Below are positions 1 to 64,000 of a DNA stretch of 64,000 nucleotides, one piece after another. The translations under genes were made by a program, and so were the position numbers. Source of the stretch: Gryganskiella cystojenkinii (lineage: Eukaryota > Mortierellomycota > Mortierellomycetes > Mortierellales > Mortierellaceae); contig JAAAIG010000091.1 of NCBI GenBank assembly GCA_015852425.1, forward strand, positions 1 to 64,000, read 5' to 3'. The notes beneath the pieces were generated by a model. That model worked only from the letters and a program-made list of their open reading frames with translations, did no database searches and was not told the origin of the DNA. Each line of letters starts with the position of its first letter. Positions within the stretch are counted from its first letter, which is position 1.

Positions 1-63
1 AGATCGGATATTTACCCATTTCCCCCAAATTGCAGTGGATTAATGATACACTCATGCTGCTGA

Positions 64-103
64 ATGAGCAAAGATGTCATGAGCAAAGATGTCATGAGCA
101 AAT
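64..103. repeat. Short tandem repeat, 15-bp unit
   Basis: The 15-base unit atgagcaaagatgtc occurs twice head to tail, followed by a partial third copy. It lies downstream of the HDAC gene. No function can be assigned. Confidence 0.8.
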
Positions 104-220
104 GAGGTTGTCACAAGTGGTATTTCCACTGCTCTTTCATTTTGTCTTAAGGGGAAGGATCGATTTCATTATGAAAAAACAGAAATAATTTTAAACCCAA
201 AAAAGCTGTCAAATATTTTT

Positions 221-242
221 TACCGGGCAAAATTGCCCGGTA
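221..242. repeat. Perfect short hairpin
   Basis: Arms taccgggcaa and ttgcccggta are perfect 10-base inverted complements separated by two A residues. The hairpin lies beyond the 3' end of the HDAC gene. It could be part of a transcript end or a transposon scar. Apart from this and the nearby tandem repeat, I see nothing in 1-461. Confidence 0.7.
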
Positions 243-461
243 TACAGAGTAAGGGATAATATATTTGTTTTATTTTATTGTGAGATTCTCAGCGATCGAA
301 AAACGCGTGGCTCAAGACATGACGAGTCTTTTGTATCGTTCCCCCTTGTCATTCCGGGCAAAGCGAATACAATATGAACGTTGCATCAAAAAATGATCGT
401 CGGATACTTATACGTCCCATATACACATGCTAAAAGCACAAGGCAATCGAACATTTGGGTT

Positions 462-2115
462 TCACCTCTTTAATGATAATGAAGATGACGATTGCAAAGA
501 CGACGACGACGACAACGTAACGATCCCCTCGGCTTGCTGTTTTACAAGAGCTTTCACATGGTCCAGATACGACTCTGTGTTTTCGTCCGGTTGTCGACCC
601 GCGTCTTCGATCTTTAACAAGAAATCCGGTTCATAGATCTCAAAAAAGCCGTGTTCAGGGATCTCGTCCGAAATAGTTCGACCGAGGACCAGACTCGTTA
701 GGTACGCATAACATCTTGCAGCGGATGCATTCTTGTACCCGCCTCCGCCCAGGACGATCAACGGTTTCTTCCAAGCCAGAACTTTTTGGAGACAGTCTCC
801 ATAACTCGCCAGACTCAGGTTCCATTTCCCGAGAGGATCACCTGCCATGCCTGTTACGCGAGGGTTGTGTGAATACGAAATATGTCTGGTGAGTATTTTT
901 TTTTTCCAATTTCGATTCTTTGTTGCTCTTCTTTCTTCTTTACATCTTTGCCATTACCATCTACGCCACATTGCAAGACGACAGCCTCAGGATTGAAGGA
1001 CGCCACCAAGGGCTCGATCATCTCGTCAAATATCCTCGCCAGTGTTGCTCGACACAGACCTGATTTCAACGGTAGATTGACAGCGGCTTTGGTTCTTGCA
1101 GGGACACCCGAGACCTTGCCACTTCCGGTTCCTGGGTAAAACCCGTCTGCGAAATGATGCAAGGAAACTGTCAAGACCTTGTCCGTGTACTGAAAGGCTC
1201 TTTCGACACCGTCACCATGATGTACATCCAGATCGAGATAGAGGACACGGGAATAGTTCTTTTGGAGTTCCATGATCCCGAGGACAATGTCGTTGATGAT
1301 ACAAAATCCTGCGGCCATGTCCTTTTGTGCGTGATGTCTATATTTATCAAGACAATGGTTTGTAAACACGTTACGACATGATCCATTCTTTTGGTACATG
1401 AATGTCGATTAAGAGAGAGAGAGAGAGAATCAAGGCTCCTCTTACCTGCCACCATCCCAGTGAAGGACAATATCGAACGCATCATCGTTCAGCAGCTTGG
1501 CGGCCTGAATGGTCGATCCAGCGACAAACTCGGTATAGTCGCCAATGCCTTCAAAAACAGAGCAATCATGGACTAGACCGTATTCCTCCAGTATGTCACT
1601 GTCCGTGGGTCCATCCGATTCCTCTCTTGCCTCTACTTTTCTAAGAAAGTCTAGATATAAAGGAGACTCGTGTTAGATTTTTTTTTTTTTTTAGATTGGA
1701 TGCTGCAGACGTCGAAAGCACATATATTACCTATGTAGTCCCTGGAATGATAGGAACAGAGCTCCTTTTGAGTGGCACGTCTAGGTGCGATAACTGTTAG
1801 GTCGCGAAGACGAAGTAGACCATAAGCATCGATCAATCTGTGGACAGCCTTGGACTACAAAATGTAAGAGTTCTTTGTTGGTCAATTGTTATGTGGTGTC
1901 CTTCCCCAAGAACCCACCCAAAAAAAAACATATGTAAAAAAAAAGAATAAACGTACGCGGTCGATGTTGGAGGGGAGTCGAGAGCATAATGTGGCATAGT
2001 CTTTGGAATAAATGTAGGCGATCCTTGCGATCCTGTGTCCATTGCCATGTCCGTTTCCATGTCCTCGATGATGAGAAGACAAAGAAGACGTTGGCTTGAT
2101 GGGACTGGAATTCAT
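462..2115 (-). CDS. Class I histone deacetylase, HDAC8-like
   Basis: Zn-dependent lysine deacetylase acting on histones or other acetylated proteins. Five exons join in phase: 2115-1957, 1854-1731, 1650-1446, 1337-958 and 850-462, all with GT-AG introns, giving 418 residues (human HDAC8 is about 377). The catalytic signature is complete: the paired histidines in WDGGRHHAQKD, the zinc ligands in YLDLDVHHGDGVE, the third ligand in CGVDGMAGDPLG, and the catalytic Tyr in LGGGGYKNASAARC. The EYGLVHDCSVFEGIGDY block and the C-terminal SDEIPEHGFFEIY block are closest to HDAC8 rather than to Rpd3/Hos2 as I remember those families. The start at 2115 precedes a His/Gly-rich leader; the further upstream in-frame Met is less likely. 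The C-terminus is a Ser-rich tail. The promoter is shared with the divergent EPG5-like gene. HDAC class is well supported; the subclass is slightly less certain. Confidence 0.93.
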
Positions 2116-2315
2116 TGCAAAAGAAAGCAAAACGCGGGACGACAAGGAGAGAAAACAAAGGAACAAAAGAAGAAATTATGCGTTCGTTCAAGTCAAGTGA
2201 CCTGCGTCCTTCTTTTGGTGCGACAGCAAAGGAGGACGAAGACAACCTTGGCATTTGCATTCAGCAATCATTTGTTCTCCTTGATGTCCTCATTGCACGC
2301 ATTCAATAACTCGCT

Positions 2316-2349
<34 letters not shown>

Positions 2350-2533
2350 CTGTCCCTCTTCCCCTCTCCCCGTCAATCCTCCACAAAACACTCTTCAGCA
2401 CGAAAAAGGTGAGGACACAGCAATGACGCGTCTGGCTCTCACCCTACCCATACCTTCCTTGTACAAAGTAAGCACCGCAGCTCACAATATATCCTTCCTT
2501 CCCTTTTAACATTCTATAGGAACACCGTAAAAA
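2116..2533. promoter_or_regulatory. Divergent promoter region with CT microsatellite
   Basis: This 418-bp gap separates the start codons of the HDAC8-like gene (-) and the EPG5-like gene (+), so it must hold both promoters. It contains a (CT)n run at about 2319-2346 followed by a pyrimidine-rich stretch leading to the EPG5-like start, typical of fungal core promoters or 5' UTRs. No specific binding site is recognised. Confidence 0.5.
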
Positions 2534-5500
2534 ATGGCTCAGGGTCAAGGTCAGAGTCAGGAAAGAGACCTGGATCTGGATCTGGATAAGGACCAAGCAA
2601 GCATCTACCCACTGTTGCCTTCATTACCGCCACTACCCTCCTCAAGATCCTATACCTTTCAACCCTCTGCTCCACCTTCAGCACCCCCGGAACATTCTCC
2701 GCCGTCTGCGCCACCAACCGGCTCCTCCCTCTCCCCGTACTCTTGGCATGCCTCTTCCTTCAACCCATCAGGGCCAGATCTTCAACCGGACCGACTTTTT
2801 TCTGAACCCTCGGCACCTTCCTTCTATCCGGACATATACCCGAACGAACATGTGCCCTATCCACATCATGCCCTAAACGCTGCCCACGCAAGTCCATCAA
2901 CCTCCAATCATCAACAACAACCACAATATGAACCGGACGAGATAGCCTACCCACGGCTGAAATACAACTTGACCAGCCTATCTAGTGACCACTTGCTAAC
3001 CAACACACAACTCCAAGAAACCTACCAGAACGAATTCTTGAACAACCTACCACAACGACTTGCCCGGATCGAACACAGCTCCGGGACAACCCCTCAGGAC
3101 AGCGAGATGGGTGCCTTTGTAACAAAAATGCGCTCGTACGAGACTGCCTACGAATCCGTTCAACAATGTCGACTCGCGCTCTTCAATCTGGAACAAAAAG
3201 CCAAGGGGTACGCAAGAAAGCTGTGGACCGTCCAGTCGAAATCCGAGGTCGCCAAGGCCTCCTGTGGCGATGGTGCGACAATCTCGCACACGTACACGTA
3301 CCAATACGGTCACCATGAACCCGAGGTCGCACTCAAGCTTCAAAAGTCACTGAATCGACTGTTCAAGCAGCGGACAAAACATCTGGTCCGGATGCAGTTT
3401 GAGGAGACGTCTTGCAAGCTCTGGATCCAAGATCACCTGTCCTCGTATCTGCGTGTCCTCAAGGAAACGGGTCAATGTCAGGAGATCGATTTACAACGGA
3501 TCACAGGCTATCTGGATGTTTTATTTGGCTTTGAGAGGTCTGCGCGTCGGCAGCCCGATTTTGATCCATTGGTGGAGGGGAACACTGGAGACAAGACCAG
3601 CTCGCCCGCGCCGTCGAATTCAATCTTGGAACAAGCGGGACCAGAGGATGGAACAGACGCTCCAACAAACGCTATCCTGCGATCCATGCAGGATTGGATC
3701 ACGCTGATGGCTGCGTCACTATTGCACTTTGGCAGCTTCAAAGAGTCAGAGTACCTGATCGTTCAAGTGTTACGCTCAAGACGGATCTCCAAGTGGGCCG
3801 TCAGTCTGATCCAATGCAGTGTCCCCACCAACTGGTCTGTCGGATACCAAGAGTTTTATCTGACGACACTACAATTGGTTCTTTGCGGTACATCTACCCC
3901 ATTCTCTCGACTTTCCTCTGCCTTAGAGTCCACCACGGACTTGGGGCAGTCGAGTCTTGGTTCAGGACTGGACGAGGACGACTACCTTGCGATCCTAGAT
4001 CAGGTGGATGTCACCCTTTTCTTCAATCGATTGCTATTGGAGCACAAGGACATGTTCAACCAAGGCGGCACACTTTTTCAGACTGATGTCTCAAACCGAA
4101 CGACCCTTCGACTCTTTGCTGCCACCCGTCATTTCTTTGATGTTTTGCTACATGGGTTGCAAGTTTTGATCAAGTTTAGTGTGGCGTCCAGGAGGGTTGC
4201 ACAGATGTTGTGCCAATTGGCACAGATCTTTGGCGATCACTTGCTCGTTCTTGGGCCTATGTCGAAGAATGCTCAATATAGTATCTCTTATTCGGCCACA
4301 AGGCAAGTAACGCAGTTGGTTATCATGATCAAAGTCAGATGCATTTGTCGTTCTCAGTCTGACAGTAACTCTGACCACATCACTTATAGAACTACTGCCA
4401 TGAACATTCAAAGCGAACTCGATTACGTGTTTTCGGAAATACTGCGATCTATTCTGGCTCTACCTGGGCACGGACTATGGACGTTCTTGCCCTCGATCCC
4501 GTTCCAGTACATGTCTACTGACAGAGTCTCTCTGTTTATTGGAGAGATTGCTCTGCAAAATATTCAGGATCGAATCAACAACCCTGCTTCGCTCTTATCT
4601 ATGGAGCTCGATGAAAATAAGATGCGACTCACACTTGGAAAGAACCCTGGCGAGGCCTTGTTCCTCATTACTGCGCTCGCTCACATGGTCACCTCGAGGA
4701 AGTTTTCGCACGCTCGTCCGGAAGAGCCCTGGGACATGACTGAAAATTCTCTATCCCTGGAAGAAAGATTGGCTATGGTAATTACGTTTTTGGTTTTGGA
4801 TGTCGCTTACATCGACAGTGATATCCGAGGCGAACTTTCGAAACCAACACGGGAGGTTCTTGGATCAATGTGCGATTCGCATCCGAGAATTGTCTCGTTC
4901 ATCTTAAAGTTTGTCGAGAGACACTTCAAAGAGATTGGATCCGTGGCTGAATATGTTTTCCGTGTGTTACCGCTTGGTGATTGGGAGATGACTCGCAGCG
5001 ATTTTAACATTCTGACCGGACTGCTGGAGACGTCTCCGCTCAACTCGGCTGAGTCGCTCTTTGCTCGATCAGTGTTCATTGCTATTCCGTGGTCAAAAGG
5101 TAGGATCTTCTTTGACGGGTTGATACGATGACTCAGTGTAGAGTACCGGAAGGGAGTGAACTGACTTTTCATCCTCCGACATTGTGAACAAATAGCTGCA
5201 GTGACCAAGCATGGCGTGAGCAACAGCCAAAAGACCGTAATGGGTCGCTTCAAGATAGAGTTGGCCCTCGCTATGGCTGATATATGCTCAAAGAACCTGG
5301 GCAGCACCAGCACCAGCACCAGCAACACCAACAGTCAGGTCGATAACGTCCTTTTCGCCAAGGATTCACAGCAGAACAAACCATCCCCAACCTCATCTCC
5401 TTCGTCATCTTCCTCAACAGTGCGGATCAAATCACCTGAGCATAAGTCCACGCCGTCTTTTGCCTCCAGTCTACCCCATGCGATTACCAACCTTGCAGCA

Positions 5501-8500
5501 CACTCAGGTCTACAACTCTTGACCACGGATCAAGTGACCATGAAGGCGTTTATGGACTGGTGTTGGAAACTGGTTGTTGAACTCGAGCTTACCGAACTCG
5601 AGCCCTTGACCCTTGTTGAATCGTCTCGACTGAATGTGTCGGACCCAGGACTGGCAAAGTATCCAATGTTCAGTCAGGGGCAACTCACGTTTGTGAACAC
5701 GATCCGTCTCCTGTTGACCGAGGCCAGTCGCGACTCGGAACAGTTCCTCAAAGACGGATGGGCGACACTTTCTGCTGTCCTTCAAACTGGGATGGGGTCC
5801 GCTCTCCTGCACTTGGTTGCAGTCTTGGTGCCTCCACTGATGGCCTCGTCCGACAAAGCAGCTCACGCGACCAAGTTTGGAGCGCTCTTGCGCGAAGTTG
5901 CCAGCTGGAAACAAGACCCGATGTTATCAGAGGCAGGCATGAAAATGGCAGAGGGGCAACAAGGCGTGAATCTGTCCAAGACTGCCAAGGAATCCATTGC
6001 GTTCTGGGTGCTGCTCCAGCGACACATCGACCTCCGAACGGCCCTGGCCGCAACCTCAACTGATTTCTCAAAGGACACGATTCAGTTTTGGATCACCGCC
6101 ATCACCTCTCAAAAGGACTGGATGGCCCATCAAGACTGCGTTCAGATCATGGATGTGATTTGTCACGCTTGCTTCGAACTCGGCCTCGACACGTTTATCA
6201 AGGATCTTCTGACGGAACAACAGATTCTGTTATCAATCGGCTTCAGGAGAGCACCAGGCATGTCTGCAGAACTGATGGGGCTCGCTCAACCTGGTCTGGA
6301 CAAGGTTATGGACCTGTTGCCCGATCGCCTGACCAAAGCCCTGCCGGTTCCTCAAGGATCCAATGACCCGAGTTTATTGATGGGAACTTGGTCTGTGCGG
6401 ACATTTGCGACTCACCTCTGGACACAACAGGCTATGGTCGAGTCAAGTTCGATCTGGTTTGCGTATTATGCGCTCTTGGTCGAGACGAGTCTGGAAAAAG
6501 ATATGCGGATCAAGATCGGTCACTATTATCGTCAGCACTCACCAGCACCACCGTCCTCTTCCAAGGACGCCAACAGTAAAGCACTGCAGGCAAGCGTGAA
6601 TATCAAGACTGTGATGAAGACTCTTGGGATCACGAACCGAAAGACACTCCACAACTTTGCAATCTGGCGATGGGCTCAACACCTTTTGATCCTTCCGTTG
6701 GAGACTCCACTGTTGCCGCTTTTCTGGCAAATGTTCTTTTATCTCTATTTTGGCCATACCGAACAACGCGGTTTATTTTACGGACACAAGTTTTTGGAGG
6801 ACCAGCCCGAGATTGTGGACCAACTCCGGGACCGATTGTTGAAAACTTGTACGTATTTCGGTCAAGAGGCCCGTAAAGCCATCCAGGGACTGGATCTTAA
6901 TGCCGCAGAAAAATTGACAACGCTGCACGAATTCTATAACGCGCTTCATGGATGGATCAGGGAGCCTTTGCTTTTGAGCTCAGAGATTGACTTGAAGAGG
7001 ATTCGAAAAGATTTCTTGGTGGAGCGGTTGGTCTCTTGTCGGTTACCGGATCCGCTGGAGTGCAGTCCGGATCTCTGGAAGGACTTACTTTTGTTGAACC
7101 AGGCACCATCGACAGCTTCGGTCTCGTCGCCAAAGCCATCGTCTTTGGTGTCCATTCATTCACCCGCGACGTCTCCCAAGAAAGGTGGTCATCTGGACTA
7201 CGATCACTCTCGAGCGGCACGGAAACACGGTCAAGCATGGCAGGATCAAAAGATTGGCAATTGCCTCGTCAAACTGTCGAAACCTGCGCCGGACATGTAT
7301 ATCCCCAGAGCGCTGTTGCCTCCACCTGCGATCGATTACACTTATGCCAGTCCTCAGAGTCTTTTTGGATCTGCGACCAGATCAATCCAAGGGTATGGAA
7401 AGGGCTATCGGGACACGAGTGCTGCCCATCAGAACCTGGATGATCTCTATCTCAAGGAGCTTGGTGCCTTGTATCATAATGAGGTCAAAATTTCCAAGCT
7501 GGAAGTAGCCTGTGATACGACCCCGAACGCTCTATGCAAGCGTCCGGCCGTGATTGAGCTTCAGTACGAGACAATTGTGCTGAACGAGGGCGTACAGCGG
7601 TCGATTGTCGAGAATCGAGAGCGAGCCAGAGCACTGAGACTGGGTCATGCGGAACAAGGACTGTGCCTGGCAGCTCTAGAGATTTCCAAGACGGTCGATA
7701 CATTAATGAGGACCATTAGCCCAGATGAAAACCAGGGAGGTGCGGCCGCGGTTGGCAAGGTGACAAAACTTGCGGTCGAGAGTTTTTATTTCTTGCTCCA
7801 GGAACTCTTAGAAGACGCTCGGAACTACCCGCCAGCCCTAATCGTCCTGACGAGTTTGGTCCAGACACTGGGGATGACCGTTGTGGCCAAGGACCCTGCA
7901 CAGACGGAACCGATCTTAGATCGAATGAAAGCGACAGACGATTTTGCAATTTCATTGTTGGTCGAAACGTTCTACCCGGCCTCCACAAGACCTTCCTCGG
8001 AATTTGTTCGACTTTATGAACGAATTGCGACTTGTAAAGAGTACAGTCTGGCCTCCAAGGATCGATTACTCCGGCAATTTGACGTTCAGGCGTGGGCCGT
8101 GGACCCAACTTGTTCGAGTTCCTCAACATCGACCTCGTTATCGCCTACAGTTCAGGACCGTCTTTCATTTTACAAGGTCGCGTTCACGGCCATGGTGGCT
8201 CAGCAACAACTTCAGCGGCAAGACGATCAAATTCAAGAGGCCACGGAAATAAGTACTCGAGATCGGTTGGCCATCATCAAATCCCATCGAGAACTCGCGG
8301 GAACGCTGTTTCTGAATTTTTTGCAACAAGACTATATCGAGTATTTGAGGATCCTGTTCGACACCTGTGCGATAATGTGTTTAGAACCCGAGGTCCTGGA
8401 GGATTTCATTCGCATTATGGGAGTTGAGCCTCGATATGTCCCCGTGCTCCTGGACGGTGCGGATGTCGCTGCTGGATCACTGACGGAGGGAGGGTCTGGC

Positions 8501-11500
8501 GGAGGAAGAGGACGAGGTAATGGATCGAATGGTGGTGTCGATCTTGGAGGCAGAACGACCCGTATTGGTCTCTCCGACTATGATTTCGAGTACCTGGTCC
8601 GGTTCTTGGGCGACTATTTCAGAGATGTTCAGGATCGAATGATGGCACGAGGCAACTTGTTGGATCGGTATAGCGGTTATGCAGTCTCCATTGCGTCTTT
8701 GCTCACAGTGGTCCTGTGTGATGAACGATATTTTAACAAGTGGTTCTATACCCTGTCTGGACCGTCGTCATTGGGAGAGCCCTCTTCGATTCTCGCTGGT
8801 TCGCGATTATGGCGCGATATCCAGATCTTGTTCCGGCCTTGGTTCACCTGTCTGACCAACCGAGCTTCTGACGAGACACGGTTCCAACGGCAACAAGGAG
8901 GTGCGAGTCGGTTACTCTTTGTGTTTGTGGGCCTTGTCTCCAAATTGATGACTGCGGTCGAGCAAAACCATTACTACGGATCCACAAATCATGGTGCCCA
9001 GACGCATGACAATCAATTGGTGTCCAAGGTGTTTGAGTTTTACCTCGATCTGATCTTGGAGAGCTCACGGCCACGGCAAGACCAACAACAGCAGCAGCAG
9101 CAACAGCAACGGGCAGCACTAAACATCAACCAGATCATGGTCCTTCATCAACAGTTCCATCGACTCCCTTGGAAGGGACTGCGGCTGTCACGAGTGACCG
9201 TGGATCGGATTGTCGAGATCCAAGCGACATTACCGTCCGAGATCCGAATCGAGTTCTGGACATACCTGATCACTATCGTGATGGAAAAGGCCGAATCTGA
9301 CATGAGACCTGTTCAACGACCACAACAACAAGGCTCCGAAGCTGGAATGTTCCTCGGTTACAAACAAACACTGCATGTGGATGAGGACGAGCACCAATGG
9401 CGTCAAAACGAGATTTCATTCTTGAAACTGGGTCTGGCTGCTCTGCAGGAAGTCGAGACGGTCGTGGGGGACGACTCAGAGTTGCGGCATCAGGTCCTGG
9501 CGCGGTTGTGGAGGACGATCTTTGAGACGGGGTCTCCTTGGGACTGGCTCTTGACCTCTGATCTTCAAGGTTTGGTAAAATCCCTGACGACGCAGTGGGA
9601 TCGAGTTGGGACCTGGGATGATGTGACGAGTCCGATGGGTCGGGTCCTTTACTGGATGCGTGTCGCAGTTGGCTTGGAGGAGAGCAACATGGCCGATGAT
9701 GTTGGGGATGATGACGGCGAGGACGATCCACGCGCGCCAAAGCCGAAAGTTACCCATAAAGATCTCGATCCCCAGAGAGTGTTGATCTATTTCGGATACG
9801 TGCTCCAATTGCTTCAGACACGACTCTCATCTTCAGCCCAAGATTCTCAAAACAAAAACTTTGCCATGACGGCGATCCCGAGTGTCGTGGCTCATCTGGG
9901 CCAGGTTTTGGACAATATTGCAGGGGATCCGAACGAAGCCCGACACCCAGTGATTCATCGACCGTTGTTGACGCTTGTTGGTATCCTGAACAAGTGCGGA
10001 GGAAATCCAAAGGGCATGGAAACTCAGTTGACGCTGTCGGGGCTGACTGTCAGTGGTGCGTCTTCATCAGTCGAGTTCAGACTGCCTGCAACGTCACAGC
10101 CGTTTTCAATGGTGCTTTTGGGTCTTCAGCAGATGATCTCCACCCTGGAGGTGATCCAGCTTGACCTTGTCCGGGCTCTTTCCCAAAGACTCAACTCTGT
10201 ACCCGCCATGATATTGTTGCTCGAGGGATCGATTGAACGAGAGTTTGAGCTCTGGGGGTTTGAACACCAGGAGCGGTCTTTATCGTCGTCGTTGGCTACC
10301 GTTAGTGGTGGTGGGGGAGGGGGAGGATTATCCGGATCTGTCTTTGGATTGGAGGAAACGACGCTTCAATCCATGTCTCCGATCCCACATCTGGGTCATA
10401 TGCGGACTTTTTCAGGTCAAGGATCAGGGCTTTCCTCGGCATCCGTCGCTATCGAGGACTTGCAAGGACAAAGTCAACAACGTCGTCAGTCTTGGAAAAA
10501 GATCCAATCCCAGCTGGAGACACCGGAATTGAGCGAGGACGAATTTCTGGAAGAAGGCCAGAGGATGGGTGCAGTACTGACGCTTCATGGACGATATCTC
10601 CAGTTACTCGAGGGATCATCGGCTCCCGCCGGTGTCGATGAGGACGAGGAAGAGTTGGATGGCATCCAAACCTTTGATGAGATTTTGGAATTGGGTCAAG
10701 AGCTGGCCGAGGTCATTTCCAAAGTCGATTTGCTTACAGCCGAGAACGCACCGGAAGAGGAAATTGAGAAGAAAAGACACAAGGCGTACCAGAGTCTGTT
10801 GCTAGTCCGGATGTTCTTGACTATGGTCGCGAAAGAATCTGTTCATAGGTATGTTTTTTTTCACTATTATTGTTGTTGTTGATCGCAGAGTTGAGGCATC
10901 GGATCCCTATTTTCTTATTAATGACTTAATCTGCAACTCTATTCGGTATATTCATCATCAACACAGTGTCCTTCAAAGTCGGTTCCTGAGCTCGGTGATG
11001 CAGGTCTGCAGGACTCTGGAGACATGGTGTCAGGACAGTCGGGACTGGTCCAAGAAGAGTATGTTAAGCTCTTTGGGGATCGGCTCGACAAGTCGCTCAC
11101 GGACCCTGGACCCTCGGTTCCGCCTCGTGGTCCGGATCATTTACACGTATTTGGTCGTCCGTCTGGCGGACAAAGGTCTGTCGATCCATCAGAATGCGGC
11201 CGGCGGAGGCAGCGTTTTGGCCTGGCGCAAAGGTCGGCAACAGAGCATTGATGTGTCAGGTGCAACGTCTCCTCTTTCGAGTATGAGTAAATTTAGTAGC
11301 AGTAGCGGAAAGGATGCCAGCTCGGTCTTAATCGAGACATTGGTTCAATTACCGGCCAAGAACAAGGATTACGCCGCAATCTTTGTCAAGTCAGCGACAT
11401 CGTCGTCCTCCGCATCTCTCGTAATGCCCTCGAGACCCTCACCTGGCCCAGGAGAGGCAGTGACCGCAGCGGCTGCGACGGTAGCCTCGGCAGCTATGGC

Positions 11501-12098
11501 AATTCCAGTCCGTTTGATTGCTTCGTCTGTGTCATTGTCGTCCTCTTTGTCCATGTCACCTCAGCCTTCCACGTCCATGATGGCATCGTCTCCGACAGGG
11601 TCTTCGCTATCATCGTCTCCACCATTGCGAAGCTGGTCATCATCGGTTCCGACCGTTCCCGGAGGCAACTTTAATCATCATACGAGTCAAAAGAGAATGT
11701 CGATGCAGAGTCAGCACTCGTCAAGGCTTTCGATCAGTAGTTGGGATGAGAGCTCTGGCGCTATCTTCAAGTTGGAGGAAGAGAGTGGCGGCAGCGGTGG
11801 TGGTGGTAGTCATTTCAACCAGCTGCTTCCGCCTCTGCCTCCATCGACACCTCGGAGACTGGATCGTGAACGACAGAGGGCTCGTAAACTTTCGCTACAG
11901 AATCAGGCGCAACAGCAGCATCGACAGCAACAACAGACCAAGGGACAAGGAGGACCAGATGGTACCAAGAACGGACTTGCGGATCTGGAGTGGGCTGTTG
12001 AACAGATCCGGGATCGTCGGTTCCGGATCTTGGAGGCAGCCGAGATCTTGACGGAGGTGTTGGATCGGTTTTATGAACGAGATGTGTTCTTTGTATAG
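2534..12098 (+). CDS. EPG5-like autophagy tethering protein
   Basis: Probable homologue of EPG5, the Rab7 effector that tethers autophagosomes to late endosomes/lysosomes in animals. Three exons (2534-5099, 5196-10848, 10967-12098) join in phase to 3116 residues; human EPG5 is about 2580. Collinear similarity to EPG5 (from memory) runs along the whole length: RRISKWAVSLIQC near residue 420; LPLGDWEMTRSD near 815; TIQFWITAITSQKDW in the middle; IWRWAQHLLILPLETPLLPL near 1345; LPWKGLRLSRV near 2180; ELSEDEFLEEGQRMG near 2630; RFRLVVRIIYTYLVVRLADK near 2790. The N-terminal 100 residues are Pro/Ser-rich and disordered. Extra length comes from insertions: a short polyQ near residue 2150, a Gly run, and a Ser-rich stretch near the C-terminus. 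The rest looks like an alpha-solenoid. No catalytic motif is expected. The homology call is strong; the cellular role here is inferred. Confidence 0.85.
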
Positions 12099-12530
12099 GA
12101 TTTTAAACCAACAAAAAGTAAACAAAAGAAGCAACATTCGGAACGAGGGCCGAAAATGACTTTCGGAGCAAACTCTTGCAACCAATGCTTTGCTTCCTTT
12201 GCTTCGTACTCGTATTGAGTACCTGCATTCGCAACTTTTTTTATTTGTTTAAAAATAAGAGGGAGGTCGATGGTCTGCTGGTCATATGACATGATGCGAT
12301 GACCCACAAAAACAGTTCATATCTGCGCAAAAAAAACTCGATCGCTGGCAACCTATCTCGAGTTACAGGGGATGCAAAACACAGCCGATATTCCTTGCCC
12401 GTTATATTGTCATCGCGTTCTTTGCCATGACCACATTCATTTGCCACCCATTGTTCATTACTCTTCATTTCATTTCTTTCATCCTTACCTCTGGATACCA
12501 ATCACTCGCACACACACACCCTTTCTCGTC
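12099..12530. other. Intergenic region, EPG5-like 3' end to Sel1 gene
   Basis: This holds the 3' flank of the EPG5-like gene and the promoter/5' UTR of the Sel1-repeat gene. A long pyrimidine-rich, CA-containing leader precedes the chosen start. I see no further gene. Confidence 0.5.
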
Positions 12531-14684
12531 ATGACTGCCCTCGCTCGCTCTGGTTTCCCTCGCCTTGCCAACATCACCCGTCCTGTTGTGTCCATTCCTT
12601 TGTCACCGCTTGCGCGTCGCACCCTTATTCAAACGCATCTCTTTCCCGTCATCACGCACCCTTCGGTTCATGGCTCGAACTTAATTGTTCGTCATACGCC
12701 ATTTGCATTCACAGCCTGTCACTCGTTTTCGCAAAAGTCTGCCTCAAGCCTCCCCAATGAATTAGAACAAGTCGATTCCCTGGAATGGATTCTGAAATCT
12801 GCCGACCAGGGCGATGCCAACGCTCAATATAAGCTAGGCGTCCGGTACTACGATGGTGAAGGCGTTCCAACGGACACAGCCAGAGCTATGGAATGGCATT
12901 TGAAAGCCGCCAACCAGGGACATTCACACGCTCAGTTCGTCATAGGAAAGATGTACTCTGAAGGTCTGGTAGTTCCACAAAATGAATCCACAGCCATGGA
13001 ATGGTATTTGAAGGCAGCTAACCAAGGAGTAGCAGAAGCTCAGCTCAACGTCGGCATCATGTACCGTAAAGGCTTAGGTGTTCCAAAGGACGACACCAAG
13101 GCCGTGGAATGGTATTTGAAGGCAGCTAACCAAGGACAAGCAGATGCTCAGATCAACATTGGCGTCTTGTACCAAAGCGGCCTGGGTGTTCCAAAGGATG
13201 ATACCAAGGCCATGGAGTGGTATTTGAAAGCTGCCAGTCAAGGACAGGCTAAAGCCCAGTTCAACATTGGCCTCATGTACTCGAATGGCTATGGTGTTCC
13301 AAAGGATGACACCAAGGCCATGGAGTGGTATTTGAAGGCTGCCTGCCTAGGTGATGCCATGGCTCAATTCAACGTTGCCTATATGCATGACAAGGGCCTT
13401 GGTGTTCCACAAAGTGATTCCCTGGCAATGGAATGGTACTTGAAGGCTGCCAGTCAAGGAGAGGCTAAAGCCCAGCTCCGCGTTGGCATCATGTACCATG
13501 ATGGCCAAGGTACTCCAAAGGATGACACCAAGGCCATGGACTGGTATTTGAAGGCTGCTTGCCAAGGTGATGCCATGGCTCAATTCAAAATTGCGTCTAT
13601 GTATGGCAATGGCCATGGTGTTCCTCGAGACGCTTCCAAAGCCATGAGATGGTATTTGAAGGCAGCTAGCGAAGGACAAGCAGATGCTCAGCTCAACATT
13701 GGCGTCATGTACCATCACGGTAAAGGCGTTCCACAGGACAGAACCAAAGCCATGGAATGGTATTTGAAAGCTGCCAACCAGGGAGAATCACTCGCCCAGT
13801 TTAACATTGGCCTCATGTACTCAAATGGCGATGGTGTTGAAGAGGATAAATCCCTGGCTATGGCATGGTATCTGAAGGCAGCTAGTCAAGGACAAGCTAT
13901 GGCTCAGACCAACATTGGCACCATGTACCATAAAGGCCAAGGTATTCCAAAGGATGACACCAAAGCCATGGAGTGGTATTTGAAGGCTGCCTGCCAAGAT
14001 GATGCCAGGGCCCAATGCAACATTGCCTATCTGCATGACCGGGGCCTTGGTGTTCCGCAAAGTGATTCCCTGGCAATGGAATGGTACTTGAAGTCAACTG
14101 CCCAGGGATATGCGACTGCCCAGCACCGACTGGGTTGCAAGTACAAGGATGGTGATGGTGTTCCAGAGGATGCCTCCAAAGCCATGGAATGGTATCTCAA
14201 GGCTGCCGAACAAGGCCATTCCAGTGCACAAAACGACATTGGCTTTTTGTATTTATCTGGCAAAGGCGTTCCACAGGACAATTCCAAAGCCGCAGAGTGG
14301 TGTCTGAAGGCTGCCAACCAAGGACACCAAAGTGCGCAGTTCAATATGGGCAACCTGTACAATGATGGTCGAGGTGTTCCAGAAGATGGCTCCAAAGCCA
14401 TGGAATGGTATCTCAAGGCTGCCGAACAAGGTCATTCCGGTGCACAAAATGGCATTGGTCTTTTGTATTTAGCTGGCAAAGACGTTCCGCGGGATATTTC
14501 CAAAGCCGCAGATTGGTGTCTGAAGGCTGCCAACCAAGGACACCAAAGTGCCCAGTTCAATATGGGCTTCATGTACAATGCTGGCCTAGGTGTTCCGCAA
14601 GATGGTAAAAAAGCTAGAGAGTGGTTTTCAAAGGCCGCCATCCAAGGACATGTTGGGGCGCAAATAGAGTTAAGCAAGTTTTGA
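12531..14684 (+). CDS. Sel1-repeat protein with mitochondrial-type presequence
   Basis: Scaffold-type solenoid protein of 717 residues made almost wholly of Sel1-like (TPR-related) repeats. I count 17 full 36-residue units from about residue 93 onward plus a partial last one. The unit consensus is AMEWYLKAA-nQGqa-AQ-NIG-MY-nG-GVPkDd. The open frame continues upstream to 12372, but the Met at 12531 is preferred: it starts a leader rich in Arg/Ser/Thr and free of acidic residues (MTALARSGFPRLANITRPVV), typical of mitochondrial import, while the upstream part lacks this character. Repeats 14-15 and 16-17 are a recent 216-bp duplication. There are no introns, unlike most neighbours. Sel1 proteins usually mediate protein interactions; the partner is unknown. 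Chitin-synthase regulators also carry Sel1 repeats, but nothing here specifically supports that role. Confidence 0.85.
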   Translation: MTALARSGFPRLANITRPVVSIPLSPLARRTLIQTHLFPVITHPSVHGSNLIVRHTPFAFTACHSFSQKSASSLPNELEQVDSLEWILKSADQGDANAQYKLGVRYYDGEGVPTDTARAMEWHLKAANQGHSHAQFVIGKMYSEGLVVPQNESTAMEWYLKAANQGVAEAQLNVGIMYRKGLGVPKDDTKAVEWYLKAANQGQADAQINIGVLYQSGLGVPKDDTKAMEWYLKAASQGQAKAQFNIGLMYSNGYGVPKDDTKAMEWYLKAACLGDAMAQFNVAYMHDKGLGVPQSDSLAMEWYLKAASQGEAKAQLRVGIMYHDGQGTPKDDTKAMDWYLKAACQGDAMAQFKIASMYGNGHGVPRDASKAMRWYLKAASEGQADAQLNIGVMYHHGKGVPQDRTKAMEWYLKAANQGESLAQFNIGLMYSNGDGVEEDKSLAMAWYLKAASQGQAMAQTNIGTMYHKGQGIPKDDTKAMEWYLKAACQDDARAQCNIAYLHDRGLGVPQSDSLAMEWYLKSTAQGYATAQHRLGCKYKDGDGVPEDASKAMEWYLKAAEQGHSSAQNDIGFLYLSGKGVPQDNSKAAEWCLKAANQGHQSAQFNMGNLYNDGRGVPEDGSKAMEWYLKAAEQGHSGAQNGIGLLYLAGKDVPRDISKAADWCLKAANQGHQSAQFNMGFMYNAGLGVPQDGKKAREWFSKAAIQGHVGAQIELSKF

Positions 14685-15203
14685 CAAGACAGCCAATGTT
14701 ATGTCCATCAATCCATATGAAACGTGATGACTGCGCAAGAGTGTGTCGGCGTAGGTGCATACAGACCATTTCGTCGAGCTCCGGGATGTCAAACATTGTG
14801 CGGCGAATATGCGTAGAACGAAAAGGACCAGTTCAAGTTCCCGGAATGATAGAATGACGGAAATAAAACAGAGAGAGATGACGCGAGTATGCGTGCAGTT
14901 AAAATGGCGAGGATGTTGGAGTGGTGGCGGAAAGCGGCGAAAAGGAAACAGGTTTAAGGAGCGGCGTGTCGTGAATTCGGACAAGGCAAGATAGAATGAC
15001 CCTTTCTCAAGACGGTGAAGCAGGCGGGAGGGAGTGTCGACGTAAGGGTGTGTTAACCATATCAACGATCGTCCTAATATTAATGACATGAAAAAACCAC
15101 AGCTAGAAAGCCCGTGTTGCTCTTTATCGAATGTCGGTACTCTCATCTCTCTCGTACGGGTCTGCACAGTGCAATTGATGTTTAAAAATAATATGTTAAA
15201 AAA

Positions 15204-15340
15204 CGACCATGGTCGCTCAAGAAAACGTAGGAGCTGGTCGTTTTTCCTTTCTAGAACAGAAAAGGAGAACTGGGAAATTGTTGGTCGTTTTTAGCTACCG
15301 ACCAAATAATATTTGGTGACCCGACCGACCAATCGACCAA
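15204..15340. repeat. Cluster of CGACC/GGTCG boxes
   Basis: Eight copies of CGACC or its complement lie in 137 bases. They include the perfect palindrome cgaccatggtcg at 15204-15215, an inverted pair ttggtcg/cgaccaa at 15281-15305, and tandem copies at 15322-15340. Such clusters occur as transcription-factor arrays and as subterminal repeats of hAT-type transposons. I see no transposase nearby. Confidence 0.6.
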
Positions 15341-15391
15341 TTTCATGTTGCAGGAGGGCTAATAAACGGTAAAGCACAGACTGGATTACTC

Positions 15392-15518
15392 GCTCTGCTC
15401 AATAACTGTGGATGTAGAAGGGAACAAAGACGGATCATGTATTGAGTAAAGGATAATGACCATATACCTGTTGGCTCTGGTCAATACCCGTTGATGTACA
15501 AAGGAAACAAAGACGGAT
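15392..15518. repeat. Imperfect direct repeat, about 44 bp
   Basis: Two copies, 15392-15435 and about 15474-15518, share gctctg-tcaata, gatgta and gaacaaagacgga or its near match. They start about 82 bases apart. They lie upstream of the DNA ligase gene. Confidence 0.55.
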
Positions 15519-15781
15519 AAAGAATCAGAAAGGGTCGCGATCAGCAACAAGAACAAAAGGCGCGAACACTAATTTAAGGGTCTGAACTACGACTGCTTTC
15601 AAAGGCAAATGTTAGCGGTGCTCTCAAGGCAGGACGCGATCAAACCTTTGCGAGTGTCGCCCCCCCCTCACGCGCCATTGTTTCCCTCGTTCTACTCATT
15701 TCCATTTGCATTTGCTCTCTTCCGGATCAATAATCTAATCAAGAGTCAAGGATCACCCCCACACTGTCGACAATCAATCAA

Positions 15782-18375
15782 ATGCTTGCAAGGACGACCA
15801 GCAAGAGCGCCTGCTTTGCCTCGCGTCGTTGTCTCTACACATTTATTCAATCCCAAGAGCGGATCACCGTGACATCATTTCAACTACCACGGCGGATTCA
15901 ACGAGTCTCGGTCCAATCACAGCAATCAACTTTCACTACAAGGACCGGTGGTACTGGCAGCAGCATAACCAACAAAGCTGTGAAAGATAACAAGAACGTT
16001 CCGGCACCGACCGCGGCGAAACTACAAAGCAAAAAGAGGAAGAAAAAGGACTCTACCAGAGTACCACCACGACTATCAACATCTGCAACTGCACTGCCAT
16101 CCACAACAACAACAACAGCCATCAAAGATTACAAACACTCGACCGTGGATCCAACGCAAGAACTTGATCAATTACAAAACCTCGTCCAAGAACTCCTCTC
16201 CTCAAACTCAACGCTCGACAAACGACAGATCCTCAGTCAACATCCCGATCAGGGTCCCCTCCTGGCCTGGATCTATGATCCCCTTCGACAATTCCACGTC
16301 CGGCCCGCAAGCGTGACCAAATATGCTTTGGCGCGAGCTCAACAACGAGACGACGAAGAAGCTTCCGGATCATCTTCTGAAACAACAAAGACAGCCAGAG
16401 GGTCAGCAATCCCTTCCAATCACGGGTATGATCACCTCTTAGGATTATTGAACGCCCTCTCGACCAGGGCGATCACAGGTCATACAGCTCTTGATGCCAT
16501 CCTCCTCTTCATGGATCGGTTCATTGCCCCGTCAACAATCACCGATAATAAGGTCCGGATCAGCTCGAGTCATGTCAAGCAAACAAAAGAGCTCTTACAA
16601 CACCCTCGGACAAAACTGTTTTTCAAGATTCTGGACAAGAACCTCAAGACCGGCTGTAACATTGGCATGATCCGAAATGAATTTCCTAATTTTTTACTCC
16701 AGACAGTTAATGTCGCGCTGGCGCATAGTTTGGACAAGATTGAGAACGCGATTCCGTTTTTTGAAGGACAGCCTTCCAAGACGAAAAATTCAGAGGGAAC
16801 CGATACTACTTCAATTATACCAGCCACATCATTATCGCAGCACGCGGTCAAACCCTGGTTCGCTTCTAGAAAATTGGACGGAATACGATGTCTCGTCGGG
16901 ATAGATCGGATCACTGGTGGTGTCGAGGTCATGTCCAGAACAGGGAAACCTCTCGAGTGTTTAGGACCGATTCAGACAGTTTTCGAAAGAAGAGGACTCT
17001 TGCTGCAGCCCAGAACTATGACCGCCGCTAACCCCTCAGAAGGCACCCCCGTCACAGGAAAGAAAGCCTCCTCTCAAAATCGGCTGGACAGATTCTTTTC
17101 AATCGCTCTGGGTAATGAGGAAATATCGACGGATCAACTACCAGAAGCGATCTTCTTGGACGGAGAGATCTGTGTATTTACCTCCTCTGTAGAACAGAAA
17201 CTCGGGTTGACAGCGGACGGAGCTGAATTCGGGACCGAGAATTTCACAAAGGCCTTCCAGTTTGTTCGGGGCACGATTCTAAGGGACGGAAGAGAGGAGG
17301 AAGATGAGAAAGATGCTGGTGACAAAGACGATGACAACGATAACGACGACGATATTGAATCACACTCAGCCAACTCTATGAAGGATCGTACAGACAAAGT
17401 CACCGGCTCTTCAGATAGTACCAATGCAGCCGACGACCGTGCTATGTATTGTGTCTTTGACTGTCTGACAGAGAAAGAGTTCCGCTCCAGAATCGGCACA
17501 AGGCTGTTCTCGGATCGAATTCAGGGCTTCAAGAATGCTCTCGAGAAGTTTCCTATACACGATTCGTTCTCTTCCCTGTCGTCCGAAGCGAACAATTCAG
17601 ATTTCATTCAAGTCTTACCTCAAACAAAGATTGAATCCTTTAATCAACTGGAAACGATGGTTGGTCGAGGGATTGAACTTGGATGGGAAGGCGTCATGCT
17701 CCGAAAGGATGTCGGCTACGAGGGCAGACGAAGGTAAAGCTCTGATCTAAGAAGAAGATTACTTTCTTTTATGGTACCTCCTCATCCATCGGCTTTTTTT
17801 TGTCGCTCAAACCTTGTATCTGAACTGATTTTTTTTTTTTTTTTTTTTTTTGTAGCCGAAACCTTCTCAAGATCAAACAGTTTCATGACGCGGAATACAA
17901 GGTCGAGGACGTGACTCTAGGCCGAATGCGATTGCCCTTTGAAGGAGAATACATTGAACGGGATCAAGTCCTCACGAGCGTCGTGATTCGCCATCGCGGT
18001 AACCGTGTCGGGGTCGGATCTGGGTTTAGTGTTGAAGATCGAATCCGATTCGGTCGGAATCCTAGCTTGATCTTGGGGAAGACTATTACTGTTCAATATT
18101 TCGAGGAGAGCAAGACGAAAATGGCTACGGTCGGATCGTTGGCCGATAATAATAACAATCAAAACAGAGACCACAAAGACGGAGGATCGTCGCCACGCCT
18201 GGAGAACAATCAAAAGACTGAGGTCGGGTCGGACAACGCGGCCCCCAGATCTTGGGAAGAAGAGAAGATCGAGACTGAGAGAAACGTCAATAATGGCAGC
18301 GGACTCAAGGATGTTTGGAGTCTACGGTTTCCGACAGTCAAGGCGATCTATGGATCTGGCCCTCGACAACTGTAA
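15782..18375 (+). CDS. ATP-dependent DNA ligase, phage-like
   Basis: Seals DNA nicks through a covalent lysyl-AMP. Two exons (15782-17733 and 17856-18375) join in phase to 823 residues. Nucleotidyltransferase motifs appear in order: motif I ASRKLDGIRC with adenylated Lys about 364, SRTGKPL, LDGEICVF, CVFDCL, GWEGVMLRK, and LLKIKQF across the intron. A C-terminal OB fold follows, ending in SLRFPTVKAIYG. The N-terminal helper domain (ILDKNLKTGCNIG) resembles phage and bacterial ATP ligases rather than eukaryotic Lig1/Lig4; there is no BRCT or PCNA-box domain that I see. The first 30 residues (MLARTTSKSACFASRRCLYT...) are basic with no acid, suggesting mitochondrial import; a KKRKKK cluster near residue 83 could be a nuclear signal. 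An acidic DEDEKDAGDKDDD-type loop interrupts the catalytic domain near residue 510. A 26-T tract precedes the 3' splice site. Confidence 0.88.
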
Positions 18376-18550
18376 AATAAAACGTATCATTACCTCACAC
18401 GCACAAAAGAAGCTTTATTGTCTATTGTTATTTGTGTTCGAAAGGACAGAAAAGTTTTTTGTTGTTGTTGTTACTTAATTCATACTATTGAGATGTCAGA
18501 AAGTACTCATGCTGAAGGGGATGCTGTTGCTGATGTTGTTGTTGATGTTA

Positions 18551-20647
18551 CTACTGCTGTTGCTGAGGATAGTGTTGTGAATGAGGAGGCAGCTGTTGCA
18601 GGACCTGGTGAGGCAACAATACCAAATTTTGTTGCTGTGACAATTGTATTTGTTGCTGCTGTTGCGACTGCAGGATCATCCACTGGTCCTGTTCATGCTG
18701 TTGATGTTGCTGCATATGTGCCTGAATCAGATGTGAATGCGCAAGTTGCAACTCTTGAATCTCCATCTTGAGCGTCTGATGCAACTGTTGTTGATATTGT
18801 TGTTGAGTCAGTCGATGGAGCAGAGCCTCTTCCTCTGCGAGTCCCGTATCATCGACCACAGCAGTGAGGCTTAGGTTGGGCAAGGAGGTCGAACCGATCG
18901 TCGCGACTGCTGCTGCTGCTGTACTTGGAGAATATGAGGAGGAGAAATCCAAGGTCTCGAGAATCGTGGACTCGCCGATATCCATCCCCACGAAATCATG
19001 CTGTTGTTGTTGTTGTTGTTGCTGTTGAAGAAATTGAATGTTTTGATTGTCGAGCAAAGAGGCCAATCGACGACAGTTTTCTTCGACCTTGTAATGGCGA
19101 CAGAGAGCATCCGTCCTGGCAAACGCCTTTTGACAGTTCATGCAAACATAGGGTTTTGATCCCGTGTGAACCCGGATATGTCGTTGAAGGTCATGTTTCC
19201 GAGAAAAGACTCTGAAACAAAGGTGACAGCCAAAAGGCTTCGGGGGTGATGATTGAGCAGATGCCGAGGCGGCAGTCGAGGCCGGACTTGTTGCTACTGT
19301 TGTTTGCTGTTGCTGGGTTTGTGTATCCTCTGTCTCGTCTCCTGAGCCTTCCTCTGTGGTCTCTATAGCCTCATCGACGGTTTCAGCAGTCGTTACTGCT
19401 GATGCTGTTGCTGCCGCACTCTTGGAGATGTTATGTACGGTACGGAGGTGCGTCTCTAAATTCCAAGTCCGTGCAAAGGATTTGGTACAAGGTGCGATCG
19501 GACAGGGCAACAATGGAGGCAAGAGCATCGGTTTGAGGGTCACAGAGACAATCGACTGCATGGCCCCAGGGTTCGCGAACGTGTAGGTCACCGGCGAGCC
19601 TTCGGCCTCTGAAGAGACAGCGGGAGTCGCCGTCGTCTGCGTGAGCAGGTGATGTGGGCCGAGTCCCAATCCGAGTCCTAGTCCGTTCAGCTCGGATGGT
19701 ATGGATTGGAGTGTACTCGGCAATGAACTCAAAAGAGACGAGGTATTGGAAAATGAGGTGGACAAGGTTCCGAGGGGATGGGTGGCTGGAGAGGGTGAGT
19801 TGACGGGGGATGAGGCCAGTGAAGAAATTAAAGGAGAGGGAGTAGCAGAGGATTGGGTCAAGGACGGTGACAAATAAGAGGCAGCGCTCGCTGCTGCTGC
19901 TGGAGTGTGAAGGGAGGAATGCTGTTGTTCGTTAACGAACCCCGGCGATTGAATACATGAGGGAAACAGCGTGGTCAGGTCAACGTTGGTGAGCGGAGTC
20001 GAATGAGACATTCGCTGTTGCGGAGATTGTTGTTGGTGTAGGGGCTGCTTCTGGGGTTGCTGACCCTTCATCACAAACTCCATGGCCATGGAGATTGAGG
20101 GCGACGACGAAGAAGGACCCAAAGAAGGATCTTCTTGCCAGAGGGACGTATTTGCTGCTCCAGGGGAGATATTCATGCTCAAGGTACCAGAGAAACTTCG
20201 TCTTCTTGATGATGACCCTACCGTCGTCGTCGACATCCAATTCATATCGACTTCAGAGCTTGGTAAGGGTGAGGACAAGGTCATGTTTGAGGTGGACCGG
20301 AGAAGAGCCGTAACCGGCGAGGATGCAGATACGCTGGATCGCGATCGCGCCAGCGGTGATAGAGACAAGGATGAGGATAAATCGGGCACTGATGTTGTTG
20401 CAGTAGACGCCAAGGATGAGGCGGATGTCGATGTTGCTGGGGAGAGGGCGGAAGAGGAGAAAGACGATGTGATGGTAGTGCCGCTATCAGCTATCTTGGT
20501 CAATTTTGTCTTTGAGGCTCGTCGTCGTAACTTGACTGCACTCTTGTGTCGGGTTGGACCTGGTGTGGATCCTCGACGAATGATCAGTGGAGAATGAATC
20601 GGTGTTGAAGGGGTAGAAAAGGATGTGCTTCGTGGTTGTGTTGGTAG

Positions 20648-20685
<38 letters not shown>

Positions 20686-21292
20686 GCTCAAGAGTAGTCG
20701 CTGAACCGGTGGTCATGGTGGAAGGGACCCTCCAAAAGGGGTCATCGCTCAGATGAACGGTAGGTGGTGGGGTATGAAAATCGCGATCGATATGATGAAA
20801 CTGTGAGTTTTCGAGATGACAGAGATCAAAGTCAAAGGTCCCTTGTTGTGGCTGATATTCAAAGGTCGCGTGTTGCTGACGGAGTTGCTCTTGGAGGATG
20901 GACCCGACCATGTTTAATTGGTCACGCTGAAAGCCATCCAACTTCCAATCTTGTGGCGGTGCTTGGTGTTCCTGTTGAAGTTGAGGCTGCTGGTGGTACA
21001 GACAAGGGTCCACAGCCGCTGGATTAAGGTATTCAGTGCTAAAAAGGGTGGGCGGTGTCAACGATGGCACAGTCATCTCGTTGTTGTTGGAAATGGTGAG
21101 CGTTGTTGATGCTGTTGTCGAGGCTGTTGCTGTGCCGGCACGGGCCATACTAGTCATTGCTGGACATGTATTGACAGAAGGCGATTCATTTGGAATGAAG
21201 AGCTCCGGTGGAGATCGCGGGAAAGGATGGCAAGAACGTGAGGGCGATGCAGGATGCGATTGGAGTTGAAGTCGGCACTGAAGAGACTGCAT
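18551..21292 (-). CDS. C2H2 zinc-finger transcription factor, polyQ-rich
   Basis: DNA-binding regulator of 913 residues in a single open frame. Three zinc fingers lie in the C-terminal third. The first, near residue 593, has the CPIAPC start and C-x4-C-x12-H-x4-H spacing. A tandem pair lies near 685-740: FGCHLCFRVFSRKHDLQRH, then a TGSKPY linker and YVCMNCQKAFARTDALCRH. In the last finger Cys replaces the final His (VEENC). The KHDLQRHIRVHTG linker region recalls fungal Crz1-type factors, but that assignment is tentative. The rest is low complexity: a run of about 13 Gln near residue 205, Ser/Thr-rich blocks and Gln-rich tails that could be activation domains. It converges with the ligase gene, whose stop is 175 bases away. 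Other upstream exons are possible, since 6 kb of gene-free DNA lies behind the chosen start. Confidence 0.8.
20649..20688 (-). repeat. CAA/CAG repeat encoding polyQ
   Basis: About 13 glutamine codons, nearly pure CAA, inside the zinc-finger gene. Such tracts often vary in length between strains. A comparable coding tract lies in the Ras GEF gene at 55870-55910. Confidence 0.85.
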
Positions 21293-24200
21293 CGTCCAAA
21301 TATGTGGTAGGTCGACAACGAAGATAACGTAGAAGGCGGCGATGAAGACGAAGAGTTTGGTGCAGGACTGAAGGAAGATAGATTGTGTGTACGATTTTGT
21401 TTTCGCTGACGCTGTTGTTGTTGCAGTTGTTTATGCTGTTGTTTTGGTCGGCGGTACGTATCGTTGGTGGCGATGAGGTCGTACTTGGAACGGGAGTGTG
21501 GTTGAGAGGCAAAGAGGGTGAGATTGTTGTGCTTGGTTATATTGTGATGGATCGAGATCTAAGGAGGGATATCAATTATTTTTTTTATTTTTTTTGATGC
21601 GATTGTGCGGTTTGGAAATGAGCACTGTGGATGTGCACATGAGAGGGAAGAAAGGTTTTGCGTGCGCGGTGCAGCGTGTAGTAGGAGAGGAGAAAGAGGA
21701 TTGACCCAAGAGAGGAAAGACAAGGGAGGAAGAGGAGGAGAGATATCTGATTAGTACCTATTATACTTTAATGCTCGCGCAAGAGGGTGGCCCTGAGAGG
21801 TCAATCGGGAAATCTTCGAGGGAGAAACAGTTAGAAAAGAAAATGGGGACGCATCGGACGAAAGGTTTTTTTTCCGAGAACAAGAAAGGAATAGTAATAG
21901 TACAATGCGGCAAGAAACAATTGTGGGGAAGTCCGAAAGAAGGAAGATCAATATCCATAAAGAAGAGGGCACCAGAAAGTGATCATGGTACTGCCCTCCA
22001 AGATCTTGGTCGTGAAGTTGAACTCTTTCTTCTTGTTGTTTGTGGAAACAAAAGGAGGGGGCAAGATGGTGTATGCGCTAGCCTGTTTTCTACTTCCTTC
22101 TCTCGCGACCTGCAGGGCAAATGGCAGGATCCGACTAAGGCGAATGGCAGAAATCCGGAAGGAACAAAAAAAAAAAAAAAAAAAGGCGCGTAATCGGTGT
22201 GAATGATATTACATTACCGATGGATCCGAGTTGCGTACAGCGTTAGGCTCGATTATGACGATGCGGAAGTAGTAATCGAGTAACGAGGACAGGTTGGTTA
22301 TGATAGTATCGAACCGAGGAAGGTTATGGAGCAGAGAGAGGAGGAGATGGAGAGAGGAGAGGAGATAGAGAGAGAGTAAAAGATTACAAGAAAGCAAAAA
22401 AAAAAAGTTCTCAGAAACAAAGAAACGAGAAAAAAGAGTATTTTCCAAACGTAAAGAAAAGTGGATGCTGACCTTTTAAGAAGCGCAAAAGAAAATAAGA
22501 AAAAGGGGATGATCTGCTTAAAAAAAAGTCGCCAACCAAATCGTAGTCTTCGCCCAATGAAATCGCCTTTTCGCTTGTTTTGTTTTGCCAAGCCTTGGGA
22601 AACAACCCGCCCTCGCCGATGTTGGATCTATCCAGCATCAAAGATATAGAAAGGAAAAAAGGGAGAAATGAGAAATGAGAAATATGACAGGGTCGTATGT
22701 GTTTTTTGTTAACGTTTTGTGCAACGGAGCGATCACTCAAAAAATAAAAATTTACCAGGCCAAGAAATCATCAAAAATGAATCGGTGCATTGATCCCACT
22801 CCCCCTGAGAGCCTCCTGTTCCCGCCACACTGCCAAAGGCCAAAAGAAGAAAACGCGTCCGACCCTGTGTCCTTTCTCAAACTCAAAAAGTGGTTGAGAT
22901 TCAAAAAGAGATCAAGTAGGAGACGTAGAACGAAACAGCGGGTCGTGAAAAGGAAGGAAGAAAGAAAACAGCCCAAGAGGCTTTCGTCTCAATGAAATGG
23001 AGGGAAATTTTTCTCCTAGCAAGGCCATGAAGTCCTGATACTGAACATATTGTATGAAGTTGAAGATCTCTCCTCCCAATTCCTTCGCAACGCCCAAACA
23101 CACTCCGCGGGGAAGGAAAAAAAATCTTGGCTGTGTGACACAAAAGAACCAGTCGGTCCACCCTCGTTTTTCTCAACTCTGTTTTCCGTTTGTGTTTCTC
23201 GATCAGGCAGGCATTCATGCCAAAATGATGAAAAACAAGAACCGGGCCAAAACAGAAACACCCGTCTCGTGGGACTGGCAACAAGGACGCTCGGAAATCA
23301 CTCCCCCTCCCTTCCTCCCCTCTCAAGTCAGCCCAAACAATAATAAAAAAAAGAGGCACGATCGGGCCGTCTCCAATGCATTCCAGTCAATTGAAAAAAA
23401 AATTGGGCGAGCACAGGAACGAATTTTTTTTTCGCGGCTGTTGCACATGTCGTTCTGTCACAGGCTATGAAAAAAGACGTTCACTATAATCAGGGCTGTT
23501 GGCCGTAGTACCTCTCTTCGTAATCAGCCACACAGAGGGAGAAAGGAGTATTCGGATACGATCACGTAACACGGCGTTCCCCTTCGCTCTTTCTCCCATA
23601 CACAATACTACGCTCCGAAAGGCTCAATGGGACGGGTAAGGGGAGGACCCGCCATCTCTCACCCTCTGTTTGGAAAAGAACTTGAGTAGTCGCGAAAACA
23701 GGAAAGAGAAAAAAAAATTGTTGGCTGTAGCTATTTTGTAGGCTGTTGTGGGAAAAGAACAGATCGTGGTGAGATTAAATAATATTGACAAGTTGCCAGC
23801 AAATTGACTTGATCCGACCAGATGACAAAACGAACACACCCACACCCACACCAAAGAACGAAACTCAGATCGGTGACAAAACAAAAAGGCAAGCGGTAAA
23901 ACGAACACTTTTGGTATACTGGAAAAAAGGCTGTAGGGACTGGAAAGGGAGATTGTTCTTGAGTCAAGATGCTGGACCTTTTAACATTCATGTGACGAGT
24001 TATGAGTGTGGGAACGACAGATGATCTGGTAGGTTGGAGACGGGGTAGAAGAGATAGGCAAGGTGGGGAACGATCGGTACACTAATGAAACAAGGGCTGT
24101 AGTGTGCATGGGATAGTAGTTTGCATGATAGAAATTGAACCGTAGTGTAATATGGAAAGAAGAGAGGGGTGAAAGGACAAGACTTGTGCATAAGTAAACA

Positions 24201-24947
24201 GAAAAGTGACGAGAGGGATGTTCAATTGTTCAATGTGTGATAAACTGAGCAAAAGGTTGGAGCTGTCGGAGGATGGAATTCGTTAATATTTTTACCGATC
24301 TAGAAAAATCTTGCCGAACGCGAAACTTGAGAAGACAGCGAGTGTGTGGGTTTTCGCGAGAGTTTCTTCTTAGAAAGGCTCAAGGGTGTTATTGCTGTAA
24401 GCGATATTTGAAATGCGGAAACGCTTTTTAAGAGATACTAAATGACAGAAATGCAGAATAAGCACGGATGATGACCGGTAGAAGAAAGGAAAAAAGGACA
24501 GAAATGTAACCTTTTGCTATTTTTTTTCCAAATTATTCAGAAAAGAAAACTAAAAAAAACTGAGATTTTCAAAGTCCCGTCGACACCAAGTCCCCCTTCC
24601 TCCTTTCTGTCGTAGTTGATCATAGGACAGTGGAGCCAAGAGGGAAGAGGAAAGAATGCAAAGAAACAGGATCCCGGCGGAGACTCCTTTTCGAAGAGAT
24701 TTGCTGATTCTATTCTTCCTTTACCATGTATTTTTCTTTATTTTATTTTTTACATGTCAATGGCGATGAAGAGGCACAGAAGGGTAGCGGGGGGGTCTCG
24801 GAGGTGAACATGAGTAGAATAAGAGAGACAGAAAAAAAGGAGGGAACCGAAAACACGATGCAGAAAATGTAACTGACGTGAGTGATCGATAACTGTCCTT
24901 GCACGTCTTCTTCCCCTCTTTGTCTCCCCTCTTCCGCCTTTGTCACT

Positions 24948-24982
24948 TTTTTTTTTTTTTTTTTTTTTTGGGGGGGGGGGGG
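24948..24982. repeat. Poly(T)-poly(G) junction
   Basis: About 22 T residues are directly followed by about 13 G residues. This is simple sequence and possibly prone to length errors in assembly. Confidence 0.8.
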
Positions 24983-26493
24983 TGTCGTCTAAGACTTGGT
25001 AGCCGACCCCGTCTCAAGCAGTAAGTGATAATACGAATAAAAATGTCCAAGAAACGTGTTGCGATGTTGTGTCTCTTTTATTTTCGCAGAAAGAATTGAA
25101 GGATAGAAGAAATGATAAGAAAATGGGATGACCCTGTAGAAGAGCATGAACTCGTCGAGTCAAAGAAAAGCCCAATATTGTCAAGGCGCTCACAGTGTTA
25201 CTTGTTAGGATAAATGACCAATAAAATCCCCTATTAGATCTGGCACTTCTACAGATGTCATCGTTAAGGAGAGACTCAAGTGGAATGAGTCGATACTTTT
25301 CGATGAGCTACGGTCACGATTTTCGATGTAAAAGTAAGTAATAAAGGCGTGCGCGATATACCAGACAGAAAACTGAAGTGACAGGACAGGTGAAAGGGAG
25401 AGAGAAGGATGGGCATGGGGTGTGGTCTGTGGGGGAGGAAGCACAAAAAAATATCAACTCATAAGTTCAGAAATGCAGGATCCGAAACGATGTTGGCCTT
25501 TTTGTGGTTTTCAGGTTATCCCCACATGAGCCAATTGTCGTTGGATCTAAAAGTTGTTGCGTAAAAAGGAGTTTGGTTCATGAACAATAGGTGTCGCGAC
25601 AATAGGACACAAAGCAATCTCAGAAATATAATAAGGCAGACTCTGGGTATGGATCATGTCTGCGTGAGGATATTTTGTTGAGAGTTAACATGTTTTCAGG
25701 ACGCGGACGAAACAAAAACTGTCCGAGTGAGGGCCAAATGTTACATTACGCACGATACATTTTTTTACACACCATGCACGCAAAAATTAATGCAAAGCTA
25801 ATTCATCTGGACTATTGGAAATTAGTGAAAAGGGGTAGACGACCCTTCTCCAGGAAAGGGTTGGTGGGGACGAGTCGAGACGAGGTATCAGGCAAGTCGA
25901 CAGTAACCTCATTACCATTTGCTTTTGTGAAGAATATGGTGCGGCTTGACAGAGAATGGGTAAAAACAAGTAAAGAACAATAAAAAGGCCAAGCATGCAA
26001 AAAAAAATCCCAGATCACCCGCTTTTTGAGGAGAGTCGATAATGGTATCATGGAGGAAGATTATCAGTAGAGTAAGCGTTGCAGAGTAACAAAGTCGGTT
26101 GGAGAGGTCCGAGCATCTCTTTCTTTCCCTGTGCTGAATACGAACCTTTTCAGTATGAAGATCACTTTTTTCGCTTAGTGACATGCAGGGATAACATGTA
26201 CATGTTTGCCTGGAAAGAATCGGGTGAGCCATGATAGATCGAGAAAAGAAATGGGGAAGAGAGAGAGGAGTTAGAGTAAAATAAAGGAGGTTCAAATCGA
26301 CGTTCGGAAGGCCACTTGATGCATCACAATGAATGGATATTGGCCAAAGGAGAAGATACCAAAGAAATCTGGTAGATTGCAACAACAAAAAGGCAAACCG
26401 TCTGTATTCCTTGTGCACTTTATTGATTGCCTGTCGTCTTCCTTTCGAATGGATTGGGATGCACCGTATTGTGTGTGTGCGTTTCATGCTCTC

Positions 26494-26519
26494 TACACAC
26501 ACACACACACACACACACC
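26494..26519. repeat. (AC)n microsatellite
   Basis: About 13 uninterrupted AC dinucleotides inside the gene-poor region. Confidence 0.9.
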
Positions 26520-27199
26520 ACGAGATCGAGCAGACTCAAGCGCGGTCGTGAGGTGCTGTACTTGCAGAAACATGAACTCCAACCTAGGACCCCTTAAATA
26601 AATGACGTGACTTCAAGAAATCACGTGTGTTTGATCTTTGCCAACCCACACACCCCCTCTTTGTTTGAAAGGGAAATCCTTTTTTTTTTGTTTCCCTCCA
26701 TCACCATCACCATCAGCCATCCTCACCCGTTCTCTTCTCAGCACCATTCGAGACATTCCCTTTGTTTCATTTCATTTGCCACGGTAATGCTCGAACTAGC
26801 TCTTCTCTCGACTCTCACCCCTTTCTCTTTTTGTTTGTTTTCTTCAAAGCCATGCCGTGAAGGAAAAACGAACGGACAGCGATAAAGACCCGGAATGAGC
26901 GAACCATTGGGCTTTATACAAACAAATACGCCTCCAGGACTCGACTGGGGCAAATGTCTACCCGACAATACTCGATGGCAACACCCTATTGTTAACAAAG
27001 GGTGTGTCTCTTTGACCCTCGATCGACAAAGCACCCTATCCTTACTGGTTCCCGTCGTCCTTTGGGCCAATCCCCACTCGAACAGACTTTGTGTGCTATC
27101 ATCAACGTGGGGTTTGGATCATCCAATACTGGTGTCTGCTGCTGACCGATCGCCCCACAGCTGCCAGGTCTTCCTGAACTCTTTTTTTTTTGAAGACGG

Positions 27200-27600
27200 A
27201 AAAAAGAGTCGTCTCGCCCTCTCTCTTTTTCTCTCTCGACCTCTCTTTTATTTTCGCGCAGATCCATATCAATATTGCCTTTCTTGTCCTCGTCCACAAA
27301 TCCTCATGCTCTTCCCCTTCTCTCTCTCTCTCTCTCTCGTCTCCTGCGCCTCTATGAATCTCTTTACCTTCCTTAGCATCTCGCCCCTCCTTACAACGCT
27401 ACCTCCACTGCCGGTCACTACCTACTCCTGCCCTGCCTTGCCCCGCCCCGCACTTTGATCCGTTTCAGGAGAACACCTCAGTTTTCGTATTTTTTTTCTG
27501 CACCTTTTTTCACAGATCTGCGCCCTGAGCACAAATCTCCTCTGAATCCAAAAAGAGAGCCAAAAGAAAAAAACCCCCCCCTGTCCTTTTTTTTTCAAGT
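27200..27600 (+). promoter_or_regulatory. CU-rich leader/promoter of KH gene
   Basis: Upstream of the KH-protein start the + strand is dominated by C and T, with repeated ctctctctc runs at about 27215-27250 and 27318-27340 and C tracts near 27573. It is probably core promoter and 5' UTR. PCBP-type KH proteins bind C/U-rich RNA, so self-binding is conceivable; that is inference. Confidence 0.4.
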
Positions 27601-27690
27601 CTCATATTCCCGTTCCCATCTCCCGTTCGAGTGACAGCAACCCCTCTTTCACCAACATAACAAGAACAACAAAAACCACCCACGCATCGT

Positions 27691-29080
27691 ATGAACATGT
27701 CCGAGACTGATTCCAAGGTCGATAACTACAAATCCGAGAAAAACGAGAAGAGAAGTCTCGATGACTCGGATGACCATGACTCGGACGCAGAGAGCCGTCG
27801 TCATAAGCGCGCTGCTGTCCCAGACTCGACCTCGTCCTCTTCGGACCGACCCCTGAACAAGCGCCGAACCTCCGAAGACAGTAAGTGGAATCTTTTCTCT
27901 CCTGTCTGTGCCATCCTGCAGAATATCACTCCGATGTTCATTGATCTGACCGCTCTTATTCTTTTTTTTTTTTTGACCATATGATAAAATAGTCCGAATG
28001 AAGGAGGCAGAAGAGGAGAGCGACCTTCCCCCGCCCACCGCCATACGTTCCCTGGTCACGGCCAAAGATGCTGGTGTGATTATCGGCAAGGGCGGAAAAA
28101 ACGTCAAGGACATTCGTGAACAGTCTGGAGCCAAAGTCACTATCTCGGAGATGGTCCCTGGCGCACATGAACGTGTCCTCACTGTCTCTGGACCGCTGGA
28201 TACTGTTGCCAAGGTAAACATGACTTCTTGAGAATCTATGATGTAGAGGTAAAACTCATTCTTATCTAACGATTCTTTTTTTATTTTATTTTTACAAACG
28301 TACTGATGTTAGGCTTACTCCTTGGTTGCTCAAAAGACAATCTCGGAAACGTTGGAGGGAGAAGCGACACCCGAGACCGAGTCGGTCGCGATCCGTCTTT
28401 TGGTCTCGCACCATCGTATGGGATCCGTCATTGGCAAGGGAGGCTCCAAGATCAAGGAGATCCAAGAAGCGTCCGGTGCTCGTTTGGTCGCATCTGAGGA
28501 GATCTTGCCTGGATCAACTGAGCGTACAATCACAATCACCGGTGTGCCCGATGCAATCCATATTGCCGTCTACCACGTCGGATTGGTCCTTCAGTCAGCA
28601 GGAAACGATCGTGACCGTGTGACAGTTATCCCCTATAGACCTATGGGCCGCAATGCCTATGGAGGTGGAGGTCCCATGGGTGGTGGACATGGCGGTTATG
28701 GACCTTCGGCCTACTACGGTGGTTATCCTGCTCATGGAGGTTATGGAGGGCATCATGGTGGTCATCATGGCGGCTATGGCCAGGATTACCCTCCCGTTGC
28801 TGGCGGTGGTGGTGGTGGTGTTGGTGGTGGTGCCGGAGGCGGTGGCATGACCCAGGCACAGCAGATCTTTATCCCCAATGACATGGTCGGTAGCGTGATT
28901 GGAAAGGGAGGCTCCAAGATCAACGAGATCCGTCAGACATCTGGTTCGCACATCAAGATTGCTGAGTCGCCCAGTGCAAACAACGAGCGTTTGGTGACAA
29001 TCACGGGTACACCTGAATCGAACCAGATGGCCGTCTACCTATTGTACTCTCGACTCGAGGCTGAGAAGGCGCGTCAGTAA
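27691..29080 (+). CDS. Triple-KH RNA-binding protein, PCBP/Rnc1/Hek2-like
   Basis: Single-stranded RNA-binding protein of the poly(C)-binding family, likely acting in mRNA stability, localisation or translation. Three exons (27691-27880, 27993-28213, 28313-29080) join in phase to 392 residues. Three KH domains each carry an intact GKGG loop: KH1 near residues 80-145 (AGVIIGKGGKNVKDIREQSG), KH2 near 163-230 (GSVIGKGGSKIKEIQEASG) and KH3 near 317-385 (GSVIGKGGSKINEIRQTSG). The N-terminus is charged with a basic RRHKR patch. KH2 and KH3 are separated by a Gly/Tyr/His-rich linker, common in RNP proteins and often linked to condensates. The architecture of two KH domains, linker and third KH matches PCBP, S. 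pombe Rnc1 and yeast Pbp2/Hek2. Confidence 0.92.
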
Positions 29081-29585
29081 AAACAAGGCTTTTTATTGCA
29101 CACTGGGCACACTTTTCCTACTAGAAGATTTGTTTCGCTCTTCTCAAACCCTCATTCCAAAAAAGAACATGCCGAGGATCCATTTTTCGCGTACCGCCAA
29201 TGGATTGTGTTCGACCTTTTGCTTTTCTCCTTTGCTACTTCCTATGCTCAGCTAGCTTTTACTTTTGCTAATACGAAAGAAAAAAATTAAAAAGGCTTCA
29301 TTTGTAAAAACAAAAAAAAGAAAAAAAATATTACGCACACGCAATGGTTGCCATCATCGATGGCATGGCCTTGGTATCTTTCGAGAGATGATTTTTTATT
29401 GACAAAACAAGTTGGACCCAGAAAACATCCTGGGGCCAATCAATTGTTTTTTTCTGGTTCTTCCTCGGCTGATTCACTGACTTTTGCGTTTTCTCTAAGC
29501 GTCCCTGAAGGGAGGGCCATGACTTTTATCGGGGGACTGGTGGGCAATGGTGGTTCTTTCACAAAAAAAAGATGTTGCTCTACTT
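29081..29585. other. Convergent 3' region, KH gene and COX7C-like gene
   Basis: About 505 bases between converging stop codons. It is A/T-rich with A tracts near 29280-29330, consistent with the 3' UTR and polyadenylation region of the KH gene. I see no further gene. Confidence 0.5.
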
Positions 29586-30195
29586 TTAAACGCGTCCAGC
29601 CTTGTGCGCCTGCCAGTATCCAGCGACGAAAGGGAGGGCGAATCCGGTACCGAGATAGGCAACGACTCCGAAAGCGAGAGCGGGCTTGTTCTTGGTCGAG
29701 AAAGGAATGTTCTACCAGATATAAGCGAAGGAAGAGAATGAGCAAGCGGATTAATAGGTGCTTGGAGGGCATGCTATTCCCATGCCAATACCCTGAGCTG
29801 CTTTTCCTGTTCAAAAGAGCACTTGATGTCCAACGCCATTGAGAGAAGAAATTGTTCTAGGTAGAGTTTTCGTCCAGTATTTGCTTTCACTTTTCTCTGA
29901 TGTTGGCACAAGAGAAAACCTGTCCAATTCCGACCAAAAGACATTATAACCCCCCTCATGCTTGGCTTGGCTTGGACCATCCTCTCTGGCTTATTTTTTT
30001 GGGATATTCCACGATAATGCCGGAATGTAATCGGTGTAGGTTATATACAATTCCATGTTTATAAATGTTGAGTGTATATGTTGTGATTACCCTGCCCTTC
30101 TCGTTAGAAAAGTGGTAAGCATCGCTACGCAAGGGAGTAGCACCGATGGTGGCGCGAGCGCGGATGCCAGTGCGAGCAAAGACGGCGGGGTTCAT
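29586..30195 (-). CDS. Cytochrome c oxidase subunit VIIc (COX7C/Cox8-type)
   Basis: Small single-pass subunit of mitochondrial complex IV in the inner membrane. Two exons, 30195-30091 and 29711-29586, join in phase 0 to 76 residues. Exon 1 encodes an Arg/Ala-rich import sequence (MNPAVFARTGIRARATIGAT). Exon 2 encodes the conserved core NIPFSTKNKPALAFGVV, with a transmembrane helix (YLGTGFALPFVAGYWQ) and the short AHKAG tail. The NLPFSV-NK block followed by a G-x-GF-LPF helix is the COX7C signature. The 379-bp intron is longer than either exon, so neither exon stands out as a long open frame. The donor (AGG|gtaatc) and acceptor (ggtag|AAC) are clear. Confidence 0.9.
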
Positions 30196-30626
30196 TTTGG
30201 TAGAGGCGGAGGAGAGAGAAGGTTTGGGTGATGAATAAGAGGAGATTCGCAATTCACATCCGAACTCCTCTCGCCAGGGACGCGGAAGTCAAATTTATTG
30301 TTAAGGGGCGGCTTTGAGATCAGATTTTGCACGCGCTCCTTTTGGACGTGTGCGCACCTCGTTTTTTGATCTTTCTAACCTTTTCCTACGGCGATACTGG
30401 ATCTCGCAGGGAAAAAGTTGCCTCCGTCACCGATGCCAACGCCGGATCTTGGCTGTCGGACCACGATTGGATTTTAGCCGCCGCTGGCGCAAAAAGTGAT
30501 CTTAACCTGTCGGCCTGTTTGAACAAACAGAGACCTCGTCGCAGGATATCATTTAACCAGCTCGTCACCTTCATTTGCAAGCACACCGAATGACAGACCA
30601 CCTTCAATCGACAGATCGCAAAAGAT

Positions 30627-31204
30627 ATGGATTTCGTCTGCTATTACAGCAGCATTTCGATTCCCAGCGAAGGTGGAACTGAGGCTACACCATCACATCC
30701 ACCCAGCACAAGCAGCAACAGCATTGTAGTTTCCTGCCTTCCCACATCGGCTGCTAGCGTATCGGAATCCAGGGTCGGGCGGCTATTGTATGCCAAGATG
30801 ATTGACCAGCAAGTCTTCTTGGAAGCATTCACGGGGCTCATGGTGGTCCAAAACCACCAAGTTCGTTTCTTTCATTGACCGAGAACCATATGTCGCTCTT
30901 GTTAACCTTCACAACCGCCAAGCCGAACAAAACACGAACCTTCAGCATGCTCTTGTGGATCAACATCGTATTTCGTTCGACCAACAGAAGGTGTACTTCG
31001 AACGTCAACGGTGGTCTCAAGAACAAATATTGACAGAGCAAACGCTCACAAGGACTGCAGTTGGATCTTTCCTCTCGACAAGACGTAAAGGAGTCGTTCA
31101 CTTCACAGGTTAACGAACAAACGCTCGAAAGTCTCCAAAACAACCAGTCCTACCGCATTTGTTTGGTCGAGGAAGAGCCAGAGAACATCCAAGATGGAAA
31201 TTAA
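30627..31204 (+). pseudogene. Possible decayed coiled-coil gene
   Basis: Coding-like sequence continues across three reading frames. One frame (30627-30878) reads through RLLYAKMIDQQVFLEAFTGL; a second (about 30880-31050) through YVALVNLHNRQAEQNTNL and FDQQKVYFERQRWSQEQ; a third (about 31048-31204) through SSRQDVKESFTSQVNEQTLE and ends in TAA. The Gln/Glu-rich heptad-like segments suggest a coiled coil. I see no good splice sites at the frame changes, so frameshift decay is favoured over introns. The family is not recognised. It may be a paralogue fragment of a gene elsewhere. Confidence 0.3.
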
Positions 31205-31447
31205 CGAGCAAATGCTACGGGGCATCTTGTAAGACTCGATCCGTTCGTTCTAAATAAACATATGTATCCTCGCCTTGCATGCTCATGGATAATCTATCTT
31301 TCTCGTTGTCTCTTTGTCTCTTTGTCTTTGCCATTTTCCGTTCCAACTACCTGAGTATTTTTTCTTTTGATGGATAAAAGAAAGCTGATGTCATGAACAG
31401 CTCTAGGTTATTGCCACGAGCCAAACTTGATATTGAACAAGTTACAT

Positions 31448-31573
31448 ATACAGACAACGGCAGGAGATTGGCACTTTTGGATTTCAAATAGGCACTTTGG
31501 TTGCACGGAATAGTACAGGGCTGGCGCGCCAATTTATAATCCAAAAGTGCCAGTCTCCTGCCGTTGTCTGTAT
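31448..31573. repeat. Long imperfect inverted repeat
   Basis: Left arm 31448-31493 and right arm 31528-31573 (46 bases each) are inverted complements with about four mismatches. The core starts acagacaacggcaggaga and continues through tggcacttttggatt. The loop is 34 bases. RNA from either strand would fold into a long hairpin. It may be a MITE-like foldback element or a small-RNA source; no clear target-site duplication was identified. Confidence 0.85.
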
Positions 31574-31986
31574 TATGATACCAATATGCTGCAGGAAACA
31601 TTCTTTCATCTTTTGCTGTTTCGCCGCCGTTATAATTTGCTGCCCTTCAAGAACTGGCGAACAGATTTAGGTGCAATTCATGAAATTAAATATGTTTTGA
31701 TGAAGGTAAACAACGAGTGAGCGAGCAAGACATATTAGAGTAAGCGAGTAAGCTATTGCAGACCGAGGAGCAAAAAGAAGGTGAGGGCCATCTGGTATTT
31801 ATAATACTGGTCAGATCCTGCTCATCACAATGAACCCCAGTGAGATTGGTCGTTGGATACGATTTCGTGGTCGGCAGTTAAGGTGAGGTCGGTGGACAGA
31901 GTAGAAATATTGGCCGATGGTTAGAATAGACCAAAAGAGAAAACGGTCAAAAAAAATACGAGATATCTTCAACGGACAAAAAGATG

Positions 31987-32058
31987 TAGCAAAGGGTGGT
32001 TTCGATCCACCGACCTCTGGGTTATGAGCCCAGCGCTCTTCCTCTGGGCGACTTTGCT
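31987..32058 (-). tRNA. Initiator tRNA-Met (CAU)
   Basis: A 72-base cloverleaf without intron. Acceptor arms AGCAAAG and CTTTGCT pair fully, with A73 as discriminator and no encoded CCA. The anticodon loop is CTCATAA on a GGG/CCC-containing stem. Eukaryotic initiator hallmarks are present: the A1-U72 pair, three consecutive G-C pairs at the anticodon stem, and A-U-C-G in the T loop (GGATCGAAACC) in place of TTCGA. It lies head to head with NHP2, 260 bases apart. Confidence 0.95.
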
Positions 32059-32318
32059 TTGATGAGGAATTGTGTCAAATGAATTTTTGTGGTCGATCTT
32101 AGATGGACAATTTTCAACAAGATCACATGACCACTTCGACAGTCACAGAGTGGCTTGGCTCTGTTTTGGTGTGATTTTTCTTTGTGTGTCTCCCATTTTT
32201 TTTTTTTTTTTTCTCTGTGTGCGAAAGAGAAGGAAGCCATCAAAAGAGGACAAATTTCATTCTTCCATTACATCACACCACTCCCTCCCCTCCATTCACA
32301 TTTACATATATATCCACC

Positions 32319-33348
32319 ATGGGCAAGGAAAGAAAGGAAAAGAAGGAGAAGAAGTCTGACAAGTCCGAGAAGGTCGAGAAGGTCGTTGCTGCTTCCGGTA
32401 ACGACTCTGACATGGAGGTCGATACCCCTGCCCGTGTTGTTGACATCTCCCCCATCGCCGCTCCCTTGGCCGCTGACAAGTTGACCAAGAAGCTCTTGAA
32501 GACTGTCAAGAAGGGTATGTTTTTATACTTTTACATGCTTTTTTATGCTCGACCATGATTGCCACTCGGCACTCTCTTTTATGTTCCTTGAATGGGAAAT
32601 GAGTGGGTGCGATCAGTCTACTAACAGAACACTTTACTTTCTTTCCTTTTTTTTATCTCTTTTTTTTGAACTATGTCAAACAATCCTTGTTCCAATATCT
32701 TGTCCCATCTTTCTATATCATCGACATAATTGGTTCTTCTCTTATTGCTGTATCCACGATCTGCTCCAAATGATCGCCAATCACTCGACACGACGTATAT
32801 AACAACAATAACGACACACACAACAAACCAACACAACGACAACTATCAATTCGAATTGTCTCGATAACAGCTGCCAAGGCCAAGCACGTCAAGCGCGGTG
32901 TCAAGGAGGTCGTGAAGGGTCTCCGTAAGGGCGAGAAGGGTCTTGTCTTGATTGCTGGCGATATCTCCCCCATTGATGTTATCACACACGTCCCCGTCTT
33001 GTGCGAGGAGAACGATGTCCCTTACGTTTTCTTGCCCTCGAAGGAGGATCTCGGCACTGCTGGATCGACCAAGCGTCCCACTTCCTGTGTCATGGTTGTC
33101 CTCGGAGGAAAGAAGAAGGATATGGAGGGTGCCAAGGATTACAAGGAGCTTTATGATGAGTGCTTTGCCAAGGTCAAGGAGATGGTATGTATTCGACAGC
33201 CTGGATCCTTGTTTGTTATTTACTTGTATGCTTGTGCTTATGGTCCCCGGACATGATCTGTTGTTAATTCTTTCTCTCTTTCTCTCTTTCTACCTTTTTT
33301 TGTTACTCTTACATTTGCAATGAGTAGGATGAGGCCATTACCTATTAA
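32319..33348 (+). CDS. NHP2: H/ACA ribonucleoprotein subunit NHP2
   Basis: L7Ae-family RNA-binding subunit of box H/ACA snoRNPs, needed for rRNA pseudouridylation and processing in the nucleolus. Three exons (32319-32514, 32871-33184, 33328-33348) join in phase to 176 residues; the last exon encodes only DEAITY. Residues 1-25 are Lys/Glu-rich (MGKERKEKKEKKSDKSEK), as in many fungal NHP2 proteins. The L7Ae core runs from about residue 66: AKHVKRGVKEVVKGLRKGEK, then LVLIAGDISPIDVITHVPVL, CEENDVPYVFLPSKEDLG and a TKRPTSCVMVV strand. The start sits in a good context (caccATGG). The 6-residue final exon was assigned from the acceptor at 33325-33327 and the immediate stop. Confidence 0.93.
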
Positions 33349-34277
33349 ATAACAAACCTGTTTAATACGCATTCCCCTTTCTTTGTACCCTCATTCAAAA
33401 CTTGCACTCGAAGAGAGCTTTAAGGGATAGAGAGCGCACATCTATTTATTGATTCTACCGCTCTTTGTCTCTTTTACTTTGACAGCTTTCTTCTCATCTT
33501 GTTTATTCTCTCTTTCATTTCTCTTCCAATTTCTCTTGTACCATTTTGTAGCGTTTTCCTCTCTTTTTTCACACATCTCATTAAAGGCATAAAAAAAACA
33601 TGCATTTATATTTTTATGCTCGTACTCATCTTGATTGTAAAGAAGCAAAGAGATTAATAACCCGCGTAGGTTGAATCTAGACGTATAAGGGAGGTAAAGG
33701 AAGGGTTGCACAGCGCATGTTCTGCTTTTTGTAGTCGCGCGACATGTTTCTGGAACGCTTGGATTCGTTTTGAGAGTAAAGGATCGTGGCCAAAATGAAT
33801 CGTTGTTGCATATCAAATCCTCAGTAAGATATTAACGAAGGAAGGGGATGGGTGTCGTCCCTGTTAAAACAAAAGACAGTCGATCGTCTTCGTCTTCATG
33901 TCTGGTTGCCACCAATGGTGGAANNNNNNNNNNAGTCACGGAATTCAGTTGTGGCTTTGCTGTTTTTTGTATGTGTGTGGGCAAAGGGATATCCATCTGT
34001 CAACGGCTTGACGACTAAAAAACACTTTGAGTTCGCGCAATTTCTTCAATTCAAACCACCTCCTCGTTTCCTTCATTCGTTCGTCGCTTCTCCCCTCTTC
34101 TTTTTAACGTTCGTCTGTCCATCCTGTGTGCGAGTGTGTGTGTGTGTGTTCGTGGTATCTCTTTCTTTTATCTATATTTACCATTGGAGTCCGTGGCCTT
34201 TTTACCCTGTTGTTTGCCACAGTCATAAAAACCCAAAAAACAAACACAAGAGTAATCACACCTAATCTACAAGAACA
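33349..34277. other. Intergenic region with assembly gap
   Basis: About 0.9 kb between NHP2 and the Net1-like gene, containing the N run at 33924-33933. It is pyrimidine-rich before the downstream gene, with a GT microsatellite-like run at about 34134-34149. No gene is seen, but sequence missing in the gap cannot be judged. Confidence 0.5.
33924..33933. other. Assembly gap (10 N)
   Basis: Ten ambiguous bases; the true gap length is unknown. Confidence 1.
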
Positions 34278-37200
34278 ATGTCTGTCCCGACAAAGTTCCG
34301 TATCCAGGTCATTGTCGATCCCGAAGAGGACACGACCCAGCATCAACAGCAACAGAACGAGACCCGTTTCCTCACCCTCGCCGAGGGTACGACCACTGTC
34401 GCCGACCTCAAGACCAACATCCGTCACAGATATAAAAAACTCTTCAATGCTGATGGGTAAAGTCCTTTTTAATTTTTGAAGGGGACTATTACTATCGATG
34501 ACTGACAAACCCCCCCCCCCCGACATGTCATAAAAGTCATCGACAATTAACAGCTTGTATCCCTATTCTATATCCTGCCCCTTTCTCTACAAAAACACAC
34601 AGCGAGATCAAAGTTATCAAGAACAAGAACGGATTTATTCTCGACGACGAGTTTATCGTTGAGGACGTCTTGGAGTCCTTGGATGTTGTCACTGTCTCTG
34701 GACTCGGCTCCAATTCCACTTCCACGATAGCAGCGCCTGCCCCATCATCATCATCTTCATCAGCTTCACCTTCTACGTCAACCTCAGCGTCATCAAAACC
34801 ACACCTCCCTCCAGTATCGACAACAACAGCAACGACACCTGCAAAACGGAAACAGAAAAAAGTTGCCAATACATCCGCTCCTTCAACTCCTCCAGCCCCT
34901 TCGCCTTCAACCTTACCCACCTCTGCTACTTTGCCATCAACAGTAGTTTCAATCTCAAGAGCTTCGACTGAAGAAGCAGATGACGCGTTTGAGGTCTTGT
35001 CGGATGAGGCTCTTGCTGGCTTGTCAAAGCACGGACGAAGGCGGTATCAAAGGAGATTGGCTAGTGTCCAGGCCAAGTCAGATCAGAGTCCTACTCTATC
35101 CTCCGTCAGCGACAAAAATATCGACAGGACGACAACGACGACGACTACTCCTGCTGCATCAACTTCAGCTGCCAATTCAATTGCAACAGCACAAGCCCAG
35201 GACAAGGTCAAGAAAGGCAAGCAGCCAACCGTGACCAAGGAACAGCCCGCAATCAAGGACATTGACTCCTCGAGCACAAAGGCTAAACCTGCAGCGAAAA
35301 CATTATCAGCGTCAGCAGTAGCAACTGACGCAGAGGCCCTGGCTGCTGCCGATGCCAAAGCCGCCGCTGCCGCACTCACTTCTGCTGCCGAGACAAAACG
35401 TAAGGCTGCCGAGCAAGAGGAGAAACGTCAAAAGGAAGAGACTAAAGCCCTGAAGAAGAAACAGGAAGAGGAATCCCTGGCGCACAAGAAGCAGCAAGTC
35501 GCTGACGAAAAGAATCGAGAACTGGAGGCTCTGAAACAAAAGCAGGCCGAGAGTGAGAAGCAACGGTCAGCGGCTGAAACGAGGATCAAGGACGTTGAAG
35601 TCGCAGCTCCCTCCGCACCTCTGGAACAGGCGAATGAAGAACTTCGTAATCGTTGGATTGCTCACAGGGATGGAAAGGATGTCGCGGCTATTTCCGCCCC
35701 CACCACTACCGCAGCTACCGTAACCGTCGCCACCACAACCCCTGTTACTGCCCCTATTACCATCGCCCAGGAGCCTCAAGCCGATAGTGAGGAATCCGAA
35801 ATGGAAAAGAGGGCTCAGGACACCAAACGGAAAGAGGATGATAAACTCGCCAAAGCCGAGGCCAAACGGATCAAGACCGAACAGGCCGCAGAAAAAAAGC
35901 GTGTTGCATTGGAAGAAAAGACTGCTAAAGCTGCGGAGAAGGCCAAGGTCGCCGAGGAGAAGAAGCGCTTGGCAGCGGAAAAGAGAGCTGCGGATGTTGA
36001 AGAAAAGAAACGTCTCAAGGAGCAAAAAGCTGCAGAGAAGGAGGCATCGGCCGAGAAGGAAACGGAAACCAAGGTTGCCGAGAGCACACAAAAGTCGACT
36101 AACGCAGCCGTTGAAGGACTTGCAGCAACATCCGTGGCAACAGGAGCCTCCAAGGCCGTCGAGGACAAGGCCCAAGAGAAGCGAAAGGGCAAGGCAGTTA
36201 CAGAGACGAAGGAGGCTATTTCTGCTACTACCGCCAAGGAAGTCAAGGCAGTCACGGAGGGCGGACGCGCCCCACGCAAAGCCAAGGATGCCGGCGAACT
36301 CAAGCGCAAGACCGAGGAGGCCAAGCTTCTCGAGTCCATGAACAGTGGCCAGGATGCCGATGATCTTGCATCAAAAAACTTTGGGGAAATTGAGGCGGCG
36401 CTCTATGACCTTGTTGACAGAGCGGAGAAGGAGCAACGGGACGCTTTGGTAGCAAATGCGTCCAGATTATCCATTTCATTGGAGCCTTCAACACCGTCGG
36501 CGATGGAGGACAGCCTCAAGAAGCGCAAGTCGGATCAGGTTGCAGTGGAAGAAGCGACCGAGAAGGCACCTACTGCTACCACCGTTGTCGCGGCTCCTGC
36601 TAGCCCTTCCAAAAAACGGAAGAACTCGTCGACAGCAACCGCTGCGTCGGCCACTGCTGCAGCATCGCCTTCCACCTTGGAACACGTTGTGGAGGAGGAT
36701 GCACATAGCCAGACCTCGGTACCGCCAAAGTCCAAGTTGGCCCTGGCTATTAGCACTGCTGACGAGGTGGCCAAGAAATTGACCAAAGCTGCGACTGAAG
36801 CCAAGAAGCAAGCCCGCCGAGCAAGTCTTGATCTTGAAGCCCACAAGGCGGCCACTGAGGATGCCAACAAGAAGCAAAAGACTGCACCCAAGGAAACTGC
36901 TGGTAAGGGTGTTCGCGTTTGACGCTATTTTTATGCTTGTCGTCTCAAACGATGGTTTGAATCACTGGTTGTATTGACACTTTATATTGTGCTATTCCTT
37001 TAATAGCCAAGGCTAAGGATATGGAGTCTACCCCAATGGATGTCGACACTGAGGTCTCTTCGTCCTCACAAACCAACAATGTCGACATGCAGAAGGAAGA
37101 TGCAGAGGAAGCAAAGAAGGTTGCACCTGCATCGCCAGCAAAGTCCAAGGCGGCGGCCGCTAAAACAGCCAAGACCGAGAAGGCTGACAAGGTGGCTCCT

Positions 37201-39024
37201 GCTTCACCTGCAAAGACGAAAGCCGCTGAGAAGAAGGCCGCTGCCGAGAAGGTCGCCCCTGTTTCACCCTCGAAGTCCAAGAAGGAGACTGATGCAGCTG
37301 CTACTCCTGCCGCAGCCAAATCATTGAATGCCGCAGCAGTCACACCCGTCTCATCCGCAGTATCGTCTTCGACTTCGGACTTGGTCAAATTATCCCATGG
37401 TCTTACAACAACTGTCAAGGATGAGATCGAGGCTCTTGAGTTCTTGAAGCAGAAACAAAGAGCCTTTGAACAACAACAGCACCGTGGCACACCTCCTCAC
37501 CCACTCGCACCTGGCTCGCCTCTCCCACCAACACCTGTGAAGATGATGGCGAATAGCAATATCGCCAGTGGCAGTATTACCGGTTCTCAAGGTACCCGTT
37601 TGCGTCGTGTCTCGGATTCGAGTTCTCAATCAGACGAATCAGATCGGGATGAGGATGATTCCGATCGTGAGGATATCTCAACCCCGACCATGCCTCCTAT
37701 GGTCGGAGCTTCGAGATCCAAGAGTGTCTCGTCATCCATCACCGCCAAGCCTGTTGTCAAGAAAGGCACACCTATTGGTCTTGCCATCTCGACCCCTGTT
37801 CCAGTCGTCGTCGCCGCGGCGCCCATCTCTGTTCCCGAGCCGGACTCGCCCCCACCAAGAGAACCCATGCACCGGAAATCGGTCGTGGAAAACTTTTTGG
37901 GATCCGATTTCGAGGATACTTTTGATGTTACACCCACAGATCTTGGTAACCTGACGGAAGTAGAGGAAGAAGAGGAAAAGTTGATCCGTCATCGCAAATC
38001 CATTGCCAAGATCGTCCCCATTGTCGCCTCTGTTGACTCGGATTCTACAAGTTCGGATTCGGATGATGAGGACGAGTCCGAGGACGAATCTTCAGAGGAT
38101 GAAAGCAAGGTCGAGGCCAAGGAACCCAACGGTGTTGCAGTTGTCAAGGCTGCCAACAGTACCCCCAACGGTGTCGTCAAAATCAACGGCTCCCCTATGG
38201 CCAATGGACAAGTCAAGGTCACCCCTGTTTCCAAGACTGCTGTCGAGGACAAGAATAAGCTCAACAGCAAAGCCCCCATTACTGCCAAGGAAGAGGACTC
38301 AAGCAGTGATAGCGACAACAGCAGCGACTCGGACGACTCTGATTCTGATTCTGGCGCAGACTCTGATGCCGAGGATAGTGACGACGAGAAGGATGGAACC
38401 GCGACCAAGCGCCGGGTCTCTGTCACAAAGCCTGCGACTCCGGCGTCATCCTCTTCAGTTTTGTCTGGCATGTTGAGTCTCAAGGGTGCGAACGGCAGCG
38501 CCACCAAGCCAGCAGTGACATCCCCATCCAAGCCCGTCTCCAAGAGTCCGTTTGGAGCTTTACCCTCGCTCTTTGGTAATGCAGGCGGTGCGCCCGGCTT
38601 GATGTCTCTGTCGAGTATCTCGGCCATGTCAGCAAAGAACGGTCTTCAAAACATTTCCTCGTTGTCACAGATGGCGGCTCAAGGTCGTGCAAATAAGAAG
38701 ATGGGCTCAATTGGATCTGCAATCGGATCGGCTTCTTCTTCGCCTTCATCGTCAACGAACGGAAGTGGGCTCAATGGAACCCACAACACTGGTGCGAACG
38801 GCAAGCAAGACGAATCTTCGGATGAAGAGTCGGAGGATGACGAGGATGATTCGGATTCGGACGTTGATAGTTCGGATGAAGAGGCTCAGGCGGAACAAAA
38901 GAAGCGCAAGGCCTCGGCGTCGATCAAGATTGCAGGAAAGAAGGCCAAGACCGATAGTAGCACCAACGGATCTTCTCCAGCCAAGAAGAAGAAGAAAGGA
39001 GGAGCCATCAGTGCCTTGTTTTAA
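34278..39024 (+). CDS. Net1/Dnt1-type nucleolar protein
   Basis: Large, mostly disordered nuclear protein whose N-terminus resembles the domain shared by S. cerevisiae Net1/Tof2 and S. pombe Dnt1, nucleolar proteins that hold Cdc14 phosphatase and organise rDNA silencing. Three exons (34278-34456, 34603-36902, 37007-39024) join in phase to 1498 residues. Residues 1-95 carry the domain: KFRIQVIV, RFLTLAEGTTTVADLK, then across intron 1 EIKVIKNKNGFILDDEFIVE and VLESLDVVTVSG. The middle is a long Ala/Lys/Glu coiled coil or single helix (about 330-520). The C-terminal third has acidic Ser/Asp clusters (SSSDSDNSSDSDDSDSDSG), typical CK2 targets of nucleolar proteins, and ends in KKKKKGGAISALF. Functional equivalence to Net1 is inference; SRP40/Nopp140-like composition is the alternative reading of the C-terminus. 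Confidence 0.75.
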
Positions 39025-39177
39025 GAAAACAAAACAAAATAATTTTTTTCTGGGGGCTTTCCATGTTTATTTTCTTTTCCCTTTTTGTATCAACAGCGTT
39101 TTTTTTGCCAGCATTTTTCTTTTTTTTGTTCCTCTGTCAATTAAAAAGTACAATTTATCACAGTTCTATAGTCTGTT

Positions 39178-42100
39178 CTATAACGACAGGAGATCATCGA
39201 GTTCCTTGAGATGATCCTTCAGATTCGAAAGTTCTTGCTCAAGGGTTTCCAGTGCGTCAACTAAGGTGGGGTTTACCTGTCTCTTCTCCTTGGGTGCTTC
39301 TTCCTCCTCATCCTCGTCGTCGTCGTCTTCCTCATCTGACACGTTGTCATGCAACGAGTCGCCGTCACTAGTCTCTGGGCTTGAGTGGAATACTTCTTCT
39401 TCTTCATCTTCTTCATCGTCCTCCTCATCGTCCTCCTCATCTTCCTCGTTTTCTTCCTCGTCTTCTTCCTCTTCCTCCTCTTCCTCCTCGTCCTCCTCTT
39501 GGATTCGAGCCCGAGCTCTTTGGACCCACCTTTTGTGGACCTTAATCTCGTTCAGGACATGATCCCGGATCGTCGTTTTGTTCAGATGAATAAACTCGGT
39601 GCAGAACGCGACCAACTCGGCCGTGCACGCCAGTCGAGCATGCTCTCGAATCTCAAAGACGTTCCCATGACTGATCATGTCATCCGTTGCCGAGGACATG
39701 ATCAATTCCTTTGAGATCAACGACTTGAGTCGTCCGAGGCCATAGAGGTCAGCTGCAGCCAGGAGTTCCATTAAATACTGGACACGATCCCGCAATTGCT
39801 GTTCGTCCTCGTCGACAATATCTTCTCCGTCTTGATCTCTTTTGCTCTTTCTGGTCTTTTTAGCATCTTCATCCTTCAAAGCTGTGGAAGGAGTTGACGT
39901 CAACGATGATGCTCCGTTGGTTTGGATCAGCCTGTCCGTATAAAGGTAATACAACACGCCCCAGAAGCGATCGTATTCGGCTTCGCCTTCGATCGCAGTG
40001 GAGAGATCCACGACCGTCAGACCCGGATTCTCTGGATCCTTGGTCGTGAACTCGGACCACGGTCCCGTAAACCGCGCCGTGAAATGCTCGCTCGTATGGG
40101 TCAGCACAAATTTATGAGCCAGGATCGATTTTTGAGTCTTTTTGCCTCTAGCCCATCCGTCTCCTTGAGAATCCGAGTCGATAGTAAACGTAAACTTGAC
40201 GTCCATGAATCCCATGACCGTATCTTGCTTCTCAAAGGACTCGACCAGCTTCGTTTCCAAGGCACCGAGAGTACGACCAGGTGGGACCTCCACCAAATGG
40301 CCTTGTACTCGCTTCATCTCGGGGACACCGACCGCGACCAAAAACGTTCGGAACGCCAACAGTGTTTGATCTACCACCTTGTGATGCTCTAGGTTGTTCT
40401 CGATGTCCAACATGAGCTGATTAGGTCTCAGCCAGTTCGCGGAAACGGTTGGGTCAAGATCGCCATTCAAAATAAAAGGAATACCGTCCAACATCGTCTT
40501 CACTTTAGAAGGAAACCACGTGAACCTCTTACTCTCCCTCTCGAACCGCTCGTACAACCTGAATAATGATGTTTTGAACATGGATCGCTGCTCCATGGAC
40601 TTCCAAGATGGCGCCAGGTCTCTTACGAGTACGCGGAAGTGACTCACTATCTCATTCGCGACCGCACTGCCAGTAATGTTGGAATGGACCTTCTTGAAGT
40701 GCTCTGGTGGTTCGAGATCTGCTGGGTAATATGCACACTGTGTCCACGTTTCGCTCTTCCAATAGCCTCTCCTGAGATCCTTAAAGGGCATGAAGGTCGG
40801 TAGTCCGGAAGGCGCCCAAAGGCTCTGGGCAGGATCCGTCGTCAGTTCAGCTGGGACAATCTTCCACTTTATATCGCTCCAATCAGTCAGGTTTGGGGTT
40901 GATGCCTGATGGCTCGCGCTCTGTTTGTAAATGCGCTTTACCAGCTGAATGGCAAGAGCACACAGCTTAGAGCTACTGTTGGCTGCTGTCACTGTCGGGC
41001 TCAGAGTTCGTTGTTCAACTGGCAAACGGCCAATCAGCTCCATTAATTTCTCAGCTGCCATTGCCACAATAACTTCTTCTGTCATTTTCCTGACCGGAAA
41101 TAGAGCATCTCTATTCTCACGATCGAGCGTCAGCCAGATGCTTGAATCTGGAAATATCCCCTGATCGTCTCGATAGAGAGCTGCCAGCAACGAATCGTCA
41201 GGATCGAGCAAGTCGCAGCTCCGGGCAAATCCGTTCCTATTCCTGGGGATTAGGGCTGTCGAGGTCAGGAAGGACTTGTGCTTGTGTGGGGTAGAACTAC
41301 CTCCATCAGCAACGATGGCGTTCAAAAGATTCGTGTAGGCGGATTTTTGTTCATCGCTCAGAGAGGTCGACTGCGTAGTCAGTATCGGGAGGACATAGTT
41401 TTGCAAGATGATCTTGACATGCGAGCCTCTCGCCCCAAGCTTCGAAAGGATGCCGTTTCGATCACAGTCCACATATCCAGGATAGTTGATAATCAAGGGG
41501 AAGGACCCAAGCGCATCCAACTCAGTCTTGAGAGACGCGACTGGGAAATAAGATCCAGTCGCACAGATCAGTGGCGCACTCGATTCCGATGAATAGGACT
41601 CCCAGATCTTGAATCGACCCAGAAATTTCATAATGTTGCTGGGGATATCTTCCTCCGTCATGATCCAGTTCCGAAGAGTAGCCGCTTCGGCAGTGTTAAA
41701 CACATAGTCTTGCTCCCAGCCCTCTGTCTCGCTCAAACAAACCAGGACTTGGACGGGAGAGTAATAACATTGCCTCGTGATGGCTGGGTGTCCATCATAA
41801 CTCGAGAAGGGGAAGATCGGGATGTTCTCCTGTACTAGCAGGTTCTTGAGGATCTCGCATTCGCTCGGTACATGGTTGTCCTCCAAAATCAGTCCATACT
41901 CGGACGCCCTCAAGGATTCCATACCGCCCCACGAGTTCTTCAGGACTCTGAGTTCCCCGAACGGCTTGAGGTCGGTGTAGCCGCGAAGGAAGGTCCAAAC
42001 TCGATGCAAGAGAGCATTGTCGATGGCCCCTGGATTTTCTTTGAAGAATACAGTCGTGAACTGCTCCGGCTTCATCTCCTGGGCGCAGTACCGGTGGTTC

Positions 42101-45100
42101 TTATCCGTAGTCAGGTGCTTCAAGATCTTTTGTAACGTCGGAGTATTGAACAGGTCCTCGTTGATCAGAGAGTCGCGGCCGATGATGAGCTGACGCATTT
42201 CGGCACTAGCTGTGTAATACGTGCTATCGCCTGCGCGGGCGACCTTCCACTGACCATTGCACAATGGGATGATCGCCAGGTCTGCGATTGAGGGATAAAT
42301 GTCGGTATGGGAGTCGAGAACATCCTGGAGAGTGCGCTCGAGAAACTGGCTCTGGCCCTCGGCGGTCGTAATTTCCAGAGGTATAAAGTCGGGCCGAACA
42401 GCCAGGCATTGCCGAACAAGTGCTGGAGTCACTTCCTTGAGACTGGCGAAACAGCTGTTACTCCATGCGCCTTTGACATTGGTCAACGCAAGTCCAGGTA
42501 GTTGACAAATGGCCTGTCCACTCGAGACGAGCATTTGCAGAACCTTTTGTTGAAGTTCAGACTCGAGCACGAAAAACCCACGGTCCAAAAAGACAGCTTC
42601 CAAAGCCGATTTCGCCACGAGAGTGCGATTCTTACCCTGACAAGGGAACACAGGACACTGATAAGTTTGCTTCCAGAACTCAACCCAGCTCAACATGCCG
42701 GCCTCCTCTAAAGCCTTATGCTTGGGCAAGTATTCGAAATACTGTCTCGTGGCATTTTCCTGACTATGGGTCGTCTTCTTTGGCATCGCGTCAAAGGTTG
42801 CAATGAGGAACTTGAGCAGAATCGCGAACGCCCTGCTAAGATGCATCGGCAATAATATCGTCTTCAGGGTATCGTTCCATCGAGCGCGCGCATCGCCGGC
42901 TCCCGTGACACCGCCGGAGAGACCCTTGCGATTGGACAGAAGCGCAAAAACTCCATGGAGGTGGAACCTTGTCTCCGTCTTGACAGGCGTTGGTAGGTGA
43001 ATGAAAACACGTCCCTCCATAGAGAGAAGAGATGAATGCGACTTTGTGCCCGGAAGGAACAAGGGGAACGCAGTGCCGCGTTCTGGAGTCCATCGATTCT
43101 CGTTGGCGAGCTCTATGATACTTCGAGACGTGAGAAGCGGAAACTGCGACTCTGTGCAGACCAACCAGTCTTGGCTCGTGTTTTGGTCGCTGCAGCTGAC
43201 CTGAATCTGGATGAGGCGTGCCATCGCTGCTTCGGGCATGATTGTTTGTCCATGAATGGCCTCGACCGTTGAGCCGGCAGTCTTGTCCAATTTTTTCGCA
43301 TTGCATTGGAAGACTCCAGCCTGGAGTTCAATTGTCTTCATGTTTTTTAGGAACAACATCGAGATCTCGGTTTCCTGCTTCCAGTCCGACATCATGTTTT
43401 GGACGCGTTCCACTGTCCAAGCACTGTCTCCGAGCGCATGATCGATCTTAGGGAGCTTGGATTTTTCAGGAGTTCGCAACGGGAGACGAAAGATCGTACC
43501 CTTGAAGTGATTCTCCATGTCACATCCAAACAGTCCCTTGTAGGGCGCTAGTTGATCAGCAAAAGTAGGTCCCTTCAGTTTCCGGAAATCGCAGCGAACA
43601 CCGCCCTCAGCCACAAATCCGTGAGACGTCCGAGACTTTGGCAGGTACGCCCTATGCGGATCAAAAAAGCCGATGTGGGTACCACTGACGACGCTCGGTA
43701 CATCTGTAAAATGGTAAACAGAGTTGAAACCCAAGCCATGGCGACCGATCTTTGTCGTGTCCTCACCTGTGTTGCAATAAAATATGAGAATTTAAGGTTA
43801 ATGGTGGTTTCTAGAAATAATGGTCTGTACATTTACAGCAGCATGTTATCGTTAGTATGTCTTCCTTACGTTTGTTTCCGACACCAAGCTTGCACAACGC
43901 GCGGAAATCTTCTTTGGTGAACTCGGCGTCGTTGTAAACGATCAAAGCCGGTCCCTGACAAGCAGCCATCTCGGGTGAAAGGATTGACTCTTTATCAAAG
44001 GAGCGCTGATCCAACTTGAAGATAAACTTGGACGCACCAGCATCCTCGGCATTTTGAAGAAACTCGTGAAAGATGCTGGATGGGTCATAGTCGTTCAGGA
44101 TGTTCTTGATGCGCTCGACAATGTTTTCTTGCTGAGCCCAAGGTTGTAGGTCCGGATCCTTCTTGGCATGCCAATATTGCGTCGAAAGCATCGTGATCCT
44201 GAGTTTCTTGGCGACATCATGAGAGATTTTTGAGCTGGCCAGCGTATATGTGACCTCGTCATCATCTTTCCAAAGATCAGTGGCCTCTTGGCTCGCATTC
44301 ACGTCATCAAAGACCACTTTTTCAATGGAGCAAAGTCTCGATTCTTGTGTGAGCACAAGGAGGCCCTTGAGGTCTCCAAGGTTGCTTGAACGTGCAATTT
44401 GTGTCAAGACTCCAATCACAAACATCGAATCCTCCTCTGACAGAGTTGTTGACTCTTCATTCAGGCCATCTGTGGACTGATCTGCGAGTTCTTTAATCAT
44501 GCCTTGCAGATCGCCCTCCTTAACAAACTCGGGCACACCCATGGCTCGGAACAAAGCATCAAGTTTCGAAGATGGCATTTGGACCGATCTCGGTGCCAGA
44601 AATGGCGGCATCTGGAAAGCTACGCGGTTTGTCGCATAGAGTCGTCGGTTAACAAGAATCCACTTCCGTGATCTAACAGTTTCCTTTACCCGCGCCAGCA
44701 CCTCGGGGTCGTCGACGCGACCAAGGAGGTCGCTATAGATGGCTTGCAAAGAGTCTTCGTTCAAACTGCTGGATGTTGTGGTCTGAGTACTCGGCTCGAT
44801 CAACTGCAAAAGGTGTTGGAGAACCTTTTCCAAAGGAGGTGACTGATGCCATCCAAATGCTTTCGACATCGTATTATTCGAAATTGCGGCCTGCAGTATT
44901 GGCATAGTCGTGCCCAGTAGAACACGGTCTTCCTGCGGACGGCACTCTCTAGGCGTGTAGAGCTGAGGATCTAAACCACCCACGGACGCGGGGATCCACT
45001 TGTAATTATTCATTGTATAGATGAGCTCAGGTGACATGTTCAAGTCGGTGCAATAGCTTTGCATGCGTGCAAAAAGCGCTTCGGCAACGCCAACAGCTGG

Positions 45101-48100
45101 GTTTCCAAGAATGTATCGACCATGGACTATCCTAATACGGGTCTGGGCGAGATCAGCGGTGAAAGCGGAGGTCATACCGAGCGCTTGCAGCATGGTCAAG
45201 ACAGAGTCTTGAGTGTAGGTCCCAGCTGGGAAGACGAGCTCGTCGTTAAAGTAGAGATGTTCTAGTGAAGAACTGATGACAAACTGCGGTTGGATTCGTT
45301 TGGACAGATTTTCATGAACGGGTCCTTTGACGCACACAAAGGCCAGACCTTGTAGGATGGACTTGAATGAGTGTTGTTGGGAATGCGCATGGAACTTTTG
45401 CGAGAACGCAAGAATCATCTTGTCACATTCTGCCTCACCCGACTTTAAAAGGTCAGGCAAGAGTCTGAACCAGTAAAGGGACTCGTTCATGGTCTGGATC
45501 TTCAAGATCTTGGTCAAGACTGCCTCCAAATCCTGACCCTGACGCAGCAAGGTCAACATTGACGGTTGCCACGGGAGTTGTGCCGATGAGAATCCACTGC
45601 AGACAGAGAGGCCAAGCCCGTGTTTGGCAGTCAGACTGGCAATCGATTCCAGCTCGTTGCCACCATAACTGTAGAAGATTGGCAGTTTCCATAAAGCCCG
45701 CTGTTGATCCCATTGGAGGGCCTCGTCTGTCGACAAATGATGCTGAATGTATCGACTGAGCGTTTTGCGATGGTTCTGATCGAGAGATGTGAGTTTGGCC
45801 TCGGTTGCGGAGTTGAGTAATTTCAATACAGCGGGGGCGTTCGTAACCTTGACAAGGTAATCCTTTGCGACGAGGAGAGGAACGAAGGGTTCTGCGGCCA
45901 ACACATGGTAGTCGAGCTGATCTCCAAGGACGGCCACGGTTTCGTGGAAGATGGTGACCGTGGAAGAATTTTGGCCGTCAAACGCCAAAACTGGACATGC
46001 ACTGTCTAAGGGTGCAAGTTTGCCATCCGCGACCCGTAGCAGGTGGAGACCTTCCAGTTGCGAGAGTACATCCGTATGTTTGGAGAGATGAGCTAGACCC
46101 CAGAACTTGCCGAGCCAATCGTCCGATGGGAAGGCTGTAGCTGTTGTTCCGCTGTTATACTGACTAGAAAAGTGCGTGGCGAAGGATTCTTTGATTTTCT
46201 GGACAAAGACGGACTCTGGCACCTCGACCTTGAAAAAAACGTTAAACTTCTTGTTTTTTTGGAGAGTTAGAAGAGGGTATCCTTCGACTGTGTTCTTGAT
46301 AATGCCAGAGTTCGAGTAAAGTAGGACATCATACAAGGGTCCGTTGATTAAAAAGCTATAGAGTAATCAATCGCATAAAGTGACAAGGTATCAGTATCCT
46401 GGTAATATGGATTGCGTGTTGTTAATATGTTTTGCATTCAAGCAACTTACCGTTCGGTCCCAAGATTTTGGTTGAATTCGACCCATGTGTCATCCGCCAT
46501 CGGCAGAAGTGGTAATCCCTCGAGCTCCTTGATCTTGTCATCTCCAACACAGTATCTCAGAGTTTCAGATTTTGCCTCTGATGAGGCTGTTTCCGCAAAC
46601 CACTCTGAGAAATCAAGGAGCTTTTTCCGGACACGTTGTGGAGTGAGAACTCGATCCCGCTGTCCGTGTTCCAGCACGATGGCCTGTAGAGCCACAAGAA
46701 TGTTGACGGGAAGGTCCACGACCAGCTTCACCAGTTGGTGAAGCAGATCCAAGAGCAAATGGAAACGTTCCAGATCCGAGCCGGCGATCTGACAAGCGGC
46801 GTAGGACACAGCCTTCTTGTTCGTTTCAGGTCCGACCAAAAAGACCTTTCTTTTCTCCTTAATTGCTTGAAGAAGGACCCGGATAAGCATATCGTGCCAG
46901 AGTGCATCCATGCCCACATTTGTCGCACATGGTCCAGGCCAGAGACTGTAATCCGTTCCATGGTCCGCTCCCATATCTTCCAAAAATCGAGCGTATGCGA
47001 CCGGGACCAGCTCTCGCATCATATAGTCATTCCAATGACTCTTGATACCCGCGACGGCTTGGCTAGAAAAATCGTTGTCCTGGTTCGTCCAGATCTCGCG
47101 ACGACTCTGTTTAACCGCGAAATGACCGTTGATATGGACTGGAAACGGAGTGTTGATACCGATGGGCAAAAAGCAGAACAGACGTGAGTTCTCAATCTTG
47201 ATTGAAACGTCCGAGGGGGCAGCGATGCCGACCCAGGGGATCAATCTATGGACGGTCGTGTCGGCATCGTATCGATCCTTCATATAGCGATGAGCTTCCA
47301 TAGCATTTCCAATCATGCTCGTGACCTGCCATGACTCAAAGGTCTCTTTGCCATCCTCATCTGTGAGTTTGAATCTGGGGCGGATCGAGTAGTCGAGGGT
47401 CTTGCCGTCTTTCTGGGAATCCGAGGTGAGATCGAGATGTTCCTTGAGTCCGTTCATACATTTGCTCCGCGCGGCGCGAACCTTGGCTGCGTTTGTGATC
47501 TCGATGTCAAATAGGAGGACTGGTGCAGGATCTCCGTCCTTGCGCTCGTATATGGTGATGCGTTCGACATGCTTCAAGAACAACAGACATTTGAGAGCCT
47601 CGTCCTTGAGCTTCATTAGCATCCGTCGAGCCTATGTGAAGTGTGAAAATAAGGACAGAGTCAATCATCAAGCAGTGAACGAGTTTTTTCTGTGCCATTC
47701 CATGGTTCGAATATGTTGTTTTTACCTTTTCTGCCGAGTAAGCGTCCTTTGACATCTGCGATGTCTTTGCCTGTGCCTCTGTCCGCAAAGGAAATCGAAA
47801 GATTGTTCCGTTGTAAGGCTTTGACAGGTCGAGATTGTTCTCCAGTGCAGAAAAAGGTTTGATCTGATTCGGGAATCGTTCGAGTCCTAGATTATTGGTG
47901 ACGAAGTCTCCCTTGACTCCTCCACGAAAGCCCGAAGTACGGCCGTTGAAGATCTTTGCATGAGGCTCCAAGATGACGAGTTGGTCGTGTGAGAGGAACG
48001 ATGGACTGTCCGTCATATGGTATACACTATACAAAAAAAGGGGTAATGATAAACGTTAATGACCAGTTTTCTTTCAAGTCTTTGAAATTTCAGTTCATTT

Positions 48101-48509
48101 TTTTTTTCAGAAGTCTTTCTGCCTTATTTCGTTGCTGTCGGTACCTATTAAAGCCGATGCCCATCTGGCCAATCTTGCGGTTATCGTCTCTCTTGCCACT
48201 GGCGGCCAGACTCATCAGCGAGACAAAATCCTGTTTCTCAAACAGGGAGTCGTTTCCAGCCAACAGAGCGGGTCCCATGTACTCTTCGAGTCCAGCTTGA
48301 AAGAGCTTGTCCTGCGGATGACTGCGATGGTCGAGGAGATACCATTGTCGAGTCGAGCCAGCATCCTCGCTGTTTTGGAGCAACTCTCGAGCAATCTGGG
48401 TTCCGTCCGGGTATTCGCCAAGAATGCCGGCAATACGTCTCGTCAGAGGCTCGGATACCTCGAAGGAATCAAAGCCTCCGTTGTTGTCGCTTTCCCCTTG
48501 ATAGAGCAT
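39178..48509 (-). CDS. Sacsin-like chaperone with C-terminal BTB domain
   Basis: Giant protein related to sacsin, which combines Hsp90-like ATPase modules in repeated units. Five exons (48509-48145, 48026-47726, 47631-46451, 46355-43870, 43766-39178) join in phase to 2973 residues. Two Hsp90-type (GHKL) domains are visible. The first, residues 1-180, has RELLQNSEDAGSTRQWYLLD and MGIGFNSVYHMTDSPSFLS. The second, near 1365-1560, has HEFLQNAEDAGASKFIFKLD and GLGFNSVYHFTDVPSVVSG, followed by GTHIGFFDPHRAYLP. Both keep the Glu/Asn of the N box and the G-x-GFNS motif. Residues about 2630-2850 form a BTB/POZ domain with BACK-like helices (ILAHKFVLTHTSEHFTARF; YYLYTDRL; AADLYGLGRLKSLISKEL). A very acidic tract and a terminal coiled coil follow. 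BTB suggests a Cullin-3 adaptor; sacsins of animals end in other domains. An upstream in-frame Met at 48782 is less likely as the start. Confidence 0.88.
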
Positions 48510-49022
48510 ATGTCGTTTTGTGGTTGTATTGTTATGAGTGGTGCCTGAGTGCTGATTATGCAAGGGTATAGGTTGTGTGTTTTGTTCCTTGGTTCCGGTG
48601 CCACTGCACTTGTTCTTCTTGAAGGGGTCGGTAGAACAAAACGACGACAGCAGTCCAATAAGGGTAAACCGGCGGAGAGAGGAAAAGGGGCGGTGTGTGA
48701 AGGAGAAGAAAAAGAGACGGAAAGGGAGCTGCGATGAATTACAAAAAAATACAGAAACAGAGTTTGAGTTTTTAACAGTCACAACTTTGGCTGAGGCAGG
48801 GGCTTAAGCTTTTTTATTTTTGAGTTAGAGCGCTGTTGCAGGATGACAAAAAACGGATGACGGGATGATGGTTTACATGGGCGCATGGGATGTGTTTATT
48901 AACATTACTCTTGACGTTTTTGTAGATGACAAACAGGTAGAAAGATAGTATAAATAAACAGAGATCAGAATGGGTATACGAACTAAATGGTTTAACAAAA
49001 AAAAAAAAGAACCTTTTCTAGT
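48510..49022. other. Intergenic region, sacsin-like 5' end
   Basis: About 510 bases holding the promoter/5' UTR of the sacsin-like gene and the 3' flank of the first membrane-protein gene. An A tract lies at about 48999-49010. No other gene is seen. Confidence 0.5.
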
Positions 49023-49835
49023 CTACCCTTGGAACCCTTGGGGTGCCTGAGGGCGTGTCACTTGCTGTGCAGTTGTCGTACCAACCGGCGCATCAAATCC
49101 TCCAGTGCTGTTGTTACCACTGCCTCCAGCATGGGCATCCGATGGTGGCATAGGATACGCCTGATGCAACAACTGCTGTTGGTCCTGAGGCTTCTCCACT
49201 GGTGGTGCAGGTTGCAACGAAGGATGAGCAGCGGCATAAACAGGTGGAGGCGAGAACACGGTACCACTCATGCCTGACTGGTTGGCAAGAGCCGGTGCTG
49301 GAACTGGTGAGACCGTCGAGGCGATCGTTGCTGTCGCAGTAGTCATCGCAGGCGAGGGAGGAGCAGGTTGCAATTGAGGATAAGTACCGAGAGGCTGAGG
49401 CTGCATCGATGGCGAGTACTGGAACGGTTGCTGTTGTTGTTGCTGTTGTTGCAAAGAAAGCTGTTGTTGTTGCCATTGAAGTTGCTGCTGTTGCTGGTCA
49501 GACATGGGTGGGTAAGTCATTGGACTCTGGTAGGGAGACGCAACGGCTGTCGTTGGTTGTTGATAGGGACTTCCCACAGGTGGGGGGTAAACATGTGCAG
49601 ACGTCTGAGTATAAGCCGGGGCGGGAGGTTGATAGTAGTTCAGTCCAGGTTCTTGCATCTGTGGGTAACCTGTGGGTTGGACAGGAGTCATGACCACGTT
49701 AACAGGATGGGCTGAGGCTCTGGCAGCGTTACGTCTTGCGCGGATGATACATGCAATGATAGAGAGGACGATCAAGCCGCCAATCCATACCAGATGGAAA
49801 TAGTTGAACCCGCAAGAGTAATAGCAGTAGACCAT
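49023..49835 (-). CDS. Single-pass membrane protein with Pro/Gln-rich tail (paralogue 1)
   Basis: Protein of 270 residues, single exon. The first 12 residues are aromatic and Cys-containing (MVYCYYSCGFNY), followed by one transmembrane helix (about 14-33, HLVWIGGLIVLSIIACII) and a basic stop-transfer patch RARRNAAR. The rest is a disordered Pro/Gln/Tyr-rich tail with PPP and YPPP motifs and Gln runs, probably cytoplasmic. The N-terminal 40 residues are nearly identical to those of the gene at 50643-51056, so the two are tandem duplicates. The plan of a short outside segment, TM, Arg cluster and Pro/Tyr-rich tail recalls fungal RCR (Congo-red resistance) proteins, which recruit Rsp5 through PY motifs. 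That link is tentative and the family is not recognised. Confidence 0.75.
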   Translation of the reverse strand: MVYCYYSCGFNYFHLVWIGGLIVLSIIACIIRARRNAARASAHPVNVVMTPVQPTGYPQMQEPGLNYYQPPAPAYTQTSAHVYPPPVGSPYQQPTTAVASPYQSPMTYPPMSDQQQQQLQWQQQQLSLQQQQQQQQPFQYSPSMQPQPLGTYPQLQPAPPSPAMTTATATIASTVSPVPAPALANQSGMSGTVFSPPPVYAAAHPSLQPAPPVEKPQDQQQLLHQAYPMPPSDAHAGGSGNNSTGGFDAPVGTTTAQQVTRPQAPQGFQG

Positions 49836-50642
49836 GATGGTGACCTATGTATGGAGTACTTGAAGACGATGCTAAATAGGAAAAGGAGGGGAGGGTGAGT
49901 GTGCAGATACGAGGGAGGAGTGTGGATAGTTGATCAGGGAAGGAAAAGAGAAGGATATGGGGATGAACAAAAGAGACAAAGGGAAACAAAAAAAACAAAA
50001 AAAAGACGGGTGAAAAAAGCGGTGATTGTGCAAAAGAGGACCTGCTCTCTCATCAGCTTTCCTTTGGGGGCAATTTCAGACAGATGACAGTTAAGTCGAA
50101 TGGAAAGAAAAGAAAGAGCCCGCGCTTGAATCCTTTTGTCTTTTTTTGGGTCGGGCGTCGACTTTAATGGGTTTACATGTACGGTAGCATTCTGTGCCCC
50201 CCGGGATTCAAAACCAACAGGTGAAGTGAAGAGGGAGGGGGAACGTGGGTCGGGGTTGGGAAATTGAACCATCTTCTGCTTTGTGAGCAAATGCATCACA
50301 GTAGTGCGGCAGTGCCTACCTCTCATTATTATTTCTCGGGTTTCAGCTGCAGCCAAAAAATATGTCCCTGAAGCGGGCGAGAAAAGGTTGTCGTGGATAA
50401 GCAATCGTTCTGCAAAAAAAAGGGTAATCCTGTACTTTTGTTTCTCGGTAAGAAACAAATATCTGTCTGGACCAAGATGCAGGTACAGTGCCACAAGCAA
50501 GGCTGTTACAAAGCACAGGGGGGGGGGGGGGGGTGGTTCTTTTATAAGTTTTATTCACGAGATTATAAAGTAGCGGATATTATTGTACAGTTTTTATGAA
50601 AGGGCTGGACCAAAATGTTCTTCCTGTGTGCGAGAAATTAGT
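49836..50642. other. Intergenic region between tandem membrane-protein genes
   Basis: About 0.8 kb between the duplicated genes, containing the promoter of the downstream copy and the 3' flank of the upstream copy. A run of 16 G residues (50518-50533) is notable. No gene is supported. Confidence 0.5.
50518..50533. repeat. Poly(G) tract
   Basis: Sixteen consecutive G residues just past the 3' end of the second membrane-protein gene. Simple sequence; the length may be unreliable. Confidence 0.85.
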
Positions 50643-51056
50643 TTAAAACTGGTAGGGCTGCTGGTGAGGCTGAGCATAAGACGTGGCAGGCGCATAGGGA
50701 CCAGGAGCCGCAGCGTTATAGGGCGCGGGGGACGCGTAAGCGGGGTTAGGCGACGGGGAATAGGGTCCACTCTGGGGGTAGACGGGCTGTTGCGGGGGGT
50801 AGACAGGCTGTTGCTGAGGGTAAGCCTGAGGGTAGACAGGCTGTTGCTGGAACTTTGGATCCTGCACCCCTGTTGTATGCGTCACCGGAGGTCCAACGGG
50901 CTGCATGACCACCGCCACAGAGCTGTTCGCGGCCTCGAGACGGGCAGCGTTTCGTCTTGCGCGGATAACACATCCAATGATGGAGAGGATGATCAAGACG
51001 CCAATCCAAATCAGATGGAGATAGTTGAATCCGCAAGAGTAGTAGCAGTAGACCAT
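50643..51056 (-). CDS. Single-pass membrane protein with Pro/Tyr-rich tail (paralogue 2)
   Basis: Protein of 137 residues, single exon. The N-terminus MVYCYYSCGFNYLHLIWIG, the TM helix and the RARRNAAR patch match paralogue 1 almost residue for residue, whereas the tails differ. Here the tail carries repeated QQPVYPPQQPVYP-type units and a Tyr/Pro/Ala segment, about half the length of paralogue 1. Conservation of the head with free divergence of the tail suggests that the outside/TM part is the functional constraint and the tail is a flexible multivalent binding region. Function unknown. Confidence 0.75.
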   Translation of the reverse strand: MVYCYYSCGFNYLHLIWIGVLIILSIIGCVIRARRNAARLEAANSSVAVVMQPVGPPVTHTTGVQDPKFQQQPVYPQAYPQQQPVYPPQQPVYPQSGPYSPSPNPAYASPAPYNAAAPGPYAPATSYAQPHQQPYQF

Positions 51057-52286
51057 GATGACGAACGGTGTATAAATACGGTAGTTGATAGGTGAGGATT
51101 TAAGGTAGACGGGGAGGAGGATGTGTAAAAAGGTAAAAAGGCAAAAAAAAAAAAAAAGGGAGGGCCAGTCCCGCCTCTTTATAGGAAGTCAACAGAGATC
51201 CTTTCTCGGAAAAGATGGCAACGCTCTTTTCGCTGAATCTTCCTTTTTCTTGGGTTGTTTTTGAGCTGTTGCCACCATCACGCACTCTTTTCTTGCTCCT
51301 CTCTTGGCAAGCAAGAGGGAGCTCTTCCAATTAGGTGGCAGTGTTTACAAATTCCGCTTTGCGGAGAGTGAGCACTGGGCAAGTCCAGCAGGGGTGACAG
51401 TCAAAAAGAAAAAAAATTACTTTAGGTGTTTATTGTTTGCACCTGGGATTTGTCCCATCGCCGCACCTTATCCATATTAAAGTTCTTTGTGCGGCGTGTC
51501 CCTGCTTTTTCTGCCTTCCTTGTCTTGTGGTTCTCGAACGGCCAAAAAACAATATCCTCACAGACACAGACAAAAAAGCAGCTCATTGCTCTCCGACTCT
51601 TTACGCTCTTTTTTTTTCTTTTTTTTTTCTTTGCATCGCCCAAAAAACATCAACAATGCGGCCCTAAGGCAATCGTTATCCGAGCATGTTCTCTGGAAGA
51701 GGCTGCGGCGGATAGAATAGAAGAGAACGATGGTAGAAAAAAACAGTGGCTGCTTCAAATTCAGTCCCTTGATTTATCAGCGCGCCATCGAGCATAAATA
51801 AGATGCATTTGTCATTGAGTACCGATACGTGGAAGAACAGGTGAGTTTATTTTTCTTTTCAAAACGACATCACAGACGGTCCAAGAAGTAGAAGGACTGG
51901 CTGGTAAAAGAGATCATCCTTCATCAAGAGAAGGTCCGCAGCAAGCCCTTATTTCAAGCCAAGGGATATAATCAAGGAAGTCTCAAGGATGTCATTTTGA
52001 TTATCGTACATTCAGGATGGTATTATTATAAATTGTTTACAAAGAAAATACGACTATGATAACATAAAAGAAAACGAAGAAGGGTGGTATACAGTAAAAA
52101 GTGGATGCCTTATGCCAACGAGTGAATGAGTGAGTAAGTGAGTGAGCAGGAGAAATAGAATGATAAACGTCGATGCAAGAATGAAAAAGAGTGAAAATAT
52201 AAACAATGGAAGGGAAAGGTCGAAAACTGGTCGCCGAAGAGTAAATAGAAAAGAAACGATCTCCGCTCTCCTATTTTACCCTGGGT
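51057..52286. other. Intergenic region before Ras GEF 3' end
   Basis: About 1.2 kb with the promoter of membrane paralogue 2 on one side and the 3' flank of the Ras GEF gene on the other. A few open frames of up to 123 codons are present, but they are pyrimidine-tract driven and have no motif. GAGT-rich short repeats occur near 52120-52150. No gene is supported. Confidence 0.45.
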
Positions 52287-55200
52287 TTATCCAAAGAACG
52301 TGAACTTGCTCAGGCTCCTGGAATGGTTCAACCTTGAGGACGTCGAGCTCGAAGAATAGATGGACGAACCCGAAGAGGCAATGGACGCACCGCTTCCGCT
52401 CTGATGGTAATTAAAAGCTGCGGAGAACGACGAGAAGGGATTTGAAGAGGACGAATTCACGGTCAAGGAAGATCCACCACCATGACCCGTCTGGGGTTCC
52501 AACTCGATTGATCGTGCCCATTGTTCATCTGCATCCATCACTCGGATATCAGTGATAAAACGCGCAATAAATGGATCGATCTGGATTCGGCTGTACCCTC
52601 GTTTCTCGCCAGACAGACGAGAGCGCTGCTGCTGCGGTTGATGAGTGTTAGACTGAGACTCTTGGTAAGGAGACGGCTTTTCGGGCAAGAATTGCATCAC
52701 AGTCGCGATTGTGTCTGTGAGCAAGACAAACTTTTGCCAGTGTAACGTTCCATCCTGTCGAGAGTCTTTGTTGCCCTCGCTAATAGACAGCAAATCAGCG
52801 AGATGAACACCCAGGTAAGGAATACAGGACAAGTACGACGGGGAAGAAGACGACGGTGGCAAAGTTGGAGACGATGAACACGGCATGGGTGAACCTGGAG
52901 ACATTGGCGACATCAAGGACGAGAACGACATTGACGGCGACGACTTGTCACTGATATCCATCGCAGCGGCCTTCAAAGTCGCTCGGTATTCCGCATAGCT
53001 GCTGCCAGAACTCATTAGATGCTCCAACTCTTGAAAGACCTTCCAACTTTCGCCGTTACTCCCTCGACCTCCGTTGCCGACCAAGTTTCGAGTCTGATGC
53101 AACCGATGGATGGCTGTTGCGTTCACAGCCCCTACAATCGCCATCAGCGTACTGTAGTTCCGCATCTCCTTCAGGATCCGACCAATGCTGATAAACTTCT
53201 CAATCATCTTGGCTCGGTTCTTGGCTTTGGATGGTAAAAGGATCATGGTCGCGGCCCAGCAAGTGATAAAATTCACATGAGCGATGCAGGCCAGGAAGGC
53301 AGTCGACCCTGTTCCGGATGTGACGGATCCCGATCCGGACCCCGCTGGGAGTGGGCCATTGGTCCGTTTACCTTTCCAGACTTGTCTGAGCATATCGCGG
53401 GGTTGAAGTTCCTGAAAGAGCTGGGCCTCCATAAGCGTGAGTTGCTCCGCGATCGCAGAGTCCTTGAGGTCCATGAACGAAATGTAGGTCAATAGGTGTG
53501 GGTGAAGCACATGCAAGGGATCGATCAATACTTTGGTAGTGGTCGAGGTCACCACAGGCTGCTGCTTTGGAGATCTCGCGGGAGCTTTTACAGAGGAATA
53601 GGGACCTTTGTTGCCGACGGGAACCATGATCGATTGCTGTACAATGGTCGAGATTAGTTTCGATTCATCAGGGTCGAGTTGTCGCTGTTTCGGCAGTGGT
53701 GGCTGGGGCTTGGACTGCGCCAAAGGTTGGGGTTGAGCTTGCGGCTGTTCCTGTTGGTTGGGTACGCTGAGTGGATGGATCCTCTCCTCTCCCATAACAT
53801 TGCCATCGCCAACAACAATAAGACTCGGGTTCAACTTATGGTTCTCTGAGGTTGTCGTTCCTGAACTGGAAGTTGACTCAACCGAGGAGGAATCGAAGGT
53901 CGAAGAATCTGTCGTTGAGGAAGAAGAGATCACATTCTGTTGTTGGGAGAGAAGAGATCGTTGGTGCCGATAAGCTTGACTGCTGCTGCGCTTGCTGATG
54001 ATTGGGATTGGTGACATGGGTTGATGTTGGTGTAACAAGAACGGCATCTGATCCTCAGGTGACAGTGGCCCGGTTGACGACGCAGCTGCAGCTGCAGCTG
54101 CATTGCCAGACGTGACCGAAGACGCCGATCCACGTCGACCTGCCACAAATGTCTCCATTTCACAAGGCGAGGGAAAAGAGTTCAGAGGCGAGATAAACGA
54201 TCCTGTGCTGGAACGTCTGTCCCTCGGTGTCAAAGAGTGGAGTTGAGGAAATTGAGGCGAAGTCGAGCCTCCCAAAAACGATGATTTCGCATGAGCATGA
54301 GGGGCTGCACGATGATCCAATGGTGTGAGCAGCAGCTGACTGTCCCTGTTGTTCGAGTTTGAGTTTGTGTTGTTCCCATCGATTGTTGTGGCGGCTGGTG
54401 TGGTTGGTGTTTGCGCAATGACAATATCCTCGTCCGCAAACCCCCAATCACGGTCCTCATCCATATCTCCCTCGTTGATGGAGCCACCATTAGAGATATC
54501 ATGGTATCCAGAGTCGGTGTCATCCTCGGAGGCATAAGAGCTGCTCGATGCCCAGGACATTCTTGCGGATACGATGCTGTCTCTAGGTCCTCCAGATCTT
54601 CCTGCGCTGCCAGCGATAGCAGCAGCAGCAGATGTGAGTTGTTGATTATACTGGTGAGGCCATCGCCAAGCATAAAAGTACTGGATCGAGGACAAGGGTA
54701 CGAGTTTCGAATAGATCTGGTTCAAACAAGGGAACAAGGCTACACGTTCTCTGAGGAACCATGCCATGATCTGACGGGTTTGTCGATGAATCAGGTCATT
54801 GGGATGGTTCGTCAGCCATATGTACAAACAGTAACAGATTCTATTTCAGAACAACAACAAAAAAAAAAAGAGGCAAAGCAACAACAAATATATGAATAAC
54901 GAGGGCAATCACCCGAAAATAAATGATCATGTTTCTTTTCAATATGACAAGTCCTTTTGTTTTCAACCCTTTTTTTTCTCCCTCTATGGAGGCTGACACT
55001 TTGAAACAAACGTTTGCAATGCAAATGTGAGAACATACCTGTGCCTTGTACTGTTCGCTTCCAGCAGATTCTCATCCTCTTCGTCTTCACCCGTATAATC
55101 GCCGAGTTCCTCGAATCGATCAATGAAAATCTTCAAGAGTTCCCGCGGCCGCATAAACTTTCGGTAGATGAGTAAGAACGTGTTTATGCGGACAACCCGG

Positions 55201-55868
55201 TCTGCATTGAAAAAAAAAGGTCGAAAGAAAAGTTGTATGGTGTGATAAGTAACAAAGACTTTTTTTGGCTGGAGGAATACATTTATGTAATAAACGGAAC
55301 AAAACAATGAAATATACCTCCGGGCTGTTCGTTGTCGGGAATGACCAACTGGTCAATGAGCTCCTCGATAGTCGTGCCTGGCGTTGAGGAATCGCTGTTG
55401 GGATGTGGTTTGATTGGATAGGATGGTAAAAAGAAAGAAAAAATCGTTTTGTCAGAGATTCCAAAAAAAAAAATGGAGGGAAACACAAAAGAAGCTTTTT
55501 TTTTTTTTCACTTCTATTCCCGTGAGAAACACACGGAAACAACATGAACGAATGGGACAGCAGATAACAGAGACAGGCACGGACACGATTTTTTTTTGTC
55601 TGCACAGAACTATTTTAAAAAAGGGAAAACACTCAATGCCTACCAAGAATCCTTGGAACTACGTCTGGATCCAAGAAAAAAGCTCGACTCACTCGTCACT
55701 GAAGATCCCTCACCAGAAGAGAGTCCACTACCTGGGATGGCAAGCGTTGTCGTTGTCCCGGCAGAAGTAGACCCAGTCCAACTCACCACTCGATGGTTGC
55801 TGTTGTTACTCTCTCGTCTCTTGTGCTGGTGCTGTTGAAACAGGAACTGAGCCTGGACTGGTGATAGC

Positions 55869-55905
<37 letters not shown>

Positions 55906-56122
55906 GATGTTGTCGATTGACAATGACCTGTTGATGAGGATGGACTGCATGGTCCATGTAGTTTGGATCGACTGAATGTTGTTCCATCCCTGAATGTGGA
56001 TGGTGCGCCGCTGCCGCTGCTGCAACCATGCCTACAAGGGGTGAACTACTACTGGTCAGCGGACAGGACAGTGGTTCTGTTGTTGATGATGTTGTTGTTG
56101 TTGACACTGCAGCAGCCGTGGT

Positions 56123-56153
<31 letters not shown>

Positions 56154-59052
56154 ACGACAGGCGATATTGTACTTTGTCCAGTCGAGAATCGACGTTGTCT
56201 GGGCTGGTGTGGATGTTGCTGTTCGGCTGAAGGAGTAGTAGAGGAGGAAATGGTCGAAAGAGGAGAAAGAAGCAAGGAGTGTGGAAGAGGTGGCAAGGTA
56301 TTGCTGTTGTTGCTGTGATTGGTAACAGGATCGATCGCAGAACGCGAATTTATGCTGAGGTGATGAGAAGACGAGGGGTGGTGCACGGTGTTGTAGTTGC
56401 TACTGCTGTGGTATCGATTCAATGCAGAACTAGACGTAAAAGACGAAGAAGAGGATGATGATGTAGAGCAAGTAGAAGAAGGTGGCGAAGGCAAAGAAGA
56501 AGTAGCAGCAAAAGGGGCAAAAGCAGACGAAGATATAGAAGAAGAAACAGAAGTAGTCGAGGGGTATAAAAGACGATGACGAGGCGAGGAAAAGGGCTGC
56601 GGTGGCAACTGGGAGGAAGAAAAGGAGGCAGAGGTGGAGCGATGGCGCGGTGGCAATTGTGCCAGAGTCGTTGTGGTTGGTCCGCCGCAAGAGATTTGGC
56701 TTTGGTGCTTCAACTGGGGCTGCTGTGCCGAAGAGCTCGTCGAAGAAAACGCAGCTGCAGAAGAAGTCTGAGCCTGCGGATGACTGTGCTGACGTTGATG
56801 TCTTGCCAGTGGATAATGCTGTTGGAGATCTTTGAGAGCAATCGCTCTTGCTGTCAAAGAAGTAGACGACGAGGCACAAGAAATTGAACTCAAAGAAATG
56901 CGAGGATTTGGAGTTTGAGTTGTAGTCGATATGGGTGTTTGTGAGGACGGTAGAGGCGGTAGAGTTACAGATGTTGGTGTTGGTATATAAACCTGGGGAA
57001 TGTCTAATGAGGAGGCAGTAGTGGCAGAAGAATAAGAGGGAGAAGTCGCTGTTGGGGTCGTTGATGAGGTAGAAACAGAGGATAAAGACGAGAATGTGGC
57101 GTTTGAGGAATGCTGGCGACGACGCGGAGATGAAAATGAGAATGAAAAAGGTGAAGACAAAGAAAAGGATCTAGTTGTTCGAATACCCTTGCTTGCTTTT
57201 GAGGGTGACGAGGAGGCGTTCTTGTTGCTGTCCTTTGGGTTGATATTGGGGGTATCAGGACGCGAATTCGGGATGGACACTGCGGAGGAAGGGGATGGAG
57301 ATGGGGAAGGAGAGAGAGACGGAGAAGAAGAATAAGTGGAAAGAGATGAAGTAGCAGCAGCCGTCGCCAGGGAGGTCGCCGCAGCTAAAAGGGCGGATGA
57401 ATCCACGATATCCTTGGGTCTCTTGCTCTCCTCGGCTGAATTCGTTTTGGAACTGGCCAAGGGCTGTTGCGGTGACGAGGATGATGTTATTGTCGGTGTC
57501 GGTATTGAGGAGGATGCTCTTGATAATGACGATGATGATGATCCCGCGGGTAAAGTGGTATCTGTTGGAGTCGAAGAGGGTATTAAAGAAAAAGAAGAGA
57601 CATAAGACGAGGAAAGAGGTGAAGCAGTAGACGGTGGCATGTGGTGAGGATCAGTCATGGATAAAGGTTTAAAATGTTGGACGAGAAGGGAAAAGAAGTA
57701 AAGAGCCGACCAAGAAGAGGAAAGAAAAGAAGATAAAGAAGGAGGAAAAAGGAGACGACCGTTCGATGTATGGAAGGATGGAGGGTGAAGAAAAGGGTAA
57801 CAGGGGTTGGAGAAGAAGTTGAAAAAGAACGAAATAAAAGAGAGGCAGGGAAAGCCGGCAAAAAAAAAAAAAAAAAGCGTCAAAAGAGTGTTCTTGATAG
57901 GCAGTAACAAAGAGTCGAGAGGAGATATTTGGCGTTACCTTCGACATCCAGGTATTGATCAAAAGAGCCAGCATCCAAATCCGTCAATGTTTCTCCAGGT
58001 ACGGCGAGATTGGAAGAATCGAGGGCGATCAATCTCATCTTAATCCCCGTGTCTTGGTCTTTTACCTGGGGAAGAATAACTCTAGGAATAATGACTGAAC
58101 CAGAGCCGAGGATTGGGTGAAGATCAGAATCAGATGGGGAAATAAGACACTTTGGTTCCAGCAAATTCGTCATCGAAATCCTACTCTTGTTCCTCTCTTC
58201 CAGTTGCTCTTGTTGCTGACGGAACGTTTCAGTCGTCTTTTTTTTATTGTAGCTGCTGTTCCTTTTCTTTTTTTTGCTGTTATTTTTGTTCTTTTTGTGT
58301 TCAATGTTGCTGTCACTGTTGTTGTTGTCGTTGCTGCCGTCAATAGGCATCGAGGAGGTTGCTGAAGCAGCAACGGCAAGCGTCAACGCAATGGCTGCGG
58401 TCGGTGACAGCGATGAGGTCAAAAGGGGTCGAGGTGTCACAACTGAAGCTGCAGCTGCAGCGAAATCGAGTGATGCGGTCGATGTGGTTGAAGATGTCGT
58501 GGACTTGCCAAGAAATGGAAACGATCGAGACTTTTGCCCCAAGGCCCTTGTCAACGACAGTGATAGCGATTTTGACCAAGATTGTGATATAGACAAGGTC
58601 GAAGAGCATCTTTTCCGAAACGATGGTAATGCTGATGAAGATAGGGAAGGAGGTTGTGCTTGTGTCAACGTCGGAGTGGACGATCTCGAAGAGGATGTTG
58701 AAATTGAAATAGAGGGAGTTGCAATCCTTGTCGTGATTGATGATACGAGGTGGTCTTCATCCTCGTCCTCCCCCCCTGCTGCTGCACCATTCACGCCACT
58801 ACAACCAATCCCAAGAAGTTCGAGCGAAAAAGCGTGAGGCGTCAGGGGATATGTGTGTGTTGTCTCTGTGGTGTGGTGAGCCTGTTGCCTCCAAAGGTGT
58901 GTCTGTGTCTGTGTCCGTGTCTGTGTCTGTGTCTGTGCAAATTGGCCCGGGAGCAAGAGAGAAGCATCTGAGGATGTACTCAAATTAGCCATGTCGCTGT
59001 TACTATTGCTTCCAGTTGCAGCGCTGGGCAGAGCGGTCTTTGTCTCTGGCAT
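52287..59052 (-). CDS. Ras guanine-nucleotide exchange factor (CDC25-like)
   Basis: Activates Ras-type GTPases by catalysing GDP release. Five exons (59052-57939, 57561-55644, 55394-55318, 55201-55039, 54840-52287) join in phase to about 1941 residues. The first 1000 residues are Ser/Thr/Pro-rich with several polyQ runs and no domain, except a small conserved-looking block (MRLIALDSSNLAVPGETL). RasGEF_N spans exons 3-5: TTIEELIDQLV, VVRINTFLLIYRKFMRPREL and CYCLYIWLTNHPNDL. The catalytic domain lies near 1530-1875: HPHLLTYISFMDLKDSAIAE, HVNFITCWAATMILL, LKEMRNYSTLMAIVGAVNAT and PYLGVHLADLL, ending in SRIQIDPFIARF. A Ser-rich insert of about 400 residues separates the two domains. The acceptor of exon 2 (57562-57567) is the least certain junction; a separate shorter gene starting at MTDPHH (57658) is the alternative. 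Confidence 0.85.
55870..55910 (-). repeat. CAA repeat encoding polyQ in Ras GEF
   Basis: About 13 consecutive glutamine codons in the disordered N-terminal half of the Ras GEF. A shorter tract lies nearby at about 56128-56152. Confidence 0.85.
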
Positions 59053-60374
59053 CTGAACGAAACGTATCGACTGAGATGAATCCTAGCCTTGTCACTCTGC
59101 TTCCTCTTTACTCTTTGAAAACACCAGGGATTTAATGCGCGGCCAAAAGCTTTGTCTGCCACCGTTGATAGTTTTCAATTCAAGAGAACAAGACGCAAAG
59201 TAAAGTCTGCCAGCACACAAAAGAGAGAAAAAAAAAAGGACTGGAGGGGAGTATGGCGGCGGTAACGTGAAGAGGACGGTATGGTTGCTGAGCACGGATC
59301 TTTTCGGTGGCGATATCTCGTAAGCGAGTATTGATAGAGAATCTACTTTTTGCAGAGTTTGAAGGACCAGAACGGTGGTGGCAGTGAAGGAGGGGATGAG
59401 AGTGACAAAGCGAAGAATAAAAAGAGTATGCTGACAGAAAAAGAGAAAGAAGAAGAGTTGCACGCGTCGCGTTCGCTCTCCGTCTCCTTTTCCCATTGCA
59501 TCCCATTCATGCTGCCATTCCATCAAATCACCTCATTCAGACATGAATGCAGCCAAAAAACCAACGACGCCCCCCTCCCCCTCTTTCGGATATAACGTGT
59601 AAAGTCTCTCTCCTCTTCTCTCTCTCTTTTTTTTTGTTTTCCCCTCCCTCCTCCCCCTTTTCTCCTGCTCGTTCCCGGAACATCCAACAAGTCTTGTTTC
59701 TTCTCGTCTTCCGCATGAAAGAAAGTCTGTCCATTTCAGCGCGGCGAGAGAGTGTGTGGTCAGGCACAGGGTTTTTTTTCATGTTACGCAGGGGGAATGC
59801 AAGCCAAACGACGGGAACAAGGGGTCCGCGTCGATAGTGACTCCAAAAAAAGAGGGAATGAAAGATAAAAAGTGTCCTCGAGGACTGGGAGAAGACTTTG
59901 CACTTGAGGTTTTTTCAGCAAGCCCTTGATGCTGTTGCTGATTTCCTTTCCCTCTTCATGATCCAACCAACACAAACCCCCTGGTCCTGATCCAACTTTC
60001 GTGTGTTTTTTGTGACCAAGAAAAAAAAGAACAGGGGGGGAGGCGAGGTGGTCACAAAGGGACTGAGGGAGAAGAGAACCCTGTGTTTTCCCCTCTTGGA
60101 TGACGGCATGATGGGCAAAGAAGGGGGGCCTCAGAGAACACAAAGAGAAAACACCCGATAAGAGATCAAGACCAAGAAAATAAAACAAGGGTTGTCATTC
60201 CCACCCTTAATCTAGTTTTCCTCATCTCCAAGAGTCCCGTCGACCATTTTTCTTCCCAGAAATTTTTCGCAGGACGCGTTCTTCGCATGATAGATGGTAG
60301 TGATAGATTTTTGTTTAATTACATTGTTCTATGTTAAATGATACTTGTAGATGCGAATAAAATAATCTGTTATT
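59053..60374. other. Intergenic region, Ras GEF promoter
   Basis: About 1.3 kb between the Ras GEF start and the chitin deacetylase stop, both on the minus strand. It is rich in purine/pyrimidine tracts. Open frames on both strands lack motifs. It probably holds the Ras GEF promoter and a long 5' UTR. Confidence 0.45.
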
Positions 60375-61851
60375 TTAAGCGAGGACGAGTCCGACGGCAG
60401 CAGCAGCAGCAGCAGCAGCAGCAACCGTGAAAACACCCGAAGCAGAGAGGCCAGCAGCGCTGTTGTTCTTGTTAGTAGGGGTAGAGGTAGAAGTACGGGT
60501 ACCAGACGCAGTTCCTGAAGGACCAGTGGCAGTGGTGGAAGTAGGCGTAACGCCGGGAATCGTGGGGATGGGGGCAGTTCCACCGGACTGATAAGGAGTA
60601 GCATCCGACTCGCACTGTGCAACATTTGCAATGCTAATGTTCAAGGCAATTCCGAGAGGGATCAATTTTTGAGCGACACCGACGGTCATGGTGTTAAGAT
60701 CGTGCTCCAAGCAGTAGAAACCCTTAGTGCGGTTTCCAGACGGACCGGCATAGGTGTTCAAGGACTTTTGGAAGGTAGCGATCACAGTTGCCTCAGTCAT
60801 GGTAGGCATCTGCCAATCGTTGGTGTCAAAGGCATCACCGGTCCAGTCCACGGGAATGTAACCGAGCTTTTTGAGGACGAAACGAACACGGTTGTTGATA
60901 TCTCCATAAGGAGGACGCATGTACTTGAGACGGAGACCAGTCGCATCCATGACAGCCTTCTCGGTCCACTTCATCTCGGCAACGATCTGCTCGTTTGACA
61001 AGGTCGTCAAAGCATGATGAGACCAGGTGTGGGAGGCGAGATGGTGCCCCTCGGCAATCTCACGCTTGACAGTATCGGGGTACTGGATGACATTGGAACC
61101 GATCAAGAAAAAGGTCGCGGACAGCTTGTTGGTGTTGAGGTAATTCAACAAAGTAGGTGTGGCATCCGAGGGACCATCATCAAAGGTCAGACCCCAAGTG
61201 TTGGGACGACCACAGGCGACGATATCGTCAGCAGCACAGTTTTCACACGTCCAGTAGCACCTAATGAACAGAGCAATAAACAAAGACAATGACTGTTAAA
61301 AAGACCATTTTTTTTTAAAACGCCTCGGGGAGGAAATGAATTTCTGGTCGTTTCACATTTATAGAGAAAGGGAGGGACTTGAATAGGAGTGTCCAAAGTT
61401 TCTTTTTGATCCCCTGGTACGACCGTAGGTAATCGCTCATCGATTGCAAGATGAAAGAGGAGAGGGGGAGAAAACGGAGCACGAGCACGCGTTTTGTTTC
61501 GGTGCATTTTGTTTGATATCAAACGTGGAACCAAAGAAAAGAGGGGTCCCCGGAACCAGAAAAAGAAGGGAAACAAGCAAAAACTTACTCATTGGGGATA
61601 GGAGGATTAGGGCACGCAGGGGGAGCTCCCGTGTGAAGAGGGATAGCGGGTGCACCGGTGAGATCAATTTCCTTGAGCCAGGCAATGACCTCGGGAGAGT
61701 TAATTGGGGGCACGGCGTTAACAGGTGGGTACTTGGCTGCGGGGGCACTTGGTGCAGGAGCGCTAGGGGCGGAGGAACTGGGCTGTTGAGCCTGGACCAA
61801 CGCCAGGGACAAGACCAGGACTGTGAGGGAGGAAGCAAACAACTTAACCAT
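60375..61851 (-). CDS. Chitin deacetylase, GPI-anchored type (CE4)
   Basis: Secreted metal-dependent polysaccharide deacetylase that turns cell-wall chitin into chitosan. Two exons (61851-61589 and 61260-60375) join in phase to 382 residues. A signal peptide covers about 1-22 (MVKLFASSLTVLVLSLALVQ). A Pro/Ala/Ser-rich linker and Cys-rich segment (ECYWTCENCAADDIVACG) lead to the NodB domain. All five CE4 motifs are present: TFDDGPS (113-119), HTWSH (165-169), RPPYGD (203-208), DWTGDAFDTNDW (226-237) and LEHD (272-275). The C-terminus is Ser/Thr-rich and ends in a hydrophobic Ala/Val segment after NNSAAG, typical of a GPI-anchor signal. Mucoromycota and Mortierellomycota have chitosan-rich walls, so several such enzymes are expected. 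Confidence 0.94.
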
Positions 61852-64000
61852 TGTTGTGAAATTCGTTATGAATAATAAAGATGCGAAGAAGGGACGGTCT
61901 AGAAAATTAAAGAGGTGAAGAAGGCGAAGAGAGAAGAGAGACGAATATAGATACAGTAAAACAACGGACAAAGGATGTTTTGGCCCGGTGTGTTCAACGA
62001 TATCGAAGGGGTAGATTGATAAGGATGCGGGAAGCACTCAGAAATCGAGGGTGAGATAGTTGAGCCTCAATGAAGGAGTTCAAGGGATGTTTAATTATGT
62101 GCAGAAGGGACAAAGAAAAAATATAAGAGAGAGAGACGAGAAAGAAAGAAAGAAAGGTGGGGAGAGCCGAGAAAGTGTGGGTACTTATACCAAGGGTAAC
62201 AAAACTGTCGGCGCTTCCTCGGGTTCGAAGTTTTGAACTCAAAAACGTAGTTGTTGGTCCTATTAAGGACATCAACAGTAGTGCGTTTTGCGTTTTGCGT
62301 CGCATCTGTTTACGTCTGGACGTGTGCAGATTCAAATTGTTTACATTTTTGTCAATAACGCACCTAAAAATAGTCGTCTTCACCGGGGTTGACCCTCCGA
62401 TGTGTACCTGGGGGATGAATCGAGGTATGAACTGGGAAAGAAAATTTCGTTTTGGTCAGAACCCAGCCCAAACCCCTGTCCAGTAGGACTCCCCTTTTAT
62501 TTTTGGGCATCCCTGAAGGTATTCTCGGCTTTTTTTGTTCAGATGGACGAACAGATATTCCACGCTCTCCTGGATCTGGAAGTCCCTTTTGTATACCGCC
62601 ATCGGCGCACTGCCACTCGCATTGACGAGAGAGGAGAAAGTGTCAATCGGGACACTGCCCATAGCGTATCGATGGGCTCGGCTTGATGCTCTTAACATTT
62701 GTCGAGTGAGTTACTAGGAGGAAGGATAAGTTCTGTTGTTCTGTGCTATCCTCCTCTTTCCAAGGTCAATTGCGGCCATGACGTGTCCAACCTACCACTA
62801 CTACAGTAATGGCAAGACAAAAGAGGAACTATAAGGTTCCAGTTTGACATGTACAACCGGGTATCTTGTGTTGCAGACCATCTTATTTTAGAAACCGTTT
62901 TACGCCATTGATAATGTGGTAAACAGGTTGTCAAGCAAAATGTCCGTCGGGATATTATATTTGAACTCAAAGTGAGTGCAAAATAATGCCCGGAGTAGAA
63001 GGGTAGAGTCGTCGCATTGTGTACAGTACTGTACAAGTATATGAGATTTCAACCAAGGACGCTATTTTTGAGAAACTTTGATTGCTGTGCAACTGTTGAA
63101 AATTTATTGTCAGCTTTTACCCATGACCATGAGGTTCAGGAACCAGGGAAAGTTGAAGTACAAAGGGCGAAAAGAGTCGTCCCCAGGCCAACGCGCTTAA
63201 ATATTGAGAGACACATCCAGTGAGACACCATAACGACATTTTCATCATCATCAGCTCACGTCCGGAACCAATTTTTTGTTCGTTTAAGTTGCTATTTTCG
63301 GAGTGTTGTGCACAGAGGAAAAGAGAGTACATGACCGAAGTCAGGGTACAGTACAAGGGTTGCAAACGGCGCAGACCTAGGCAGTGACGATCTTTTGTTC
63401 TCTTTGCCAGGGAGAAAAAAAAGAGACCACACATAGGCCTGGGGCGCTCTCGCCCACCCCTTTCCAGGGATTAGAGAGAAAGAAAAATACAAATTGTTGA
63501 AACGTCAAAGGCCACTTCTGCTGCTGGAATGGGCTTGAGCATCTTTTTTTTGCTTCTCACTCCTTTTCAGAAAATCGATTTACCCGGCATAAGTGCCTGA
63601 GCCCAGAACGTTAGTTTTTTTTAGGCTAGTTTTGTCCAACTCTTTGTCGAGAGCCTGAGCCTACTCGTTTCGACCTCGCCTTCTGCGCCAGCCACAATTG
63701 CAATGGAAATTTCTGTCGACCTCCAAAATGAAGCGTCTTGTCACGAGAGATTTTAGCGCCGTGCACTCAGAGCACCTATGTCCCAAAGCGAGCTAACAAA
63801 ATGGAAAGAGCATGTCAGCGGGATGGTAGTGGTTCGGGGTCAAGATATCCTCCCTTTGGAGAGCAATATTTTCGCTGTTCTCTTGTCAGAGGGCGGGGGG
63901 GCTTTAACATCTGATTCCCTTCCAGTAGACTATATCATCCTGCGATTGACAGACAAACGTCCCTCGCGAGTGTGGGGATGTTTATTATCGGTTAGCTGTA
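61852..64000. other. Gene-poor right end
   Basis: About 2.1 kb upstream of the chitin deacetylase. The proximal few hundred bases should be its promoter (CT-rich on the minus strand). Beyond that I see only a weak coding-like fragment at 62543-62717 and no supported gene. The window ends without a boundary feature. Confidence 0.4.
62543..62717 (+). pseudogene. Possible coding fragment with frameshift
   Basis: One frame reads MDEQIFHALLDLEVPFVYRH followed by charged residues. After about 62640 a second frame continues as VSIGTLPIAYRWARLDALNI. The two look like one protein broken by a frameshift, or an exon pair, and an AG precedes the ATG. The family is not recognised and the evidence is weak. 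Confidence 0.2.

Follow-up and report, generated by a model that had tools for sequence, protein, structure and literature searches.

EPG5 is a large helical protein, which as a Rab7 effector recognizes the GTP form of Rab7 and as a SNARE-assembly tether stabilises STX17-SNAP29-VAMP8 complexes. In animals it is recruited by Rab7 to late endosomes and lysosomes, where it functions as a tether, and it attaches to Atg8-family proteins of the autophagosome and helps SNAREs to assemble (PMC12005284, PMC7935953), while the Drosophila orthologue has been found to bind both Rab7 and Rab9 (PMC4232348). Human EPG5 binds GABARAP and LC3 by way of two LIRs, 550-WTLV-553 and 567-WILL-570, and binding of GABARAP is abolished in the W550A/W567A double mutant; the same source gives loss of EPG5 as the cause of Vici syndrome and calls EPG5 a metazoan, indeed a metazoan-specific, protein (PMC7935953). 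A second system that bears on the present work is ESCRT-I, since its subunit TSG101 recognizes the P[ST]AP motif with its UEV domain (PMC8232796, PMC5680296), and TSG101 has furthermore been linked to amphisome-lysosome fusion (PMC4670916). Among the papers listed from the open-licence literature, a body of work that subscription papers mostly fall outside, none is by its title on a fungal EPG5, and no report of either a missing LIR or a P[ST]AP array in such a protein was found among them.

The EPG5 gene of Gryganskiella cystojenkinii and its relatives

The window, that is the whole stretch of 64,000 nucleotides analysed from contig JAAAIG010000091.1 of G. cystojenkinii, carries at 2534-12098 (+) a three-exon gene, which when spliced from the window (2534-5099 + 5196-10848 + 10967-12098) gives a product of 3116 residues with one terminal stop. 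Exon 1 (2534..5099, +) is an open frame encoding residues 1-855 and the first base of codon 856, exon 2 (5196..10848, +) is likewise open and has 36 database relatives besides the protein itself, and exon 3 (10967..12098, +) includes the stop codon. Both intron 1 (5100..5195, +) and intron 2 (10849..10966, +) are of the GT..AG type. For intron 2, the acceptor giving an exon start at 10967 is preferred to another in-frame AG, that before 10889, whose use would lengthen the product by 26 residues, because seven relatives aligned beside the protein have no insert there. The spliced product agrees letter for letter with entry P0001 of NCBI, named 'Ectopic P granules protein 5 [Gryganskiella cystojenkinii]', and the coordinates and length given in the original prediction are thus correct; by the same token the EPG5 identity is already on record under that name, and the protein is not an unrecognised homologue. 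Its 3116 residues compare with 2541 for the human isoform P0040, and the protein thus has the large size, roughly 2500 residues, that goes with the EPG5 family.

As for the surroundings of the gene, a CT microsatellite is found at about 2319-2346 (+), some 190 bases before the start codon of EPG5, and a histone deacetylase domain (PF00850, E 4e-46; 854-1408, -; a single ORF scanned) marks an upstream gene that points away from EPG5. Directly downstream, 12303-14681 (+) encodes a protein with 17 Sel1-repeat stretches. Further along the window, two ORFs of 806 and 687 amino acids (34502-36919 and 36961-39021, +) have no Pfam match at E 0.001, and the region 39181-49844 (-) holds long ORFs, three of which match the sacsin-domain family PF25794 (E 7.7e-35, 2.2e-28 and 1.8e-32) and two of which have no match; this region is possibly one very large sacsin-type gene. 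A RasGEF-domain ORF (52290-54845, -) and a polysaccharide deacetylase ORF (60378-61295, -) follow.

With exon 2 as query, 37 proteins including P0001 were retrieved at E<=1e-3 from 7982 scored candidates, and 27 of these 37 are named EPG5, six are called 'hypothetical protein' and four are without a name. They are filed under nine genus names, namely Gryganskiella, Entomortierella, Haplosporangium, Dissophora, Mortierella, Podila, Linnemannia, Lunasporangiospora and Actinomortierella, and the eight other than Gryganskiella we take to belong to the Mortierellales. Identity to exon 2 is 41-64% for the named relatives, P0001 excluded, and 41-70% when the unnamed records are counted as well. A second query, taken from a conserved part of the protein of Mortierella alpina, returned 38 of 128 candidates and added one protein, from Actinomortierella wolfii. 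The protein-database search reaches relatives that share exact five-residue words only, and since it missed vertebrate EPG5s that are present in the database, absence from other lineages is not to be inferred from searches with fungal queries.

The idea that the gene is animal DNA brought into the fungal assembly by contamination or misassembly has a practically negligible probability, and nothing was found that speaks for it. It is ruled out by the spread of relatives over nine genus names, at the identities just given, and by the neighbourhood, in which RasGEF, polysaccharide deacetylase and Sel1-repeat proteins are ordinary company for a fungal gene, and the G+C content of the gene region (0.49-0.52) furthermore lies inside the range of the window (0.42-0.54).

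Collinear homology with vertebrate EPG5

Vertebrate EPG5s were reached by way of an approximate human query, which is 97.7% identical to the human isoform entry and 98.3% identical to a gibbon entry, and the conclusions drawn below rest on the database sequences themselves. This query gave 471 matches, and among the 120 listed 118 carry a vertebrate organism and two (P0109 and P0126) are without a name. Compared directly by BLASTP, P0001 and eight vertebrate proteins align in collinear pieces of 19-25% identity with a best E of 1e-22. A profile of 30 Mortierellales sequences found all of eight vertebrate EPG5s in hmmsearch with E values from 1.8e-71 to 5.4e-88 (Z 200,000), and for the approximate human sequence, reversed or shuffled 200 times, the profile search reported no match. 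When profile was compared with profile in hhalign, using 30 Mortierellales sequences (26 retained by the program) and 11 vertebrate ones, the outcome was a probability of 100 and an E of 5e-97, the match forming a single collinear path 2224 columns long that runs from column 1 to 2709 of the fungal profile (2899 columns) and from column 211 to the last one, 2651, of the vertebrate profile, and the best E obtained with the vertebrate alignment reversed was 0.22.

Weak alignments between large helical proteins can arise by chance, and given the helicity generally ascribed to EPG5 it could be argued that the similarity is that of generic alpha-solenoids without common descent. We see next to no chance of this, because the fungal and vertebrate profiles meet at E 5e-97 along a single collinear path as against 0.22 for the reversed control, and in addition a 22-row fungal profile found nothing at E<=10 among 177,635 distinct PDB sequences, helical-repeat proteins included. 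Generic helical repeats are therefore rejected, and the Mortierellales gene is by collinear homology a member of the EPG5 family. The original prediction, which had named a profile search as its check, is thereby borne out in its main point, namely that an early-diverging fungus has a genuine EPG5 homologue of full length. Its further statement that the match is collinear from end to end holds in so far as one path covers nearly the whole fungal profile, but not for each residue, since the posterior probabilities sum to 687.7 over the 2224 columns, which means that much of the path is uncertain at that level, and since the N-terminus is weak. Indeed the weakest zones in hmmsearch are the N-terminus and profile columns of about 1765-2380, with 0.8-5.4 bits around columns 1765-2034 in seven vertebrates and nothing reported from there to about 2370.

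A joint alignment of 43 rows was made from 32 fungal sequences (those of more than 2200 residues within P0001-P0038, six shorter ones being dropped) and 11 vertebrate ones (taken from the 120 listed of 471 matches), and it has 225 columns in which 95% or more of the rows having a residue agree. The three motifs in which EPG5 had originally been recognized all align with vertebrate EPG5 here, RISKWAVSLIQC (3782..3817, +) with GVSKWAVPFIQI, IWRWAQHLLILPLETPLLPL (6662..6721, +) with IYRWAHQALVTPSDHPLLPL, and ELSEDEFLEEGQRMG (10526..10570, +) with ELTMEEFLQECLTLG.

Precomputed Pfam annotation places PF26573, PF27737, PF27745, PF26103 and PF26106 on vertebrate EPG5 and all five on fungal proteins as well; P0001 itself has PF26573, PF27737 and PF27745, and is without PF26103 and PF26106, which many of its relatives have. 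In a local Pfam scan P0001 matched none of the five families (the local copy being without PF26103), and when three whole proteins were scanned locally against Pfam and NCBIfam, no more than two matches came up, each under its cut-off. Searching the PDB by sequence with fungal exons 1 and 2 and with human EPG5 gave no EPG5 match, and the weak matches to the fungal exon and human EPG5 queries (E 0.07-0.94) look like chance.

The tandem LIR site and the N-terminal P[ST]AP array

Both LIRs are present in 11 of 11 vertebrates, the second one reading WMLL in platypus. The homologous loop of the fungal protein, located by alignment at 3887..3973 (+), is without a W-type LIR, and W-x-x-[LIV] occurs in this loop in none of the 31 fungal sequences that span the site, the 32nd (P0034) being gapped. 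The loop is shorter in fungi, and the block following it is kept, as human NEDDLVTIL is aligned with fungal DEDDYLAIL (3971..3997, +). In 26 of 32 fungal sequences this block agrees with the minimal LIR pattern, and it may be an Atg8-binding motif; it is nonetheless not claimed here as an alternative LIR, since its vertebrate counterpart is probably helical and since Cys replaces Tyr in five fungal sequences. Within the loop itself FSRL of P0001 fits the minimal pattern, but without acidic neighbours, and so does YSAL of P0023, which is directly followed by Glu-Asp, both of them lacking Trp. Because the tandem LIR is absent from all 31 spanning fungal sequences, the half of the animal mechanism that faces the autophagosome is not kept in the form known. 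The interpretation offered with the original prediction is accordingly only partly upheld, in that the full-length homologue is there but the Atg8-binding tandem LIR of the animal Rab7/EPG5 route is missing. Judged from the alignments, the fungal protein retains the long body without the known autophagosome grip, and the missing LIR is a feature new to the existing records.

The N-terminus of the fungal protein differs in another respect. P0001 has PSAP at residues 44, 48, 57 and 92, all within an N-terminal low-complexity stretch, which from its composition is presumably exposed. The first two motifs (residues 44-47 and 48-51; 2663..2686, +) lie in the block TFQPSAPPSAP, which is found in P0020 and P0038 also, and the third (residues 57-60; 2702..2713, +) and fourth (residues 92-95; 2807..2818, +) are pattern matches, the four columns of the latter being common to 13-14 of 18 aligned rows. 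In these 18 rows, which were selected for having the motif and on which the conservation figures rest, the first PSAP is identical in every one, compared with a mean of 0.56 over residues 1-180 (columns not mostly gaps). Among the 32 fungal sequences three have no N-terminus anchor and five have fewer than 60 residues before it, which leaves 24 that could be counted; P[ST]AP is present in 18 of these and in two of the anchor-less sequences (P0020 and P0038, the third, P0007, beginning inside the anchor region), hence in 20 of 32. The motif is never found downstream of the anchor (0/24), six of the 24 have none at all, and it does not occur anywhere in the 11 vertebrate proteins. Shuffling led us to expect 1.5 motifs, in 1.4 sequences, where 65 are observed in the 24 N-termini, though the force of this test is overstated as it takes related sequences as independent. 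Some of the 12 sequences without the motif have close relatives with the block, as in M. alpina, where P0023 is without it and P0008 and P0015 have it, and several of these 12 entries may therefore be shortened gene models. The array is conserved, and to judge by the aligned N-termini it is, like the missing LIR, a new feature relative to existing records.

The fungal counterpart of TSG101 is Vps23, and the array predicts that fungal EPG5 binds it. It may then be asked whether the protein, while of the same family, has another job, working mainly in endosome and multivesicular-body traffic with ESCRT-I and not in tethering autophagosomes. This we regard as possible, if on the unlikely side: it is favoured by the fact that all 31 fungal sequences spanning the homologous site are without a W-type LIR there, and by an array that is absent from 11 of 11 vertebrates, but Atg8-binding motifs that are unmapped may exist, the DEDDYLAIL block being one that fits the minimal pattern, and collinearity is kept through the core of the protein.

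We consider it fairly probable that the protein is the Mortierellales orthologue of animal EPG5, inherited by descent, and that it serves as a tether of the late endosome and vacuole that is recruited by Ypt7 and ESCRT-I and promotes fusion. In such a mechanism a long and presumably helical tether would reside on the late endosome or vacuole, to which it would be brought by the fungal Rab7 (Ypt7) and, through the N-terminal P[ST]AP array, by ESCRT-I as well; it would help autophagosomes or endosomes to fuse with the vacuole, and it might perhaps engage Atg8 by means other than the tandem LIR. From the sequences compared, engagement through ESCRT-I rather than through the animal LIR pair appears most likely. 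As this explanation leaves the cargo membrane open, it overlaps with a main role in endosomal traffic, and the likelihoods that we attach to the two are not exclusive.

Age of the family and comparison with known systems

In an approximate, midpoint-rooted tree of the 43 rows, which are Mortierellales and vertebrates only, the fungi and vertebrates separate, with Actinomortierella outermost on the fungal side. The sequences of Podila, Dissophora, M. alpina and Actinomortierella each come together, one 'Mortierella' falls inside Podila, and those filed under Entomortierella, Haplosporangium and Mortierella do not form single groups. Human and Gryganskiella are 3.97 substitutions per site apart, Gryganskiella and Actinomortierella 1.36, and human and turtle 0.39. 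Tree and distances fit an old gene in the Mortierellales, one that the common ancestor of those sampled, at the latest, would already have had.

Inheritance from a common ancestor with animals would most simply account for the origin of the gene, and the protein family may then be older than animals; if inherited, EPG5 is dated before them. That the ancestor of the Mortierellales instead acquired it from an animal or some other non-fungal eukaryote is quite improbable. Searches with fungal queries gave only Mortierellales wherever an organism was named, as such a transfer would have it, but the exact-word searches missed vertebrates in the database too, and absence elsewhere is not demonstrated by them. 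Furthermore, any transfer would have to be old given the distances above, and fungi outside the Dikarya are described as keeping an animal-like TORC1 pathway (PMC11836306), which also tempers the surprise of finding another animal-like component there. On the inherited reading one may speculate further, though we think it rather doubtful, that the ancestral EPG5 was an ESCRT-I-linked tether of late endosomes, to which the tandem-LIR grip on Atg8 was added on the animal line. If true, fungal EPG5 would show the tether before its dedication to autophagosomes. In any case the Mortierellales offer a fungal system for testing the role of EPG5 without the animal LIR pair.

Compared with the EPG5 of other Mortierellales, the protein of G. 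cystojenkinii is the product of the same gene, with the LIR absent from all 31 sequences spanning the site and the P[ST]AP block shared by 20 of 32; the 12 deposited models without the N-terminal block differ from it, several of them having a later start. HRS and ALIX are ESCRT-I ligands with P[ST]AP, and fungal EPG5, known here as a predicted ligand, resembles such proteins in repeating the motif in a low-complexity stretch, whereas sequence homology with them is not expected. With animal EPG5, of which human EPG5 and C. elegans EPG-5 are examples, it has in common collinearity over nearly the whole length, the near-invariant columns and, by precomputed annotation, Pfam families, three of the five in the case of P0001. 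Unlike the animal protein, the comparison being with vertebrate sequences only, it is without the tandem LIR and has the N-terminal P[ST]AP array, and it furthermore contains several low-complexity stretches that are poorly conserved even among the fungi.
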